A DNA stretch of 64,000 nt from Candidatus Poribacteria bacterium (lineage in GTDB: Bacteria > Poribacteria > WGA-4E > WGA-3G). The notes under the pieces are model-generated. The model was not told the DNA's origin and did no database searches. It saw only the letters and a program-made list of their open reading frames with translations. Numbering within the stretch: position 1 is the stretch's first letter; the number at the start of each line of letters is the position of its first letter. Shown here in pieces: positions 1-64,000 of the stretch. The position numbers were made by a program, and so were the translations under genes. The stretch spans positions 1 to 64,000 of the forward strand of contig JAPOQK010000088.1 in NCBI GenBank assembly GCA_026710795.1, read 5' to 3'.

Positions 1-246
1 AAGAGCAAAAATAAAAAAAGCGAAATTCGCGTCACATTCCTTATCCTGACTGGATGCAAAACGTCACAGTGACGTGCAAAAAGTCACAATTTTTAGCACA
101 TACTGATGAACAATGTAACGCTAAATTAACAGATATAGATTTCGCTTCTCTCTACCCGACCGACAAGAGATTATATTGAATTGTGAAAAATATATCCGAA
201 AAATCCGAAAACTATAGTAAACATTGAAATTAAAGAGACACATTTC

Positions 247-370
247 TGTAGGAGCGACCCGGTGAATGCCTAAATGGCATTCATACCGTTGATTTACCGG
301 TCGCGACCAGGAGGCCGCTCCTACAAGTAATCCTCAGCAAATGGCACTTTATTTATTAGAAATGGTATTA
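247..370. repeat. Dispersed palindromic repeat, copy 1
   Basis: The segment starts TGTAGGAGCG and its inner palindrome closes at 316-325 with CGCTCCTACA. Similarity to a second copy at 23878-24000 continues past the palindrome through a shared tail ending TTAGAAATGGTATTA (356-370). This copy lacks the left terminal repeat seen in the second copy, so it looks partial. Confidence 0.7.
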
Positions 371-396
371 CATACATGAATGTCTTAGATTAGGAC

Positions 397-486
397 TGTA
401 GGTCGGAGCGAGCGTAGCGACCTCCGACAAGTATCCCTTTATCGGGTTTCCAATGTCGGAGGTCACTGCGCTCGCTTGAACCTACG
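397..486. repeat. Palindromic repeat, TGTAGG/CCTACG ends
   Basis: The ends TGTAGG (397-402) and CCTACG (481-486) are inverted. Inside are two near-mirror halves containing GGAGCGAGCGTAGCGACC and its approximate complement, so the whole could fold as a long hairpin with two inner hairpins. No coding content is seen. Confidence 0.6.
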
Positions 487-534
487 GAAAACAACTGCCT
501 AAAGTAATTGTAAAATTCACCTTAGTTTTAAAAT

Positions 535-562
535 TTGAAAATAAATTGAATTGTGCTACGAT
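535..562 (+). promoter_or_regulatory. Predicted sigma-70 promoter of CRTAC gene
   Basis: TTGAAA at 535-540 and TACGAT at 557-562 are separated by 16 bases, 45 bases before the start codon of the downstream gene. Each box matches the consensus at four of six positions or better. This is a prediction from sequence only. Confidence 0.45.
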
Positions 563-606
563 TAATTAGGAAGCAAGAATAACAAAGATCAAGAAAGGAC
601 GTTTGC

Positions 607-2223
607 ATGTTGAATAAGACAGCACATACTTTCGTTATATGTATATACTTATGTATAATGTTTGCTTGGAACGGTCACACTACTGAAATCCGTTTTGTAG
701 ATGTCACCGAAGAGGCAGGTATTCACTTCAAACATGTAGGTGGTATAGATCGACGCGTTGTGCCAGCTTTAGTTGGTTCAGGAGCGGCATGGCGAGATTA
801 CGACAACAACGGCACGCTGGACCTTTATCTCGTAAACAGTTCCGATGTTAGACCCGAACCGGGCACGATCTTACCAAAAAACAGATTATTCAGTAATAAC
901 GGTGATGGCACATTTACAGATGTGACAGACATCGCTGGTGTCGGAGATACAGGCTGGGGAATGGGGTGTGCTTTTGCTGATTATGATAATGATGGGGATG
1001 CCGATCTATATGTTACAAACTATAAAGCAAACGTCTTCTATTTGAACTTAGGAGATGGAACTTTCAAATTATATACATCGGGAGCAGGAGGGATTGGTCA
1101 TACAGGTTTTGGTTCAGGTATAGTATGGGGTGACTTTGATGTAGACGGTTATCTTGAACTTTACTTAGGTAACTATATTGAATATAGTAAAGTTCCACAG
1201 GGAGATGAGGTCTTTTTCCCTTACGATTTTTTTGGGCAAGCGAACGTCCTCTATTTGAACAAAGCCGACGGTAGTTTCATTGATGTCACTGATGCTTCCA
1301 AGGTAAATGGAGGGTTCCATTTAACACTTGGAGTCGCAGCAGCAGACTATGACTCTGATGGAGACTTAGACATCTATCTTGCAAATGATTCGGATCAAAA
1401 TATACTTTATCGGAATGACGGCGAAATGACTTTTACAAATACAAACCAACCCGATGCGCGAAGCCGGACTGGGGACATTCGTAGCGGAATGGGGATCGCA
1501 TGGGGAGATTATGACAACGACGGTTCGTTAGACCTTTTTGTTACAAACTGGCTTGATGAAAACAATGTACTCTACCGAAATAACGGAGATGGCACTTTCA
1601 CTGATGTCTCTGCCCAAAGCGGTGTGTTTGAATCAGGACTCGGGAAAACATGTTGGGGCACTGTTTTTTTTGATATGGATAACGACACAGATTTAGACCT
1701 GTTTTTTGCTGCTGGACATATTGATCCTGCCTCGTGGGAGAACCACGGGCAATCAGATGTTTTGCTTAGAAATAACGGAGATGGCACTTTCACTGATGTC
1801 TCTGAACAAGCAGGACTGCGACAGTTGGAATCCCCAGGTGTCGGTAGAGGTGTTGCGGCTGGTGACTACGATGCAGATGGTGATATAGACTTATTGATTG
1901 TCAATGCTGGTGAGAAACCAAGATTACTCCGCAATGATGGTGGAAACCGACTGAATTGGCTTCATATCCGAACTGTTGGTGTAGAAAGCAATCGAGATGG
2001 GATTGGCGCGCAGATCAAAGTGGTGACAGGCGAAATACACCAGATTCGCGAAGTTACTGCAGGAAGTAGTTATCTCTCACAGAATAGTCCAGAAGTAGAA
2101 TTTGGTCTTGGAAAGCATAATAAAGTCGATAAAGTTATTATTCAGTGGACAAGCGGTACTTTACAGACACTCACGAATATTAAGGCGAACCAAAGGTTGA
2201 TTGTGACTGAGAAGGTGGAGTAA
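607..2223 (+). CDS. Secreted CRTAC/ASPIC-UnbV repeat protein
   Basis: A 538-residue exported protein. A hydrophobic signal peptide covers about residues 1-25. Seven acidic calcium-binding-like loops of the DxDxDGxxD type follow near residues 63, 123, 175, 246, 300, 355 and 419, the pattern of VCBS/FG-GAP beta-propeller repeats. Residues about 455-535 match the ASPIC/UnbV domain (GIGAQIKV, then a FGLG element and VIIQWTSG). The combination is the CRTAC family, usually extracellular and calcium-binding, with no settled enzymatic function. The start is preceded by GAAAGGA. It appears monocistronic; the next gene has its own promoter. Confidence 0.88.
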   Translation: MLNKTAHTFVICIYLCIMFAWNGHTTEIRFVDVTEEAGIHFKHVGGIDRRVVPALVGSGAAWRDYDNNGTLDLYLVNSSDVRPEPGTILPKNRLFSNNGDGTFTDVTDIAGVGDTGWGMGCAFADYDNDGDADLYVTNYKANVFYLNLGDGTFKLYTSGAGGIGHTGFGSGIVWGDFDVDGYLELYLGNYIEYSKVPQGDEVFFPYDFFGQANVLYLNKADGSFIDVTDASKVNGGFHLTLGVAAADYDSDGDLDIYLANDSDQNILYRNDGEMTFTNTNQPDARSRTGDIRSGMGIAWGDYDNDGSLDLFVTNWLDENNVLYRNNGDGTFTDVSAQSGVFESGLGKTCWGTVFFDMDNDTDLDLFFAAGHIDPASWENHGQSDVLLRNNGDGTFTDVSEQAGLRQLESPGVGRGVAAGDYDADGDIDLLIVNAGEKPRLLRNDGGNRLNWLHIRTVGVESNRDGIGAQIKVVTGEIHQIREVTAGSSYLSQNSPEVEFGLGKHNKVDKVIIQWTSGTLQTLTNIKANQRLIVTEKVE

Positions 2224-2275
2224 AGTCTTGTATCGGTAAACTATATTTGATGCAAAATTATTGATTAGAATAGTG

Positions 2276-2304
2276 TTGACTTTTTTTGCAGAATTTTGTA
2301 AGAT
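2276..2304 (+). promoter_or_regulatory. Predicted sigma-70 promoter
   Basis: TTGACT at 2276-2281 and TAAGAT at 2299-2304 have a 17-base spacer and lie about 90 bases upstream of the secreted protein gene at 2393. Both boxes are close to consensus. Confidence 0.55.
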
Positions 2305-2392
2305 TACTCTCAAATTATGAATAGTTCAATTATTACAGAACAATGATAATTAGATTTCAACACATAATCATTATTTTTCAGACAAGGGGGAA

Positions 2393-3043
2393 ATGATGCA
2401 ACGAAGATTTTTAATATTGTTATGTGCTGTATTTATAGCAGTACTAACTACAGATGCTATGCCTGCCAAAGAAATTCGTGTGATTGGAGGTGTAGGTGCT
2501 GATTATAAAGATGCCGAAGGTCGTGTTTGGCACTCTGGACAGCAAGAGAAACAAGACTGGGGCGGTTGGATTGAGAAACTTCCTCGTACAGCAGTGGTTG
2601 CAAACCTAACTGATGCTGCAAAAAAATTGGCAAAAGAGGAAGGGTACGATGAAGTTATTTTTCATGCTGTCAGTTGGGCTCAGTTTCCGGATGTTGTCAA
2701 GGTAGATTTGAAAACGGGTAAAGGTTTATTTGATGTGACCTATCTCGTTGGTGAACACTGGTCACCGAACAACCGCGGTTATGATATCATCATTGAAGAT
2801 GAGATTGTTGAACCGCTTTATGTAACACCGGGACGCGATGAGATTGACATCAAACGATATGAAGGAATTGAAGTTAAGGACCAAGTAATGAGTCTCGTAT
2901 TTGCTGGAAATGCAAAAACTGGCAAAGGAGATCTTAATGCTATGTTCAGCGGAATAGAGGTAGTTCCATCGCAATTGTCAGTGGATCCAAAACAGAAATT
3001 AACCACAACTTGGGGTGCTCTTAAAGGACAACATCAAGACTAA
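2393..3043 (+). CDS. Secreted protein, paralog 1, KLTTTWG tail
   Basis: A 216-residue protein with an N-terminal signal peptide (about residues 1-24, ending near AMPA). The mature part begins EIRVIGGVGADYKDAEGRVW, which loosely recalls malectin-type carbohydrate-binding domains (glycine-rich strand, then D-x-x-G-x-x-W), but I cannot confirm the family. It is about 60-65% identical by eye to the gene at 3598-4245. The C-terminus ends KLTTTWGALKGQHQD, a motif shared with two other exported proteins in this window. Two start codons are adjacent (2393 and 2396); the AAGGGGG ribosome site at 2384-2390 is better spaced for 2396. Function unknown. Confidence 0.8.
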   Translation: MMQRRFLILLCAVFIAVLTTDAMPAKEIRVIGGVGADYKDAEGRVWHSGQQEKQDWGGWIEKLPRTAVVANLTDAAKKLAKEEGYDEVIFHAVSWAQFPDVVKVDLKTGKGLFDVTYLVGEHWSPNNRGYDIIIEDEIVEPLYVTPGRDEIDIKRYEGIEVKDQVMSLVFAGNAKTGKGDLNAMFSGIEVVPSQLSVDPKQKLTTTWGALKGQHQD

Positions 3044-3079
3044 CTATTGCGAATTATCAAACGTTCCGTTCAAAACTCA

Positions 3080-3570
3080 ATACTTTAGTTTTGGGATGTA
3101 GAACGGCTAACAAGTCCGGGGTATCACAAAATGCCCAACGAAAGATTAGCGTGATACTACATTGTCAACCATGCAGGTGGGTGGAGAGCGTCTATATCAT
3201 GCCAGTCGAATGTGAACTGGAACACGTGAGCGGGTTGATATGCAGCACATATCTACGATATGCGTTACCAAAGTCGCTATAGCGAACTCTCAAAAGGAGC
3301 GAGTAGACATATTGCATAAAAGACCCCCAAGAGAAGTAAGTCATCTCTTGTTGTGTTGGGGTGTCTGGTAGGAAGGACAAAATTGAACTGTTTCAAGTGA
3401 AACAGTACCACTTCACAAAAAAGAATCTTGCCATCTAAAGCAGGTGAAAATCTGTAATAGATGAATGGGCGGGGCATCGTCCATTGAAGGAGAGGACGTA
3501 AGACTTGCTTAGGCAAGCAATCCTTGACGATAGCAGAATTCCATGCCTCAAGGCTTGGGAGTATGTCAAC
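3080..3570 (+). mobile_element. Structured segment, possible IS200/IS605-type remnant
   Basis: This 550-base gap between two paralogs has no credible ORF but is rich in hairpins. There is a long imperfect stem 3321-3334 with 3344-3366, a perfect stem CTGTTTC/GAAACAG with loop AAGT (3388-3405), CTTGC/GCAAG (3504-3517), and CCATGCC/GGCTTGG with loop TCAA (3541-3558) followed by GTCAA (3565-3569). The last hairpin plus GGGAGTATGTCAA looks like the right end of IS200/IS605-group elements and the 3' part of their guide RNA. No TnpA or TnpB reading frame remains. It could equally be an unrelated structured RNA. Confidence 0.35.
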
Positions 3571-3597
3571 TTAAGTTTTACCATAAATGGAGGTACT

Positions 3598-4245
3598 ATG
3601 AAATTACTGAATATTTTGACGTTAATGATTTTTCTCGCCGTAGCGATTACACCTTGCCTGCTATATGCAGAGGAATACCGTGTTCGAGGTGGAAAGGCAG
3701 ATGACTTTACTGACTCACAAGGTCGTGTGTGGCATGGTGCACAACAGGAAAACCAAGCCTGGGGTGGATGGATTGAATTGGCTCCACGTACCGCTGAAGT
3801 TGCTAATCTGACTGCTGACGCGCAAACACAGGCGGAAGAAGCTGGTTATGACGTTGAACTTTTCTATGCTGTGAGTTGGGCACAATTCCCCGCAACCGTT
3901 AAATATCAGTTTGTAACCGGCAACGGTGTTTTTGATGTGACTTATCTCGTCGGTGAACATTGGTCCCCAAACAATCGAGGATTTGATATTATCATTGAAG
4001 ACGAGGTCGTTGAACCACTTTATGTTACACCCGGTAGAGACGAAATTGACATCAAAACATACGAAGGTATTGAAGTTAATGATGGAACACTTGATTTCGA
4101 CTTTGCTGGAAATGAAGATACTGGGGCAGGCGACCTAAATGCAATGTTTAGTGCCCTTGAGGCTGTTAAGAGTGCTGGAACTGCTGTTGATCCGAAAGCA
4201 AAGTTGACAACAACATGGGGTGCGTTGAAAGGCAATCGCAAATAA
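3598..4245 (+). CDS. Secreted protein, paralog 2, KLTTTWG tail
   Basis: A 215-residue paralog of the protein at 2393-3043, with a signal peptide of about 21 residues (cleavage near LLYA) and the same core, including WGGWIE, SWAQFP, YLVGEHWSPNNRG and EPLYVTPGRDEIDIK. The ATG at 3598 is chosen because GGAGG lies 4 bases upstream; the reading frame is open further upstream without support. It ends KLTTTWGALKGNRK. The paralogs differ mainly in the linker before this tail. A terminator follows at 4266-4302. Function unknown; a ligand-binding surface protein is only a guess. Confidence 0.8.
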   Translation: MKLLNILTLMIFLAVAITPCLLYAEEYRVRGGKADDFTDSQGRVWHGAQQENQAWGGWIELAPRTAEVANLTADAQTQAEEAGYDVELFYAVSWAQFPATVKYQFVTGNGVFDVTYLVGEHWSPNNRGFDIIIEDEVVEPLYVTPGRDEIDIKTYEGIEVNDGTLDFDFAGNEDTGAGDLNAMFSALEAVKSAGTAVDPKAKLTTTWGALKGNRK

Positions 4246-4265
4246 GCAATTCAATACATACTATA

Positions 4266-4302
4266 AAAATGCCCTTGGTGCTTATGGTACTGTGGGCATT
4301 TT
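4266..4302 (+). terminator. Rho-independent terminator
   Basis: The stem AAAATGCCC (4266-4274) and GGGCATTTT (4294-4302) closes on itself 20 bases after the preceding stop codon. The paired A and T runs make it potentially active in both directions. Confidence 0.65.
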
Positions 4303-4486
4303 GGTTTCTGGAAATGTCCTTCTACAAGACATCTCCCTAACAATTGAACGGCTCCATCCCTCTGCATTGGGTTATTTAGTTTTAAGTATATTCTGTAGAT
4401 GCGTGTTCCTAAGTGATTTTATTGAATTGTGAAAATTACATCAGAAATTTCGAAAACTTTATATCCCCGTCCTCTGCCAAAAAAAG

Positions 4487-4515
4487 TTGACATCTGCCCT
4501 TAGATATGATATACT
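4487..4515 (+). promoter_or_regulatory. Strong sigma-70 promoter of rpsU
   Basis: TTGACA at 4487-4492 and TATACT at 4510-4515 are separated by exactly 17 bases, about 35 bases before the rpsU start. The -35 box is perfect and the -10 box differs by one or two bases from TATAAT. It fits a highly expressed ribosomal gene. Confidence 0.8.
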
Positions 4516-4549
4516 AATATAATATTTTACCTATAGGAGGAATGTGAAC

Positions 4550-4774
4550 ATGGTTCAGGTTGAAGTTACTGTTGATTCCGGAGAAACATTTGATAGAGCA
4601 CTCGCGAGGTTCAAAAAATTGTGCGGTAAAGCAGGTGTTGTCACGGAAATTAAGAAACGTAGTTTTTATGAAAAACCGAGTGAAAAACGTCGTCGAATCG
4701 AATTGAAACGGCAGCGAAAAGTCAAGCCGAGAACGACGGAATATCGTCCACGCTATGATAACAACAACAGGTAA
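4550..4774 (+). CDS. rpsU: Ribosomal protein S21
   Basis: A 74-residue basic protein matching bS21: VQVEVTVDSGETFDRALARF, then a K/R-rich helical tail (SEKRRRIELKRQRKVK). S21 joins the 30S platform near the anti-Shine-Dalgarno region and helps initiation. The ATG at 4550 is preferred over a GTG six bases earlier because AGGAGG (4535-4540) is 9 bases from the ATG but only 3 from the GTG. It starts a likely two-gene transcript with the dsRNA-binding protein 19 bases downstream. Confidence 0.93.
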   Translation: MVQVEVTVDSGETFDRALARFKKLCGKAGVVTEIKKRSFYEKPSEKRRRIELKRQRKVKPRTTEYRPRYDNNNR

Positions 4775-4793
4775 AGTGGTTCAGGAGGTGTCT

Positions 4794-5321
4794 ATGCCTG
4801 GTCAGGGTTTTTTGGAGCCTGATGGAAACTATAAAGGACTTTTAATTCAATATTGCCAAGAACGTGGATTGAGCCAACCACGGTTCTCTGAAACACAACA
4901 CGGCACACCAGACGCACCGAGTTGGAAAGTTACAGTTCATTATGGAGACAGGGTCCACGAAACAGAGGATCCGATACCGGGTGCGAAGAGAGGTGCTCAT
5001 CAATACGCCGCAAAGCAGGTACTTGAGGCAATCAATGAGAATCGAGAACGCTTATTAGCAGGTGAAATGGACGTACAAGACAGTGTAATGCCAGAAGTTA
5101 TTGAAATACCAGAATCTGCGGAGCTACTTGAAGTCGCATTGCCACTTGTTACAAGTGCACTGACAATCGCAAATGAACGGCTCGGAACATCGCAACCCTC
5201 GCGATATAGAGGGGTTTCTGATGCTGAATTCTCTCGCAAATTATCGCAGTTGACGATGCAAATTGTAAGGGATTTGGTAAAGGCGGCGGATGAAGCAAAT
5301 GTAAAGTTTACTGAGACATAA
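4794..5321 (+). CDS. Double-stranded RNA-binding domain protein
   Basis: A 175-residue protein. Residues about 10-85 fit a dsRBD: NYKGLLIQYCQERGL (helix 1), PRF then a beta hairpin with WKVTVHYGDR, and a second helix GAKRGAHQYAAKQVLEAI with the expected basic and alanine-rich residues. The C-terminal 85 residues are helical and unassigned. The ATG at 4794 is selected by AGGAGG six bases upstream. Unlike RNase III there is no nuclease domain. Being co-transcribed with rpsU suggests a role in RNA folding, ribosome assembly or decay, but this is inference. A strong terminator follows. Confidence 0.7.
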   Translation: MPGQGFLEPDGNYKGLLIQYCQERGLSQPRFSETQHGTPDAPSWKVTVHYGDRVHETEDPIPGAKRGAHQYAAKQVLEAINENRERLLAGEMDVQDSVMPEVIEIPESAELLEVALPLVTSALTIANERLGTSQPSRYRGVSDAEFSRKLSQLTMQIVRDLVKAADEANVKFTET

Positions 5322-5337
5322 CGATTAGTAGTGCTGG

Positions 5338-5366
5338 CGGGGTCGGGGGTCTGACCCCGTTTTTTT
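5338..5366 (+). terminator. Rho-independent terminator after rpsU operon
   Basis: A GC-rich stem CGGGGTC (5338-5344) pairs with GACCCCG (5353-5359) and is followed by seven T residues (5360-5366). It lies 16 bases after the stop codon of the dsRBD gene. Confidence 0.88.
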
Positions 5367-5462
5367 ATGCCTATCTGCTGTCAGCCAGTCGGTAATTATG
5401 TTTAATGCCTTCCAACAGGATCTATCCACCGACGACTGAAAGCCAAATGCCGAAAACCGAGT

Positions 5463-6146
5463 ATGATTGAACAGATTAAAAACCGATTACGGCAACATCG
5501 ATTTTTAGCTCCACTAATGGGATGTCCTTATCCCGCGCCACGTTGGAACCGGTCTGTGAAACGTGTCATCCGAGAACTGGGACCGGATGCACAAATTATG
5601 GATTTAGGCTCCGGAATCCATCGTCGAGCACCGAATGTGATTAATCTTGAAATACAGGCAACTCCATTGGTGGATGTTGTGGCAGATGGACACGCTCTCC
5701 CGTTTGCAGATTCCGTTTTTGATGCAGTAATTTCTGAGGCTGTGCTGGAGCATGTCAGCGACCCGCTGCAAGTTGTCGCTGAGATTTACCGTGTCCTGAA
5801 ACCGAACGGATTTGTGTGTGCAGCCGTACCCTTTTTACAAGGTTATCATGCATCTCCACACGATTATCAACGGTGGACGACTACGGGATTTGTGAAACTC
5901 TTTTCTCGCTTTCATGAGATTGAAAGCGGGGCGTGTGCGGGACCGACAACGGCTCTCCATTGGATTTTTCGAGAGTATGTAGGACTTGTCTGTTCGTTTG
6001 GGAGTTTGTTGGTTGCTAAGATGGTGTCGCTTATGGTTGGATGGTTGACATTTCCGTTGGTTTGGTTGGATATGTTGTTATTATTGCATCCGCATTCGCA
6101 TATTTTGGCATCTGCAGTGTATTTTGTGGGTCAGAAGAGGGAATAG
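5463..6146 (+). CDS. SAM-dependent methyltransferase (type 11)
   Basis: A 227-residue class I methyltransferase. Motif I is IMDLGSGIH near residue 40. An acidic residue at the end of strand 2 is followed by the ADGHALPFADSVFDAVISEAVLEHV block typical of Methyltransf_11, then YRVLKPNGFVCAAVPF. The last 50 residues are strongly hydrophobic and could associate with the membrane. The substrate cannot be read from sequence; such proteins often modify lipids or quinones. There is no strong ribosome site, so the exact start is less certain. It converges with the copper monooxygenase gene. Confidence 0.78.
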   Translation: MIEQIKNRLRQHRFLAPLMGCPYPAPRWNRSVKRVIRELGPDAQIMDLGSGIHRRAPNVINLEIQATPLVDVVADGHALPFADSVFDAVISEAVLEHVSDPLQVVAEIYRVLKPNGFVCAAVPFLQGYHASPHDYQRWTTTGFVKLFSRFHEIESGACAGPTTALHWIFREYVGLVCSFGSLLVAKMVSLMVGWLTFPLVWLDMLLLLHPHSHILASAVYFVGQKRE

Positions 6147-6346
6147 GACAATTGTTATGCCTTTATGGATGGAACGTTTATAGAAAGCGTCTTACTTCCT
6201 ATTTAGTTCCGTAGGAACAATACAGAGATATTCGCTCCTTTGCTATAAATATTCCACCCAAAAAACTAAAGATATTATATTACCACAGAACTTAAAAGGT
6301 TTACATAAAAATATAATTAAATTCAATGTCAACCTTACACTGTGGA

Positions 6347-7594
6347 TTATTGTTCTACCGGATTATATTTCGCTGCATCAACAAAATACAAGAACCCAAT
6401 ACACATTTCATCCGTTGTTTTGTCTCCCCAACCAACAGGAACAGGAGGGTCATGTGGATTGGCTGGATTTGTGGTAGAATTGTCAAAGTGTGCAACAAGA
6501 GAGATTTGTGTTCCAGCAGGAAGAAAAATCGGTTTGCGGTAATGATAAATATCTTGCCAGTTGAAATCCCAATCCTGTATCCAGATAAGATCAACCGAAT
6601 TACCGGTAGGGGGTTTAGCGATCATCCGCATGTCACGTCCGAGCAGATGCATGTGCGGCATCGTCGCTAACAGATAACTATCCTTTTTCACCTGTTGAGA
6701 TGCTTTGACAGTATACTTCGCCTCACCTGGTGGAATTACAAACTTGGTATTGATTGCCTGACCGATCTGCAACGGTGTTGTCTTGTCTGTTTTATTGAAG
6801 TAGAGTCCAACTTTCGACTGATCGCGTTCAAGGTGTCCAGTGCGGTAGTAATGCACCTGTAGAACGATATCAGCACCTTTCGGCAACCGATACCCGATGC
6901 CTTCTGGTAGAACGGATGGACTCATTCCTGGTGCCCATCCACCGAGTGTTCCTGCGATGTCAATTCCTGGACCTGTCCCTTCTGTAACATAACCCGGTTT
7001 TGGATCTTTCGCAGCGAGTTCACGTGCTTGCCCTTTCACATCTAGATAGAGGATGACATGGTGTACCGTCTTTCGGTTACCCGGTTGGACATCAACTGTC
7101 TGAACATACATGTCGGTATCAAAGTTTGTAGGTATAATAAAGTGCCGATATTCGTCTTCACCTTCTGGTTCAATTTCGTATTCAACAGGCATTTCAACGA
7201 GATGGTCAGGTTCACCGAGTATCCACCCTTCGGGAAATGTTGGGTTCGGAGGTGTTTTGGAGAGATCTCCTGACGGAGCACCAGCTTCTGCCCAATCTGT
7301 GATCATCTGGATCTCTTTCTCTGTAAGACGACGTTCGTTTTTGAAGTGTCCGTATCCTTCTGCGGGTTTCCAAGGTGGCATCAATTGCGCTTTCGTATAT
7401 TCTGCAATTTCGGTTGCCCAAGATTTCGCGTCTTGGTATTCGGTTAGTGCAAAGGGGGCAACTTCTCCTTGTCGGTGACAGGATTGACAATGTTTTTGTA
7501 ATATCGGTGCGATGTGTTCGCTATATGTGATTTCTGCATACACACTTGGGGTAAGTGCTGTTAATACTAATAGTATGATTAAGAACTTTTTCAT
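6347..7594 (-). CDS. Secreted cytochrome c / type II copper monooxygenase
   Basis: A 415-residue exported protein with a signal peptide (about residues 1-20). A heme site CQSCH lies near residue 36, in a short cytochrome-like module of the kind found in planctomycete-type proteins. The rest resembles the peptidylglycine monooxygenase fold. All expected copper ligands seem present: a His-His pair in VHHVILY (about 181), a His in QVHYYRTGH (about 248), H-x-H in MPHMHLLGRDM (about 314), and a Met in DEMCIGF (about 397). That suggests a working periplasmic or extracellular copper oxygenase with a built-in electron donor. The substrate is unknown. Confidence 0.8.
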   Translation of the reverse strand: MKKFLIILLVLTALTPSVYAEITYSEHIAPILQKHCQSCHRQGEVAPFALTEYQDAKSWATEIAEYTKAQLMPPWKPAEGYGHFKNERRLTEKEIQMITDWAEAGAPSGDLSKTPPNPTFPEGWILGEPDHLVEMPVEYEIEPEGEDEYRHFIIPTNFDTDMYVQTVDVQPGNRKTVHHVILYLDVKGQARELAAKDPKPGYVTEGTGPGIDIAGTLGGWAPGMSPSVLPEGIGYRLPKGADIVLQVHYYRTGHLERDQSKVGLYFNKTDKTTPLQIGQAINTKFVIPPGEAKYTVKASQQVKKDSYLLATMPHMHLLGRDMRMIAKPPTGNSVDLIWIQDWDFNWQDIYHYRKPIFLPAGTQISLVAHFDNSTTNPANPHDPPVPVGWGDKTTDEMCIGFLYFVDAAKYNPVEQ

Positions 7595-7655
7595 CTATCT
7601 GGTTATATCCTCTTATGATGTTGATTATTTGATAACTTAGGTTATGGACTATTGA

Positions 7656-7749
7656 TTAGGTTGGTGGATCTTCATCAAACTCCACGCCCTTTTCTTCTGC
7701 GCAGCCGTTCTTTGTAAAGTTGTGTTAGAAACATGATAAAATCTATTCC
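7656..7749 (-). pseudogene. Remnant duplicate of the small membrane gene
   Basis: Read on the minus strand this short piece encodes GIDFIMFLTQLYKERL and, after a frame change, AEEKGVEFDEDPPT and a stop. Both match parts of the intact gene at 7743-8195 (GVDFVMFLTQLYKERV and AEEKGEEFNVPPPT). The region between them is deleted. It abuts and slightly overlaps the 3' end of the intact gene, so it looks like a tandem tail duplication that lost its middle. Confidence 0.65.
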
Positions 7750-8195
7750 AATGAAGAATTCGTGTCAGTTGGTGGAGGTACGTTGAATTCCTCACCCTTT
7801 TCCTCGGCTTCTATTCGGAGGGTATTCCACTCTATCCACAATTTGCGTTCTTCAACAATGCCTTCAACTTTACCCACAACTATGCCTTCGGCTTTGCCTT
7901 TAGCCTTCGCTTCTTTAACTTTGCGATTAACTCGTTCTTTGTAAAGTTGTGTTAGAAACATGACAAAATCTACTCCTTGAAATAAAATAAATGTGATACC
8001 AGTAGCAACTGCCATAACAGATGCCAACTGTGCAACAATGACTTGTGCTGCTTCCATCGGTGCGTTGCCTTTCGCAACCTCATGCCGAATCAACAATACC
8101 GCGTAAAGGATCACTTGAAGCGAGAATACTGATAGGGCAAGATCAATCCATATCCTCCGTATGCTAAGTACTGAAACTCTCTCCTCTTTTTCCAA
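7743..8195 (-). CDS. Small membrane protein with charged helical tail
   Basis: A 150-residue protein of unknown function. Two predicted membrane segments lie near residues 15-33 and 52-72. A strongly charged, lysine- and glutamate-rich stretch follows, likely helical or coiled coil (RKVKEAKAKGKAEG and two GKVEGIV repeats). The C-terminus is acidic and proline-containing. It resembles small hypothetical proteins common in uncultured bacteria, but I do not recognise a named family. A broken partial copy lies immediately downstream. No partner gene is apparent. Confidence 0.6.
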   Translation of the reverse strand: MEKEERVSVLSIRRIWIDLALSVFSLQVILYAVLLIRHEVAKGNAPMEAAQVIVAQLASVMAVATGITFILFQGVDFVMFLTQLYKERVNRKVKEAKAKGKAEGIVVGKVEGIVEERKLWIEWNTLRIEAEEKGEEFNVPPPTDTNSSLE

Positions 8196-8285
8196 TCTTA
8201 TATCTCCAATTTATAATTATACCATATTTGATGGTCGGATGCAATTGGTTTATCCATTGACATTCAAACATCAAACAATGGAAAT

Positions 8286-8319
8286 AGGCAGACAATGGAC
8301 CGAAGTCCACCGTCTGCCT
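8286..8319 (-). terminator. Hairpin with TTCG loop after the LTD gene
   Basis: AGGCAGAC (8286-8293) pairs with GTCTGCCT (8312-8319), and inside it GGACTTCGGTCC (minus strand) forms a UUCG tetraloop hairpin. It lies 30 bases downstream of the lamin-tail gene's stop on the minus strand. The following U-run is weak, so it may stabilise the 3' end rather than terminate strongly. Confidence 0.6.
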
Positions 8320-8349
8320 TTCGGTGAAATAAGTAAGAATAACACTGCG

Positions 8350-11300
8350 TTAATCTTGTGATTTCAATTCACCCCACCGTGTTGTGAGTTTGTTCTCGGG
8401 TGAGATCAAGCCTTTCAACTTAGTGGTCATGAGCGTTTGGCGTTCACCGTTGAAGGATATGTCTTCAATTCGGTAGTAATAAACAGCACCAGGTTTTGCT
8501 GAAGTATCTACCCATTTATAGTTTGAACGTTCACCAGTAGTGCCTTTACCTTGAATTAACTTTTCATTGACCTGTTTGAACTCACCGTTCCGGGTATCGC
8601 TACGGAGAATATTAAATCCAGCGTTGTCAAGTTCGGATTCGGTTGTCCAATGGACAATGACTTTCTCGTCTTCCAGTGTTGGACGGAAGAAGGATAAGCT
8701 AACCGGTAACGGAGAATTGAGGGTTTGACCTGGTGTGCTAATATCGTCTCTATGTCCATAGAAGACATAGCGGATTCTATAGGTTCTGCTGTCTATGCTT
8801 GAGAGAATCCAACTTTCGGGTGTTGTCCCATCAGACACTACACGAGTGAATCCATTATCTGTGATATCGGTAACGGTGTTTGTGCGTGCGACTGATATAC
8901 GATCATCTTCTTCAGTATTTGCATGAGGCCATTCCCAACTTGGTGGATCAAACCGTTTTCTATTACCACGACGGTCACTTGCATCAGATGCAAGGTTACC
9001 GATTTCGTCAACTAACTGCCACTTACTTAGGTCGTTTTCGTGACCATTGGCGTGTAAGGTAATATTGAATCCGTAGGCATTGAGAAAATCATCGCCAGAA
9101 TCAACCATACCGAAAGTTTCTCGGTGTGTTGGCCACAGGACGAAGATATCAGAATTAGGTATGAAAACTTCACTCTGAATTGCTCTGCGTGATGTAATCA
9201 ACACTGAAGAATTTGGTCTAATTTTCAAATTCTTCAGCAGGATACTTGCTTCACCTTTACCTTGCCAGTAAGACGTATCACCATCAGTTGTATCGTGGTT
9301 AGTGATAGTAAGACGCCAGTTATGCAAGTCTGCACCAAGGGTCTTAGATGGATTACGAAGTTCAATCCACTGTGGCAGGCTACCGAATGCGTTATCAGCA
9401 TACATAATTTCACTGATATAAACAGCAGCAGTGATATCACTACCAGATTCCGGCAGTGCGTTGTTAGGATAACCTGGTGTACCACCGTTTGCATTTGTAG
9501 CAGCAGCAAGTCGTCTATATCCGATACCGGTCCATCCTACATTTCGGAATGCGGCTTCACCTTCACCATCTTTATTTTCATGGGCACCAACACCACTACG
9601 ATCATTGTGTGTTGTCAAACGTTGGCGAAGAAGAACAACATCTTTATCAAACCTATTATGAGCGAAACTTGGGGCATCAAATTTGTACAGTGGCCATAAA
9701 TCAGTTTTTGAAACTGAATTAGGATATGGATCTTTAATCAAATTCGAGTGGTATCCAGCAATATCCACGATTTTGTCGAGATCGTCAGTCCCGGTTTCAG
9801 CAACACCTTTGCTATCATCTACACCAGATCTCTGACCTTCACCGTTGTCCGGTTCTCGCACCATCAGTACAAAATTGCCGTCGTCAGGTAGTGCAAAACT
9901 TTGAGCCATATAACGAACAGGACTTTTTCGCGTACCTGGTTCTTGTTCTAATTCGCTTTTACTCACTTTGTACCCGACAGCAAGCGGGTGATCAAAGTTG
10001 TCCGCTGGATCGGTAGCGACTATGAGGAACACTTCATTTTTTTCTAATTGAGCATTATCATCTGCCGGAAACTGAATCAGTACGGCATCATTGTCTACTG
10101 CTGTCACAATTGAAATCATGTAATTCCGTAAGTTTATTTTATCTTCGGAGGCATTGCGGAGTTCAATCCACTCGTACTTTTCATTCAATCCAGAACGGTT
10201 TGCCACCTCATTAATAACGATAGTATTACTTGCAGGTTTTATTGTACGTTGCTGTATAATATCGCCTTGTGTCGAGGGTTTAAAGGAGTTCACTCTTCCG
10301 GGTGTGCCAACGTAATCATATTCAATGTTCCCGGATGTGCGTGCCTTTAAATAGGTGTTTTGAGATGCTTCCCAATTACCTGAGGCTCTACCATCTCTGT
10401 TACTATACAGCGCACCGTCTGCATTTGCATAGGCATCCTTTTCGTTTGGTAGTATCCTTGCCATAGAGATAAAGTTACGCGCCTGCACACTGTCACCACT
10501 GGAACCTTTTACAGTCCACGCTGCGTTTCCGGGTCGGTTGTTGAAAAAGTTTGTCACCGCATCAACGTTAGGATCTACGAGATCTCCTCTTAATCCGTTA
10601 TTAGCATCAGTTATATCGGTACCCATTAAGACTTTCATGGTAACTGTTACTGGATCAGCATTGAGATTATGCAGCTCAATCCATTGTGATGCTTTCTCAG
10701 CGGCTTCAATTCCGAGATAACTTTCATCAAGTGCCCACATAATCTCACTGATCCCGACAGTTCCGACAGCAGTACCTGCACTTTCTACAATAAGTGCCCC
10801 ACCACCGTGGGGAGCTGTTAGATCAAAGAGGTTCGCCAAATCAGGCATACCTGTCCACACAACTGTGTCTACATCTGATCGAAAATGCATCCCTCGTGCG
10901 CCGGGTTGGGATGCATGATCATTCCGAACTACAACAACGAAACTATTTCCGGGAATTTCGAATGTTCCATCTGGATGATCTACAGGAGACGGACCTGGGT
11001 CTGGGACTGTAGATAAATCTTCAACCACTTCAAACCTTGCCTCAGCGGGTGTTGATTCCAAGTTCCCAAGTGCTTCAATAGGCGTACCAAGATCAAGGTC
11101 ATACCCTCCAGGAGTTGATACAGCATCAGCTTCTATGGTAACAAATACAATAAGCGGAAGTTCCACAAACTGAGCAGCATTCACAGTGATTTCTACTTCA
11201 AATGCGCGTTTAGAATCAGTCACACGTGCCGGAGTGCCAACTGACAAACTGCTACCAATATCACTATTAGGATTAGTTTGACCTAAGACGATAAGCGAAA

Positions 11301-11721
11301 TCTCGGAATCAGCAAGTACACCACCTGCTCCATCCGTTACATCCATCAAATCCTTATCAAACTCAATACGGATTCTGAATATACCGGTTCTATCTTGATC
11401 AATGGGTGGCTCAACAGTGGGATCAGTTTCTCTTAATTCAGCAAAATCTGTTCCATCAGTTTTTACTAATTTAACAGATTTTCCCTTTATAGTGTCATCT
11501 GTAAAAGTAGTAGAAGTGGTATCTTTAGCATCAACCAATGTAATTGTTGCTGTCGGATGATCGGTTTCTAAGTGGCCATCCGTATTTGGTAGGATGTCGC
11601 TTGTGTTTGGATCGTCATCGTGCGGGTGTGCGAGTACAGTGGTAGGTGCGAAAACAAGTCCGATTGCAAGCATCAATATTAAACTTGCAATAGGAAATGC
11701 CAATCTATTTGACAGTTTCAT
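8350..11721 (-). CDS. Large secreted lamin-tail-domain protein
   Basis: A 1123-residue exported protein with a signal peptide (about 1-31, ending VLAHP). Three lamin-tail-like domains are suggested by repeated ISEIMW/INEV/ISEIMY strands followed by WIELHN or WIELRN elements, near residues 327, 505 and 767. Residues about 1000-1100 resemble a fibronectin-type strand pattern (VIVHWTTESELDNAGFNILR ... YYYRIEDISFNG), often found just before a sorting signal. It ends KLTTRWGELKSQD, the same tail motif as the two secreted proteins near 2.4-4.2 kb. The role is probably surface structure or adhesion. A broken duplicate of its 5' end lies just upstream. Confidence 0.85.
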   Translation of the reverse strand: MKLSNRLAFPIASLILMLAIGLVFAPTTVLAHPHDDDPNTSDILPNTDGHLETDHPTATITLVDAKDTTSTTFTDDTIKGKSVKLVKTDGTDFAELRETDPTVEPPIDQDRTGIFRIRIEFDKDLMDVTDGAGGVLADSEISLIVLGQTNPNSDIGSSLSVGTPARVTDSKRAFEVEITVNAAQFVELPLIVFVTIEADAVSTPGGYDLDLGTPIEALGNLESTPAEARFEVVEDLSTVPDPGPSPVDHPDGTFEIPGNSFVVVVRNDHASQPGARGMHFRSDVDTVVWTGMPDLANLFDLTAPHGGGALIVESAGTAVGTVGISEIMWALDESYLGIEAAEKASQWIELHNLNADPVTVTMKVLMGTDITDANNGLRGDLVDPNVDAVTNFFNNRPGNAAWTVKGSSGDSVQARNFISMARILPNEKDAYANADGALYSNRDGRASGNWEASQNTYLKARTSGNIEYDYVGTPGRVNSFKPSTQGDIIQQRTIKPASNTIVINEVANRSGLNEKYEWIELRNASEDKINLRNYMISIVTAVDNDAVLIQFPADDNAQLEKNEVFLIVATDPADNFDHPLAVGYKVSKSELEQEPGTRKSPVRYMAQSFALPDDGNFVLMVREPDNGEGQRSGVDDSKGVAETGTDDLDKIVDIAGYHSNLIKDPYPNSVSKTDLWPLYKFDAPSFAHNRFDKDVVLLRQRLTTHNDRSGVGAHENKDGEGEAAFRNVGWTGIGYRRLAAATNANGGTPGYPNNALPESGSDITAAVYISEIMYADNAFGSLPQWIELRNPSKTLGADLHNWRLTITNHDTTDGDTSYWQGKGEASILLKNLKIRPNSSVLITSRRAIQSEVFIPNSDIFVLWPTHRETFGMVDSGDDFLNAYGFNITLHANGHENDLSKWQLVDEIGNLASDASDRRGNRKRFDPPSWEWPHANTEEDDRISVARTNTVTDITDNGFTRVVSDGTTPESWILSSIDSRTYRIRYVFYGHRDDISTPGQTLNSPLPVSLSFFRPTLEDEKVIVHWTTESELDNAGFNILRSDTRNGEFKQVNEKLIQGKGTTGERSNYKWVDTSAKPGAVYYYRIEDISFNGERQTLMTTKLKGLISPENKLTTRWGELKSQD

Positions 11722-11924
11722 TATTTATTCTCCTCTAAAAAAATCTAACTAAAACATTTAGTTTATTGGGACGATATATGCGTTTGATTGCGTTATCGTA
11801 CCCGACAATATAATATGAAAATCAAGAAAAGATTTAGGGATAAATCTTTTCTGGATAACATTTGAGTATCGGACATGAACATTCCGGTGCACATGTCCTC
11901 GTTTTCATTGGATAGGTCCCAAAT

Positions 11925-11981
11925 TGTAGGAGGAAATTTCCGGTTTCCGTTTATATTTGCGATTCTGAGATCACACCTACA
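11925..11981. repeat. TGTAGG/CCTACA palindromic repeat
   Basis: Ends TGTAGG (11925-11930) and CCTACA (11976-11981) with an inner GAAATTTCCGGTTTCC hairpin. It is the counterpart of 12510-12566: both sit at the same relative place upstream of the intact and the broken lamin-tail genes, so they were copied with the tandem duplication. Confidence 0.6.
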
Positions 11982-12054
11982 TATTTAATACCATTACCAG
12001 ATGCAATAAGTATCATGTAGTTACTGCTTACATCTTACGTAATAAATGGAAAAA

Positions 12055-12305
12055 CTGAAGGATCAGTTTCTATTAGTTCAACAAATTGTATTTGCATCTG
12101 TAAAGGTGTTAGAGTTAACGGATGCTAAAATAATTTGCTGTTGGGAGCTCAAATTTTGAATGGCTATCAGGACTTTTTGGGTGTTGGGTGTGTTAGGATC
12201 ATCATGTAGGTTCACGATGAGACAGGTTCTCTTAAACACAAACCCGATGGCGAGTATCACAATTATACTTGTGATAGGAAATGCCAAAGTATATGACAGT
12301 TTCAC
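12055..12305 (-). pseudogene. Broken tandem copy of the LTD gene 5' end
   Basis: The minus strand encodes MKLSYTLAFPITSIIVILAI, closely matching the start MKLSNRLAFPIASLILMLAI of the intact gene at 8350-11721. The following residues keep traces (HDDPNTPN) but with deletions. The last recognisable piece (12058-12110) matches intact-gene DNA around 11410-11510 with an internal gap. Upstream DNA (12306-12570) also matches 11722-11990, so the duplication covered promoter-proximal DNA as well. The open frame is only 75 codons and nothing of the 1000-residue remainder is left. Confidence 0.8.
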
Positions 12306-12509
12306 TATTTGTTCTCCTCTAAAAAAATCTAACTAAAGTTATAAAACCTATTGGGGCGATATGTGCATTTGATTCCGTTATCGCACCCTATAATACAATT
12401 TAAAATATCAAAACAGATCAGGGACAAATCTATTCTTACTAACCTTTGGTATGGACATGTGCACTTCCGATGCGCATATCCTCCACTTCCAGTGGGAACG
12501 GTTTTGCGT

Positions 12510-12566
12510 TGTAGGTGGGAATTTCCGGTTCCCGATAATATTTATGATCCTGAGATCACTCCTACA
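12510..12566. repeat. TGTAGG/CCTACA palindromic repeat
   Basis: Ends TGTAGG (12510-12515) and CCTACA (12561-12566), with an inner GGGAATTTCCGGTTCCC palindrome. It is the duplicate of the repeat at 11925-11981. Confidence 0.6.
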
Positions 12567-12604
12567 AGTTTTATATCAAACCGCATAAATTAATAACGTT
12601 ACCT

Positions 12605-12633
12605 ATTATGACATCGGTTACAAAAAATATCAA
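12605..12633 (-). promoter_or_regulatory. Promoter-like element 1 of a tandem series
   Basis: On the minus strand TTGATA (12628-12633) and CATAAT (12605-12610) have a 17-base spacer. The core GGTTGA...TTTTTTGTAACC is shared with element 2, giving each a GGTT...AACC inverted half-site. Confidence 0.45.
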
Positions 12634-12673
12634 CCGGTGTATTATTTTGGTCTACGTTAAGATAACGCCACCC

Positions 12674-12702
12674 AGTATAACTGGGTTACAAAAAAGTGTC
12701 AA
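12674..12702 (-). promoter_or_regulatory. Promoter-like element 2 of a tandem series
   Basis: On the minus strand TTGACA (12697-12702), 17-base spacer, TATACT (12674-12679). The same two boxes and spacing occur at the rpsU promoter. Confidence 0.65.
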
Positions 12703-12850
12703 CCTTTTCAATATTAATCGTATGTACATTATTCATTCGGAACGATGGGCAGTGTGTTCAGTAAGTTCCGTATAATTAAAACAACAACGCCTAAACACAA
12801 AATAAGATATGAAACACGGATATTTTATATCTCTTACCGAATGTTTTTTA

Positions 12851-12879
12851 AGTATAACACAAAAAGATAAATTTGTCAA
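12851..12879 (-). promoter_or_regulatory. Promoter-like element 3 of a tandem series
   Basis: On the minus strand TTGACA (12874-12879), 17-base spacer, TATACT (12851-12856). It reads toward the broken lamin-tail copy at 12305; no intact gene intervenes. Confidence 0.65.
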
Positions 12880-12937
12880 GTATATTAATTTTTGCTTACC
12901 TACAATAATTTCGCATTTATTGCAGGTCACATTATTA

Positions 12938-12966
12938 AGTATACTTTCTGATGCAAAATTTGTCAA
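12938..12966 (-). promoter_or_regulatory. Promoter-like element 4 of a tandem series
   Basis: On the minus strand TTGACA (12961-12966), 17-base spacer, TATACT (12938-12943). It lies 87 bases upstream of element 3 and shares the bases around the -35 box (CTTGACAAATTT). Confidence 0.65.
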
Positions 12967-13019
12967 GTATTTTATTAAAATTTGTTGAAAAATAGGATAA
13001 TCAATCGTATTTATGATGT

Positions 13020-13048
13020 GTTTTATCAGAATTACCTAAAATTGTCAA
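13020..13048 (-). promoter_or_regulatory. Promoter-like element 5 of a tandem series
   Basis: On the minus strand TTGACA (13043-13048), 17-base spacer, TAAAAC (13020-13025). The -10 box is weaker than in elements 2-4. It is 82 bases upstream of element 4. Confidence 0.45.
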
Positions 13049-13126
13049 GAATATTGATCTGATAATCCTGGTTCAGACAATTACCACACATCGCATACTA
13101 AAGCACTTTGGTATGGGTTGATTGTA

Positions 13127-13515
13127 TTAAAATGCCCGAATTACTTTTACAACTAAACGTTGTTTGAATTCTGAAGCGTTTGGGTCGCCGAGGATGATAA
13201 AGAAGTCTGTGCCAGCATAGCCAGAACGCCGTAACGCGAAGTAAGTGTTGATGCCATCTATATGCCAAATTAGGCGGCTGCCAAGACTTAGAGCGGGAGT
13301 GAAGTCATACGTGAGGGTTAGGATCTGTTGGTAACGCCTGTCAAAATGCCATTGGATATTAGAGGAAAGTCCTACAGTGAAACCGTATAAACGTAGGTTT
13401 AGGTTTCCATTTATACGATGTATCCGCTCATCGGTTTGTTCACCCCAGTTATAACCAACACTGATATTGTTGAACCTATCAGAACTATGGTGTATATATT
13501 TTGGGATTTTATCAA
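13127..13515 (-). pseudogene. Internally deleted CBM9/DUF5916 barrel gene
   Basis: The minus strand begins with a TTG start at 13515 in the same leader (CAGAGGAAAACAATTG) as the intact gene at 15699-17678, and keeps about 13 codons (MIKSQNIYTIVLI versus MSKTQYLYMIALI). It then jumps out of frame into the last 120 codons of the family, ending in the same KVIRAF and stop at 13127. About 1.6 kb of the middle is missing. The junction shows a short GATA overlap. It follows the sigma factor gene at 13587-15269 exactly as the intact copy follows the sigma gene at 17780-19474. Confidence 0.85.
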
Positions 13516-13541
13516 TTGTTTTCCTCTGTTATAGGGTAAAT

Positions 13542-13563
13542 GGTGCGGTTAGGAAACCGCACC
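13542..13563. repeat. GGTGCGGTT palindrome
   Basis: GGTGCGGTT (13542-13550) is inverted as AACCGCACC (13555-13563) around a four-base loop. The same palindrome is at 17705-17726 in the equivalent sigma-to-barrel spacer, and a weaker copy lies at 31502-31522. Confidence 0.65.
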
Positions 13564-13586
13564 TACCGATTTGATTTTGGGATTGA

Positions 13587-15269
13587 CTACTTTCCAAGGA
13601 CTTTCAGGAACTCTGGGTCATCCCAAACATCTGAGAATTCAGGTGTTTCAAGGAATGTTGGGTAGAAAGAATCCGGATAATTAAGGGTAGTGACCACGAA
13701 TTTGTCCTGTGCGATTTTTAGATAATTTAGAGTCTTCTCGCGATCTTTCTCAGATGCCCAGATACTCACAGCGAGCATGAAATAACTATGTTCATTCCAA
13801 TTATCCAAATCGATGGCGATTTGTAGCAAGCGTTTCGCCTCGTTATATTTCTTTGACCATACCAGACAACACCCGATATTGTGAGCAGTACAAAAAAGTT
13901 CGTATGTGTTTAGGGGAAAGTTATCATTCAGTTTTTTCAACTCTAAATCCATATACGTGTTTACTTCAGTATAAACCTGATTGAAACGATCCCAGTCTTC
14001 TTGTTTTCCGTACAATAGAAGTCTGTTTGATCTCACAGCCAACCAGAATCTGAAGTAGTGTTCCCAATCTTGTTTTTGGTTAGCCCGTTCCAACTTTTCA
14101 ATTTCAAGCAGGGCATCATCAAACCGGTCATTGTGTCGTAGCACTTCGGTGCCTTTTTTCAGGAAATCACACCGTGAGTAGTCGCTCACTTCAGGGTGTT
14201 CTAAGCGTTCAGATGCCTCATTATAAAGTTGAATCCAGTTATCAATACGGTTTTCCGCTTTCCAACATCTGGCAATGTTTAGATCGGAAATAATCCTCAA
14301 CACATACTTTTCTGTATGCTGACATGCCCAACGGTAGAGGAGTGTCTGTTCCTCAATAGCTTCTCGATTTCTTCTAAGAATAGCGCAACCATTCACTAAC
14401 GACTTATGCGACCAGTATCGTTCTGTATCATCTTTTAGGTCATTCATATACTTACGGAGTAGGGATACTCGTTTTTCAATTCCAAGTTTACCCATATACG
14501 GATATATTCCATCAACCGCAATATGCACCAACTCAGATGTGATTTCACCCTTGAGCACAGCGTCAATTTCGCTGTCTGCTTCTTTGAGTATATCTTCTCT
14601 GGATATCGGATCAGATTTTAAACGTTCCATATATGAATTAAACTTACTGCGAATTTCTTCTAATTGACTCATGATGTTCTCCTTCAGATTATTTGATGAT
14701 AGTAAATGACCAAAGAGTCCTTGGTCTGTTTGTAGACGTTTTCGAGCGCGTTGGAGTCGACTCGTAATTGTATTAACCGATACTCCCATGAATTCGCCAA
14801 TCTCTTTTGTTGACATTTCATCAAGATAGTAGAGTGTTACGACCCTGCGTTCATTTTCTGTCAGTTTTTCCAGTAGTTTTTCCACAAGTTCATGACAATA
14901 CTCAGTTCTTTCTGTTTTCCGCTGCTCTGTCAGATGTTGTGTATAAGAGGATTCATCAATTTCTTGCGGATGTGTGCCTTCCAGCGACTGCATCACAAGC
15001 TTTTGCCTGCGTACCCAATCAATACAAAGTCGTTTTGCGATGACATGGATCCACCCGGCAAATTGGTTAGGATTCTTGAGTGTGGGAAGTTTATTGTATG
15101 CCTTAAGGAAGGTGTCTTGCATAATCTCTTCTGCATAGTGATAATCTCGAATCTTCCGCCATGCAAGAGCATGAATGCTTTCTTGATATTTTTCGACCAA
15201 GATGCTAAATGCAGCGTCGTCACCAGATAAGATTTTGCGAATTAGTACAACATCGTCAGCTCTTTCCAC
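13587..15269 (-). CDS. ECF sigma factor with TPR-like extension (A)
   Basis: A 560-residue fusion. Residues about 15-90 form sigma region 2 (YHYAEEIMQDTFLKAYNKL) and about 140-190 region 4 with helix-turn-helix (MSTKEIGEFMGVSVNTITSRLQRARKRL). The remaining 360 residues are helical with TPR-like pairs and end PEFSDVWDDPEFLKVLGK, a tail common to TPR-containing proteins of this type. It should direct RNA polymerase to a specific regulon. The start is GTG with AGGAG nine bases upstream. At residue 200 an ATG (14672) is preceded by AAGGAG six bases away, so a TPR-only product is possible. It is closest to sigma C. The broken barrel gene follows. Confidence 0.88.
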   Translation of the reverse strand: MERADDVVLIRKILSGDDAAFSILVEKYQESIHALAWRKIRDYHYAEEIMQDTFLKAYNKLPTLKNPNQFAGWIHVIAKRLCIDWVRRQKLVMQSLEGTHPQEIDESSYTQHLTEQRKTERTEYCHELVEKLLEKLTENERRVVTLYYLDEMSTKEIGEFMGVSVNTITSRLQRARKRLQTDQGLFGHLLSSNNLKENIMSQLEEIRSKFNSYMERLKSDPISREDILKEADSEIDAVLKGEITSELVHIAVDGIYPYMGKLGIEKRVSLLRKYMNDLKDDTERYWSHKSLVNGCAILRRNREAIEEQTLLYRWACQHTEKYVLRIISDLNIARCWKAENRIDNWIQLYNEASERLEHPEVSDYSRCDFLKKGTEVLRHNDRFDDALLEIEKLERANQKQDWEHYFRFWLAVRSNRLLLYGKQEDWDRFNQVYTEVNTYMDLELKKLNDNFPLNTYELFCTAHNIGCCLVWSKKYNEAKRLLQIAIDLDNWNEHSYFMLAVSIWASEKDREKTLNYLKIAQDKFVVTTLNYPDSFYPTFLETPEFSDVWDDPEFLKVLGK

Positions 15270-15308
15270 GAAACTTTCTCCTATTGAATACGGTTTATAC
15301 TTCTATTA

Positions 15309-15447
15309 ACGTGAGTTCCATAATTGTAGCGCAACTGTTAGTTTGCGTATAATGGATCACAATCTAACAGATTGTGCTACAAAAACCTTACTAAAACTAA
15401 AGAATATAAGCGATGAGTTACTTATGACTTATTTATGGAACTCACGT
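15309..15447. mobile_element. Short inverted-repeat element with 7-bp duplication
   Basis: A 139-base element with perfect 15-base terminal inverted repeats, ACGTGAGTTCCATAA at 15309-15323 and its complement at 15433-15447. It is flanked by the direct repeat TCTATTA (15302-15308 and 15448-15454). The equivalent upstream region of sigma gene C (21511-21530) has the same flanking bases without the insert, i.e. the empty site. No transposase is encoded, so it is non-autonomous. Confidence 0.85.
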
Positions 15448-15698
15448 TCTATTATTTAATGACGCAAGTTTAATCAGAAAACGTGCGTTATGCAAAAAAA
15501 AAAGAAAAACGTGAACGGAAAACGCGGTGAGTGTTGGCTATTCCTTGAAGAATGGATAAGGCAAGAAGAGATCTTACGCTTGCATAGGAAATGAGATTAG
15601 ATATTGTCGTTGTATTCCATAGGAACTACAAATGTGGTGAGTTCAAACCGGCACTCCATAGTCCGTGCATCCGTTGGTGAAGTGGAAATACTAAGGAC

Positions 15699-17678
15699 TT
15701 AAAATGCCCGAATCACTTTTGCTACTATACGTTGTTTGAATTCTGAAGCATTAGGGTCACCAAGAATGATAAAAAAGTCCATGCCCGCATAACCCGAGCG
15801 GCGTAATGCCAAATAGTAATTAACGAAATCTGCTTGCCAGATTATACGACTGCCAAGACTTAGGGCAGGAGTAAAGTCATACGTGAAGGTTAGAATCTGT
15901 TGATATAGTCTTTCAAAATGCCATTGAATACGGGAGGAAAGTCCTACAGTGAATCCGTAAGCGCGAAGATTCAGATTTCCGCTGATGCGGTGTATTCGCT
16001 CATCTGCTCTTTCACCCCAATTGTAGCTAAAACCGATATTGTTGAACTGATCCGATGAACGTGCATTTAATCTGATGCTAAAGAGACTATCAGTGAATTC
16101 TTGGAAACGACCACCATACCAGCTAATAGAAATCCTGTAATCACTATGTGTCAAGAAATTTGAAAAGACAGAAAAGTCTTGCTGAAATACCTCACCTTCA
16201 TAAGTGTTAGCAGCTATGAAATTTGCCCCAGCGAAGATACTGCGTATTATTCCCTTTCTCCATTCGTTTGAAATGATTCCTTCTACACCACCTCCACGTA
16301 GACCTGTGAACGGTCGGTAGCCGAGATTATTTACGTAATCTGGATCCACAAAATACCCAAATAATGTTGATTGAAAAAGGGGACCTCTGTATTGTAAATT
16401 AACATTCCCTGTTCTTCCATCTGACTCCTCTTCCCAACTCTGGGTAAAACTTGATTCCGCTGAAAACTTATCGTATCTGACCTTTCCTGAGAAGTGCCCA
16501 ACACTGTTTGTATCTGAATCAGGACGATGGTGCGATAAAAAACCCGCGATGATGTGAGAAGTTGCAGTAATGGATTGTTTCGCACGTAAAAGAAAGTTCT
16601 GGTTGTTGCGATGATAGGTGCCTAAAGTGCCGACTGATGTGTTTTTTGCTAATTTTCCATAGAGTTTTATCCCTCCATCCATATCCATTATCCTGCGTGA
16701 ATAGAAAAGGTTTCCAAGATTGTAGACATTTCCACCTTCAGAGAAGAACGGACGACGGTCACCCACATATCGTTCACTGTAAGAGAAGTCTATGCCTTCT
16801 ACATCTTGTTCTATGTTATCAAAATCAGGGTTTGCTGTTCCGATGAGTCGTAGTTGTGGTGTAACCTCAAAACGAAGGTCACCACCTGCACGTGCAGTAT
16901 ACTCTCTTTCATCCATTTCTGTTTCACTGATACCACCAATAAGATATGGTAAGAATTTTAGGTCGAGTTTTCGCTTCGGAGGCAGCACGTCAATCCAGTG
17001 TCCATCGTTTTCTCGAAATTCGTTAACACCTAAATTACACCACCATGAACGTTCTCCTGTCCTTTGTTGTAATCTGTCGAGGTTGATACCCATCCGAATA
17101 GGTTCTGTCGTTTCTGGATAGTCCAGTATCTGCCAGGGGATTTCCATTTCAACAATCCATCCATCATCTACTATTTTGGCGACAGCTTTCCAGAGACCGA
17201 TCCATTCACTTTTTTCTGCGCGTCCAGTAGCAAGATGTGCATATTTTGTTCCCAGTGGATTTGCCATAAAGAAGTTTCTGTCAGAAAATTGGTGTGTGTG
17301 GAACGGATCGAGACTGAAAGAAACCCAATCCTCTCCACTGAATCGGGTCTGATCTTTTCCTTGGCGCGCAACAATTTTGTCTGGCGTATCATCGTATAGA
17401 TGAATTGCGACGTAGATAGCTTCGTCAGTGTAGACAACGTAACCAATAGATTGATTCTTGGCTGGTTTTTCGGTACGTTGGTCGGTAAAGCCTACGGCTT
17501 TCGGAGCGTCTTGCCAACAGGCATCGTCAAGGATACCGTCTATGGCGGGTGGTTGTTCTGTTTTGACTGCGGGGAGTTCTTTTTTTACAGTCTGTGTGTT
17601 TTCTGCTGCGATTGTGTGTATGTTTGATATTAGCGTTATTATCAACGCTATCATGTATAAATATTGTGTTTTACTCAA
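15699..17678 (-). CDS. CBM9-like / DUF5916 outer-membrane barrel (B)
   Basis: A 659-residue exported protein. After a signal peptide (about 1-25) comes a CBM9-like domain, residues about 33-235 (VKTEQPPAIDGILDDACWQD ... IYVAIHLYDD ... WIVEMEIPWQIL). Alternating beta-strands follow to the end, as in DUF5916 proteins. The C-terminal residue is Phe, the usual signal for beta-barrel insertion. The start is TTG with AGGA about seven bases upstream; an internal ATG at residue 9 is an alternative. It lies 101 bases after sigma B on the same strand and 429 bases before sigma A. Carbohydrate binding is possible but not shown. Confidence 0.85.
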   Translation of the reverse strand: MSKTQYLYMIALIITLISNIHTIAAENTQTVKKELPAVKTEQPPAIDGILDDACWQDAPKAVGFTDQRTEKPAKNQSIGYVVYTDEAIYVAIHLYDDTPDKIVARQGKDQTRFSGEDWVSFSLDPFHTHQFSDRNFFMANPLGTKYAHLATGRAEKSEWIGLWKAVAKIVDDGWIVEMEIPWQILDYPETTEPIRMGINLDRLQQRTGERSWWCNLGVNEFRENDGHWIDVLPPKRKLDLKFLPYLIGGISETEMDEREYTARAGGDLRFEVTPQLRLIGTANPDFDNIEQDVEGIDFSYSERYVGDRRPFFSEGGNVYNLGNLFYSRRIMDMDGGIKLYGKLAKNTSVGTLGTYHRNNQNFLLRAKQSITATSHIIAGFLSHHRPDSDTNSVGHFSGKVRYDKFSAESSFTQSWEEESDGRTGNVNLQYRGPLFQSTLFGYFVDPDYVNNLGYRPFTGLRGGGVEGIISNEWRKGIIRSIFAGANFIAANTYEGEVFQQDFSVFSNFLTHSDYRISISWYGGRFQEFTDSLFSIRLNARSSDQFNNIGFSYNWGERADERIHRISGNLNLRAYGFTVGLSSRIQWHFERLYQQILTFTYDFTPALSLGSRIIWQADFVNYYLALRRSGYAGMDFFIILGDPNASEFKQRIVAKVIRAF

Positions 17679-17704
17679 TTGTTTTCCTCTGTTATAAGGT
17701 AAAT

Positions 17705-17726
17705 GGTGCGGTTTGGAAACCGCACC
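17705..17726. repeat. GGTGCGGTT palindrome
   Basis: GGTGCGGTT (17705-17713) and AACCGCACC (17718-17726) form a nine-base stem in the leader of the barrel gene, 27 bases before its start. The copy at 13542-13563 occupies the same position before the broken barrel gene. Confidence 0.65.
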
Positions 17727-17779
17727 TACCGATTTGTGATTGTTTATGGATTTACAATATACTATAAACTGTTGATAGA

Positions 17780-19474
17780 CTACTTACCGAGGACTTTCAG
17801 AAACTCGGGATCATCCCAAACATCCGAAAATTCAGGTGTTTCAAGGAAAGCAGGATAATATCTATTTTCATTCCAATAATTTAATATATAATCCGAAGCA
17901 AGTTTTAAATTATGCAATGTCTTCTCGCGATCCTTCTCAGTTGCCCAGATACTTACAGCAAGCATGAAGTATGCCCAATCGTTTTTGTTTTGCAATTCAA
18001 GGGAGATTTGTAGGGAACGTTTTGCGTCCTCATACTTTTTTGACCACACAAGACAGCACCCTACATCGTGAGCAGCCCATATCAGGTTGCCGACATTTAC
18101 CGGATAGCCTGCTTTCTGTTTTTCCACTTCACCATCAATAAATGTCCTGACATCCTTCACAACAGGATCAAAACGAACCCAATCTTCCTGTTTTCCGTAT
18201 ATGCGAAGACGGTTCGTTCTCACAGCCAACCAGAATCGAAAATAGTGTTTCCAACTCTGATCTTTGTTAGCATGTTCCAACTTCTCTAATCCGGAAAGTG
18301 CATCATCAAACCGCTCATAGGCACGTAACACCTCTGACCCGATTTGCAAAAAATCGCAGCGTGAGAAGTCACTCACTTCAGGATTATCTAAACGTTGGGA
18401 TGCCTCATCATGTAGTTGGACCCACTCATCAATACGACCTTCCTTCTTCCAACAATCAATAATGGTCAAATTACAAAGGGATTCCAATACATATTTATCC
18501 GACATGTGCTTGCATGCCCAACGGTAAAGACGTATCTGTTCTTCAACTGCTTCTCGGTTTCTCTCCAAAGCAGGGAAACTATGGACTGTTCGGTGTTTCG
18601 CCCAAAAACGTTCAGTATCATCTGCGGCAACATCTTGGTACCTACGGAGTAGTGCGATCCGTTTTTCCATGCCGATTTTGCCAAAATGCGGATATATATC
18701 ATCAACTACAAGATGCGCCAACTCGGGTGTGATCTCATCCTTAATTGCAGCTTCTATCTCTGCATCAACCTCCATAAGAACCTCTTCGCTTTTATGTATA
18801 TCTTCATCTGATAGAGGGAAAGATTCCACATATTTCATATAAGTATCAAACTTACCACGAATGTCTTGCATTTTTCCTGACATTATTATATCTCCTTTAT
18901 GACCACCCAAATTATTGAAAATTGTGTGTTCCTCCTGCTGCAACCGCTTTCGAGCACGATGGAGTCGACTCTTGACTGTGTTCGGTGATACACCCATAGA
19001 CTTACTGATGTCTTCACATGTCATGTCATTCAGATAATGAAGCGATACAGTGGTGCGTTCACTCACTGGTAACTTTTGAAGCAGGTTTTTGACAACTTCG
19101 CGTTGCCGTTCACTCACGAATTCTCTCTGTTGTTTGGTGTTGTATTCTGTATAAGCCAGACCTTCTAATTCCTCTGCTGGCATCGCATCTAACGATTGCA
19201 TCGGAATCCGCTTTTTTTCGTACCATGCGAAACATTGACGTGCCGCTATCACATAAAGCCATCCCACAAATTTATTCGGGTCCTTCAGAGTCCACAGTTT
19301 TTCGTAAACTCTCAAGAATATATCTTGTGTGATTTCTTCAGCAGTGTGGAAGTCGTCAATTTTTCGCCATACATAAGCGTGGACCGACTTTTGATATTTT
19401 CGCACAAGCGTGTTGAACGCAGGCTGGTCGCCTGCCAAGATGCGTTGAATCAATTGTGCGTCATCGTTTTTCAT
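17780..19474 (-). CDS. ECF sigma factor with TPR-like extension (B)
   Basis: A 564-residue paralog. Sigma region 2 is at about residues 15-90 (FHTAEEITQDIFLRVYEKL) and region 4 at about 140-190 (MTCEDISKSMGVSPNTVKSRLHRARKRL); a helical TPR-like part ends PEFSDVWDDPEFLKVLGK. It is the most divergent of the three copies, especially in the sigma half. The start is ATG. At residue 198 an ATG (18883) has AAGGAG eight bases upstream. The barrel gene B follows 101 bases later, so the two may be co-transcribed, with the sigma controlling its own surface protein; this is inference. Confidence 0.88.
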   Translation of the reverse strand: MKNDDAQLIQRILAGDQPAFNTLVRKYQKSVHAYVWRKIDDFHTAEEITQDIFLRVYEKLWTLKDPNKFVGWLYVIAARQCFAWYEKKRIPMQSLDAMPAEELEGLAYTEYNTKQQREFVSERQREVVKNLLQKLPVSERTTVSLHYLNDMTCEDISKSMGVSPNTVKSRLHRARKRLQQEEHTIFNNLGGHKGDIIMSGKMQDIRGKFDTYMKYVESFPLSDEDIHKSEEVLMEVDAEIEAAIKDEITPELAHLVVDDIYPHFGKIGMEKRIALLRRYQDVAADDTERFWAKHRTVHSFPALERNREAVEEQIRLYRWACKHMSDKYVLESLCNLTIIDCWKKEGRIDEWVQLHDEASQRLDNPEVSDFSRCDFLQIGSEVLRAYERFDDALSGLEKLEHANKDQSWKHYFRFWLAVRTNRLRIYGKQEDWVRFDPVVKDVRTFIDGEVEKQKAGYPVNVGNLIWAAHDVGCCLVWSKKYEDAKRSLQISLELQNKNDWAYFMLAVSIWATEKDREKTLHNLKLASDYILNYWNENRYYPAFLETPEFSDVWDDPEFLKVLGK

Positions 19475-19781
19475 GCGTCAACTCCAAAACATGTTTGTCA
19501 TTCATAATATAAAGATAGGTAATAGAGTCTGCATGGTTGCACAAAATGCAAGAATGTGGATAAATATAGAATTATGTTGATGAATTGCGGGGGACACGGA
19601 TTTATTTGAATCGCGAATTACGCAGTTTGCGCGAATTTCTGAGTTTGATAAAACACATCTTTATACGCATGTAGACACTGCTGGTATTGGAACGGGATCT
19701 GATAATCCAAATCCACGCAATCTGTGTAATCCGTGATTCAGACAAAAAGGGGTTCGAACAATCAGAGATTCAGAAAATACA
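19475..19781. other. Gene-free spacer between sigma genes B and C
   Basis: No gene is seen. The middle contains two imperfect palindromic tracts, one around GAATCGCGAATTACGCAG (19610-19640) and one ending AATCTGTGTAATCCGTGATT (19719-19738). Similar wording (TCTGATAATCC ... TTCAGAC) also appears near 13060-13080. These look like degenerate dispersed repeats. Confidence 0.35.
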
Positions 19782-21479
19782 TTACTTGCCAAAAACTTTC
19801 AGAAACTCTGGATCATCCTTAACATCAGAAAATTCGGGTGTTTCCAGGAAAGAGGAGTAGTAGCTATCCATATAATTGTAGGAACTCGCCACATAGCTGT
19901 CCTCAGCAACCTTCAAATAGTGTAAGGTTTTTTCTCGATCCTTATCAGATGCCCAGAGGCTGACAGCAAGCATGAAGTGACTGTACTCGTTGAAATTTCC
20001 CATATCAACAGCAAATTGTAGCAAACGTTTCGCCTCGTTATACTTCTCCGACCATACCATACAACAACCAACATTGTGTGCTGCCCAAATAAGTTCGTAG
20101 GTATTTACAGGAAAATTCGCATCCAGCTTTTTCAGTTCTCCTTCAATGTATGTGTTTAGTTCTGTCCAAATTTTATCAAAACGATTCCAATCTTCCTGTA
20201 TGCTATATAACAAAAGCCTATTCTCTCTTACTGCCAACCAGAATCTAAAATAATTCTTCCGACCGGGTTTGCCATTGGCATGTTCCAACTTTTCTAATTC
20301 AAGAAGTGCAGCATCTGACTTGTCGTTCTTACGTAAAATCTCTGCTCCAAATTGCAGAAAATTGCAACGAGTGTACTGGCTTACTTCAGGGTTCTCTAAG
20401 CGTTCAGATGCCTTATGATAAAGTTTTATCCAATCATCAATGCGATCTTCTGCTTTCCAACAACCCGCAGTATTCAGATCGGAAATAACCCTCAGAACAT
20501 GTTTTTCTGAATGCTTGCATGCCCAACGGTAAAGACGCGTCTGTTCCTCAATAGCTTCTGTATTTCTACGAAGAAAAGCAAAACTCTTGACTATCCTCTG
20601 ATGCCCCCAGTAACGCTCCGTATCATCTGCTACGTCATTCATATACTTTCGGAGTAGAGATAACCGTTTTTCTATACCGATGCTACCCATATACGGGTAT
20701 ATATCATCAACAACGAGATGCATCAACTCAGATGTAATTTCACCCTTAAGCGAATCATCAATTTCATCCAATGTCTCTTTAAGAAGATCATCTTTTGACG
20801 CTGGGTTAGCTCTCACATTTTCCATGTATGAATTGAACTTGTTGCGAAGTTGCTCAAATTGACTCATAATATTCTCCTCCAGATTATCAGGTAATTCTAT
20901 ATGTCCAAAGTATTCTTGAACCAAAGAACCTTGATCTGTTTGTAGACGTTTTCGCGCACGTTGGAGTCGACTTGTAATTGTATTTACAGAGACCCCCATG
21001 AATTCACCAATCTCTTTCGCTGACATTTCCTTGAGATAATAGAGTGTAACAACCTCTCGCTCATTCTCTGGTAATTTATCCAAGAGTTCTTGCACAAGTT
21101 CATGATAACATTCCGTTTTTTCTATCACCCGCTGTTCCAACATGTGTTGGGAATAAGATGATTCCTCGATTTCTTCCAGACATGTGTCCTCCAAGGATTG
21201 TATCATAGATTTTTGCTTTCGTATCCAATCAATGCAAAGATGATTTGCGATAGTATGAAGCCACCCTGCAAATTGATTGTGATTCTTGAGTGTCGGAAGT
21301 TTTTTGTATACTCTCAGGAATGTGTCTTGCACAATCTCTTCAGCATAGTGAAAATCGTGTATGTTTTTCCATGCAAGGGTATGAACGCTTTTTCGGTATT
21401 TTTCAACCAAGATACTAAAAGCAGCGTCATCGCCTGATAAAATTTTGCGAATCAGTTGAACATCGTCATCTCTTTTCAC
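19782..21479 (-). CDS. ECF sigma factor with TPR-like extension (C)
   Basis: A 565-residue paralog, closest to copy A (both begin ...LIRKILSGDDAAFSILVEKY and share MGVSVNTITSRLQRARKRL). Region 2 lies at about residues 15-90, region 4 at about 140-190, then the TPR-like part ending PEFSDVKDDPEFLKVFGK. The start is GTG at 21479. At residue 205 an ATG (20867) carries GGAGGAG six bases upstream, the strongest of the three internal ribosome sites. It lies downstream of barrel gene C (255-base spacer), the same barrel-then-sigma order as barrel B and sigma A. Confidence 0.88.
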   Translation of the reverse strand: MKRDDDVQLIRKILSGDDAAFSILVEKYRKSVHTLAWKNIHDFHYAEEIVQDTFLRVYKKLPTLKNHNQFAGWLHTIANHLCIDWIRKQKSMIQSLEDTCLEEIEESSYSQHMLEQRVIEKTECYHELVQELLDKLPENEREVVTLYYLKEMSAKEIGEFMGVSVNTITSRLQRARKRLQTDQGSLVQEYFGHIELPDNLEENIMSQFEQLRNKFNSYMENVRANPASKDDLLKETLDEIDDSLKGEITSELMHLVVDDIYPYMGSIGIEKRLSLLRKYMNDVADDTERYWGHQRIVKSFAFLRRNTEAIEEQTRLYRWACKHSEKHVLRVISDLNTAGCWKAEDRIDDWIKLYHKASERLENPEVSQYTRCNFLQFGAEILRKNDKSDAALLELEKLEHANGKPGRKNYFRFWLAVRENRLLLYSIQEDWNRFDKIWTELNTYIEGELKKLDANFPVNTYELIWAAHNVGCCMVWSEKYNEAKRLLQFAVDMGNFNEYSHFMLAVSLWASDKDREKTLHYLKVAEDSYVASSYNYMDSYYSSFLETPEFSDVKDDPEFLKVFGK

Positions 21480-21567
21480 AAGACATGCCCCTATTGAAAT
21501 CGGTTAATCCTTCTATTAATTAATGACGAAAGTAAAAGAAGAAAACGTGCATCATGGCAATAAATTA

Positions 21568-21624
21568 AAGTGAGTTCCATAATGCGCAAACTAAGAGTTT
21601 ACGCTACAAATACGGAACTTACAT
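21568..21624. mobile_element. Short inverted-repeat element with 7-bp duplication
   Basis: A 57-base member of the same family as 15309-15447. Left end AAGTGAGTTCCATAA and right end (complement) ATGTAAGTTCCGTAT match at 11 of 15 positions. It is flanked by perfect TAAATTA direct repeats (21561-21567 and 21625-21631). Confidence 0.75.
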
Positions 21625-21734
21625 TAAATTATAGCGCGACCTATCTCGACAAGCGAGAAAGATCACGCCTTCCATGATGCAGGAGAGTTCACAAACACTC
21701 TTCTGGATATTGTGTTGTATGAATATTGAGATAT

Positions 21735-23744
21735 CTAAAATGCCCTAATCACTTTTGCCACTATACGTTGTTTGAATTCCAACGCATTCGGGTCCCCGAG
21801 AATGATAAAAAAGTCCATGCCAGCATACCCAGAACGACGTAATGCAAAATAGACATTTACCTTCTCTGTTTGATATATTAAGCGACTACCGAGACTTAAA
21901 GCAGGAGTGAAATCATACGTGAGGGTTAGGATCTGTTGGTAACGTCTTTCAAAATGCCATTGGACTATGGATGACAGACCGGCAGTGAAGCCGTAAGCGC
22001 GGAGATTCAGGTTTCCACCAATACGATGAATTGTTTCACCTGCACGTTTGCCTCCAGCATAACTGATGCCGACATTGTTAAAACGATCCGTGGCTCTGAT
22101 GCCGAGACCAACAGTAAAAACACTATCAGTGAATTCCTCATATTGTCCACCGACCCATTGAGCAGTCAATAAATAGTCTTTATGTGTAAGAATTCCCGTA
22201 GCCAAGTAAAGGTTACGGCGGAAGACTTCACCTTCATAGGTATTAGAAGCATCTACAACAGCAGAAAGGTATGCTTTACGTATATTACCACTACGCCATT
22301 CATGACTGAGGTAACTTGTCAACTCAACTCCACGATAACCTATGAACGGATGATAGCCGAGTCTATTGACGAAATCCGGATCAAGAAAATATGCGGAGAT
22401 TGCAGTTCGGACGAATTGTCCTTCGTAACCCATTCTGGCAAATCCGTTTCTTCCAGTAGAATTACCTTCCCATCCTTGTGCGATATGTGCAAATGTAGCA
22501 ATCTTACCGTGACGCACATTACTCCACATGTATCCGACATTGTTTGCATCTGTGTCACTGTGATAGTTGGATAAGAATGCTCCATTTATGTTGGATGTCG
22601 CCGTTAGACCTTGTGCAACACGTAAAATGAAGTTCTGGTTATTTTTATGGTAAGTGCCTAAGGTGCTTACAGTTGTGTTTTTTGCTACTTTCCCAAATAG
22701 TTTAAGTCCTCCATCCATCTCAGCAATCCGTCGTGAATGAAAAAAGGAGTCAAGATAGAAGGTATTACCACCTTCAGCAAAGAAAGGACGTCGGTCAGGT
22801 ACATAGCGTTCACCGTAGGAGAAATCTATCCCTTCCACGGCTTGTTCAATATTATCAAAATCTGGGTTTGCAGTGCCGATGAGACGTATTTGTGGGGTAA
22901 GCTCGTAGCGGATATCACCGCCTGCGCGGGTGGTGTATTCTCTTTGCACTTCAGAGGTATTTTCTTCAGAAGTTTCTGCTTCTGTGATACCACCAATTAG
23001 ATACGGGAGCAACTTCAGTTCACGTTTGCGACGTGGTGGTAATACATCCACCCAATGTCCATCGTTTTCTCGGAATTCGTTCACTCCAAGGTTACACCAC
23101 CACGATTTCTCTCCTGTCCGTTGTTGTCCACGATCAATGTTGATACCCATGCGTATAGGTTTTTTTGTATCAGGATAATCCAACATCTGCCATGGAATTT
23201 CCATCTCAACAATCCATCCATCATCCGCAATCAGTGCGGCGGTTTTCCATAGTCCGATCCATTCACTCTTCTCAGCGCGTCCTGTGGCGAGATGTGCGAA
23301 TTTCGTTCCGAGTGGATTTACAATGAAAAAACTTCTGTCAGAAAATTGATGCGTATGGAATGTGTCGAGACTAAAAGATACCCAATCTTCTCCTTGAAAC
23401 CGGGTCTGATCTTTTGTTTGGCGTGCTACGATTTTGTCAGGTATATCGTCGTAGAGATGAAGTCCGACATAGATGGCTTTGTCTGTGTAGACGAGTCTCC
23501 CAACAGATTGATTTTTTGCAGGCTTTTCGGTGCGTTCATCGGTAAAACCGGTTGCTTGTGGTGCGTCTTGCCAACATGCATCGTTGAGGACACCGTCAAT
23601 GATGGGTGGTTGTTCTGTTTTTATTGCGATGAGTTCCTTCTGGACGGTTTGTGTGTTTTGAGATTGTGCAGTTTGTATATATGTTGATAGTAGAATGGTT
23701 AGTGTTATAATCAGTGTTCTTGTGTAATATTTGTGTGGTTTCAT
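21735..23744 (-). CDS. CBM9-like / DUF5916 outer-membrane barrel (C)
   Basis: A 669-residue paralog of the gene at 15699-17678, with signal peptide (about 1-28), CBM9-like domain (IKTEQPPIIDGVLNDACWQD ... IYVGLHLYDD ... WIVEMEIPWQML) and a C-terminal beta-rich barrel ending KVIRAF. The central barrel (about residues 400-570) is clearly more divergent between B and C than the two ends, which fits changing surface loops. It also carries a short insertion near residue 255 (EAETSEENTSEVQ). The ATG start is at 23744. Sigma C follows on the same strand. Confidence 0.85.
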   Translation of the reverse strand: MKPHKYYTRTLIITLTILLSTYIQTAQSQNTQTVQKELIAIKTEQPPIIDGVLNDACWQDAPQATGFTDERTEKPAKNQSVGRLVYTDKAIYVGLHLYDDIPDKIVARQTKDQTRFQGEDWVSFSLDTFHTHQFSDRSFFIVNPLGTKFAHLATGRAEKSEWIGLWKTAALIADDGWIVEMEIPWQMLDYPDTKKPIRMGINIDRGQQRTGEKSWWCNLGVNEFRENDGHWVDVLPPRRKRELKLLPYLIGGITEAETSEENTSEVQREYTTRAGGDIRYELTPQIRLIGTANPDFDNIEQAVEGIDFSYGERYVPDRRPFFAEGGNTFYLDSFFHSRRIAEMDGGLKLFGKVAKNTTVSTLGTYHKNNQNFILRVAQGLTATSNINGAFLSNYHSDTDANNVGYMWSNVRHGKIATFAHIAQGWEGNSTGRNGFARMGYEGQFVRTAISAYFLDPDFVNRLGYHPFIGYRGVELTSYLSHEWRSGNIRKAYLSAVVDASNTYEGEVFRRNLYLATGILTHKDYLLTAQWVGGQYEEFTDSVFTVGLGIRATDRFNNVGISYAGGKRAGETIHRIGGNLNLRAYGFTAGLSSIVQWHFERRYQQILTLTYDFTPALSLGSRLIYQTEKVNVYFALRRSGYAGMDFFIILGDPNALEFKQRIVAKVIRAF

Positions 23745-23809
23745 ACTATATTTGTATCCTCTTTGCTTTGGTGTTTATTGGTTTTAACTCTATCAAATTA
23801 TAGTGGATA

Positions 23810-24000
23810 TAATACCAATTCTAATAATTATTGTCCCATTACCGGATTCAACTGTTGTTGATTGGAGATCTTTCTTCTGTAGGAGCGACCCGGGGAATGC
23901 CAATAGGCATTCATACCGTTGATTTACCGGTCGCGACCGGGAGGTCCCTCCTACATGTATTCCTCAGCAAATGACACTTTATTTGTTAGAAATGGTATTA
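23810..24000. mobile_element. Inverted-repeat element with TA ends, copy 2
   Basis: A 191-base segment with ends TAATACCAATTCTAA (23810-23824) and TTAGAAATGGTATTA (23986-24000), inverted at 14 of 15 positions. The outermost TA on each side could be a TA target duplication, as left by IS630/Tc1-type elements. An inner TGTAGGAGCG.../...CTCCTACA palindrome (23878-23955) is shared with 247-325. No ORF. Confidence 0.65.
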
Positions 24001-24022
24001 GAATTACTTTGACAGTTTTTGG

Positions 24023-24088
24023 TGTAGGAATGAACTCTGATTCCCGACTACCAAGACGTTCGGTCGCGATTCGGAGATCGCTCCTACA
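24023..24088. repeat. TGTAGGA/TCCTACA palindromic repeat
   Basis: Ends TGTAGGA (24023-24029) and TCCTACA (24082-24088) with an inner GACTACC...GGTCGCGATTCGG portion. It lies 23 bases beyond the inverted-repeat element at 23810-24000 and belongs to the same palindrome class. Confidence 0.5.
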
Positions 24089-24204
24089 GAAAATGTGTCA
24101 ACTGTTTATTATCTTTCACTATATGAAGATAAAGCAATGATAGGTTAATTTTCATCAGGATATTTTATGCTGCAAGTATAATGAAGAGTGTTTTCGCCTG
24201 ATTA

Positions 24205-24843
24205 TTAAAGTTCAATGTCTTTACGTCTAATGCTGGAATGGAATTCATAGATGGTTTCAACACATCGGATCAACATTTCATCACTGAGTCCGTAGGCATC
24301 GGAAATTGTCAATTTGCTTTCAACCGTGTCATGAATCCGTTGGTTAGGCACGACAAGAACAGAATCAGCATTTTCCCGCAGTTTCTGCAGTCCCAGTTCG
24401 GCAATTTCAACACACCGTTCACCTTCAAAATTAAAAGGTAAAGTGACAATACCAACTGTAAAAGCCCCTTGTTCCCGAGAAAGAGATGCAATCACAGGTA
24501 CCGCACCTGTACCTGTACCACCACCCATACCAGCTATAACAAGAACGATATCTGCGTCATGCATAATTTGATGAAGTTTGTCCGAGTCCTCTTCAGCAGC
24601 TAATCTACCTCTTACTGGATATCCCGCGCAACCAAATCCCTGTGTGATATTAGAACCGATCAGCACTGGTGTTGCATAGTTGACTTTATTGTTTACTCGT
24701 TGATCAGTATTAACTACATAATATTCAATGTTTGTCAGACCCGTTTCTACCATACGTTTGACAACGTTCCCTCCCGCACAACCAACACCGATAACTTTGA
24801 ATTTGTCGTGGCTATTTTTGGTTTCTTCTATATTTGAAATCAT
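24205..24843 (-). CDS. FtsZ-like GTPase domain, no C-terminal half
   Basis: A 212-residue protein matching only the N-terminal GTPase domain of FtsZ. It has the T1 loop GVGCAGGNVVKRM, the NTDQR segment, and the tubulin signature GMGGGTGTGAVP near residue 108. It ends shortly after the region equivalent to helix H7, before the T7 catalytic loop (NxDFxD) and the FtsZ C-terminal domain. FtsZ is normally 350-400 residues. Without T7 it could bind GTP but not form a normal polymer that hydrolyses it. No continuation is visible downstream. It may be a regulator, a decoy subunit or a stable truncated relic. The true cell-division ftsZ is not in this window. Confidence 0.8.
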   Translation of the reverse strand: MISNIEETKNSHDKFKVIGVGCAGGNVVKRMVETGLTNIEYYVVNTDQRVNNKVNYATPVLIGSNITQGFGCAGYPVRGRLAAEEDSDKLHQIMHDADIVLVIAGMGGGTGTGAVPVIASLSREQGAFTVGIVTLPFNFEGERCVEIAELGLQKLRENADSVLVVPNQRIHDTVESKLTISDAYGLSDEMLIRCVETIYEFHSSIRRKDIEL

Positions 24844-24905
24844 AATTACCCTTTATGGTTCGACCTCAAAGCATTATTCAGATGAACACGTGACATTCTT
24901 AATTA

Positions 24906-24993
24906 ACGTGAGTTTGGTATATTTGTTGTAGTTGGGTTTCGCACCTCAACCCAAACTACAATTTACTCCATATCTCTTATACCGAACTCACAT
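24906..24993. mobile_element. Short inverted-repeat element
   Basis: Ends ACGTGAGTTTGGTAT and (complement) ATGTGAGTTCGGTAT, with flanks TTAATTA (24899-24905) and TAAATTA (24994-25000) that match at six of seven positions. An inner stem TTGTAGTTGGG/CCCAAACTACAA is present. It sits between the DUF5694 operon and the FtsZ-like gene and could form a terminator-like hairpin. Confidence 0.6.
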
Positions 24994-25002
24994 TAAATTA
25001 AC

Positions 25003-25803
25003 TCATTTTGGTTCTAAATATTTTAGTGGACTTTCAACGATGTATTCCCCTGAGTCTTCAAGGAATTGCTGCACCAGATAGACATGACCTCCACCTATAA
25101 TCAGCAGAATTCGATCATCGGTAGATTCAGTAATCCGTGTCAGATTCACAAATATTTTGAGATTCCTATCGTACCAATAATGTGACAGCCAATTGGCTCC
25201 TGGATATTGGTCTCCCAATCCAATCCGTGCGCTCCGTAGGTATACTTGATGTTTGGCGCGCCTATCTTCAGGTTCATTACCACGGATATACATGTCAATG
25301 AGGGATTCGTATTTCGTGGGGACAATCCAAACTCTGCCATCTTCCTGCTCGTGGAATTCCACATCGGCATCAGCGTAAAAGTCTTCTACGCTTGAGAGTA
25401 AGTGTTCTTGATTGTGTTCCCTTGCGAATTTGTCCTCATCCATCAAATCTGGGTCAAGATCTTCCGGAAGAAATGGGTTTTGTTCTGGCCAATAATCAAC
25501 ACAGTATACCTTTGGATGTCCCATCTGTTTTGCCAACCTATAACCAATTTGATCACCCTCGTACCGCTTGAGTTCATAAGTTCCGTTGAGATAGTCTTGA
25601 TAGTTTTTGTTTTCAGCTTCGCAACTTCTTGGATCCAACTCAAGCGCAATCTTAGTAGGACAAAATGGTTTGAGTAGCGACACCAATTGTTCTATTTCCC
25701 GCTGGCGTTTGGGTGCAAGCACATCGTCCATTTTGAAGTTGTATGCATCCATTCCTGGATTCGCCAGGTGTCCGCTGCCAAGAATCATGATTGTCGGTTT
25801 CAT
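25003..25803 (-). CDS. DUF5694 (TraB/GumN-like) protein, copy 3
   Basis: A 266-residue cytosolic protein without signal peptide. It starts MKPTIMILGSGHLANPGMD and has PKRQREIEQLVSLLKPF, PTKIALE, YQDYLNGTYEL, GYRLAKQMGHPKVYCVDYWP and a C-terminal LLIIGGGHVYLVQQFLEDSG. These match DUF5694, related to the TraB/PrgY/GumN hydrolase-like group; the two Gly-x-Gly-His-like sites are retained (GSGH and GGGH). The start overlaps the previous stop by one base (TGATG), so translation is coupled. It is last in a four-gene operon led by an ECF sigma factor. Biochemical role unknown. Confidence 0.75.
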   Translation of the reverse strand: MKPTIMILGSGHLANPGMDAYNFKMDDVLAPKRQREIEQLVSLLKPFCPTKIALELDPRSCEAENKNYQDYLNGTYELKRYEGDQIGYRLAKQMGHPKVYCVDYWPEQNPFLPEDLDPDLMDEDKFAREHNQEHLLSSVEDFYADADVEFHEQEDGRVWIVPTKYESLIDMYIRGNEPEDRRAKHQVYLRSARIGLGDQYPGANWLSHYWYDRNLKIFVNLTRITESTDDRILLIIGGGHVYLVQQFLEDSGEYIVESPLKYLEPK

Positions 25804-26624
25804 CAGTTAGCATCCTCCGGTTTCAGATATTTTAGTGGACTTTCGACGATATAATCTCCTGATTCCTCTAAAAACTGCTTAATCAGGTAGACAAGTCCTG
25901 CACCGATGAGTAACAGAATCCGATCCTCTGCAGATTCCGTTATCCGCGTCAAGTTCACATAGACTTTTAGATTACGAGCATACCAAAGATGTCCAACCCA
26001 ATTCGCTCCAGGATATTGGTCCCCTATACCGATTTTTGCAAGTCGTAAGTATACCCGATGGTCGGCGTACCTGCCTTCAGGTTCATTACATCTTATGAAC
26101 ATATTGAGGAGAGGTTCGTATTTTTTAGGTTCAATCCAGACTCTACCATCTTCCTCTTCATGGGTTTCTACATCAGGATCAGTAAAATCAGCTAATCGTG
26201 GCAGGAGATGTTCTTGATTGTTTTCCATTGCGAATTTGTCAACATCTATCAAGCGCATGTCAAGTTCATCCAAAGGAATGATAGGGTCATCTCTTCTACT
26301 ATAGTCCACACAGTATATCTTTGGGTGTTCCATCTGCTTAGCTAACCGATAGCCGATCTGATCAACTTCACTTCGTTGGAGTTTGTATGTATCATTTAGA
26401 TAGTCCTGATAGTTTGCATTGATCTCAGAATCATACATTTCGTCTGCTTGAATGGCTATTTTGTTAGGATGAAATGGTTTGAGTAGTGACACTAATTGCT
26501 CAATTTCTCGTTGTCGTTTGGGGGCAAGGACATCATCCATTCTGTAATTGAATGCATCCATCCCAGGATTATCCAAGAGCGTAGTACCGAGAATCATGAT
26601 TGTCGGTTTCTTTTGGTGTTTCAT
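25803..26624 (-). CDS. DUF5694 protein, copy 2, both His sites lost
   Basis: A 273-residue paralog. The start at 26624 (MKHQKKPTIMILG) is chosen over a longer frame because the upstream gene's TGA overlaps this ATG (TGATG) and GGAGG precedes it. The fold signatures are kept (PKRQREIEQLVSLLKPF, GYRLAKQMEHPKIYCVDY). But the first site reads LGTTLLDNPG instead of L-x-x-x-H-x-x-NPG, and the C-terminal site reads LIGAGLVYL instead of G-x-GH. If these histidines matter for activity, this copy is inactive or repurposed. It is the second of three tandem copies. Confidence 0.75.
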   Translation of the reverse strand: MKHQKKPTIMILGTTLLDNPGMDAFNYRMDDVLAPKRQREIEQLVSLLKPFHPNKIAIQADEMYDSEINANYQDYLNDTYKLQRSEVDQIGYRLAKQMEHPKIYCVDYSRRDDPIIPLDELDMRLIDVDKFAMENNQEHLLPRLADFTDPDVETHEEEDGRVWIEPKKYEPLLNMFIRCNEPEGRYADHRVYLRLAKIGIGDQYPGANWVGHLWYARNLKVYVNLTRITESAEDRILLLIGAGLVYLIKQFLEESGDYIVESPLKYLKPEDAN

Positions 26625-27433
26625 CAATTTGTATCCTCCGTATCTAAGTATTTTAGTGGACATTCAACATTATAATCCCCCGATTCCTCAAGAAACTGTT
26701 GAATTAAATAGGTATGTCCAGCACCGATAATAAGGAGTATCCGATCATCTGTTGCTTCCGTAATGCGTGTTAGATTAACATATATTTTTAGATTACGAGC
26801 ATACCAAAGATGTCCAACCCAATTCGCTCCAATATATTGGTCGCTTATGCCGATTTTTGACATTTGTAAGTATATCTGATGATCGGCACGTCTGCCTTCG
26901 GGTTGGTTAAGTTTTCTGTACATATCTATCAACAATTCATATTTTGTTGGTTCAATCCAAGTTTCACCGTCTTTTCCTTGATGCGTTTTCACGTCGGTAT
27001 CAACATAATCCTCAATATTTGGTAAGAATTGTTCTTGGTTATGTTCTTTCGCGAATTTGTGACAATCTACTAAATTAACGTCAACTTCATCTAAATGAAT
27101 CATTGGGTCATCCCTTCGAAAATGATCCACACAGAATACTTGTGAAAGTCCCACCTGTTTTGCTAACCGAAAACCGATCTGATCAACTTCACTTCGTTGG
27201 AGTTTGTATGTCCCATTTAGATAATCTTGGAAGTTGCTGTTAATCTCAGCATTTCGTGAAGGGTCTTGTTCAACGGCTATCTTAGTAGGACGGAACGGTT
27301 TGAGTTGTTCAACAAGGTATTCAATCTCACCTTGACGTTTAGGAGTGAGTACATCATCCATTTTGAGATTAAATGCGTCAAGTCCTGGATTATCCAAGTG
27401 TGTACTGCTGAGAATCATAATTGTAGGCTTCAT
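26624..27433 (-). CDS. DUF5694 (TraB/GumN-like) protein, copy 1
   Basis: A 269-residue paralog, first after the sigma gene, whose stop it overlaps by four bases (ATGA). It retains both histidine sites (SSTHLDNPG and IIGAGHTYLIQQF), the PKRQGEIEYLVEQLKPFRPTKIAVE block and GFRLAKQVG. The three copies are roughly 60% alike by eye, with sequence variation concentrated in the acidic middle. Role unknown; being fused translationally to a sigma gene suggests a regulated stress or envelope function, which is inference. Confidence 0.75.
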   Translation of the reverse strand: MKPTIMILSSTHLDNPGLDAFNLKMDDVLTPKRQGEIEYLVEQLKPFRPTKIAVEQDPSRNAEINSNFQDYLNGTYKLQRSEVDQIGFRLAKQVGLSQVFCVDHFRRDDPMIHLDEVDVNLVDCHKFAKEHNQEQFLPNIEDYVDTDVKTHQGKDGETWIEPTKYELLIDMYRKLNQPEGRRADHQIYLQMSKIGISDQYIGANWVGHLWYARNLKIYVNLTRITEATDDRILLIIGAGHTYLIQQFLEESGDYNVECPLKYLDTEDTN

Positions 27434-27987
27434 ATTTGCATCTCCAATAAGCGGTTTAATATTTCTCGCAATTTCTTACGCGCGCGAAATACGGTAGATT
27501 TTACGGTGTTTTCAGGTTGACCCATTTCCTCTGCGATTTCTTTATAGTTCTTTTCTTCTATTTCGCGCATGATTACTATTGATTGCATAGTTTTCGGTAA
27601 TTCTTTGATAGCTTGATGTACTATCTGTTTGAGTTCTTGTTTAATCGTAATCTCATCCGGGGATGGATTCGATTGATGTGAGTGTTTATGTAATAGCATT
27701 TCAAGTGTATCGCCTTCTTCATCAGCTAAATGTCCTTGAATTTTTCTGGATAAGTGCACTTGAAATTTCCTTCGTTTTAGTTGGTTGTAGCAGAGATTTT
27801 GGACGCATTTCAGCATCCATGAGTGAGCGGTTTCTTGTCTTATTGTATTTCGATGTTCCCATGCCCTTATAATGGTTTCTTGTGTCATATCTTTAGCATC
27901 TTCACTGTTTTTGAGTAGATAAAAGGCATGTCGAAAAATTTTATCTTGATATTTGCGAACAAGCTCAAGGAATATATCTTCTGTCAT
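27430..27987 (-). CDS. ECF sigma factor
   Basis: A 185-residue sigma-70 family protein of ECF type. Region 2 covers about residues 8-75 (FRHAFYLLKNSEDAKDMTQETIIRAWEH) and region 4 about 120-175 (IVIMREIEEKNYKEIAEEMGQPENTVKSTVFRARKKL). No anti-sigma gene with a membrane segment is adjacent. Instead three DUF5694 genes follow, each translationally coupled. It is about 55-60% alike to the sigma at 30857-31387. How it is kept inactive is unclear; it may be controlled by expression level or by one of the DUF5694 proteins. Confidence 0.88.
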   Translation of the reverse strand: MTEDIFLELVRKYQDKIFRHAFYLLKNSEDAKDMTQETIIRAWEHRNTIRQETAHSWMLKCVQNLCYNQLKRRKFQVHLSRKIQGHLADEEGDTLEMLLHKHSHQSNPSPDEITIKQELKQIVHQAIKELPKTMQSIVIMREIEEKNYKEIAEEMGQPENTVKSTVFRARKKLREILNRLLEMQI

Positions 27988-28085
27988 ATTGTAACTCCGA
28001 GAGTATTGAAGTTATCCCTACTACAAATAAGTTTGAAAAAAGTTGCATCTTTTTTTATTTTATTGAAAATGGTCTTATAAACAAT

Positions 28086-28115
28086 ATAACCCTATCTTAA
28101 TTAAGATAGGGTTAT
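28086..28115. promoter_or_regulatory. Perfect 30-bp palindrome
   Basis: ATAACCCTATCTTAA (28086-28100) is followed directly by its exact complement (28101-28115) with no loop. It lies about 100 bases upstream of the ECF sigma gene (minus strand) and 170 bases after the DUF4252-CBM9 gene. It could be a dimer-binding operator or part of a terminator. A second, weaker hairpin (AAGGGT...ACCCTT) lies at 28160-28193. The rest of this roughly 290-base gap shows nothing else. Confidence 0.5.
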
Positions 28116-28281
28116 CGTAGTTAGATCCGATAGGAACCGTAAAGTACTTGTAATATTATAAGGGTCTTTCGAAATGGTTGAAAGGATACCCTTCAACAAG
28201 TTTTATCTGACAGTGAGTATTTCCAACGAGTATGGTATCTGCCTTTTCAGATGCATCTATCATCCCTTGCATTCTGGAAGA

Positions 28282-29559
28282 TTATGGGGGTGATATAACC
28301 CGAATCCAATTACCATCGTTTTTGTATTGTTTCTCAACACCGATATTTGACCACCAAGAATTTTCACCAGTCCTCTTTTGCTTCCTACTGAAGTTAATTC
28401 CCATCTGGATCGGCTCAGTAATATCCGAGTTATCTAATGCTTTCCATGGAATTTCCATCTCTGCGACCCATCCATCATCAACGGTTTTCACAGCCACATT
28501 CCAATTGTCATTCAATTTATGTTTGTTCCAATTCCCTGTTGTAATACGGACATGTTTTTGTTGCCCCGATTTCCCTGTCGTAGTACGGACATATTTTTTT
28601 TGCCCTGACGGGTTAGTCATAAACAGGGTGCGGTGCGTAGATTGGTGCGTATGAAATGGGTCTATGCTAAAGCAGACCGAATCCGAATCAAGGAATTGTT
28701 GAGGATTCTGCTTCGGGTTTATTACGATTTTTTCAAGATCGGAATCGTAGATGTACCACGCAAGATATATCGCTTTGTCAGTGTAGACAATTTTAACGAT
28801 TGTTTGGTCTTTGACCGGTTTTCCTGTGTTCTCGTGTGTGAATCCATCGGCTTGGGGTGCGGTTTTCCAACAATTATCATCAAGTTTCCCATCAATAACT
28901 GGTGGTTTTTCGGTTTTGACTGCGAGGATCTCTTTTTGGACGGTATCTCTTTTTGCTTTTGGTTCAACACCTGTCTTCAGAGTGCCTTCAAGGTCAATAT
29001 CTGTCATACCAAATTTGCTTAAGTTACCAAGCAATTCAGTAATCTTGTCTGGAGCGATTTCACCAACAATGTTTATAAGGGTTACCTCATCAGGGTCATG
29101 AGAAGCGAAGATTACAAAGATACCGTAAGCAACATTTTCATCATAGAGTAAACTGATTTCAACCAATTCGCCTTTTTCAAAGGCTTTAGGTTTTTCTTTA
29201 ACTCTGACGAGAACTTCCCACTTGTTTTCCTTAAGTATATTTTTGTAATACTTAATCATACCAGATTCGGCTTCACCATATTCATTATAGGTGCGGAGAT
29301 AGATGCCGTCAATCATCCCAATTAGTCCTGCCACCTCTGGTTTGGATCTGACAGATTTAGTCACCAAATTAATAAGTCTGTCTGTTAGATTAACTTCAAC
29401 TTGTGCTTCCATTTCATCCAAATAGTCAAATGGGATGAGTCCTTTTTTCGTCTGTTGTTTTGGCTGTTTTTCTTGTGCTAATACTTGATGCATCGGCACA
29501 ATCCATATTGTTAAACAGAACACCGTAAACAACAGTGTAAAGGTTGTTTGCAGTTTCAT
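28282..29559 (-). CDS. DUF4252 domain fused to CBM9-like domain
   Basis: A 425-residue exported protein with a signal peptide of about 28 residues. Residues about 45-195 resemble DUF4252 (LINLVTKSVRSKPEVAGLIGMIDGIYLRTY ... TLINIVGEIAPDKITELLGNLSKFG). Residues about 210-425 are the same CBM9-like module as in the barrel proteins (VKTEKPPVIDGKLDDNCWKT ... VAEMEIPWKALD), stopping at NDGNWIRVISPP, precisely where the barrel would begin. A short repeat (KKHVRTTTGKSGQQ / KHVRITTGNWNK) is present near residue 350. GAAGGAG precedes the ATG. It ends the sigma/anti-sigma operon. Confidence 0.8.
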   Translation of the reverse strand: MKLQTTFTLLFTVFCLTIWIVPMHQVLAQEKQPKQQTKKGLIPFDYLDEMEAQVEVNLTDRLINLVTKSVRSKPEVAGLIGMIDGIYLRTYNEYGEAESGMIKYYKNILKENKWEVLVRVKEKPKAFEKGELVEISLLYDENVAYGIFVIFASHDPDEVTLINIVGEIAPDKITELLGNLSKFGMTDIDLEGTLKTGVEPKAKRDTVQKEILAVKTEKPPVIDGKLDDNCWKTAPQADGFTHENTGKPVKDQTIVKIVYTDKAIYLAWYIYDSDLEKIVINPKQNPQQFLDSDSVCFSIDPFHTHQSTHRTLFMTNPSGQKKYVRTTTGKSGQQKHVRITTGNWNKHKLNDNWNVAVKTVDDGWVAEMEIPWKALDNSDITEPIQMGINFSRKQKRTGENSWWSNIGVEKQYKNDGNWIRVISPP

Positions 29560-29624
29560 GGTATTATTCTCCTTCTATAATTTCTTATTGGACAAGATTA
29601 TTATGTGTGCGGAATGCATCTTGT

Positions 29625-30167
29625 TCACTTTTTGATTCCAAACTTTCCATTCATCTTGATGTCCTTTAAGAACTCGGGATTGGATTCCAAAATTTTTCCA
29701 AACAGTATGCCAAGTTTTTGAAAATCAATCTCACCACATACATTCACGAAAGTAGTATTCTGTTTATCAGTAAAGGATACGAAAATGCCGTTGACAACAC
29801 CTGGTGTCTTAGCGTAAAGTAGGCAGACGCGGAGTTCGTCCTTGACCTTAACAACGTGCTCCCAGTCCTCCGTTTTGAGAATTTCTTGGTAACGACTTTT
29901 CATTTTAGTTAAGTCACTGGACTCATTATCATAACTGCGAATGAAAACACCTTCTATCATCTCCGCATACTCTGACAAAGCTGGTTGGTTTACTGTGAAT
30001 TTGATAAAGAGATCGAAAAAGGATTGGTCTAAGTTAACTTCAATCGTTGGTGTTGCGGCATCAGACATGTTCATATCTATTTTGCCACGAATAGCATCGG
30101 TTTGTGCTATGCCATTGCTAAAAAAGCAGAAAGTAACTAATAGTGTAGCAAGGGTAAATCGTTTCAT
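29625..30167 (-). CDS. DUF4252-like secreted protein
   Basis: A 180-residue exported protein with a signal peptide (about 1-21, ending GIAQ). The remainder aligns with the DUF4252 part of the downstream fusion (FFDLFIKFTVNQPALSEYAEMIEGVFIRSYDN ... FVNVCGEIDFQKLGILFGKI). DUF4252 genes are often found beside ECF sigma factors in Bacteroidetes-like genomes, which fits here. Its start overlaps the anti-sigma stop by four bases. The function of DUF4252 is unknown. Confidence 0.75.
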   Translation of the reverse strand: MKRFTLATLLVTFCFFSNGIAQTDAIRGKIDMNMSDAATPTIEVNLDQSFFDLFIKFTVNQPALSEYAEMIEGVFIRSYDNESSDLTKMKSRYQEILKTEDWEHVVKVKDELRVCLLYAKTPGVVNGIFVSFTDKQNTTFVNVCGEIDFQKLGILFGKILESNPEFLKDIKMNGKFGIKK

Positions 30168-30853
30168 TGAGTATTTCCTCCTGGATTTAGGGTATTCAGT
30201 TTTTCTGAATTGCTTTTTGACTGTTTGGTTTTGGTTGTAATTGTATCTGTGTTTTCTGAGTTATCTGAGTCAGTTAAGTGATATAAAATGCTAAGACTCT
30301 GATGAAATGCGGATGAGATATTTGCTGTTGGTTTCAGTGCGCGACGTGGTGCCTCGTCAACGTTGAGAGATGTAAAAGTATCGTTTACTGCCAGACTTGT
30401 TTTACGCACGGCAGATTGCATCTTAGCCATGGCATAGTGGAAGTCGCTTTTTGCTTGTTCTACTTGAACATACCTTTGATATTGGTGAATACCGAATAAC
30501 ATTATTCCAATAAGAGTAACCACGACACTTGCACGCATCAGTGGGGTGCGTAAAAACGCCATGACAGTAGTAAATTGAAAAAACCGATGTATCCAACTTT
30601 CGTTGTTGGGGTTTGCCCGTATATAAGCCGTGACCTCTCTTAGAATTTCAGGAGGCGATGTATGCTTTGGCAGGTCTCCTAAAACCTTATTAATCGTTTG
30701 TGCTAAATGCAATTCGTGTTGACACCTTTCACATGTAGTGAGATGTGAAGTAATTGCGGATTCAGTCTGAGAATCCAATTCACCAACGATATATTCTTCC
30801 AAGAGTGTTTGGAGGTTTGCACAAGTGCTACCGTGTGATAGACTTTGTGTCAT
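30164..30853 (-). CDS. Zinc-finger anti-sigma factor
   Basis: A 229-residue membrane protein. The N-terminal zf-HC2 domain has CANLQTLLEEYIVGELD and HLTTCERCQHEL, giving the H-x3-C-x2-C zinc site. A single transmembrane segment lies near residues 106-123 (VVVTLIGIMLFGIHQY), leaving about 100 residues outside. It starts three bases after the sigma gene, the standard layout for a sigma/anti-sigma pair. It would hold the adjacent ECF sigma at the membrane until a signal releases it. Confidence 0.85.
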   Translation of the reverse strand: MTQSLSHGSTCANLQTLLEEYIVGELDSQTESAITSHLTTCERCQHELHLAQTINKVLGDLPKHTSPPEILREVTAYIRANPNNESWIHRFFQFTTVMAFLRTPLMRASVVVTLIGIMLFGIHQYQRYVQVEQAKSDFHYAMAKMQSAVRKTSLAVNDTFTSLNVDEAPRRALKPTANISSAFHQSLSILYHLTDSDNSENTDTITTKTKQSKSNSEKLNTLNPGGNTQ

Positions 30854-30856
30854 CGG

Positions 30857-31387
30857 TTATGTCTCCATAATGTTGTTCAAAATCTCACGTAATTTTTTAC
30901 GAGCACGAAATACGGTTGATTTCACACTATTTTCAGGTTGTTTCACTACTGCTGCGATTTCCTTGTAACTCATTTCCTCTAATTCCCGCATGATGACTAT
31001 AGATCTCATTGAAGGCGGCAATTCTCCAATTGCGCGATGCACTAATTGCTTAGTTTCCTTATTAATCGTAATCTCTTCCGGTGATGGACTTGACTTATTT
31101 TCGTGTGTCTTTAGCAGTATTCCAAACATATCACCTTCATCATCTTCTGACAAATGAACCTGAAACTTTCTACGTTTTAATTGGTTAAAACAAAGATTTC
31201 GCACGCATTTCAGCAACCACGCGTAAACAGTTTTTTGTCTTAATTTTGTCCGATGTTGCCATGCTTTGATAAAGGTTTCCTGTGTCATATCTTTTGCGTC
31301 TTCACCGTTTTTGAGTAGATAGAGTGCATGCCGATAGATTCTATCTTGGTGCTTGCTGACCAGTTCAAGGAATTCGTCCTCAGTCAT
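30857..31387 (-). CDS. ECF sigma factor with cognate anti-sigma
   Basis: A 176-residue ECF sigma. Region 2 (YRHALYLLKNGEDAKDMTQETFIKAWQH) and region 4 (IVIMRELEEMSYKEIAAVVKQPENSVKSTVFRARKKL) are complete. It leads a four-gene operon with anti-sigma, DUF4252 and DUF4252-CBM9 genes. It is a paralog of the sigma at 27430-27987. The start is ATG at 31387. An inverted-repeat element lies about 80 bases upstream, close to where its promoter should be. Confidence 0.9.
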   Translation of the reverse strand: MTEDEFLELVSKHQDRIYRHALYLLKNGEDAKDMTQETFIKAWQHRTKLRQKTVYAWLLKCVRNLCFNQLKRRKFQVHLSEDDEGDMFGILLKTHENKSSPSPEEITINKETKQLVHRAIGELPPSMRSIVIMRELEEMSYKEIAAVVKQPENSVKSTVFRARKKLREILNNIMET

Positions 31388-31469
31388 GTCATTACTCCGC
31401 GCTTGAGGTTAATAGTACTACAAACGAGTTGCAAATAAGTTGCACCTTCTTGTCTTTTATGGGAAATTG

Positions 31470-31589
31470 ATGTGAGTTCGGTATCAGCAATTTTGTGAAT
31501 TGGTGCGATTAGGAAACCGCACATACCGAGGTTGTATGAGTATTAATCCGAGTGATTAGAACAACATTTTTCTTATACCGAACTCACGT
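31470..31589. mobile_element. Short inverted-repeat element with nested palindrome
   Basis: Ends ATGTGAGTTCGGTAT (31470-31484) and ATACCGAACTCACGT (31575-31589) are inverted with one mismatch. A GGTGCGATT/AACCGCAC palindrome (31502-31522) lies inside. Unlike its relatives it has no clear flanking direct repeat. Confidence 0.65.
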
Positions 31590-31709
31590 TTATAAGATAA
31601 TCTGTGGAAGTACAGCAGAAAAGAATAAAGCCCTAATACCGATCTGCAGGTCTAAACCTATACATACTGGCACTAAGGCGTATATGATTTCTTGATTGAC
31701 ATTCCTGGA

Positions 31710-33179
31710 CTATAATGGAGCACTTTGAACAGCGTTTTGCGCTTGGTCAAGCAATAAAGATGGTAGGATACCGATGAGCAGAATACCTATTGCTGCGATC
31801 ACTAATCCAATGACTAAGGTTGATGGGTATGGCTTGAACTCCAACTCTTCTTCTGGTTCACGCATATACATGGTTACGACAACGCGTAGGTAGTAGAACG
31901 CTGAAATCGCAGTGTTTACCGCGCCAAAAATTACAAGCCAATAATGTCCAGCTTGAACTGCTGATTTGAAAACATATAATTTTCCAACAAAACCTGCAGT
32001 TGGGGGAAAACCAGCGAGAGACAGGAGCATTAACGTCATAAACATGGCAAGTAACGGTTTGCGGATACCGAGTCCTGCATAATCGGAAATCATTAAGTTC
32101 TCGCCGTCAGCTGTTCTTGCTAAGATAACAGCCCCGAATGCTCCGATATTCATTACGCAATAAATAAACAGGTACAGCATGGCACTTGATTTACCATCAG
32201 GGTTGGCAGCTGCTAAACCTATCAACACATAGCCAGCATGTGCAATACTTGAATATGCCAGCATGCGTTTTATATTTGTTTGTGTAATAGCAATGACATT
32301 GCCGACTGTCATTGTAAGCATTGCCAATAACACAATAACATTAGTTGCATGTGATGGTAGATTTGGTAACGCATCAACGAAAATTGTTAGAAAAGCAGCG
32401 AATCCTGCTGCTTTTGGTCCAGCTGAAATGAACGCAGCGATTGTAGTGGGTGCTCCCTCATAAACATCTGGTGCCCATTGGTGGAACGGAACAATTGCAA
32501 CCTTAAATCCGAATCCAACGATGAGTAAAAATATTCCTGCTAACAATAGAGGCGAAGTTGAAAGTGGGGTTGGTTGATTGTCTAAGGAAAGTTTTGATAT
32601 AATTTCTGGGATTTTCGTTGTACCTGCTGCACCATAAACTAAAGCGATTCCATATAGGAAAAATGCACTTGCAAATGCACCAAGCAGTAGATATTTCATC
32701 CCCGCTTCACTTGAGGCAGGACTTTCTCGGAAATAACCTGCTAACACATACAACGACAATGACATGAGTTCTAAACCGAGAAAAACAATAATCAACTCAT
32801 TACCAGCTGCCATTAGCATCATACCCAAGGTTGCCAGTAGGATAAGGAGATAGTAGGGTCCCTGCTTTTTATCATCACTTCCTAAATAACTAATTGAGAT
32901 CAATGCGACCAATATCGTTGAAACAAGAAAGATTATATTAAAGAATAGGGAATAACTATCTACCCGAAACATTTCGTTGAATTGGGTTTGATCTGTTCCA
33001 ACTTGTAGCAAATTAATAGTTGACCACAAGGCAATTCCCGCACCAACGATTGTCATCCATCCCAATGTCCTTTTTGAGATTGAATCAATCATGTCAAAGA
33101 TAAGGACAATGAGTAACGTTGCAACGATGACAAGTTGTGGCATTAACTGTAACCAATTAATATCAGGTATAGACGGCAT
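31710..33179 (-). CDS. nuoN: NADH-quinone oxidoreductase subunit N
   Basis: A 489-residue membrane subunit of complex I with about 14 predicted helices. Family marks include GYVLAGYFRESPASSEAGMKYLLLGAFASAFFLYGIALVYG and the WAPDVYEGAPTTIAAFISAGPKAAGFAA segment with the conserved charged residues of the antiporter-like half-channel. NuoN is one of three antiporter-like subunits that move protons. It ends the nuo cluster here, 86 bases downstream of the NhaD-type gene. Confidence 0.95.
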   Translation of the reverse strand: MPSIPDINWLQLMPQLVIVATLLIVLIFDMIDSISKRTLGWMTIVGAGIALWSTINLLQVGTDQTQFNEMFRVDSYSLFFNIIFLVSTILVALISISYLGSDDKKQGPYYLLILLATLGMMLMAAGNELIIVFLGLELMSLSLYVLAGYFRESPASSEAGMKYLLLGAFASAFFLYGIALVYGAAGTTKIPEIISKLSLDNQPTPLSTSPLLLAGIFLLIVGFGFKVAIVPFHQWAPDVYEGAPTTIAAFISAGPKAAGFAAFLTIFVDALPNLPSHATNVIVLLAMLTMTVGNVIAITQTNIKRMLAYSSIAHAGYVLIGLAAANPDGKSSAMLYLFIYCVMNIGAFGAVILARTADGENLMISDYAGLGIRKPLLAMFMTLMLLSLAGFPPTAGFVGKLYVFKSAVQAGHYWLVIFGAVNTAISAFYYLRVVVTMYMREPEEELEFKPYPSTLVIGLVIAAIGILLIGILPSLLLDQAQNAVQSAPL

Positions 33180-33265
33180 TCAAAACCTCCGTTTTAGACT
33201 CCAAATAGCAAAGATAAGGTTGTAGTATTAAACTTTGTAAACATTGTTGTATATTTTGTTTTCTC

Positions 33266-34768
33266 TTATCGGAGAAACACGAACGTTACAATCACAAAGA
33301 GAGGCACTAAAATAACCACTGACCAGAGCATATATCCAAAGAAACTCGGCATACGGATTCCACTCTGTTCAGCGATCGCTTTTACCATGAAATTCGGTGC
33401 GTTGCCGATGTAGGTATTTGCCCCCATGAAAACAGCCCCTACAGAAATACCCGTAAGTAGTTCCACAAATTTTTGGTGGTTCTCAATTGTCAATTGTGCA
33501 GATGGGGTAGACAAGATAACCGGCACTATTTTTTCTTCAAGACCTAACTGTCCAAGAGCGGTGTTGAAGAATGTAAGGTATGTTGGGGCGTTATCAAGGA
33601 AACTGGATAAAACACCTGTAATCCAGAAATAGTGTATCGGTTCTTGTATAGCAGCAATCAATCCGCTGAGTGCTCCTTCTGTTCCAGCTTTGAGAATTGC
33701 TAACGCAGGAATAATCGTGATAAAGATACCAGCAAATACCTTTGCAACCTCTTCAATCGGTTCCCATGAGAATTCGTTTTCTTGACGTAATTTTCCACTG
33801 AAAGGTGTGAACTTGAGTGACAATAAACCCATGACAACAATTAGGACATCACGAGCAATATTTTGCCAGTATACATGCACACCGAAGACATTCACCTCTC
33901 CCCATTTGTACGAACCGCTCATTAAGACAGCACCAACGATTCCGAGTAGAAAAATAAGGTTGAAAAGTCCATCCACACGAATTGGTTCACTTGTGCCATC
34001 GTCTGGTACAACACCACCTTCCCGTTTGAACATAAATGTGTCCAATATAAAGAACAGGACAATCAACAATGCACTAATAAACAACATGTGTGGAAGAAGT
34101 GCGGTTGTTGTCCAGAAGAAAGGCACACCGTGTAAGAAACCTAAAAAGAGCGGCGGATCCCCTAAAGGTGTTAACGAGCCACCGATGTTACTCACGAGAA
34201 ATATGAAGAAGACGATAAGATGAACTTTGCTTTTACGGTAGGCATTTGCACGTATCAGTGGACGGATGAGGAGCATTGATGCTCCTGTTGTTCCCACCCA
34301 AGAGGCGATTACAGTGCCTATTAGCAATAACGTTGTATTGACCAAGGGAGTGCCGCGTAACGTGCCGCGTACCAGTATTCCTCCTGCAACTGTGAACAGT
34401 CCCCATAATAAAACGATAAACGGGATATAGTCTATCAAGTAAATGTGCAATATATCGTAAAATGCTTCCCCTTTGAATGCAATGAGATATGGAATTGCGA
34501 AGATTAATGCCCAAGCAAGAGACATCTTTCCACCGTGGTGGACGAGAAAATGGGAGTCAAACACGAGTGGTAATATTGCTATTGATAGAAGAATACCGAC
34601 AAATGGTATAATGCTCCAAAGTGGTAATTTTGCACCATCTACACCACCACTATGGTGAGCAGCTTCGTCGCCGTGTGCATCATCAGCTGCGAAGGTTTCC
34701 ATTGAAACCGATAACGTCAGTGCTAAAATAATACAAAGAATTAGACAAAATGAGATTTTTGACTTCAC
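33266..34768 (-). CDS. NhaD-type Na+/H+ antiporter
   Basis: A 500-residue integral membrane protein with a signal-like N-terminus and a His/Asp/Glu-rich stretch (DDAHGDEAAHHSGG). The core fits the NhaD/ArsB ion-transporter superfamily: GTTGASMLLIRPLI, NIGGSLTPLGDPPLFLGFL and NAPTYLTFFNTALG are typical. It probably exchanges sodium for protons. It sits between nuoM and nuoN, its GTG start overlapping the nuoM stop by one base (TAGTG), so it is translated with complex I. That placement suggests coupling of sodium and proton gradients. Confidence 0.82.
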   Translation of the reverse strand: MKSKISFCLILCIILALTLSVSMETFAADDAHGDEAAHHSGGVDGAKLPLWSIIPFVGILLSIAILPLVFDSHFLVHHGGKMSLAWALIFAIPYLIAFKGEAFYDILHIYLIDYIPFIVLLWGLFTVAGGILVRGTLRGTPLVNTTLLLIGTVIASWVGTTGASMLLIRPLIRANAYRKSKVHLIVFFIFLVSNIGGSLTPLGDPPLFLGFLHGVPFFWTTTALLPHMLFISALLIVLFFILDTFMFKREGGVVPDDGTSEPIRVDGLFNLIFLLGIVGAVLMSGSYKWGEVNVFGVHVYWQNIARDVLIVVMGLLSLKFTPFSGKLRQENEFSWEPIEEVAKVFAGIFITIIPALAILKAGTEGALSGLIAAIQEPIHYFWITGVLSSFLDNAPTYLTFFNTALGQLGLEEKIVPVILSTPSAQLTIENHQKFVELLTGISVGAVFMGANTYIGNAPNFMVKAIAEQSGIRMPSFFGYMLWSVVILVPLFVIVTFVFLR

Positions 34769-36357
34769 TACTTCGTCAGTGCCTCCTCTTCAATCATCTG
34801 AATCATCTGTAGGGTTGCGGTTTTGACTTCCTGAACAGCGTCATCTGTATCCGCTTGACGATTAACCTGTCCAACTTCTGGAGTTTCAGGGACAACTTTA
34901 ACCTTTGTTGCTACTTCTTTTATAGACGCTTCCATCGGTTTTAAGAAGGTATTCGGACCTACGCCTATCCAGAAGATAAACAGAAGTATTGGTAATAGGA
35001 CAGCGATTTCGCGCGGTTTTAGGTCAGGTAGACTTGCGTTTATATCGTCCGGTATTCCGAACATAACGCGTTGGAACATCCATAACATGTAGACTGCTGC
35101 CAAAATCACACCTGTTGTTGCTAAGACTACGTACCATTTTGAGAATGCCCCGCCAACAAAACTACCGAGTAGAATCATAAATTCCCCGACAAATCCGTTG
35201 AGTCCGGGTAATCCTATGGACGATAACGTTACAATCAGGAAGATAGTCGCGAAGATAGGCATTTTCTTTGCAAGCCCACCGAAATCAACAATCATACGAC
35301 TGTGTCGTCGTTCATATATCATTCCAACCAACAGGAACAATGCACCAGTGCTTAAGCCGTGATTAACCATTTGAAGAACGCTACCTTGGATGGCGGTGTC
35401 ATTTTGTGAAAATAGACCCAAAACGACAAAACCGAGGTGACTCACACTGGAATACGCTACCAACTTTTTCAGATCCGGTTGCACCATTGCTACTAACGCA
35501 CCGTAGATTATACCGATAACTGCTAATGGAACTATTAGCGGTGTGTAGTGTGCTGCTGCTTCTGGAAAGAGGGGTAGACAGAAACGAACTATTCCATAAG
35601 TACCCATTTTGAGTAGGACACCTGCAAGGATAACACTTCCTACAGTAGGTGCTTCAACGTGGGCATCTGGTAACCAAGTATGGAAAGGGAATAGAGGAAC
35701 TTTAATTGCAAACGCTATGAAAAATGCAAGGAATAGGAGATTAGCTTGCTGAAATGGTCCTTGTAATGTTGTAATGTCAAAACTACTATTGTTTTGAGAG
35801 TATAATGCTAAAATGCCAACCAACATTAGCGCACTACCCGCCATTGTATATAGGACGAACTTTATGGTAGCATAAATTCGGCGTTCACCACCCCATATTC
35901 CGATAAGGAAATACATCGGAATCAACATCGACTCCCAGAATACGAAGAAGAGAAATAGGTCTAAAGAGCAGAAAACACCCAACATCCCTGTTTCCAACGC
36001 GAGGAGGGACATCATAAACCCGCTCAAACCTTTTTCTACTGAATTCCATGCGGCGATAATACATATCGGTGTTAGGAATGTCGTGAGTAACACTAACCAC
36101 AACGAAATACCGTCAATTCCGATGTGGTAACTTGCACCTATACCGGGTATCCAATCCAGTTTCTGGAAAAGATCAGAGTTCGTTTGGAATCCTACGATTA
36201 CCTCATCAAATCCTGTGTAAAGACCAATTGAGATAACAAAAGTGAGAAGTCCAATGCCGAGTGCGATCCATTTAACAGCATTCGCTCCTAATCCTCTGAG
36301 CAACGCGATTGCTATCACACCAAGCAGTGGTAAAAAAATAACGATTGAAAGTAACAA
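34768..36357 (-). CDS. nuoM: NADH-quinone oxidoreductase subunit M
   Basis: A 529-residue antiporter-like subunit of complex I. Typical elements are ALETGMLGVFCSLDLFLFFVFWESMLIPMYFLIG, FHTWLPDAHVEAPTVGSVILAGVLLKMGTYG and LKKLVAYSSVSHLGFVVLGLF, including the conserved Glu and Lys residues. An unusual soluble C-terminal tail of about 50 residues (KVKVVPETPEVGQVNRQ ...) follows the last helix. The upstream neighbours are a DUF5069-like gene and a restriction-modification pair that separate it from nuoL. Confidence 0.95.
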   Translation of the reverse strand: MLLSIVIFLPLLGVIAIALLRGLGANAVKWIALGIGLLTFVISIGLYTGFDEVIVGFQTNSDLFQKLDWIPGIGASYHIGIDGISLWLVLLTTFLTPICIIAAWNSVEKGLSGFMMSLLALETGMLGVFCSLDLFLFFVFWESMLIPMYFLIGIWGGERRIYATIKFVLYTMAGSALMLVGILALYSQNNSSFDITTLQGPFQQANLLFLAFFIAFAIKVPLFPFHTWLPDAHVEAPTVGSVILAGVLLKMGTYGIVRFCLPLFPEAAAHYTPLIVPLAVIGIIYGALVAMVQPDLKKLVAYSSVSHLGFVVLGLFSQNDTAIQGSVLQMVNHGLSTGALFLLVGMIYERRHSRMIVDFGGLAKKMPIFATIFLIVTLSSIGLPGLNGFVGEFMILLGSFVGGAFSKWYVVLATTGVILAAVYMLWMFQRVMFGIPDDINASLPDLKPREIAVLLPILLFIFWIGVGPNTFLKPMEASIKEVATKVKVVPETPEVGQVNRQADTDDAVQEVKTATLQMIQMIEEEALTK

Positions 36358-36527
36358 AAAAATCTCCTTTAATATAACGTAACTTTAGGATGATTGTATT
36401 TTATTCCATGTTCTGTGTGAGATTTAACTAACCTAATTGTTGATAATGTTTATATATTCCAAAACTTCATTTAGATGTTGCATAAAATAACAATGTCTTA
36501 TCTCTTGAAGATTTTCCAAAATGTCCA

Positions 36528-36929
36528 TCATCTGAATGAAATCCACCACGGGAAAGGCGGGTAATCATCACCTGCTAATTGACGACGACGTCTCCTATAG
36601 TTGGTCCGAGGCATTTTGCGCTGCCATTTATATTTTAACTTACGGTTGAACGCAGAAATTTCCTTAGAAGACTTTTCACAATTGTCCAATATCCATGCAC
36701 CCAGTTTGACATCGTTGTCAATTCGCACAGCAGTTTCCTGAAAATCCTCTGCTGAGATACCGAGAAAGGATAGAATTTCTATGTCTTGCTTGGAATCAAC
36801 ACCATATTTATAACTCCCGATTTCTCCAGCATGTGCAGCTCGGAATTTATCAGTCATCCTTGCAACACCACAGATGCCAGCTACATCTTGGTTAAGTATA
36901 TCCCTCGGTCGAAATTTCCTGTGTTTCAT
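36528..36929 (-). CDS. DUF5069-like small protein
   Basis: A 133-residue protein. The segment GVARMTDKFRAAHAGEIGSYKYG followed by DIEILSFLGISAEDFQETAV resembles DUF5069, which has a conserved arginine, an aspartate-lysine pair and a small acidic patch. The C-terminal 30 residues are very basic (RRRRRQ). No function is established. It lies in the inserted block between nuoL and nuoM, 100 bases after the restriction gene. Confidence 0.55.
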   Translation of the reverse strand: MKHRKFRPRDILNQDVAGICGVARMTDKFRAAHAGEIGSYKYGVDSKQDIEILSFLGISAEDFQETAVRIDNDVKLGAWILDNCEKSSKEISAFNRKLKYKWQRKMPRTNYRRRRRQLAGDDYPPFPWWISFR

Positions 36930-37032
36930 ATTCTTCCTCCATTAGTAATTTTTAAAAGGAAGGATTTAAACCATAAGAACACTATACCATATCAAGATAA
37001 TAACTATTTAAACAAATAATATAAAAAGTAAT

Positions 37033-37779
37033 CTAAGACTTAAGAGAGATAGCTTTTAGAATCTCAAGGATATCTTTATGATGTGAAGGACTAAGCATCC
37101 CGAATATTCTAACCATCTCAATAACGATACTGTAATTGCTCTTATCTATAATAAATACCCCTAATTCTTTTTTCTCAGCTATACGACCAATTAGATTTTC
37201 ACTGACCTGAAGCTCTGTTATCGGGAAACATAGGTAAAGCATTGGTTGTATACCAACTGCTCTTTGTTTTTCTCTTATAGTAATCTCTGCAATAATTTCA
37301 TATTTGCCAAAATTATATATTAGTTGCGGATAGTTCAAAGTCATTCCCAAGAATGTAGTATTATTGATCTCTTTCTCAATAGGATGTGTTCTTGTAATCT
37401 GGCAATCTGGATGACAAGATAGTAAGTTTCCTTCTTCCAAATTAGATAAGAATTCAAGAGTCCTCTTTAATTCTGAATAAGTTACCATATCCCAAGAATA
37501 GAAATAATACAAATATTCGGATAACTCATATAACACTTTTTTCTTACCGTTATATGCTTTAAACGATATATCAGGTAAACTTGATTCGTGCCTTTTCTTA
37601 TCTTCCAGATCATAACCTATTTGCCACTCAACATAATTGTTTTGGTTAAATGGCTTACTTCTGGATGCATGTGGCTCACCATATTCAGAAAAAATACTTC
37701 TTGACTTAATTCTTATTTTTCCTGTAGGTGTTGCCAGCGGAATATCTACAAATATCCTTTTGTTTTCTTCATCAAACAT
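37033..37779 (-). CDS. Putative type II restriction endonuclease
   Basis: A 248-residue soluble protein overlapping the 3' end of the DNA methyltransferase gene by eight bases, the usual arrangement of a restriction partner. I do not recognise the family. A possible PD-(D/E)xK-like core is around residues 155-175 (YEIIAEITIREKQ), but this is weak. Base composition is noticeably AT-richer than the nuo genes. It may instead be a specificity or control protein. The assignment rests on gene context. Confidence 0.5.
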   Translation of the reverse strand: MFDEENKRIFVDIPLATPTGKIRIKSRSIFSEYGEPHASRSKPFNQNNYVEWQIGYDLEDKKRHESSLPDISFKAYNGKKKVLYELSEYLYYFYSWDMVTYSELKRTLEFLSNLEEGNLLSCHPDCQITRTHPIEKEINNTTFLGMTLNYPQLIYNFGKYEIIAEITIREKQRAVGIQPMLYLCFPITELQVSENLIGRIAEKKELGVFIIDKSNYSIVIEMVRIFGMLSPSHHKDILEILKAISLKS

Positions 37780-38926
37780 GGTGTATACCTAATAGGTCCT
37801 TGAAATACATATCTATTTTAGTCTCCACCTGCTCCTTTTTTATCAGTTCTGTTTGGAAATGCTTTTCTAAATAGGGATGATGTCTTATAGAATCAGAAAT
37901 AAAACATTGTTTATACTGTTTGAAAAGACTATCATCTATAGGCACATCACAATTTCCAAAATAGAATGGAAGTCGTGGGATATTTCTTTTGAACACATCT
38001 ACATAAACATAATAATCCAATTTTGTTTTATCAATGACAATCGTGTTACTACTATAGTTTTGAACAAATGTTCGATTCCGTTTTAATGCGTTAATATCCC
38101 GCATTGTCCAGAAAAATAGAGACTCATCAGGTATCGGTTGATGCTGCTTACTCGGATATTTGTTAATATAATTTGTGATATATTCAAAATCACTCAGACA
38201 AAATGGATTCCCATCTATTGTTCTAAATGTGAAGGAACGTATATCACTGTATTCCATACCCAAGGTGTCACGCTGATACAAGGCAATGATAATTGGAAAA
38301 GGCGTGTGTTTAGCCGATTCCGGGAATTCTCCACTACTAATCAGTATGCCATTTACCAGTTTATAATTTGCAGTGAACTCCTTTAAGTGTCTGAAATTTG
38401 TTTGTTTTATTAAGTAAGATAACGGATGCAACACACAGATAAAGTCTGCTTCAAGTTTATTATAGGAACGGAGAAATGAAATTCCCAAATCCCTACTTGA
38501 TATATCCTCATCTACTTCAAATCCAACTTTCTTTATTTTATTCCGAATAAGTGAAGTTCTATCGTTATAGGGTGGGTTTCCTACGACAATCAATTTTGTG
38601 GACTGCTGAGAAATACCGAAATTTTCCCTTGAAACGTTATGTAAAGTATTTTTTTGATAGAATTGGACTTTATCCGTGTTTTTTCTCGCAATGTTTATTG
38701 CATCTTCGTCTATATCACATCCTATTGTTTGGGACTGACCATAATCTTTTATACTGTTTTTTAGAAAGGCTCCATATCCACATGCAGTGTCAACTACGGT
38801 TGTCTGTGAATCTATGTAAGGTTCAATTAACTCCCAAGCCAACTTCACAAATTTTGGTGGCGTATAATAACTACCTAAGTTGACCCTATCCTTATATCCT
38901 AAATGTGTTTGACTCATTTTCTGCAA
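37772..38926 (-). CDS. Adenine-specific DNA methyltransferase
   Basis: A 384-residue N6-adenine methyltransferase. Near the N-terminus GSYYTPPKFVKLAW is the family lead-in. Motif I is VVDTACGYGAF near residue 45, and the catalytic NPPY motif is at about residue 118 (VVGNPPYNDRT). The C-terminal half is probably the target-recognition domain. It may start at TTG (38926, AAGGA five bases upstream) or at ATG 38917. With the downstream partner it forms a restriction-modification pair placed inside the nuo cluster, with AT-rich composition that suggests recent gain. Confidence 0.85.
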   Translation of the reverse strand: MQKMSQTHLGYKDRVNLGSYYTPPKFVKLAWELIEPYIDSQTTVVDTACGYGAFLKNSIKDYGQSQTIGCDIDEDAINIARKNTDKVQFYQKNTLHNVSRENFGISQQSTKLIVVGNPPYNDRTSLIRNKIKKVGFEVDEDISSRDLGISFLRSYNKLEADFICVLHPLSYLIKQTNFRHLKEFTANYKLVNGILISSGEFPESAKHTPFPIIIALYQRDTLGMEYSDIRSFTFRTIDGNPFCLSDFEYITNYINKYPSKQHQPIPDESLFFWTMRDINALKRNRTFVQNYSSNTIVIDKTKLDYYVYVDVFKRNIPRLPFYFGNCDVPIDDSLFKQYKQCFISDSIRHHPYLEKHFQTELIKKEQVETKIDMYFKDLLGIHHV

Positions 38927-38975
38927 TTGAATCCTTTAGAACTTGTCCACATATTGCGTTAGTCCTAACAATCAC

Positions 38976-40877
38976 CTAAGCAAAAAATAGATAGTAAGCC
39001 AAGAACAGCACGATTCCGACAACCATTGATACAATATATGCCTGTACGATACCGGTTTGCAGTCGTCGTAACATACCACCAATCACTCGTATAAGTGCAG
39101 CAACTCCATTGACAATTCCGTCAATAATACCGCTATCAAAAAGTTTCCATAACAAGAAATGCGAAGCACCTTTTATCGGCTGTACGATGAAAGTATTGTA
39201 GACTTCATCAACATAGAACTTGTTTGCAACAACTTGCTGTAATGTGTTTGTAGGTTCTGCAGAAGGCACACGGTTTTTGTATCGTTTCCATGCATACGCT
39301 ATCCCTGCTATACCGACTACCGATGAAATTGCCATAAACAGATAAACATTGCCTGACGTTTCATGTGCTTTCGGGAAAACATTTTCCGTAAAGTGGTGGA
39401 ACCAACTATGGTGTCCTCCGACACCTAACAACAGACCGATCAAGGCAGAGGGAACAGCAAGGATTACTAACGGAAGCCACATCACTGCTGGTGATTCATG
39501 GAGATGTGATTCAACTTCAGGTTCAACACGAGATTGTCCATAAAAAGTCACAAATATAAGACGGAACATATAGAATGCTGTCAGGAATGCTGTGATCAAT
39601 CCGATAATATATATAAATGGAAAACTACCCCACGCACTATGTAGAATCTCGTCTTTACTCCAGAACCCACTTAGGAATGGTGCACCTGCAATTGCCAAAG
39701 CACCAACCAGAAATGTGACATGTGTTATTGGTAGTTTTTTCCGTAAACCACCCATTTTCCGTATGTCTAATTCATTTGCCATTGCGTGCATAACACTTCC
39801 AGCAGTCAGGAACATCAGTCCTTTAAAGAATGCGTGTGTTACCAAATGGAAAATACCGGACGCATACGCACCGACACCAACACCGACAAACATATATCCG
39901 AGTTGGCTCACAGTTGAATATGCAAGTATACGTTTAATGTCGTTCTGTTTGAGGGCAATAATTGCTGCGAACAGAGCGGTTAACACGCCAATCCAAGCGA
40001 CAACCCATCCTGTCCCTGCAAGATTATACAAAATACCAGAACGTGCTATCATATAGACACCTGCGGTGACCATTGTAGCAGCATGTATTAATGCACTGAC
40101 TGGGGTTGGACCTTCCATAGCGTCCGGTAGCCAGACATATAGAGGAAGCTGTGCAGATTTTCCTATTGCACCAACAAAGAGAAGTAAAGTTGCAACCATG
40201 AGGGTGGCTTTAGTAGTTTCTCCAAAAACTATATCAATAGTACCAGCTTCTGCTTTATCAAATATGGATACAAAATCAAGACTACCAAAGGCTGCGAATA
40301 GTGTGAACATTCCAAGCAAGAAACCGAAATCGCCGATTCTGTTGACAATAAACGCCTTTTTACCTGCATCCGTAGCAGTCTGCTTCTCATACCAGAACCC
40401 TATCAACAGATAAGAACAAAGTCCGACACCTTCCCATCCAACAAACATCATCAGGTAGTTGTTGCCGAGAACAAGAATAAGCATTGCGAAGACGAATAGG
40501 TTTAGATATGCAAAATACCGGGTATATCCTTCATCCCCATGCATGTATCCTATGGAATATACATGGATAAGAAAACCAACGCCTGTGATAACCAACAGCA
40601 TCACAGTTGTCAAGGCATCAACGTGGAAACCGATGTTGACTGCAAAATCCCCACCCACAATCCAACTATATAAGTGTCCCGCATCTCCCTCAAGTGGATT
40701 TCCGTTTTTGACACTGATAAAGGCGATAATGGAAAAAATCAAAGATACAAGCACTGCAAGCGCGCCAATACCACCACTTAGTTTCTCGTTACCTTTTAAC
40801 CATTTGCCAAACAATCCGTTAATCAGAAACCCAACAAGTGGTGAAATTAACAGGACAATAATTAGTTTTTCTGACAT
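38976..40877 (-). CDS. nuoL: NADH-quinone oxidoreductase subunit L
   Basis: A 633-residue, many-helix complex I subunit. It shows HVYSIGYMHGDEGYTRYFAYLNLF, GWEGVGLCSYLLIGFWYE, PLYVWLPDAMEGPTPVSALIHAATMVTAGVY and the lateral-helix C-terminal region (FYVDEVYNTFIVQPI). NuoL is the distal proton-pumping subunit. It starts three bases after nuoK, so the two are coupled. The next nuo gene downstream, nuoM, is displaced by about 2.6 kb of inserted genes. Confidence 0.96.
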   Translation of the reverse strand: MSEKLIIVLLISPLVGFLINGLFGKWLKGNEKLSGGIGALAVLVSLIFSIIAFISVKNGNPLEGDAGHLYSWIVGGDFAVNIGFHVDALTTVMLLVITGVGFLIHVYSIGYMHGDEGYTRYFAYLNLFVFAMLILVLGNNYLMMFVGWEGVGLCSYLLIGFWYEKQTATDAGKKAFIVNRIGDFGFLLGMFTLFAAFGSLDFVSIFDKAEAGTIDIVFGETTKATLMVATLLLFVGAIGKSAQLPLYVWLPDAMEGPTPVSALIHAATMVTAGVYMIARSGILYNLAGTGWVVAWIGVLTALFAAIIALKQNDIKRILAYSTVSQLGYMFVGVGVGAYASGIFHLVTHAFFKGLMFLTAGSVMHAMANELDIRKMGGLRKKLPITHVTFLVGALAIAGAPFLSGFWSKDEILHSAWGSFPFIYIIGLITAFLTAFYMFRLIFVTFYGQSRVEPEVESHLHESPAVMWLPLVILAVPSALIGLLLGVGGHHSWFHHFTENVFPKAHETSGNVYLFMAISSVVGIAGIAYAWKRYKNRVPSAEPTNTLQQVVANKFYVDEVYNTFIVQPIKGASHFLLWKLFDSGIIDGIVNGVAALIRVIGGMLRRLQTGIVQAYIVSMVVGIVLFLAYYLFFA

Positions 40878-40880
40878 ACT

Positions 40881-41180
40881 TTATCCTTTTAGCGAATTTA
40901 CTTCATCCACATTAATTGTTTCGCGATGCTTGAAAACACTTACAATAATTGCTAATCCAATTGCGACTTCGGCAGCAGCGACAGCCATGACAAAAAAGAC
41001 GAACAATTGACCTTCTGCAGTTCCGAGGTTACGACTAATTGCTACAAAAGCAAGGTTCGCTGCATTTAGCATCAACTCAATACACATAAAGATGATAATA
41101 GCGTTCCTACGAACGAGAACTCCGATTACGCCTATAGTAAATAGGAGTGCGCTTAAGATGAGATAATATTCTAATGACAT
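40881..41180 (-). CDS. nuoK: NADH-quinone oxidoreductase subunit K
   Basis: A 99-residue three-helix subunit with the conserved [24 protein letters not shown] segment, whose glutamates lie on the proton path, and the [13 protein letters not shown] helix. Length and motif are standard for NuoK. It lies between nuoJ and nuoL, as usual. Confidence 0.96.
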
Positions 41181-41228
41181 TCAAAATCCTTTATTCTAAG
41201 TATATTTTACGTTCTATCGGAATTGCTG

Positions 41229-41759
41229 TTAGTTTTCAGTTGTGTTTTCGCGTTTTACCAAGACAATAACACCAATCAATGCTGCCAATAAAATAAGTGA
41301 AGTGACTTCAAACGGTAACAAATATTTGCTGAATAAAAGTTCGCCAATATATTCTGTAGTAATCGGTTCTGTAGCTGCTTGTGCTGATGCAACAGCCGTA
41401 TCCCCTTTGAGTGCATTCACAGCGATATAGATGCCTTCCGCAGCAAAGAGGATTGCCAAAACTATCGCTATACCTTTTAGTTTCCCAGTGAGAACTCCTT
41501 TTGCAGAGAGTGTACCAAGATTCAGTAACATAATCACAAACAGAAATAGCACCATAATTGCCCCAGCATACACTATCACCTGAACAGCAGCGACGAAGTG
41601 TGCACCTAAGAGTACGAACAACCCCGCTTGTGAGAAGAAGGTAACAATAAGAGATAGCGCACTATAAATCGGATGCCGAAACGAGATAACAGATATTGCA
41701 CCTATGAGTGAAACTGCTCCGAATATAAAAAATAAGATCATTTCTGCATTCATTTGCAT
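41229..41759 (-). CDS. nuoJ: NADH-quinone oxidoreductase subunit J
   Basis: A 176-residue membrane subunit with five predicted helices. ISFRHPIYSALSLIVTFFSQAGLFVLLGAHFVAAVQVIVYAGAIMVLFLFVIMLL is the family hallmark. It starts five bases after nuoH; in most gene clusters nuoI lies between H and J, and there is no room for it here. Confidence 0.95.
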   Translation of the reverse strand: MQMNAEMILFFIFGAVSLIGAISVISFRHPIYSALSLIVTFFSQAGLFVLLGAHFVAAVQVIVYAGAIMVLFLFVIMLLNLGTLSAKGVLTGKLKGIAIVLAILFAAEGIYIAVNALKGDTAVASAQAATEPITTEYIGELLFSKYLLPFEVTSLILLAALIGVIVLVKRENTTEN

Positions 41760-41764
41760 ATCTC

Positions 41765-42955
41765 CTATTCTACCGCGTCTAAGCCGCGAAGCGGTGCTGC
41801 GGTGGGTGCACTTTGCACTGCAGATTTACTGTTATTGTCCATGGCAAGCATCCCTGCTACAATTGCTACGACGATAAACGCTGAAATTACGTTGCCAATA
41901 CCAATCCATATAAGATTACCATTTGTTGTTACATATAAGGTACCGGTTACTACGATAGACGTTAATGTAACGGGCAGCAAGAATTTCCAACCGAAATTCA
42001 TTAGTTGATCATAACGGAATCGTGGGAGTGTCCAGCGAACCCAGATGAAAATGAACAGGAAAACACCTGTTTTGATAAAGAAGATAGCAAACGAGATTAT
42101 GCCGCTCCAGAAGGGACCACCTATACTTTCCAATCCGAAGAAATGCCAACCACCTAAGAAAAGTGTTACAACCACTGCCGAACCGACAATCATGTTCATA
42201 TATTCCGCCATAAAGAATATAGCGAATTTCATGCTGCTATACTCAGTGTGGTACCCAGCGACAAGTTCCTGCTCCGCTTCGGCAAGGTCAAACGGTAATC
42301 GGTTTGTTTCAGCAAACATTGCCGTCGTAAACGCAAGAAATGCTGGAAAGTGTATGAGAAAGTTCCATTTCCACGGATACGAGCCTTGTTCAATTGCAAT
42401 TGTACGAAGACTAAGCGACGAGGAAAGCATCAAAATACCAATAATTGCCAAACCGAGTGTTAATTCGTAACTTATCATCTGTGCGGATGAACGTAAACCG
42501 CCTAACAGTGAGTATTTATTATTTGATGCCCATGCACCGATAACGACTCCATACACACCGAGCGAAGTAATTGCAAGGATATACAAAATACCGATATTTA
42601 AGTCTGCAATCTGAAGTGGTATATCAATTCCCGCTATTGCGATTGAATCTCCGAACGGTACTACTGCAATTGTAATCATTGCTGGAACTAAGAGCATAGC
42701 GGGGGCAAGTACGTAAAGGGGCTTATCCACGTGATTTGGGATTAGGTCTTCCTTGAACAGGAACTTAATTCCATCTGCGATAGGTTGGAGTAGTCCTTGG
42801 GGTCCAACGCGATTCGGTCCAAGCCGATCTTGCATCCATCCGCTCACTCGGCGTTCAGACCAAATCATCGCCATCACACCGATAACCAGCAGATGGGCAA
42901 TGAATAGGACTTTTATGACGGGAATAATAATTTGTTCTACTAAATCTATTTCCAT
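41765..42955 (-). CDS. nuoH: NADH-quinone oxidoreductase subunit H
   Basis: A 396-residue membrane subunit that helps form the quinone site. Clear marks are ERRVSGWMQDRLGPNRVGPQGLLQPIADGIKFLFKED, FAETNRLPFDLAEAEQELVAGYHTEYSSMKFA and RWTLPRFRYDQLMNFGWKFLLP. A hydrophobic C-terminal extension of about 50 residues is unusual. The order G-H-J-K is conserved. Confidence 0.96.
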   Translation of the reverse strand: MEIDLVEQIIIPVIKVLFIAHLLVIGVMAMIWSERRVSGWMQDRLGPNRVGPQGLLQPIADGIKFLFKEDLIPNHVDKPLYVLAPAMLLVPAMITIAVVPFGDSIAIAGIDIPLQIADLNIGILYILAITSLGVYGVVIGAWASNNKYSLLGGLRSSAQMISYELTLGLAIIGILMLSSSLSLRTIAIEQGSYPWKWNFLIHFPAFLAFTTAMFAETNRLPFDLAEAEQELVAGYHTEYSSMKFAIFFMAEYMNMIVGSAVVVTLFLGGWHFFGLESIGGPFWSGIISFAIFFIKTGVFLFIFIWVRWTLPRFRYDQLMNFGWKFLLPVTLTSIVVTGTLYVTTNGNLIWIGIGNVISAFIVVAIVAGMLAMDNNSKSAVQSAPTAAPLRGLDAVE

Positions 42956-42977
42956 TATTTCTCCTTGAAGCTGTAGG

Positions 42978-44633
42978 TTAAGCTAACTTAATTCCTGCAT
43001 CTCCAATATTTTTGTGTGTTGCGTCACCGTAACCCTCCACATTTTCTGAAATCGCGATCGCAATCTCACCTGCAAAGTGGTAGTCAATTTCTCCACCAAG
43101 CCGTTTAGCAAGCTGCTGTGTAATTTCCCAATCAACTTGTGCTTCGCCAGGCGGATCAATCGTCTTGCGAATCCGTTGCACCCATCCTGTTGAATTAGTG
43201 AATGTGCCGTCTTTTTCTGCGAAAGTTGTACCCGGTAGTACTACATCAGCTAACTGTGTAACCTCTGATGGTAAGACATCTTGCACGATGAGGAAATCGA
43301 CCTTTTCTAATGCGTCTTTTTCAGCATCTTGGAGCGGTCGTTCTGGACACCCACTAACGAGATAAACAACCTTTGCACTCGCGACCTTTTCCCAAAGTGT
43401 GTCCCCTTCTAAAACAACATTTCCGTTTGCAGAACCGAGTATTGTTCGCGCACCTGCAGTGTTCGGGTTCTTGTCTGCTTCAATGGTGAATTGTGGGAAT
43501 TTATGCTCTTCACCCTGTAGCTGTCCAAACAGTCCCAATTGGGTTGTGTTTAGTACGTCGTGTGCAAACTGTTGTAAAACGTAGTTATCCTCATTTGTTC
43601 CCTGTGCAGAACCGATAACTACAATATCCGCAGCCTCAACTTGCGATATACCATCGGAAATTAGCGTCAGAGCATCTGCCCACTGTGTCGTAACAAGTTC
43701 TTCCTCAACCCGTTTTAGTGGGAGTTGTAGACGGTCATCGCTATTGACATAGTGGTAACCGAGACGACCATCATCACACATCCAGTGTTGGTTAATATCT
43801 TCATGGAAGCGGGGTTTGATGCGGTATACGCCATCTGCTTTATACTCAACCGTAACGTTACAGCCGACACTACATCCTGAACAGACACTGTTTGCCTTTT
43901 CCATAAACCACGGACGAGATTTGAATAAGAAATCTTTGCTAATGAGCGCACCAACAGGACAGATATCAACGACATTACCTGCAAGTTTATTATCAAGCAA
44001 CTGAATAGGAATTCCTTCGTGACTTCGAGGAATGTCAATCTCATCGTGAGAACCGCGATTAATCAATCCAAGTTCTCCGCTACCGGATACCTCATCACAG
44101 AATCGGATACACCGTGTGCAGACGATACAACGTGTCGAATAGAGCAAAACATCTGGACCTAAGTCCTTCTTTGGTGGCACGTTTTTGACTTCCAGATAAC
44201 GACTTTTGTCATGTCCATGTCGGTAACTGAAGTCCTGCAAATCACACTCGCCTGCTTGGTCGCAGACCGGACAATCAAGGGGATGATGCACCAAAAGAAA
44301 TTCAAGGATATCCTCTCGCGCCTTTATGACACGTTGACTATCTGTTCGGATGATAGCGTCAAATTTCTCTTCTAATTTTCTTTCAGGTGGTGCGGATCGA
44401 ACAGTAAGTGTACAACCAGTCGCTAATTGTCGGGCTGGACCAATTGTGCCTGGAGGTGCCCCTGGTATCGGACCGTAAGGTTCAACGAGACACATCCTAC
44501 AGTTTGCGGGACGACTCAATCCAGGATGGTAACAATAGTGAGGCACCTCAATATCATGATCCCGCGCAGCCTCAACTACATTCGTTCCATCTTCAACCTC
44601 TATTTCAAGGTCATTTAGTTTAATAAATGCCAT
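42978..44633 (-). CDS. nuoG: NADH-quinone oxidoreductase subunit G (short)
   Basis: A 551-residue complex I subunit. It has the 2Fe-2S ferredoxin ligands (CYHPGLSRPANCRMC plus a later Cys), the HHPLDCPVCDQAGECDL cluster, the CIVCTRCIRFC ... CPVGAL set, and the molybdopterin-type 4Fe-4S motif CSGCSVGC. These carry electrons from NuoF toward NuoB. It is short beside the 680-900 residues of many bacterial forms; the missing part is the C-terminal region of the molybdopterin-like domain, which is not needed for electron transfer. Confidence 0.94.
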   Translation of the reverse strand: MAFIKLNDLEIEVEDGTNVVEAARDHDIEVPHYCYHPGLSRPANCRMCLVEPYGPIPGAPPGTIGPARQLATGCTLTVRSAPPERKLEEKFDAIIRTDSQRVIKAREDILEFLLVHHPLDCPVCDQAGECDLQDFSYRHGHDKSRYLEVKNVPPKKDLGPDVLLYSTRCIVCTRCIRFCDEVSGSGELGLINRGSHDEIDIPRSHEGIPIQLLDNKLAGNVVDICPVGALISKDFLFKSRPWFMEKANSVCSGCSVGCNVTVEYKADGVYRIKPRFHEDINQHWMCDDGRLGYHYVNSDDRLQLPLKRVEEELVTTQWADALTLISDGISQVEAADIVVIGSAQGTNEDNYVLQQFAHDVLNTTQLGLFGQLQGEEHKFPQFTIEADKNPNTAGARTILGSANGNVVLEGDTLWEKVASAKVVYLVSGCPERPLQDAEKDALEKVDFLIVQDVLPSEVTQLADVVLPGTTFAEKDGTFTNSTGWVQRIRKTIDPPGEAQVDWEITQQLAKRLGGEIDYHFAGEIAIAISENVEGYGDATHKNIGDAGIKLA

Positions 44634-44669
44634 AAATATTACTCCAAGGTTTATTATTCCGTAGTGTCT

Positions 44670-46148
44670 CTATTCAAGGTCAGCCATCTCTTTCGGGATA
44701 ATTCTTTGTTGATATGCGTAATTTTCTTCTGGTGGTACTGTCGCTTCAGCCACAGGTAACGTGATAAGTTCACCTTCTCGTATAGTCGCCTCAAATTCAG
44801 GTCTAAACTTCCGCATATAACTCACAGCGGGCCAAGAGACAGCAATACCAAATACACAAATAGTATTCCAAGTCATCGTATCCACATTCGCAATATTATT
44901 CGCAACACTTTCCAACAGGTCAAGGTCTTCGTAGATTTCTTCTGTTTCGCCTGTATCACCCCATCTGCCGCTTTCAGTAACACCGAATTTTGGTCGTGTG
45001 ATAGTGGCTTGTCTACCTTCTCCATCAGCAATCCGTTGTACAATATCGCGCACCCACGGTGTACCCCATCGACACGGTGTGCACTGTCCGCACGATTCAT
45101 GCGCGTAAAATTTCATGATATTGAGCAAACAATCAACGATATTTCGGGTTTCGTTCATGACAATGATACCACCAGAACCTAACATCGATTTTGCAAGTGT
45201 GAGTGATGTAAAATCAAGTCGTGTGTCTAATTCGTAATGCGTCAATATAGGTGCGGAACTACCGCCAGGTATTACTGCTTTCACCTCTTCACCACGTAAA
45301 CCACCTGCTACCTCAATGAGTTCCGTACACGTTAAACCGAGATCCAATTCATACACACCCGGTTCGTTAACATCACCACTGATACAGTAGAGTTTCGTGC
45401 CAGTATTCGGATCAGGTTTTGGAGGGTCAAACCGAGCATCACCATAAGTCGGTCCCATCTGCGTGTACCATTCTACACCGTTACCTACAATGAAAGGGAG
45501 ATTACACAAGGTTTCCACATTCTGCACAACGGTAGGTTTCATGAACACACCTTGAACTGCGGGGAAGGGAGGTTTATTGCGGGGTTGTCCACGTTTACCC
45601 TCAAGCGATTCAATCAATCCTGTCTCTTCACCACAGATATAAGCACCAGCACCCGGATGCGTATAGATGTTAATGTTTAGTCCTGTGTCACGAACATTTT
45701 CTCCAAGGTACCCCTGTTCGTAAGCCTCTTTAATAGCGGCATCTAACATCTTTTTACCGAGTGTGAATTCACCACGAATATAGACATAGGTGGTCTCAAT
45801 TCCCATCGCGTAACAACAGATGAGGATACCTTCAATTAACAGATGTGGATTTTTCTCTAATACATAACGATTACTGAATGTCCCCGGTTCACTCTCGTCA
45901 GCGTTGCAACATAAGTAACGCGGCTCAATATCTCTTGGGACAAAACTCCATTTTTCCCCAGTTGAAAAACCGGCACCGCCTCTACCTTTCAATCCTGCTT
46001 CCTTCACCATATCAGCAATTTCTTCAGGTTGATATTCGGCAATCGCTTTCTCAAAACGGGCATAACCGTCATGTTGTTTAAAGACTTCAAAAGTGTTTAT
46101 ATCGGGTACATCCAAGTGTTCGTAGAGTATCCGTCTTTCTTGAACCAT
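44670..46148 (-). CDS. nuoF: NADH-quinone oxidoreductase subunit F
   Basis: A 492-residue subunit with the FMN/NADH site (GRGGAGFSTGEKWSF, then CNADESEPGTFSNR) and the N3 4Fe-4S ligands (CGQCTPCRWG plus a later Cys in TICVFG). It accepts electrons from NADH. An insertion of about 25 residues (RQATITRPKFGVTESGRWGD ...) interrupts the usually compact stretch between the cluster helix and DLDLLESVAN. Otherwise length and motifs are typical. It follows nuoE by nine bases. Confidence 0.95.
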   Translation of the reverse strand: MVQERRILYEHLDVPDINTFEVFKQHDGYARFEKAIAEYQPEEIADMVKEAGLKGRGGAGFSTGEKWSFVPRDIEPRYLCCNADESEPGTFSNRYVLEKNPHLLIEGILICCYAMGIETTYVYIRGEFTLGKKMLDAAIKEAYEQGYLGENVRDTGLNINIYTHPGAGAYICGEETGLIESLEGKRGQPRNKPPFPAVQGVFMKPTVVQNVETLCNLPFIVGNGVEWYTQMGPTYGDARFDPPKPDPNTGTKLYCISGDVNEPGVYELDLGLTCTELIEVAGGLRGEEVKAVIPGGSSAPILTHYELDTRLDFTSLTLAKSMLGSGGIIVMNETRNIVDCLLNIMKFYAHESCGQCTPCRWGTPWVRDIVQRIADGEGRQATITRPKFGVTESGRWGDTGETEEIYEDLDLLESVANNIANVDTMTWNTICVFGIAVSWPAVSYMRKFRPEFEATIREGELITLPVAEATVPPEENYAYQQRIIPKEMADLE

Positions 46149-46157
46149 ATTTTCCTT

Positions 46158-46676
46158 CTACAAATTTTCTAATAATTCATCAACTTTTTCAGGAGTCAAA
46201 TTTTTATATAAATCGTCATTCACCATGATAACGGGGGCGACATCGCAGGAAGCAAGACACTCTACTTTCATCAAGGTGAACTTACCATCATCAGTTGTTC
46301 CTTTTGCAAGATTCGTTTCCGATGCCACGTCGGTACCGAGTTTTTCCTTGAGGTGTTCCAAAACCACCTTACAATCACGTAGTGCACAAGGTAACGTGTG
46401 ACAAATACGGATCACATATTTCCCAACAGGTTCTTCAAAGAACATCGGATAGAAAGTTACCACGTCTTTTACCTTCATCACGGAAAGTTCTAACAGTTCC
46501 GCGACATACTTCATGACAGCAGGACTAATAAAACCTGCCTGTCTTTGTGCAAGGTGGAGCGTTGGCAGCATCGCTGCTTCTTTAACAGGATACCGACCAA
46601 TCAGTTCGTCAAATTCCCGTTTGTTTTCTTCGTTGAACTGAAATGGTGTTTCGATTTGTATAATTTCATCTGACAT
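46158..46676 (-). CDS. nuoE: NADH-quinone oxidoreductase subunit E
   Basis: A 172-residue thioredoxin-like 2Fe-2S subunit. The cluster ligands are seen in ICHTLPCAL and VECLASCDVAPVIMVN. The N-terminal helical bundle includes LHLAQRQAGFISPAVMKYVAEL. It pairs with NuoF in the peripheral arm. Confidence 0.95.
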   Translation of the reverse strand: MSDEIIQIETPFQFNEENKREFDELIGRYPVKEAAMLPTLHLAQRQAGFISPAVMKYVAELLELSVMKVKDVVTFYPMFFEEPVGKYVIRICHTLPCALRDCKVVLEHLKEKLGTDVASETNLAKGTTDDGKFTLMKVECLASCDVAPVIMVNDDLYKNLTPEKVDELLENL

Positions 46677-46772
46677 CTATCTTTTCCTTTAATGACTATC
46701 AACACGGTAAAAAGTCGGGACGTTAATCAAAATGTTCTGTATTAATGTTTCTGTTACTGAAAGTCGAAATAA

Positions 46773-47114
46773 TCAATATTTTCCCCAAAACTGAATTCGG
46801 TTTTTCTCCGGGTCTCTTATGTCAAAACACGCTAACCCGTCTTCATTTTCTAACGGTCTCAACCGTAATCCCTTTGATTTCAACTCCTGATGGACAGCAT
46901 TCACACTTTCAACATGAAAAACAAGTTTTTGTCTTCCTTCGTTCGGTTTGCTGGCACTATGTAGACAAAGCTTACATTCCCCAGTATCAAAACGAAAAAA
47001 CCGATGTTCAGAAAATGGCTGGTCTTCGTCAGGTGTTAATTCAACAACATCTCTATAAAATGCAATGACAGATTTCATGTCTTTGACAAAAAGGATAACG
47101 CTTCCAAGGTACAT
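46773..47114 (-). CDS. Glyoxalase/VOC superfamily protein
   Basis: A 113-residue single-domain vicinal oxygen chelate protein. It starts with the typical LGSVILFVKDMKSVIAFYRDVV strand-helix and ends DIRDPEKNRIQFWGK. Potential metal ligands include His in the middle strand (LVFHVESV) and Glu or Asp elsewhere. The substrate is unknown. It sits between nuoD and nuoE on the same strand, 45 bases after nuoD, so it is probably transcribed with complex I. Confidence 0.8.
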   Translation of the reverse strand: MYLGSVILFVKDMKSVIAFYRDVVELTPDEDQPFSEHRFFRFDTGECKLCLHSASKPNEGRQKLVFHVESVNAVHQELKSKGLRLRPLENEDGLACFDIRDPEKNRIQFWGKY

Positions 47115-47158
47115 AGTTATCTGTCGCCTTCGGATTTTGAAGATAGATATTCTTCAGG

Positions 47159-48355
47159 TTACCTATCCAACTCTCCAGCAATCACATTCAAACTGCCTAA
47201 AACAGCCACAGTATCCGAAACCATACCGCCTTCTAACATATGCGGCAGTGCTTGGAAATGAAAGAAACTTGGTGGACGAATCCGGATACGGTATCCAGTA
47301 CCGCTACCATCACTTACAATATAGAATCCTAATTCTCCATTTGGTGACTCGGTTGCACAATAATCTTCCCCTTTTGGTGGCTGCACCCCGTGTCCATCCA
47401 TCACAATTTTAAAGTGGTGGATTAATCCTTCAATATGACCGTAGGCATCCGACTTATCGGGCATCATGACTTTGTTGTCTTCAAGACTAAACGGACCATC
47501 GGGTAAGTTATCCAGTGCTTGCCGGATTATACTACAACTTTGTATCATCTCCTCCATGCGTACCAGATACCGATCATACGCATCACCGTTTGTACCTATA
47601 GGCACTTCAAAGTCGAATTTCTCGTAAGACGAATACGGCTCAGCCTTACGAAGATCGTGTGCAACACCAGTTGCGCGCAGACAGGGACCAGTTAACCCGT
47701 AATTAATTGCATCGTCCGAGGAAATTGCACCAACCCCTTTTGTTCTATCCATCCAAATTCTATTTCGGGTTAGCAAGGTATGTGTTTCTTTCAACGCCTT
47801 CGGGAAATTGGTGATAAAATCACGAGCATCAGTTTCAAACCCATCATATAGGTCACGGAAAACACCACCTACGCGGGTATAACTCGTCGTCAATCGCGCA
47901 CCCGTTGTCTTTTCAAAAATGCTGTAAAGTTTCTCACGTTCTCTAAAACTATAGAGGAATACCGAAAATGCTCCTAAATCAAGTGCTGCCGTTCCAAGCC
48001 ACAGCAGATGGTCAGCCAACCGAGAAAATTCTGCCATCAAAACACGGATATACTGGCAACGTTCTGGCACTTCAATACCGAGTAATTGTTCCACTGCAAG
48101 CACATATCCGAAATTGTTAGACAACGGAGACAGGTAATTCATCCGATCTGTCACAACGATAAACTGGTTATAATCTAAATGTTCACCCAGTTTTTCAAAT
48201 CCTGTGTGCAAATATCCAGCGTGAGGTGTTGCCTTTACAACGGATTCTCCGTCAAGTTCTAAAACGATACGAAGGGTACCGTGCGTGGCAGGGTGTTGCG
48301 GACCGAAGTTGAGAACCATCTTCTCGCCTGTTGTGCGTTCCATCCCACCTTGCAT
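47159..48355 (-). CDS. nuoD: NADH-quinone oxidoreductase subunit D
   Basis: A 398-residue 49-kDa-type subunit (MVLNFGPQHPATHGTLRIVLELDGE, then PHAGYLHTGFEKLGEHLDYNQ). Conserved His and Tyr residues near the quinone site are present. It ends in a normal ...LNVIAGELDR tail. AAGGAG eight bases upstream supports the start at 48355. NuoC is a separate gene, not fused. Confidence 0.95.
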   Translation of the reverse strand: MQGGMERTTGEKMVLNFGPQHPATHGTLRIVLELDGESVVKATPHAGYLHTGFEKLGEHLDYNQFIVVTDRMNYLSPLSNNFGYVLAVEQLLGIEVPERCQYIRVLMAEFSRLADHLLWLGTAALDLGAFSVFLYSFREREKLYSIFEKTTGARLTTSYTRVGGVFRDLYDGFETDARDFITNFPKALKETHTLLTRNRIWMDRTKGVGAISSDDAINYGLTGPCLRATGVAHDLRKAEPYSSYEKFDFEVPIGTNGDAYDRYLVRMEEMIQSCSIIRQALDNLPDGPFSLEDNKVMMPDKSDAYGHIEGLIHHFKIVMDGHGVQPPKGEDYCATESPNGELGFYIVSDGSGTGYRIRIRPPSFFHFQALPHMLEGGMVSDTVAVLGSLNVIAGELDR

Positions 48356-48378
48356 AGAAAACTCCTTTTTGAATTGAC

Positions 48379-48510
48379 TTACTCTTTTTCGGTTTTGAAT
48401 CGTTGATATTTATTGTAGAACTGTTGAAATTTATTCTGAAAAAACCCTAAAACCCAACATACCCCACCTATCCAAACACAAGCGAAAAAAGTCAAAATAA
48501 TTACACCCAT
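48379..48510 (-). CDS. Small single-helix membrane protein, ORF 2
   Basis: A 43-codon frame, MGVIILTFFACVWIGGVCWV followed by a basic/amphipathic tail (NKFQQFYNKYQRFKTEKE). One transmembrane helix is predicted, near residues 3-24. AGGA is four bases upstream of the ATG. It is just before nuoD in the same direction. Its length is short, so coding status is uncertain, but the hydrophobic helix with charged tail is not what random AT-rich DNA usually gives. Confidence 0.4.
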   Translation of the reverse strand: MGVIILTFFACVWIGGVCWVLGFFQNKFQQFYNKYQRFKTEKE

Positions 48511-48554
48511 AATCCTAACCTAAATATCCTCAATACCATTCGTTGCATTTATAT

Positions 48555-48692
48555 TTATTGTGGATGGGAATTAAAATATTGATACATCCACCGTACAAGA
48601 TCAGCGCAGAGGAAAACGAACCACCAAAAGACATAGACTGTACCAATAACCAAACACGACATTTTAATGGTTCCCAAGATTCTGTGTTTCAT
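48555..48692 (-). CDS. Small single-helix membrane protein, ORF 1
   Basis: A 45-codon frame, MKHRILGTIKMSCLVIGTVY followed by VFWWFVFLCADLVRWMYQYFN. One transmembrane helix is predicted, near residues 10-31. The positive N-terminus fits an N-in orientation. The ribosome site is weak. It follows nuoC by about 40 bases and precedes ORF 2. It may be an accessory subunit or a chance frame. Confidence 0.35.
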   Translation of the reverse strand: MKHRILGTIKMSCLVIGTVYVFWWFVFLCADLVRWMYQYFNSHPQ

Positions 48693-48732
48693 TTATCTGA
48701 TAAAACTCTGTAGTTCGCGCTTTACAGTTGTG

Positions 48733-49278
48733 TTAGGCATTCTGCTTTTCAAAGTTGAAACTTTCGCGCTCACCACGTCCACGCAACGGATAATCCTTAC
48801 GTAGCGGGTGTCCCTCAAAATCGTCTGGCATTAGAATGCGACACAAATCGGGATGTCCTTCAAATTCAATCCCAAACATGTCGTAGGTTTCACGTTCCAA
48901 CCAGTTAGCACCCTTCCACAATAGTGTCACTGTGGGAACCTTCAAATCTTTTTCATGCACCGGTACTTTGACTCTGATTCGCGAAGTTTCACCTTCAAAA
49001 GTGTATAGTTGATAAACGACCATGAATCTGGCATAGTCATATTGCATCAATTCCGATTCTAACTTAGAATTGTCAACTGCTGTAACGTCCACAAGATACG
49101 AATACGCAAGGTCTGTTTTTAGATATTCCAGAAGCGCGTAACTGTTATCTTTGTTGACAACAACGGAAACACCATTACGGATTACAGAACTCGCTAAGAG
49201 TGCATCAGCAAATTTGTCTTGTAGTTTCTGAAGGACAAGTGGTTGTGCTTCTTCCGTAACTTCTATTTCATCATTCAT
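48733..49278 (-). CDS. nuoC: NADH-quinone oxidoreductase subunit C
   Basis: A 181-residue 30-kDa-type subunit with the conserved [36 protein letters not shown] block. The start at 49278 (MNDEIEV) overlaps the nuoB stop by eight bases; an upstream in-frame ATG at 49350 lies deep inside nuoB and is not credible. NuoC forms part of the stalk next to NuoD and NuoB. Confidence 0.93.
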
Positions 49279-49783
49279 TGTGTGCAACCTCAGAACCTTT
49301 AGGTAGTTCCCCTTTTGTGATTTGCCTTTGCACCTGCATAACCGCATCAATCAAATCTTCTGGTCGAGGTGGACATCCTGGAATATACACATCAACCGGT
49401 AGAAATTGGTCCACACCTTGAATTAAGGTATAGGTATCAAAAACACCACCACATGATGCACATGCCCCCATCGAAATGACCCATTTCGGTTCTGGCATCT
49501 GATCATAAATTCGTTTCAATACTGGCATCATTTTGATTGAAATCCGTCCTGAAACAATCAGCAGATCTGATTGGCGTGGAGAGAACCGAATTGCTTCGGA
49601 CCCAAATCGAGACAAGTCAAATTTGGATGCCAAGGTTGCCATCATCTCTATAGCACAGCACGCGGTCCCAAACGGCATGGGCCACAATGAATTCTTTCGT
49701 CCCCAATTAACTACTTTGTCAATAGTCGTTGTGATGATATTACCATCAGTTTGTTCGGTGCTTGACCCAAAGTCTAATCCCAT
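49271..49783 (-). CDS. nuoB: NADH-quinone oxidoreductase subunit B
   Basis: A 170-residue subunit carrying cluster N2 near the quinone. Ligands are in [20 protein letters not shown] and [15 protein letters not shown]. The start at 49783 (MGLDFGSS) has GGAGG six bases upstream, inside the 3' end of nuoA, giving a short overlap. A longer frame exists but has no support. Confidence 0.95.
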
Positions 49784-50142
49784 GTTAAGCCTCCTTTTTT
49801 CCAAGCATAGATGTAGCCCAGAAGGAGAATACCGATAAACACCAGCATCTCAACTAAAATAAACGTTCCATTTGTTTCAGAGAACTTCTTAAAGACCACT
49901 GCCCATGGGTAGAGAAACACTACCTCAATATCAAAGATGATAAAAAGCATAGCAATAAGGTCAAACCGGATGGTGAACCTTTGTCGGGCATCACCAACTG
50001 GTTGCACACCAGATTCGTAGACAGAAAGTTTAACACGTGTGGGTTTTTTAGGTCCAAGAAGGTGGGTAAGGGAGAGATTCACAGCCGCAAATAGCACTGC
50101 AAATACCCCTAAAAACACTATCGGAAGATAATCTAATAACAT
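49774..50142 (-). CDS. nuoA: NADH-quinone oxidoreductase subunit A
   Basis: A 122-residue three-helix subunit ([61 protein letters not shown]). The YESG and FDIE elements are strongly conserved in the family. It begins the nuo cluster; a promoter is predicted 135 bases upstream. Confidence 0.95.
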
Positions 50143-50276
50143 TTGATCTAATCTATTAAGCCTCCGACAACAGACAGAAATGATACCAAAAGGTTCTCTG
50201 ACGTTGCCAATATAATTACACTGATTTATATATTATGCGTTCAAAATACAAGAAGATTATGTTAAACGTGCATATA

Positions 50277-50304
50277 ATTTTACATATTCAGAGAAAAGTG
50301 TCAA
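50277..50304 (-). promoter_or_regulatory. Predicted promoter of the nuo cluster
   Basis: On the minus strand TTGACA (50299-50304), a 16-base spacer and TAAAAT (50277-50282). It leaves a 130-base leader before nuoA. The AT-rich stretch around it (50200-50385) has no gene. Confidence 0.6.
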
Positions 50305-50385
50305 GTTTTTTTAATTAAAAATTACACTTTTTTCAGAAATCATTGATAATATTGTTGAAGATATGGACTTTTAATCATTTACTTG

Positions 50386-51027
50386 TTATGGGGAAAATCG
50401 TGACATTTCCCATTCACTATTGTCATTTAAAGTATAACGAATTCTATCATGTAGACGGCTTGGACATCCCTGCCAAAACTCAAACATGTTCGGTCTAAGT
50501 CTATATCCACCCCAATGTGGAGGACGAGGAATATCTTTATCTCCATAAGCCAATTTCGCTTTCTCAAAGTTATCCTCCAAATGCTCTCGTCCTGAAATAA
50601 CGATGCTTTGACGTTCTGTCCACACTGCAAGTTTACTATCATTTGGACGACTGGCAAAATATGCGTCCGATTCAGCGGGAGTCATCTTTTCAACTGTACC
50701 GTTACATCTCACCTGTCGATCCAGTTCTCGCCAGTAGAAAACAAGTGAAGCTTGCGGATTCTCAGCCAATTCTTTCCCTTTTTGACTGTCATAATCTGTA
50801 TAGAAACAGAATCCATTCCTATCAAAACCCCTGAGGACGACCATACGAGCAGAAGGAATGCCGTTAGGAGTCGCGGTGGCAAGCGTCATTGCATCCGGTA
50901 GGTCAATTTCCGCTTCTGTAGCATCGTTAAACCATTTTTCAAATTGTTCAAACGGATCTTTGGCAACACTCTCTTCAATTAATTCGACGTGTGATTGATA
51001 TTCCCTACGGAGTTTGTCTGTATTCAT
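50386..51027 (-). CDS. pdxH: Pyridoxamine 5'-phosphate oxidase
   Basis: A 213-residue FMN enzyme that makes pyridoxal 5'-phosphate from pyridoxine or pyridoxamine phosphate. Typical elements are MTLATATPNGIPSARMVVLRGFDRNGFCFYTDYDSQKG and PHWGGYRLRPNMFEFWQGCPSRLHDRI, with the C-terminal R-F-S-P close to the usual R-L-x-P. The start at 51027 (MNTDKLRREY) is used because the longer frame runs into trkH. It starts one base after trkH ends. PLP is the cofactor of GcvP upstream. Confidence 0.92.
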   Translation of the reverse strand: MNTDKLRREYQSHVELIEESVAKDPFEQFEKWFNDATEAEIDLPDAMTLATATPNGIPSARMVVLRGFDRNGFCFYTDYDSQKGKELAENPQASLVFYWRELDRQVRCNGTVEKMTPAESDAYFASRPNDSKLAVWTERQSIVISGREHLEDNFEKAKLAYGDKDIPRPPHWGGYRLRPNMFEFWQGCPSRLHDRIRYTLNDNSEWEMSRFSP

Positions 51028-51028
51028 A

Positions 51029-52534
51029 TTATTTTTTCCAAAAATTCGGTGAAAATAGAATAAGGACAGTATATATTTCCAACCGTCCAAGTAACATGCA
51101 GAAAGTCAGGATAAATTTACCTGCTGTGGCGATATGTGCATAATTATCCACGGGACCTACACTTCCAAGTCCAGGACCGATATTACCCATCGTGGCGATT
51201 GTGCATCCCGCAGCACTGATTAAATCTAATCCCAAAGTAGCCATGATGCAGGTAACAATAGCAAAAATACCAATAAAAAAGAAGAAAAAACCGAGGACGT
51301 GTGTGAGCACTTCGGAAGGAACCACTCTGTCATTAACGCGAACAGGGAGCAAAGCGTGTGGAAAGATAAGCCGTTTTATTTCAGCACCACTTTGTTTAAT
51401 AAGGAGTAGGAAGCGAAGCTGCTTCATCCCTCCACCTGTTGAACCAGCACACCCACCATAAAACATCAGCGTCACCAATATAAACTGTGATAACGCGGGC
51501 CACATCTCAAAATCTGCTGTACCATAACCTGTTGTTGAGGTTATAGACATTACTTGAAATGATGCATATCGAATGGAATTTCCCACAGAATCATAGGGAA
51601 CTTGTCCGTCAACGTTGAATGTAGCAGTGTTCCAAGAGATGAGAACAATGCTTGAAAGAAGCACGATACAATAAAATCGAAATTCTGTGTCTTTAAAGTA
51701 ACTTAGGACATCACCGCGGAGGGCACGATAATGCAAGGCAAAATTGGTACCAGCAAGGAACATAAAAACAATAATCACTACTTCAATATAGACACTATCG
51801 TAATGCGCGATACTACCATTTTTCGTTGAAAATCCACCGGTTGCCATCGTCCCGAATGTGATACACAGCGCATCAAAAAGGGACATGTCACCAAGCCAGA
51901 GTAGCAACGTTTCAAGAACTGATAGTAGGATATATACTCCCCATAGTAATTTTGCAGTTTGTGCGATGCGAGGTGTGAGACGTTCTGTTTGTGGTCCAGG
52001 TGCTTCCGCACGAAACAGCTGCATGCCACCAACTCCCAACATGGGAAGGATTGCAACAGCAAGCACAACAATTCCCATGCCTCCAAGCCAGTGACTGAAA
52101 CTGCGCCAAAACAGCATTGCATGCGATAGATGTTCTATCTCTGTAAGCACAGTCGCACCAGTCGTTGAGAAACCTGACATAGATTCGAAATAGCAGAACG
52201 AAAATTCTTCCAAAGGGGCTCGACCATCTGCAGCAAAAACATCCGAGAAAAGATACGGAAATGAACCGAAAAGCGCAACAACCACCCAACCTAATGTGAC
52301 AATGGCGAAGCCTTCACGTAGTCCGAGATCCTGTACTGTAGGTTTCATGGTGAAGCGGAGAATTAAACCGATACATAGGGTAATGATGGTTGCGTAAACA
52401 AATGCGGAGAGATCGGATTCCGATGCATCTGGCTTGAAATAAAAGTAGGTGGCAATACCCAACGGTAAAAGCATTGAACCTGCGAGACAGATTAATAAGT
52501 TACCGAGGATGTGGAAAATGAGTTTTCTACTCAT
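51029..52534 (-). CDS. trkH: Trk potassium uptake channel TrkH
   Basis: A 501-residue membrane protein with the four pore-loop repeats of TrkH/KtrB (for example MSGFSTTGATVLTEIEHL, GTMATGGFSTKNGSIAHYD, ITSTTGYGTADFEMWP and TMGNIGPGLGSVGPVDNYA). The selectivity glycines are all present. It pairs with TrkA encoded just upstream and takes up potassium using the membrane potential. Confidence 0.94.
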   Translation of the reverse strand: MSRKLIFHILGNLLICLAGSMLLPLGIATYFYFKPDASESDLSAFVYATIITLCIGLILRFTMKPTVQDLGLREGFAIVTLGWVVVALFGSFPYLFSDVFAADGRAPLEEFSFCYFESMSGFSTTGATVLTEIEHLSHAMLFWRSFSHWLGGMGIVVLAVAILPMLGVGGMQLFRAEAPGPQTERLTPRIAQTAKLLWGVYILLSVLETLLLWLGDMSLFDALCITFGTMATGGFSTKNGSIAHYDSVYIEVVIIVFMFLAGTNFALHYRALRGDVLSYFKDTEFRFYCIVLLSSIVLISWNTATFNVDGQVPYDSVGNSIRYASFQVMSITSTTGYGTADFEMWPALSQFILVTLMFYGGCAGSTGGGMKQLRFLLLIKQSGAEIKRLIFPHALLPVRVNDRVVPSEVLTHVLGFFFFFIGIFAIVTCIMATLGLDLISAAGCTIATMGNIGPGLGSVGPVDNYAHIATAGKFILTFCMLLGRLEIYTVLILFSPNFWKK

Positions 52535-52626
52535 AATAGATGGTATACGTTTTGGGTTTTAGGAAACCGAGAGGCAATTGGAAGGTGTTGGCAGGTCTTA
52601 ACACCTTTACTGATAACTGATTGCTG

Positions 52627-54000
52627 CTACGCTCTCCGTGCTGCAAACATATCTTCTACGACTGGTATCGCTTCAGGCATGCTGAAGACTATAACGCGGT
52701 CAGCAGGTTGAATGACGGTTTCCCCGTGTGGAATAATAAGGTTATCGCGCCTGAGGATTGCACCAATAAAAGCGTTGTCAGGGAATTTTGTTTTCAATGA
52801 TCCGAGTTCTTTATGTGCAATTTTCGCGTTCACACCTGTGACGATTTCAATGACTTCAGCGTCAATTTCATGCAGTGATGCAACAGAGACAATATTCCCA
52901 CGACGTATTAAACGAAGCAAATTACTTACAACAGTCAAGTGTCTACTAACCGCACCGTCTAAGCGAGGAATACGCGCTAACAATGGAAGATAACGCGGTT
53001 GCTGAATTAAAGCAAGAGCACGTTGTGCCCCGTGCTCCTTAGCGGTCATACATGCCATAATATCGTTTTCATCATCACCTGTTACTGATACAAATCCGTT
53101 CACATTTTCTATTCCTGCCTCTTCTAACAATTGAAATTGGAGAAAATTTCCTTCAAGAACAGTTGTCCGTTTTAGAGATGCCGAGGCAAGTTCTGCCAAT
53201 TTTTCATCCGACTCAATTAGTTTCACATCCGTGCCATTACCTTCAAGGGTACGTGCTAATTCAATACCGATCGCACTCGCACCTACGATTATTACACGAT
53301 CAAGGTGCGTATTGAAAATGATACCAAACAGACGAAACAATTGTTCTATAGCTAACGCGCTACCAATTACAAATACGTCATCTCCCTGTTTGAGGACATC
53401 ATTTCCTCGTGGAATGATAACGTTTTTCTCCCCACGCCTATTGATCGCTGCAAATCGGATATTAGAGAGAACACCTTTCTTATCCAAATCAGAAAGAGAT
53501 TTTCCGATAAAGGGATTGCCCTGTTTTATTCGAAAGGCAGCAAGTTGTATTCTACCCTCTTCAAAATCAACGACTTCTCGAGCTTCAGGTGTTTTTAAAA
53601 GACGTATGAATTCCTCAACACACAAATGTTCTGGGTTCACAAGGAGATCAATGCCAAAGTCTTGTGGCGTGAGACCGCTTTCCTCAGAAAAGTAGTCTGG
53701 GTTAGAAACACGAGCGATTTTGGTTTCAACATCATTACGTTCTGCAATTTGACATGCAAGCATATTAATCTCATCGCTATTGGTGACAGCGATTATTAAC
53801 CCTGCTTCACTAATTCCTGCATCTTGTAACAAAACAGGTGATGCCCCTGGACCACACAAAGTTTGTAAATCCAACTGTTCGTTTACACGTTGGCAAGCTT
53901 CTTCGGATTCGTCAATTAAGACTACGTCGTTATTGTCTACTGTTAACAATTTAGCAGTATGAAATCCAACTTCACCTGCACCTATGATAATTGCTTTCAT
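52627..54000 (-). CDS. trkA: Trk system NAD-binding regulator TrkA
   Basis: A 457-residue cytosolic protein with two TrkA_N (RCK) domains, each with a Rossmann G-x-G-x-x-G-like site (IIGAGEVGFHTAKLL and IVGASAIGIELARTL), each followed by a TrkA_C domain. This double arrangement is normal for TrkA. It gates TrkH, encoded downstream, in response to nucleotides. It is 43 bases after gcvP. Confidence 0.94.
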   Translation of the reverse strand: MKAIIIGAGEVGFHTAKLLTVDNNDVVLIDESEEACQRVNEQLDLQTLCGPGASPVLLQDAGISEAGLIIAVTNSDEINMLACQIAERNDVETKIARVSNPDYFSEESGLTPQDFGIDLLVNPEHLCVEEFIRLLKTPEAREVVDFEEGRIQLAAFRIKQGNPFIGKSLSDLDKKGVLSNIRFAAINRRGEKNVIIPRGNDVLKQGDDVFVIGSALAIEQLFRLFGIIFNTHLDRVIIVGASAIGIELARTLEGNGTDVKLIESDEKLAELASASLKRTTVLEGNFLQFQLLEEAGIENVNGFVSVTGDDENDIMACMTAKEHGAQRALALIQQPRYLPLLARIPRLDGAVSRHLTVVSNLLRLIRRGNIVSVASLHEIDAEVIEIVTGVNAKIAHKELGSLKTKFPDNAFIGAILRRDNLIIPHGETVIQPADRVIVFSMPEAIPVVEDMFAARRA

Positions 54001-54042
54001 TTTTTTATCTGTTTTTCTTGGTTGTCAGTTTTTATTAAACGG

Positions 54043-56919
54043 TTATTTATATTCTGTCAACGATGGACAACTACACAGTAAGTTTCTGTCCCCATGTACT
54101 TCATTGATTCGTGCCACTGGAGGCCAAAATTTTGTTTCACGGACCCACGGCTTTGGGAATACGGCTTTTTCACGTGAATAAACATGGTTCCAATCAGTTT
54201 GTGTTACGACTTCAACAGTATGCGGCGCATTTTTCAGAAGGTTGTCATCCCTGTCTGCAGTGCCATTTTCAATCTCAGCGATCTCTTCCCGTATAGAGAT
54301 AAGTGCGGCACAGAAACGATCTAATTCTGGTCTGGATTCGCTCTCGGTCGGTTCAATCATCATTGTTCCAAGAACTGGCCAAGAAACTGTAGGCGCGTGA
54401 AAACCGTAATCCATCAAACGTTTAGCGACATCTGTCACATCCACACCAGTAGTTTTCTTGAAGTTGCGTAGATCAATAATACATTCATGTGCCACCAAAC
54501 CCTTTTTTCCTGTATAAAGTACAGGATAATAAGGTTCCAATTGTTTCGCAATATAATTCGCGTTGAGGATGGCAACTTCTGTTGCTGTTTTTAATCCTTC
54601 TGATCCCATCATTGCAATGTAAGCCCAAGAGATAGGTAAAATACCTGGACTTCCCCACGGTGCAGCCGAAACAGGACCGATCCCATCATCTCCTCCGACT
54701 TTGACAATCGGATGGTTGGGTAGAAAATCGATCAGATGTTGTCTGACACCTATTGGTCCCATCCCGGGACCACCACCACCGTGTGGTATACAGAATGTTT
54801 TATGTAAATTGAGATGACATACATCCGCTCCAAGGTCTGCTGGATGACTTAAACCAACAAGCGCATTCAAATTAGCTCCATCCATATACACTTGTCCACC
54901 ATGTTCATGAACTATATTACATATTTCACGAATCTGCTCTTCAAACACACCGTGTGTCGAAGGATAGGTCACCATTGCCGCAGCAAGTGTTTCTTGATGT
55001 GCATCTGCTTTTTCTTTGAGATCAGTGAGATCAATATTACCTTCAGAGTCACATTCAACAGCGACGACTTTCATACCTGCCATGACAGCACTGGCGGGAT
55101 TCGTACCATGGGCTGATGTCGGAATTAAACAAACATTACGATGTGCTTCGTTACGAGTGTGGTGATATTTTCTAATGACTAACAACCCCGCATATTCTCC
55201 CTGTGAGCCAGCATTCGGTTGAAGCGAAATAGCACTATAACCGGTAATCTCGGCTAACCACGACTCCAACTGTTCAAATAAGATACGGTACCCTCGCGCT
55301 TGTCCACTTGGAACAAATGGGTGTAATCCACCGAATTCTTGCCATGTAACTGGTACCATTTCCGTTGTAGCATTGAGTTTCATCGTACAAGAACCAAGTG
55401 GTATCATCGCATTTACAAGAGACAAATCTTTGCTTTGGAGCCTATTGATATACCGAAGCATCTCTGTTTCAGAGTGATAACTATTAAAGACGGGGTGTGT
55501 AAGGAATACAGATTTTCGCTGTAATTCTACAGGTATTTTTGCTGTTTTAGTATTAGGATTACCTTTCGTATTTTCATTAAATAGTTGTATTATGTCTTCA
55601 ACATCGGAAGAGGTAGTAGTTTCATCAAGTGATATACCGATATGTGTTGTATCAATAACGCGGAGATTAATCTGTTTTTTCTCTGCAGAGGTAATCAAAT
55701 GTTCCACTTCGTCTGACGGAATAACAACCGACAAGGTATCAAAACAGGGTGCGTCCCCTGTATCATAACCAAGACTTTCAAGTTCTTCGCGTAGTACGCA
55801 GGTCTGTGTATGGACATGCTCTGCAATCCGTTTCAGTCCTTTAGGACCATGATATACTGCATACATCCCTGCCATTATGGCAAGAAGCACTTGTGCAGTA
55901 CAGATATTGCTCGTAGCTTTTTCACGACGAATGTGTTGTTCACGTGTTTGGAGTGCTAATCGTATTGCAGGTTCACCGTAAGCGTCGTGAGAGACACCGG
56001 CAATCCGTCCAGGAATACTACGTTTGAGTTCATCAATCGTGGAGAGAAAAGCGGCGTGAGGTCCACCATAACCGAGTGGCACACCAAACCTCTGAGAGTT
56101 ACCGATGGCTATATCCGCACCAAATTCTCCAGGCGGTTTCAATAACGTTAGTGCCAGTAGGTCTGTTGCGGTGACGAATAATCCACCTGCCCCATGCACC
56201 TGTTCAGCAAAATGATGGTAATCGTAAATCTTACCATCTGTGGCAGGATATTGGACGATTGCACCTAATATCGGCACGTCAAAAATAACATCGCGATGGT
56301 CACCGATTCGCAACTCAATGCCGAGAGGTTCTGCACGGGTTTGGAGAACTGCGATTGTTTGTGGATGGCAGGTTTCTGAGACAAAAAAGATACGGCTGAT
56401 CTCCTCAGGCACATTTGCATAACACATTCCCATTGCTTCAGCTGCTGCCGTTGCCTCATCAAGAAGGGAGGCATTTGCAACAGGTAATCCTGTTAAATCA
56501 ATAATCATTGTTTGGAAATTAAGCAATGCCTCTAACCGACCTTGTGAAATCTCAGCTTGATAGGGAGTGTATTGGGTATACCAACCAGGGTTTTCAAGGA
56601 TGTTTCTTTGAATGACGGGTGGAACGAAACAGTTATAATATCCCATGCCGATATAAGAACGGTAGACTTTGTTTTGAGAAGCAAGTTTCTTTATGGCATC
56701 AAGTGCCTCGTATTCTGAGAGACCTTGTGAGGATGTGTTTTCCCCGCCAAAATCTAAACTGAGAGGCGATGATAGACGAATATCTGCTGGCACAACATCT
56801 TCAATGAAATCTGCCATTGAAGTATAACCGAGTGTTTCCAACATTTGCTTAATGTCTTCAGGACGAGGACCAATATGCCGATCAGCAAAGGAGTAAATTT
56901 GGTTATCTTTATCAGACAT
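54043..56919 (-). CDS. gcvP: Glycine dehydrogenase (decarboxylating), P-protein
   Basis: A 958-residue single-chain P-protein. The N-terminal half has [17 protein letters not shown] and [20 protein letters not shown]; the C-terminal half carries the PLP lysine in [19 protein letters not shown]. It decarboxylates glycine and passes the aminomethyl group to GcvH. The start at 56919 (MSDKDNQ) overlaps the gcvH stop by eight bases; an upstream in-frame ATG lies inside gcvH. The order T-H-P is standard. Confidence 0.96.
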
Positions 56920-57298
56920 GCTCCGCCTCAATATATGCTTGATAACTATCCGCATCAAACAACGAGTCAAGTTCACTCGGATCCGTCATCCTGATTTTGA
57001 GAAACCACCCATCTTCATAAGGTGATTCATTCACCTGCTCAGGTGCATCAAGAAGAGTCTCGTTTACCTCAATTACTTCACCACTAACAGGTGAATATAG
57101 GTCGAATGCTGCTTTGACAGATTCTATTACACCTAATTCTGTTTTATGTGTTAATTCCGTACCTACATCTGGCAACTCAACGAAGACAATATCTTGAATC
57201 TCGGATTGGGCATAATCTGTGATGCCAATGGTGGCAATATCATCTTCTTGCCTAACCCATTCATGGCTTTCCATGTATCTTAAATTTTCTGGAATCAT
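56912..57298 (-). CDS. gcvH: Glycine cleavage system H protein
   Basis: A 128-residue lipoyl protein. The attachment lysine is in [19 protein letters not shown] near residue 61. It shuttles the aminomethyl and reducing groups among P, T and L proteins. Length and ends are typical. It lies 59 bases after gcvT. Confidence 0.96.
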
Positions 57299-57357
57299 AT
57301 ATAAATCTCAACGTGAATAAATTACAATATATTATAGTTCGAAGATTTCTTCTATCT

Positions 57358-58431
57358 CTAAATAAAAGGAACCTTCACGATTTTCGCAGGGTGCAGTTTT
57401 CCTCGAATGTCAATTTCGATTGTTTTCTTCGTATTTTTAGATATGGACGCAAAACCGATATTACATTTCAGACTCGGAGATGGTGCACCACTCGTCACTT
57501 TACCGATACGGTTACCTTTTTGATAGACTTCATATCCACACCGTGCTACAGCACGGTCAAGCATCTGAAAACCTACTAACTTTCGTTTCAAATCACCTTT
57601 TTCTTTTTGTGCAAAGAGAACATCTTTACCGATAAAATCACCCTTATCCAACTTGACAAACCGACTAAGACCGGCTTCAAAAGGTGTAGCATTCTCATCC
57701 ATATCCATTCCATATAACCGTAATCCAGCCTCCAGTCTCAAGGTGTCGCGCGCACCAAGTCCTACCGGTAATCCTTCTGCCTCCATCACAGCAGGAAACA
57801 GAGAATTCCACAATTCTTCCGAGTTGTTTGCATGAACATATAACTCAAATCCGATTTCACCGGTATATCCGGTTCGTGAAATCGCAGTAGGTATTCCTGC
57901 TACCTTGCCGACAACAAACCGAAAAAACGATATTTCAGAAACATCAAATTCTGGAACAAATGGATTCAGTATATCTATTGATTGTGGACCTTGAAGTGCG
58001 ATCAACGTTGTATTATTACTGTCGTCAGTTATTTCTGTGCCTGTGTCATTTTGTTTCTTTATCCACGCCAGATCTTTTTCAATGTTGGCAGCATTGACAA
58101 CCAACGTATAATCACTATCAGCATGCCGATAGACCAGAATGTCATCAACTATTCCACCGGTTTCATTACATAAAAGCGTATACAGAACCTGTCCATCAGT
58201 TAAACGACTGACATCATTTGTGCAGAGTTTTTGCACCAATTCATTCGCACCTTGTCCACAAACGTCTATTTCTCCCATGTGCGATAAGTCAAACAAGCCA
58301 GCAGTTGCACGAACTGCAAGATGTTCTTTAACAATACTGCTATATTGCAGTGGCATCTCCCACCCACCGAATTCAGTGAATTTAGCATTGAGTGATTTAT
58401 GAATTTCGTATAGTTGTGTTCTTTTCATCAT
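57358..58431 (-). CDS. gcvT: Glycine cleavage system T protein
   Basis: A 357-residue aminomethyltransferase with LFDLSHMGEIDVCG, RTGYTGEIGFELYV and the GLGARDTLRLEAGLRLYG motif. It transfers the one-carbon group to tetrahydrofolate. Its ATG overlaps the preceding stop codon, so it is translated with the amidohydrolase-like gene. Confidence 0.95.
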   Translation of the reverse strand: MMKRTQLYEIHKSLNAKFTEFGGWEMPLQYSSIVKEHLAVRATAGLFDLSHMGEIDVCGQGANELVQKLCTNDVSRLTDGQVLYTLLCNETGGIVDDILVYRHADSDYTLVVNAANIEKDLAWIKKQNDTGTEITDDSNNTTLIALQGPQSIDILNPFVPEFDVSEISFFRFVVGKVAGIPTAISRTGYTGEIGFELYVHANNSEELWNSLFPAVMEAEGLPVGLGARDTLRLEAGLRLYGMDMDENATPFEAGLSRFVKLDKGDFIGKDVLFAQKEKGDLKRKLVGFQMLDRAVARCGYEVYQKGNRIGKVTSGAPSPSLKCNIGFASISKNTKKTIEIDIRGKLHPAKIVKVPFI

Positions 58432-59183
58432 TCTAATCCATAGATGCGTGCAAGATTATCACCAAAAATCAACGCTTCCGCATCATCACCGAGTTCCAAA
58501 CGTCTTAAAGCATTGATAACCTGTATCGGTCTATATTCCGGTAGATTAGAACCAAAGACTATCTGTTCCGGTCCGAGGGTATCAACTGCTGTCTTTACCT
58601 CCGTAGGTACAACCGTGTCAGGATCATCTCCCCAACGACGATGAAAACGTAAAATAGTTGTTCCAAGAAAGACGTTCCTGTTCGCTTTTGCTACAGAGAT
58701 TGCATCATCTAAATCATCTGGAAACCCCATGTGGTCCATAATAATAGGTGTTTCTGGCACCCAACTTGCTACGATCCCAATGCGATTCGGGTGGCAGTTA
58801 TTCGGTCCAGAATGAATTGAGATAATCAATCCCAAGTCACGCGCAGCCTCAACGACAGGACGGACGATTGGATCATCAACATTGTAATTGTGAATCGCTG
58901 GCATCAGTTTAATTCCGCGCATTCCCCATTCCTCCGCCGTAAATTTGACTTGCGGTATCGGGTCAGGTTCAGTCGGATGCACAAGAGCACATCCAAGCGC
59001 ACGCTGGTTACCCTCAATAACATCAGCAAGTTCGGCGTTACGAGGATTCGGTTGAGGAGTCGGCATGATGACCGCAACATCCATAGATGCCTCATCTTCT
59101 AATACAAGCAGTGCGTTCAGATCCAACTTACCAGATTCGTCTCGAAATTCATCATTGAGATATGCTTCAAAATCTCCACGCAT
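58428..59183 (-). CDS. Amidohydrolase-2-like protein, N-terminal HxH absent
   Basis: A 251-residue TIM-barrel protein. Features of Amidohydro_2 are present: GIKLMPAIHNYNVDD, LIISIHSGPNNCHPNRIG, IMDHMGFPDD and a late FGSNLPEY where the family normally has an Asp. The first barrel strand with its H-x-H metal site is missing; GGAGG lies just before the ATG, so the short start seems real. It may therefore bind metal in a different way or be non-catalytic. It leads the gcvT-gcvH-gcvP operon. Confidence 0.72.
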   Translation of the reverse strand: MRGDFEAYLNDEFRDESGKLDLNALLVLEDEASMDVAVIMPTPQPNPRNAELADVIEGNQRALGCALVHPTEPDPIPQVKFTAEEWGMRGIKLMPAIHNYNVDDPIVRPVVEAARDLGLIISIHSGPNNCHPNRIGIVASWVPETPIIMDHMGFPDDLDDAISVAKANRNVFLGTTILRFHRRWGDDPDTVVPTEVKTAVDTLGPEQIVFGSNLPEYRPIQVINALRRLELGDDAEALIFGDNLARIYGLE

Positions 59184-59284
59184 AAGATACCTCCTATGAT
59201 TAACACCCTAAATACTGCTACTTCTCATTCATTTATGTGCGGACACCAGTCAGTAATGTAAGGGCAGAAATGTAAATCTCAATC

Positions 59285-60337
59285 CTACGGTTCAGAATAT
59301 TGCTCGTTAATTTGAATTGCCCCATTTTCAGTATCAGTTACAAAATGCAAATTTTCTCCCTTCAATGTATCACGATACATTGAATATGCTGATTGGGCTG
59401 TAGAAACATCAGGGAAACGGATAACAAAGATGTTATAAGGGTGTGTGGGATTGTTAGAGCGAATGTTGTATTGGGCGGAAATTCCTACAGTGTCATCTGT
59501 CAATTGTGGAAAGGGATTAGGTAAAGATTTATTTACCTGTCGTAATGCCCAATTTGTCTTAAAATACTTTTCACTTCCACGGATGTACTGATTAGGTAGA
59601 ATTTCAAGAAACGGTATTTTTTGCGGAGGATCCAGTATCCGCTTAGCAGTCGCTTCTGCAAGTGCCACCATTGCCTTACGAATACCAGTCGCGATCGCAT
59701 ATCCCTCTATCTGTATGAAGTACTTCCCTTTCCAGAACCAGAGGTATTTCCCTGATATGATTGCTTTACAGCCGACCCATTCAAATTTCGGTTGTGGATA
59801 ACTGTAGACGCTAAAAATGCCGAATGCGTTTTCAGGTGTTCCCATATCAAATATCTCAAGTAAGATATACGGGATCGATTCAAATTTTGAACTCTGATAT
59901 TCCACTTCTGTTTTTCTTTTAAATCCGTAATTGTAGTAAATATCACGGTCATCTTCTGAGAGCAAAATTCGATCTTTGTAAAGCGTTTCGGGGGTGTAAG
60001 TTGTAGGTTTCTGAGCACGCACCCAATCTGTTATTTCCCCATCTTGCGGTAAAAGTGTTTCTGGTGCTGCAGTTGTCAAGGTAGGAAGCATTTTATATAC
60101 CACTTCCTCTTTTCCATTTTCCTTAATCTGTGCTGTAACCTTGTCCTGAACATTAGCAGAAATAGCAGATAATGCTTCATTTGCACTTTTCGTTGTCGGT
60201 GCTTTCCAAACACCGAAAATATACACATTTTCTTGATTTACCAATGTAAAATTGCCACGTTCTTCCTGACAAGACAGAAGAAACATAATCAATATAGAAC
60301 AAATACAGATTACGCCGGTGTGTTTCATCTTTACCAC
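59285..60337 (-). CDS. DUF6599-like lipoprotein
   Basis: A 350-residue protein with a lipobox (MFLLSCQEE), so it is probably a lipid-anchored envelope protein. The middle segment (YKDRILLSEDDRDIYYNYGF ... ILLEIFDMGTPENAFGIFSVYS ... WFWKGKYFIQIEG) matches the DUF6599 pattern. No catalytic motif is apparent. It is last in a likely operon with lptE-like, small membrane protein and pnp genes. Function unknown. Confidence 0.75.
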   Translation of the reverse strand: MVKMKHTGVICICSILIMFLLSCQEERGNFTLVNQENVYIFGVWKAPTTKSANEALSAISANVQDKVTAQIKENGKEEVVYKMLPTLTTAAPETLLPQDGEITDWVRAQKPTTYTPETLYKDRILLSEDDRDIYYNYGFKRKTEVEYQSSKFESIPYILLEIFDMGTPENAFGIFSVYSYPQPKFEWVGCKAIISGKYLWFWKGKYFIQIEGYAIATGIRKAMVALAEATAKRILDPPQKIPFLEILPNQYIRGSEKYFKTNWALRQVNKSLPNPFPQLTDDTVGISAQYNIRSNNPTHPYNIFVIRFPDVSTAQSAYSMYRDTLKGENLHFVTDTENGAIQINEQYSEP

Positions 60338-60954
60338 TGTTCTGCAAGTTGATTGTAAAGATCCTCAATGAGTTCATCTATTATCAAATTTTTTGCTTGA
60401 TCGACTGTTTCAGGAGGTTCTCCTCGGTTATCTACTACATAGAAGTCATGAATCTGCACATGGTTATCTCTTCTTTCTATGAGATTGTTCCTCACCTTAT
60501 CAAGAAATTGATATTCAACTTGTAGACTCATCCGTAACATTTCAACATTACCACTTGGACCAAACCCGTGTTCTTTTATATGGTAATCATTAATCTTTAT
60601 TGTCAATTCACAATCATTACCGTCGTTCCATTTACGATTGAAATGTCGGGTTAATTTCTCATGGATAACCTCGTCAAAAGGGCGTTGTGAAACGTCATCG
60701 TAAGCAAAATCTGCATCCTGAATTTCAATAGGTGGAATGTTAATAGTCTTGATATGTTCAAGATACGATGAGGTAGAAACATAACCACATCCGACGAAAA
60801 CACTGAAAAATACTACAAAACTAAAACACAACAATGACAGAATAGCAAAGTTGTGATAAGAAAGGCTACATTTACCCTTATTCCAGTATAGTAGTCGAAG
60901 GATTGGACGAGGATGAAAAGAATGTCTATTATTGTGTTTCCATTTGGTACGCAT
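60331..60954 (-). CDS. LptE-like outer-membrane lipoprotein
   Basis: A 207-residue lipoprotein. The lipobox Cys is in VFVGCGYVSTSSYLEHIKTI. The phrase CGYV ... LEHIKTINIPPIE, followed by FDEVIHEKLTRHF, fits LptE, which works with LptD in placing lipopolysaccharide in the outer membrane. Its N-terminal cytoplasmic stretch before the hydrophobic segment is unusually long (about 35 residues), and a later start is possible. It overlaps its downstream neighbour by seven bases. Confidence 0.72.
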   Translation of the reverse strand: MRTKWKHNNRHSFHPRPILRLLYWNKGKCSLSYHNFAILSLLCFSFVVFFSVFVGCGYVSTSSYLEHIKTINIPPIEIQDADFAYDDVSQRPFDEVIHEKLTRHFNRKWNDGNDCELTIKINDYHIKEHGFGPSGNVEMLRMSLQVEYQFLDKVRNNLIERRDNHVQIHDFYVVDNRGEPPETVDQAKNLIIDELIEDLYNQLAEQW

Positions 60955-61222
60955 ACAAATTTCCTTTTAATGTAAATTGAAACAAATTGAAAGGATTGTA
61001 ATGATTAATTTGTGGACGTTCAGGTTCTTTTTCTTTACCAAAACGTAAGACACGAACAAAATCTACAATCTCGTTTTTTACGGAAGGAATTGAGAGTACA
61101 ACAAATGCAACGATTAGTACAATTAATATGAACGCCAATAGATTGGTCATCCATTTCTGGGCGAGCAAATCCCCTTTCGCTTGCTGGATCTGTCGCTTTA
61201 CACGGGGGTTACGAGTTCTCAT
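60929..61222 (-). CDS. Small single-helix membrane protein
   Basis: A 97-residue protein, basic at the N-terminus (MRTRNPRVKRQIQQAKG), with one hydrophobic helix near residues 27-46 (NLLAFILIVLIVAFVVLSI) and a polar C-terminal half. It overlaps the lptE-like gene by 26 bases. I recognise no family. It may be an envelope assembly factor because of its position. Confidence 0.55.
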   Translation of the reverse strand: MRTRNPRVKRQIQQAKGDLLAQKWMTNLLAFILIVLIVAFVVLSIPSVKNEIVDFVRVLRFGKEKEPERPQINHYNPFNLFQFTLKGNLYAYQMETQ

Positions 61223-61295
61223 AGGCTCACCTATTGTGTAAAATGGAGAATATTTTACATATTGTAATTGAAAGGAACGAGATATTTTTCAGTGA

Positions 61296-61326
61296 TACGC
61301 GGAATGCAATAAGCACATTCCGCGTA
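61296..61326 (-). terminator. Hairpin downstream of pnp
   Basis: TACGCGGAATG (61296-61306) pairs perfectly with CATTCCGCGTA (61316-61326) around a nine-base loop, 46 bases after the pnp stop. No proper U-run follows, so it may instead be an RNA-processing or stability element. Confidence 0.45.
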
Positions 61327-61371
61327 GATTTAATAGGAGATTATTAAGGGTTCTTGGTTATGAGTGTTTTC

Positions 61372-63675
61372 TTAAAACCTACCTTTTGGAATACGAGGTG
61401 ACCGACGATTTCTGGAATCACGTGAGTTATCACGATTGTCATATCGGTTGTTACGTCTATCCCTACTGTCACGATTATCACGTGAATCACGGTAAGGACG
61501 ATTCTCACGGTAATTTGACCGATTTTGGTCGCGTGGTTCAGGTGATCCTCCACCCTCATCCGGGTCAGAAGAGGTATCAAGTTCTGCCAGTGGAACGCCT
61601 TTCGCAGCAATCAACGATAAGTCAACTCTACCTTGTTCATCAATCGTTAGAATACGAACAGTTACCTCATCACCCACTTGCATCACATCCTCGGCTCTAC
61701 GGACATAACCGTCTCCCATCTGCGAGATATGGACAAGTCCATCTTTACCGGGGAGAATTTCTACAAACGCACCGAACGATGCTGTCCTGACAACTTTCCC
61801 AGTATACTCTTTGCCGATTTCAGGCATGGCAGTGACTTCGCGGATTTTCTCCTCAGCACGTTTCACATCATCCGCACTGGTTGACGCAATTTCAACTGTG
61901 CCATCATCATCAATGTTTATCGTAGTGTTTGTTTCTTCTTGGATACCTTGCACGGTTTTACCACGAGGACCAATCAGATCTTTAATCTTCTGTGGTGCTA
62001 TTTTCAGAGAGAAAATACGAGGTGCGTAAGGTGACAACTCCGCACGCGGGGTACTCATAACTGCGTTCATTTGCTCTATCACAGCAATACGAGCTTCTCG
62101 CGCCTGATGAATAGCACGACGCATCAGTTCAGGGGTGACACCGTCGATTTTAATATCCATCTGTACCGCAGTAATTCCTTCTGTGGTACCAGCAACCTTA
62201 AAATCCATATCCCCCAGAAAATCCTCAGTTCCGAGCATGTCTGTCAAAATAACCTCACGTTCACCCTCTTTAATCAGACCAACTCCGATACCAGCAACAG
62301 GACGTTTTAACGGAACACCTGCATCCAAAAGTGCTAAGGTCGCACCACAAACGGTTGCCATTGATGACGACGCATTCGACTCCAATATCTCGGATACAAT
62401 ACGAACAGTATAATTAAATTCATCTTTAGTCGGAATAACCGGCTCAAGTGCTTTTTGAGCAAGCGCACCGTGTCCAATTTCTCTACGACCAGGTCCCATC
62501 ATACGTTTGACTTCACCTGTGCTATACGGAGGGAAGTTGTAGTGTAAAAAGAAACCACGACGGATTTCTCCATCCAAACCACGCTGCACATCCTCATCAC
62601 CTGAAGTACCAAGAGTTGTAACACAGAGTGCCTGAGTCTGTCCACGTGTGAAAAGGGCAGAACCGTGGGTCCGAGGTAACAACGCTACTTCTCCAGAAAT
62701 AGAACGAATATCAGTAACTCCGCGTCCATCAACGCGTTTGCCTTCAACAAGGATTGCCTGACGCATCTCCTCTTTTTCTATATCGCTCAAGATTGAACGC
62801 GCCTCTTTTTCCGCACTTAGGTCTATTTCTTCGGGGGTATCCTCTTGGATTTCAGAGAGAATATCTGTTTGAATCTGTTCAAGGTAATCTTCACGGAGCT
62901 GTTTGTCTGCCATACCTATTGATTCACGTATACGAGCAGTGGCAAGGTCTCTAATACGGGTGTTTAATGTATCCTCCACAGCTTTTGATTCATACTCACG
63001 TTTTGTCTGACTACAGACAGCGACAATTCCCTCTTGGAGTTTTATTATTTCTTTTATTTCTTCGTGTGCCGCTATAATTGTGTCAATAACTTCGTCTTCT
63101 GGAGTTTCATGTCCTCCTCCTTCAACTGACATCACGGCTGTTGATGTACCGCTTACAAATAGTTCTATCTCCGAAGCATGTAATTCCTCGTAAGTGGGAT
63201 TGACAATCAATTTTCCATCTATCTTTCCCATGGTAACTGCCGCAACAGGTCCATTAAACGGTATATCAGATACTGACAGCGCAGCAGATGTACCGATTAA
63301 CGCAGGAACATCTGCAGGATGAATACCATCTGATGACAAGACAGTACATAAAACCTGTACTTCAGCCTTAAATTCTTTCGGGAATAATGGACGTATACAG
63401 TGGTCAATCAAACGAGCTACGAGCTGCTCTGACGAACCAGGACGGGGTTCACGCCTACCATACACAGTTGGGATACGACCACCAGCATACGATCTTTCTC
63501 TGTAATCTACAGTCAAAGGGAAAAAATCTAAATCATTCTCTCTATAATCTGCTACCACAGTCACTAAGACAACTGTTCCACCATATTGCACCCAAACGGC
63601 ACCATCTGCCTGTTTAGCAACTTTCCCCAATTCTATTGATAAATTTTCGCTTCCGAGTTGCATTTCTACTTTCAC
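61372..63675 (-). CDS. pnp: Polynucleotide phosphorylase
   Basis: A 767-residue 3'-5' exoribonuclease using phosphate. It has two RNase PH domains (about 1-220 and 310-545, with GVPLKRPVAGIGVGLI and DFLGDMDFKVAGT), a KH domain (about 555-615, IGPRGKTVQGIQEET) and an S1 domain (about 620-690). The last 65 residues are an R/D/N-rich, low-complexity tail longer than in most homologs. The start is GTG with GAGGAGG seven bases upstream. It follows rpsO, the usual order. Confidence 0.96.
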   Translation of the reverse strand: MKVEMQLGSENLSIELGKVAKQADGAVWVQYGGTVVLVTVVADYRENDLDFFPLTVDYRERSYAGGRIPTVYGRREPRPGSSEQLVARLIDHCIRPLFPKEFKAEVQVLCTVLSSDGIHPADVPALIGTSAALSVSDIPFNGPVAAVTMGKIDGKLIVNPTYEELHASEIELFVSGTSTAVMSVEGGGHETPEDEVIDTIIAAHEEIKEIIKLQEGIVAVCSQTKREYESKAVEDTLNTRIRDLATARIRESIGMADKQLREDYLEQIQTDILSEIQEDTPEEIDLSAEKEARSILSDIEKEEMRQAILVEGKRVDGRGVTDIRSISGEVALLPRTHGSALFTRGQTQALCVTTLGTSGDEDVQRGLDGEIRRGFFLHYNFPPYSTGEVKRMMGPGRREIGHGALAQKALEPVIPTKDEFNYTVRIVSEILESNASSSMATVCGATLALLDAGVPLKRPVAGIGVGLIKEGEREVILTDMLGTEDFLGDMDFKVAGTTEGITAVQMDIKIDGVTPELMRRAIHQAREARIAVIEQMNAVMSTPRAELSPYAPRIFSLKIAPQKIKDLIGPRGKTVQGIQEETNTTINIDDDGTVEIASTSADDVKRAEEKIREVTAMPEIGKEYTGKVVRTASFGAFVEILPGKDGLVHISQMGDGYVRRAEDVMQVGDEVTVRILTIDEQGRVDLSLIAAKGVPLAELDTSSDPDEGGGSPEPRDQNRSNYRENRPYRDSRDNRDSRDRRNNRYDNRDNSRDSRNRRSPRIPKGRF

Positions 63676-63716
63676 TCAATTTCCTCCTCATACACAAAAT
63701 GCTTACGGTGGTATAT

Positions 63717-64000
63717 TTAACTTCTTTGTACACCGATCGTGTCGCGAATACCAAGTTCATTAATTAAACGATAATACCGAGGTAAATCTTTTTTATAAAG
63801 ATACTTTAACAAACGGCGTTGTTTTCCTACCAACCGAAAAAGTCCATAGCGCGAGTGATGATCTTTTTTATGCGTTTGAAAATGTTCCGTCAATTCCTGT
63901 ATCCGCGCATTTAATACCGCGACTTGTGCCTCTGGCGAACCGGTGTCTCGATCATGTATTTGGTGCTTTTGGATCAATTCCTGCTTCTTTTCTGCATCAA
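63717..64000 (-). CDS. rpsO: Ribosomal protein S15 (5' end outside window)
   Basis: The visible part encodes [20 protein letters not shown] followed by the rest of uS15, ending [10 protein letters not shown]. It has the [19 protein letters not shown] and [20 protein letters not shown] segments. The reading frame stays open to the window edge; a TTG inside (63977) would give a shortened protein and is not the likely start. S15 binds the central domain of 16S rRNA. Only one or a few N-terminal codons are missing. Confidence 0.93.

Follow-up and report, generated by a model that had tools for sequence, protein, structure and literature searches.

Candidate two-product ECF sigma fusions and linked putative surface-protein genes in an array from Candidatus Poribacteria

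Background

At least 26 groups of ECF sigma factors carry extensions, according to passages of PMC8999054. Among the groups treated there, ECF42 has a TPR-rich C-terminal extension that is thought to act by protein interaction, and ECF57 has a WD40 extension (PMC8999054). T4 late transcription, in the excerpted account of PMC7892883, involves the sigma-like gp55, gp33 and the sliding clamp gp45.

The DNA considered here, referred to as the window, is the whole analysed stretch of 64,000 nt, contig 55 of a Candidatus Poribacteria genome of 4.7 Mb in 114 contigs. Poribacteria are sponge symbionts, and all six named relatives that were matched with one of the genes of interest, sigma-TPR B, are Candidatus Poribacteria. 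The sigma-TPR genes of the window resemble ECF42 in joining an ECF sigma to a C-terminal TPR-type extension (PMC8999054), but the extension is helical and about 360 residues long, against about 200 in ECF42. No ECF42-type YCII gene is present among the window genes scanned with Pfam, and the passages on ECF42 in PMC8999054 mention neither an internal start nor adjacent CBM9/DUF5916 genes, unlike the sigma-TPR genes described below. WD40 propellers, the extension given for ECF57 in the same passages, also occur in some sister fusions of this genome; unlike ECF57 and the other extended groups covered there, however, one sigma family is here joined to many partners, including an FtsZ GTPase and a beta clamp. 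The parallel with T4 late transcription is that a promoter specificity factor is linked to a DNA sliding clamp (PMC7892883, same excerpts). The poribacterial counterpart differs in being a predicted single chain of sigma and a bacterial-type clamp, encoded by the cell.

Cas11 is reportedly made by internal in-frame translation. As in the genes below, a second protein would come from a start inside a larger frame, but the proteins are unrelated and the internal start here recurs among the members of a fusion family. Of the literature matches listed, a set that lies mostly outside subscription papers, none reports either ECF fusions from Poribacteria or an ECF gene with an internal start.

The window is read here as holding part of a poribacterial ECF-sigma fusion family, in which sigma-TPR genes would give two products, be autoregulated by class and be gated by the TPR half; the probability of this reading is put at roughly 0.6.

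Genes and layout of the array

The preliminary description of this DNA placed the array at 13127-23744 and listed three sigma-TPR genes, two intact barrel genes and one broken one. Both the span and the gene content proved correct, with all six genes on the minus strand. The array had also been called alternating; its single orientation stands, but strict alternation does not, since sigma-TPR B adjoins sigma-TPR C. In the order of transcription, barrel 1 (21735..23744), a CBM9_1 and DUF5916-type protein of 669 aa with Phe as its last residue, is followed by sigma-TPR B (19782..21479, class B), an ECF sigma with a helical TPR-like half, 565 aa long from a GTG start. Sigma-TPR C (17780..19474, class C, 564 aa) comes next, and 101 nt downstream of it lies barrel 2 (15699..17678), a DUF5916-type protein of 659 aa. 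The array ends with sigma-TPR A (13587..15269, class B, 560 aa) and the broken barrel (13127..13515), which consists of the 5' end and the last ~119 codons of a barrel gene on either side of an out-of-frame internal deletion. DNA identity is 75.5% between A and B, 64.6% between A and C, 64.3% between B and C and 70.2% between barrels 1 and 2; the copies are taken to be old duplicates because identities lie in this range.

Sigma regions 2 and 4 are above the Pfam cut-off in A, B and C, and by the TIGR02937 profile (sigma-70 ECF superfamily; A 105.9, C 90.6 and B 107.6 bits against a cut-off of 42.9) all three are members of the ECF sigma superfamily. Pfam named no TPR in their C-terminal halves. 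An AlphaFold model of sigma-TPR B (14 rows; pLDDT 74.6, moderate confidence) shows an all-helix C-terminal half, and Foldseek with this model returned ECF sigmas first and then mainly TPR proteins, weakly, with E about 1e-3. An unfused relative of the half (L113) likewise gives weak TPR matches, under the curated cut-off.

The labels CBM9 and DUF5916 had been given to both barrels. DUF5916 (PF19313) holds for both, at 46.8 bits in barrel 1 and 26.4 in barrel 2 against 22.6, with matches that cover about the first 95 of 572 profile positions only. CBM9_1 passes its cut-off of 23.4 bits in barrel 1 (23.9) and falls short in barrel 2 (21.5). The AlphaFold model of barrel 1 has a pLDDT of 33.9, too low to use, and "barrel" denotes a putative fold throughout.

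The wider fusion family and its partners

The sigma protein has 60 matches in this genome. Of these, 46 lie in open frames of at least 282 aa, and many form tandem clusters (contigs 68, 70, 104, 105 and 110). Its sigma partners include BNR/sortilin-type propellers, WD40 propellers, a lectin, M16 and S9 peptidases and HTH domains; in relatives, an FtsZ GTPase and a complete beta sliding clamp are added. A clamp fusion, ended by the contig edge, is also found in this genome (L158). In a sister fusion, L141:830-2578, residues 215-578 match the clamp equivalog TIGR00663 over profile positions 1-365 of 367 (206.6 bits vs 137.65); in the sigma-clamp fusion the clamp profile starts at the internal Met. 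Clamp matches in frames of 577-694 aa number 20, in 19 of 59 genomes, and six of these were confirmed as fusions through the sigma half. An ordinary-length clamp gene is present as well in 17 of the 19 genomes. For the remaining two, G008 and G021, none is seen among the matches listed, which may be an assembly gap.

The FtsZ equivalog TIGR00065 is matched by a sister fusion and by a free gene of the window (238.4 and 220.4 bits), under the cut-off of 295.2 and over about the first 200 of 353 positions only. The free FtsZ-GTPase-like gene (24205..24843, minus strand, 212 aa) has relatives that are fused to an ECF sigma, and its start lies at the place of the internal Met in these. Upstream of it the letters resemble the end of a lost sigma, and the position read as Glu in fused genes holds a stop; a free FtsZ-like gene in L134 has a similar arrangement, including the stop. 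The sigma gene at 27430-27987 was considered as the lost sigma and discarded, its sequence being that of a different, ordinary ECF. Simple loss of sigma was also rejected for the sigma-less TPR genes of L125 and L141. The L125 gene opens with a hydrophobic leader that resembles those of S9 peptidases and may therefore be a recombinant.

A candidate internal start at the sigma/TPR junction

Each of the 59 complete sigma-TPR genes, which come from 31 genomes, carries a Shine-Dalgarno-like site and an in-frame start codon at the sigma/TPR junction; the 59 are the complete fused genes among 73 matches to the TPR half, after removal of 8 fragments and 6 unfused genes. The preliminary description had mentioned neither this start nor the wider range of fusions. 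The start is ATG in 56 and GTG in 3, the Shine-Dalgarno-like letters are AAGGAG in 57, GGAGGAG in one and GGAGA in one, and 4-9 nt separate the two. In the window, on the minus strand, the sites lie at 20865..20880 in B (GGAGGAG, ATG at 20867), 18881..18897 in C (AAGGAG, ATG at 18883) and 14670..14684 in A (AAGGAG, ATG at 14672). At least 5 matching Shine-Dalgarno letters precede 57 of 128 linker ATGs and 1 of 527 other in-frame ATGs, under thresholds and a linker zone that were chosen after examples had been inspected. The anti-SD pairing energy of the internal sites (-9.0) is close to that of the primary starts (-8.7), against -1.6 at other in-frame ATGs, and the internal start lies in weaker local structure (-5.6) than is seen elsewhere (-9.7). 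In the model of sigma-TPR B, the low-confidence linker ends just ahead of Met205. Unfused TPR genes (L113, L127) start at the homologous position behind a purine-rich site.

A similar signal is seen in fusions to other partners. Of those in this genome, 23 of 31 have at least 5 letters before the linker ATG, compared with 8 of 363 other ATGs; in five genomes of other families the same holds for 9 of 14 fusions and 2 of 120 other ATGs, or 12 of 14 and 13 of 120 when 4 letters are counted, the 31 and the 14 being fusions in fetched loci rather than genome totals. The strong site is missing from 8 of the 31 and 5 of the 14. The signal is weaker in clamp fusions, with at least 5 letters in 3 of 6 cases and 4 letters in all 6, and in FtsZ fusions, with at least 5 letters in 1 of 13 and 4 letters in 12 of 13; the background at 4 letters in this comparison is about 1 in 9.

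Such signals could be fossils of gene fusion, left behind when a stop codon was lost, unused and accompanied by the fusion protein only. The existence of free TPR and FtsZ-like genes with starts of their own agrees with this, as does the stop that the two free FtsZ-like genes keep where fused genes read Glu. Codon usage at the junction argues against it. In class B, which comprises 40 of the 59 genes (class C comprises 19), the Shine-Dalgarno codons are AAG in 38 of the 38 genes with Lys and GAG in 40 of 40, and none of the other columns with conserved Lys (16 in all) or Glu (27 in all) has an invariant codon, while neighbouring codons drift; GAG is moreover the rarer Glu codon of the class (862 vs 1470). 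Where the junction Met has changed, it has become GTG, still a start codon, in 3 of 3 cases. The Shine-Dalgarno letters are also kept although their reading frame differs between the classes, class C having AAA GGA in 19 of 19 genes. Taken alone, the codon test proves little in class C, since other columns are invariant there too (3 of 21 Lys and 8 of 27 Glu). An unused fossil is accordingly judged quite unlikely.

Constraint on the protein, with AAGGAG kept for a Lys-Glu or Lys-Gly linker and a Met needed for folding, would account for the conservation of the junction Met (or Val) among linker residues that are mostly variable. The residues encoded by the motif differ by class, however, being KE in one and KG in the other, and class B uses no synonymous codons at all, which makes this account very unlikely. 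Internal initiation is left as the favoured explanation: the comparative evidence for a used internal start is strong in class B, and each sigma-TPR gene probably makes both the whole fusion and the free partner half, because the internal signal is conserved and similar in other fusions. A second start, if used, would be a built-in supply of a free regulatory half, simple and testable, and the same genomes hold dozens of natural fusions for comparison.

A wider reading is possible, though doubtful, in which the sigma has throughout Poribacteria been placed in-frame before many genes, those for an FtsZ GTPase and a beta sliding clamp included, with retention of each partner's ribosome-binding site and start; each such gene would make its native partner together with a sigma-tagged version. 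The state of the partner, whether filament, DNA ring, propeller or TPR complex, would then set the place or the time of sigma action, and in the window the arrangement would drive surface-protein genes. Sigma-clamp and sigma-FtsZ chains of this kind would couple transcription directly to the replication or division machinery. The former, if true, would parallel T4 late transcription in a cell and within a single chain.

Class-specific promoter motifs and exchange of halves

ECF-like promoter motifs precede the sigma-TPR genes of the window, on the minus strand in each case. A class B motif, TGCACGTTT-N13-TCGTCATTA, lies before sigma-TPR B at 21521..21551, and a class C motif, TGCAACC-N15-CCTATCTTTA, before sigma-TPR C at 19510..19541. 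The site before sigma-TPR A (15457..15487) is of class B with two mismatches. The patterns searched were TGCACGTTT-N13-TCGTCWTTA for class B and TGCAACC-N15-CCTATCTTWA for class C, with the reversed patterns as control. Over 60 fetched loci and the window, class B gave 45 sites, 31 before class B genes and none before class C genes (control 1), and class C gave 21, of which 18 precede class C genes and none a class B gene (control 0). Across the 59 genomes with one mismatch allowed, there were 51 class B sites in 29 genomes (control 4) and 25 class C sites in 21 genomes, 22 of the 25 exact (control 7). At up to two mismatches in this genome, class B sites are those before B (exact) and A (two mismatches), with 2 in the control as well, and the single class C site is that before C. 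The match of promoter class with sigma class fits autoregulation.

Among other genes, a motif occurs before S9-type peptidases (L129, L130, L135, L209), a STAS gene and a TPR gene (both L125), a TPR gene (L141) and an ABC-2-type permease (L122); Pfam was used to check the L129 peptidase, the STAS gene and relatives of the permease, and the rest were identified by eye. Most barrels of the 60 loci and the window have neither motif, and barrel 1 has none in the search of this genome. A class C motif does precede barrels in G005 (intact) and G012 (fragment), and a class B motif the barrel of a 428-aa frame in G020. The promoter motif search that the preliminary description had proposed for both gene types was thus productive for the sigma genes, and for barrels in these three genomes only. 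A general sigma-70 promoter scan (32 sites vs 31.4 in shuffles) was left unused because it gave no excess over shuffles. Repeated letters were noticed before FtsZ fusions too, and the pattern made from them found one unrelated site only.

The sigma and TPR halves have different trees. Mean identity between classes is 51% for the sigma halves and 61% for the TPR halves, whereas in 94% of within-class pairs it is the sigma half that is better conserved. Class C forms one clade in the sigma tree (100/100), but every bootstrap tree of the TPR half requires three changes for it. This conflict points to promoter, sigma and linker travelling together while the TPR half is exchanged.

From these elements a scheme can be proposed. 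Each sigma-TPR gene would yield a full chain and, from the ribosome-binding site and start at the junction, a free TPR-like half. Each sigma class would turn on its own promoter and, by the same motif or by read-through, neighbours such as barrels, S9 peptidases and ABC permeases. The tethered TPR half may sense a partner or ligand and gate the sigma, and the free half may compete for that partner or inhibit the sigma in trans, which would set a threshold. The class-specific promoters give this part of an uncultured phylum its first candidate regulon.

Linkage of sigma-TPR and barrel genes in relatives

A full-length barrel lies within 6 kb of 33 of the 59 sigma-TPR genes, where ~0.23 would be expected by chance, and a sigma-TPR gene within 6 kb of 26 of 37 strong barrel matches. 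The two gene types therefore stay together in relatives and are not scattered independently, the outcome against which the preliminary description had set its proposal. A looser count over the fetched loci, which includes fragments and a few DUF4252/CBM9/Omp85-type frames, puts a same-strand barrel-type frame within 6 kb of 37 of 60 sigma-TPR genes and an opposite-strand one within that distance of none; for 9 of 60 the frame lies within 150 nt downstream. Strict sigma-barrel pairs are nonetheless contradicted, as 10 of the 37 barrels have no sigma-TPR gene within 12 kb, and all 59 genomes have a barrel homologue of some strength, against 35 (4 of 19 genera) with the TPR half, leaving 24 of 59 without it. 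Other sigma fusions can also have barrels beside them: in L160 and L161, barrels accompany a sigma-clamp and a sigma-FtsZ gene.

The array might represent mere tandem duplication of sigma-barrel neighbours, with no regulation between them. The copies are indeed related by duplication, most barrels are free of motifs, and for 26 of the 59 sigma-TPR genes the barrel is beyond 6 kb or on other contigs. Set against this are the recurrence of the linkage in 22 genomes with both types, the constant orientation in the fetched loci, and the barrel of G005, which lies away from sigma C and has a class C motif of its own. Duplication alone is on balance unlikely, though it keeps a real share of the probability. 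As for regulation of the neighbours, motifs before sigma genes and a few barrels fit such control, and control of barrels is partly supported, by motif in a small number of genomes and elsewhere by position. The suggestion that each sigma switches its neighbouring surface protein is to that extent borne out by linkage and class motifs. In the window, barrel 2 would be the likely output of sigma C, its position 101 nt downstream making it the sole plausible target.

Spacers, repeats and the broken barrel

The spacers between sigma C and barrel 2 and between sigma A and the broken barrel have 58 nt in common (96.6%, E 1e-24), including a 22-nt palindrome, at 17705..17726 (minus strand) in the former and at 13542-13563 in the sister copy. 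The spacers from barrel 1 to sigma B and from barrel 2 to sigma A share blocks of 30-63 nt at 79-87%, with E down to 1e-10. Repetition had been noted before for both spacer types and does hold for both, while the spacer letters used earlier are not matchable to these spacers with certainty. The palindrome between sigma C and barrel 2 is terminator-like by scan, which speaks against full read-through into barrel 2; such sites are in excess, 19 against 8.1 in shuffles. Its core has 3 occurrences in the genome. The idea of spacer palindromes as a frequent dispersed repeat was dropped, the exact patterns tried occurring only 1 and 3 times.

A phase-like choice of outer-membrane protein had been suggested for the array, and similar barrels in tandem with broken copies among them are what a phase-variable choice of surface protein could leave. 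The repeat searches found only four arrays, with units of 6-15 nt in about 2.3-2.5 copies, and a longest inverted pair of 42 nt at 76%, and hence no slippage tract and no strong invertible repeat. The breaks in barrels are deletions, so that barrels decay rather than switch, and a phase-variable choice is highly improbable. In the broken barrel of the window, the deletion leaves the gene start and the tail in different frames, and sigma A appears to have lost its output when this third barrel was deleted. Broken or partial barrels are present in relatives too, for example in L135 and L140.

ECF sigma fusions

A complete beta sliding clamp is joined in frame to an ECF sigma at L141:830-2578, one of the loci fetched from this genome and its relatives, and fusions of these two proteins are also found at L119, L124, L126, L158 and L160. 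In the profile match, the clamp profile starts at the internal Met, the predicted in-frame start at the junction of the two halves. No ordinary-length clamp gene is present among the matches listed for the relative genomes G008 and G021. The GTPase half of FtsZ is fused to an ECF sigma, close to barrel genes, at L141:5852-7129 and 12 further loci.

The class B motif, the ECF-like promoter pattern typical of class B sigma-TPR genes, lies upstream of L166:628-1872, a sigma protein ending C-terminally in a second sigma region 2. It also precedes a TPR gene without sigma (L125:7497-8696), whose hydrophobic leader resembles that of the adjoining S9 peptidases, and the adjoining STAS gene.

Surrounding genes and repeats

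Palindromic repeats lie within 23745-24204 of the window, ahead of barrel 1, and similar pieces occur at several other loci of the same genome. Three tandem DUF5694 genes (25003-27433) are flanked by the free FtsZ-like gene and by an ordinary ECF gene. Region 27430-31387 contains two ECF genes of the ordinary kind, an anti-sigma-like gene of zf-HC2 type, a DUF4252 gene and a DUF4252-CBM9 gene; the Omp85 part present in L109 is absent from the last. Lamin tail domains are found in a 1123-aa protein encoded at 8350-11721.
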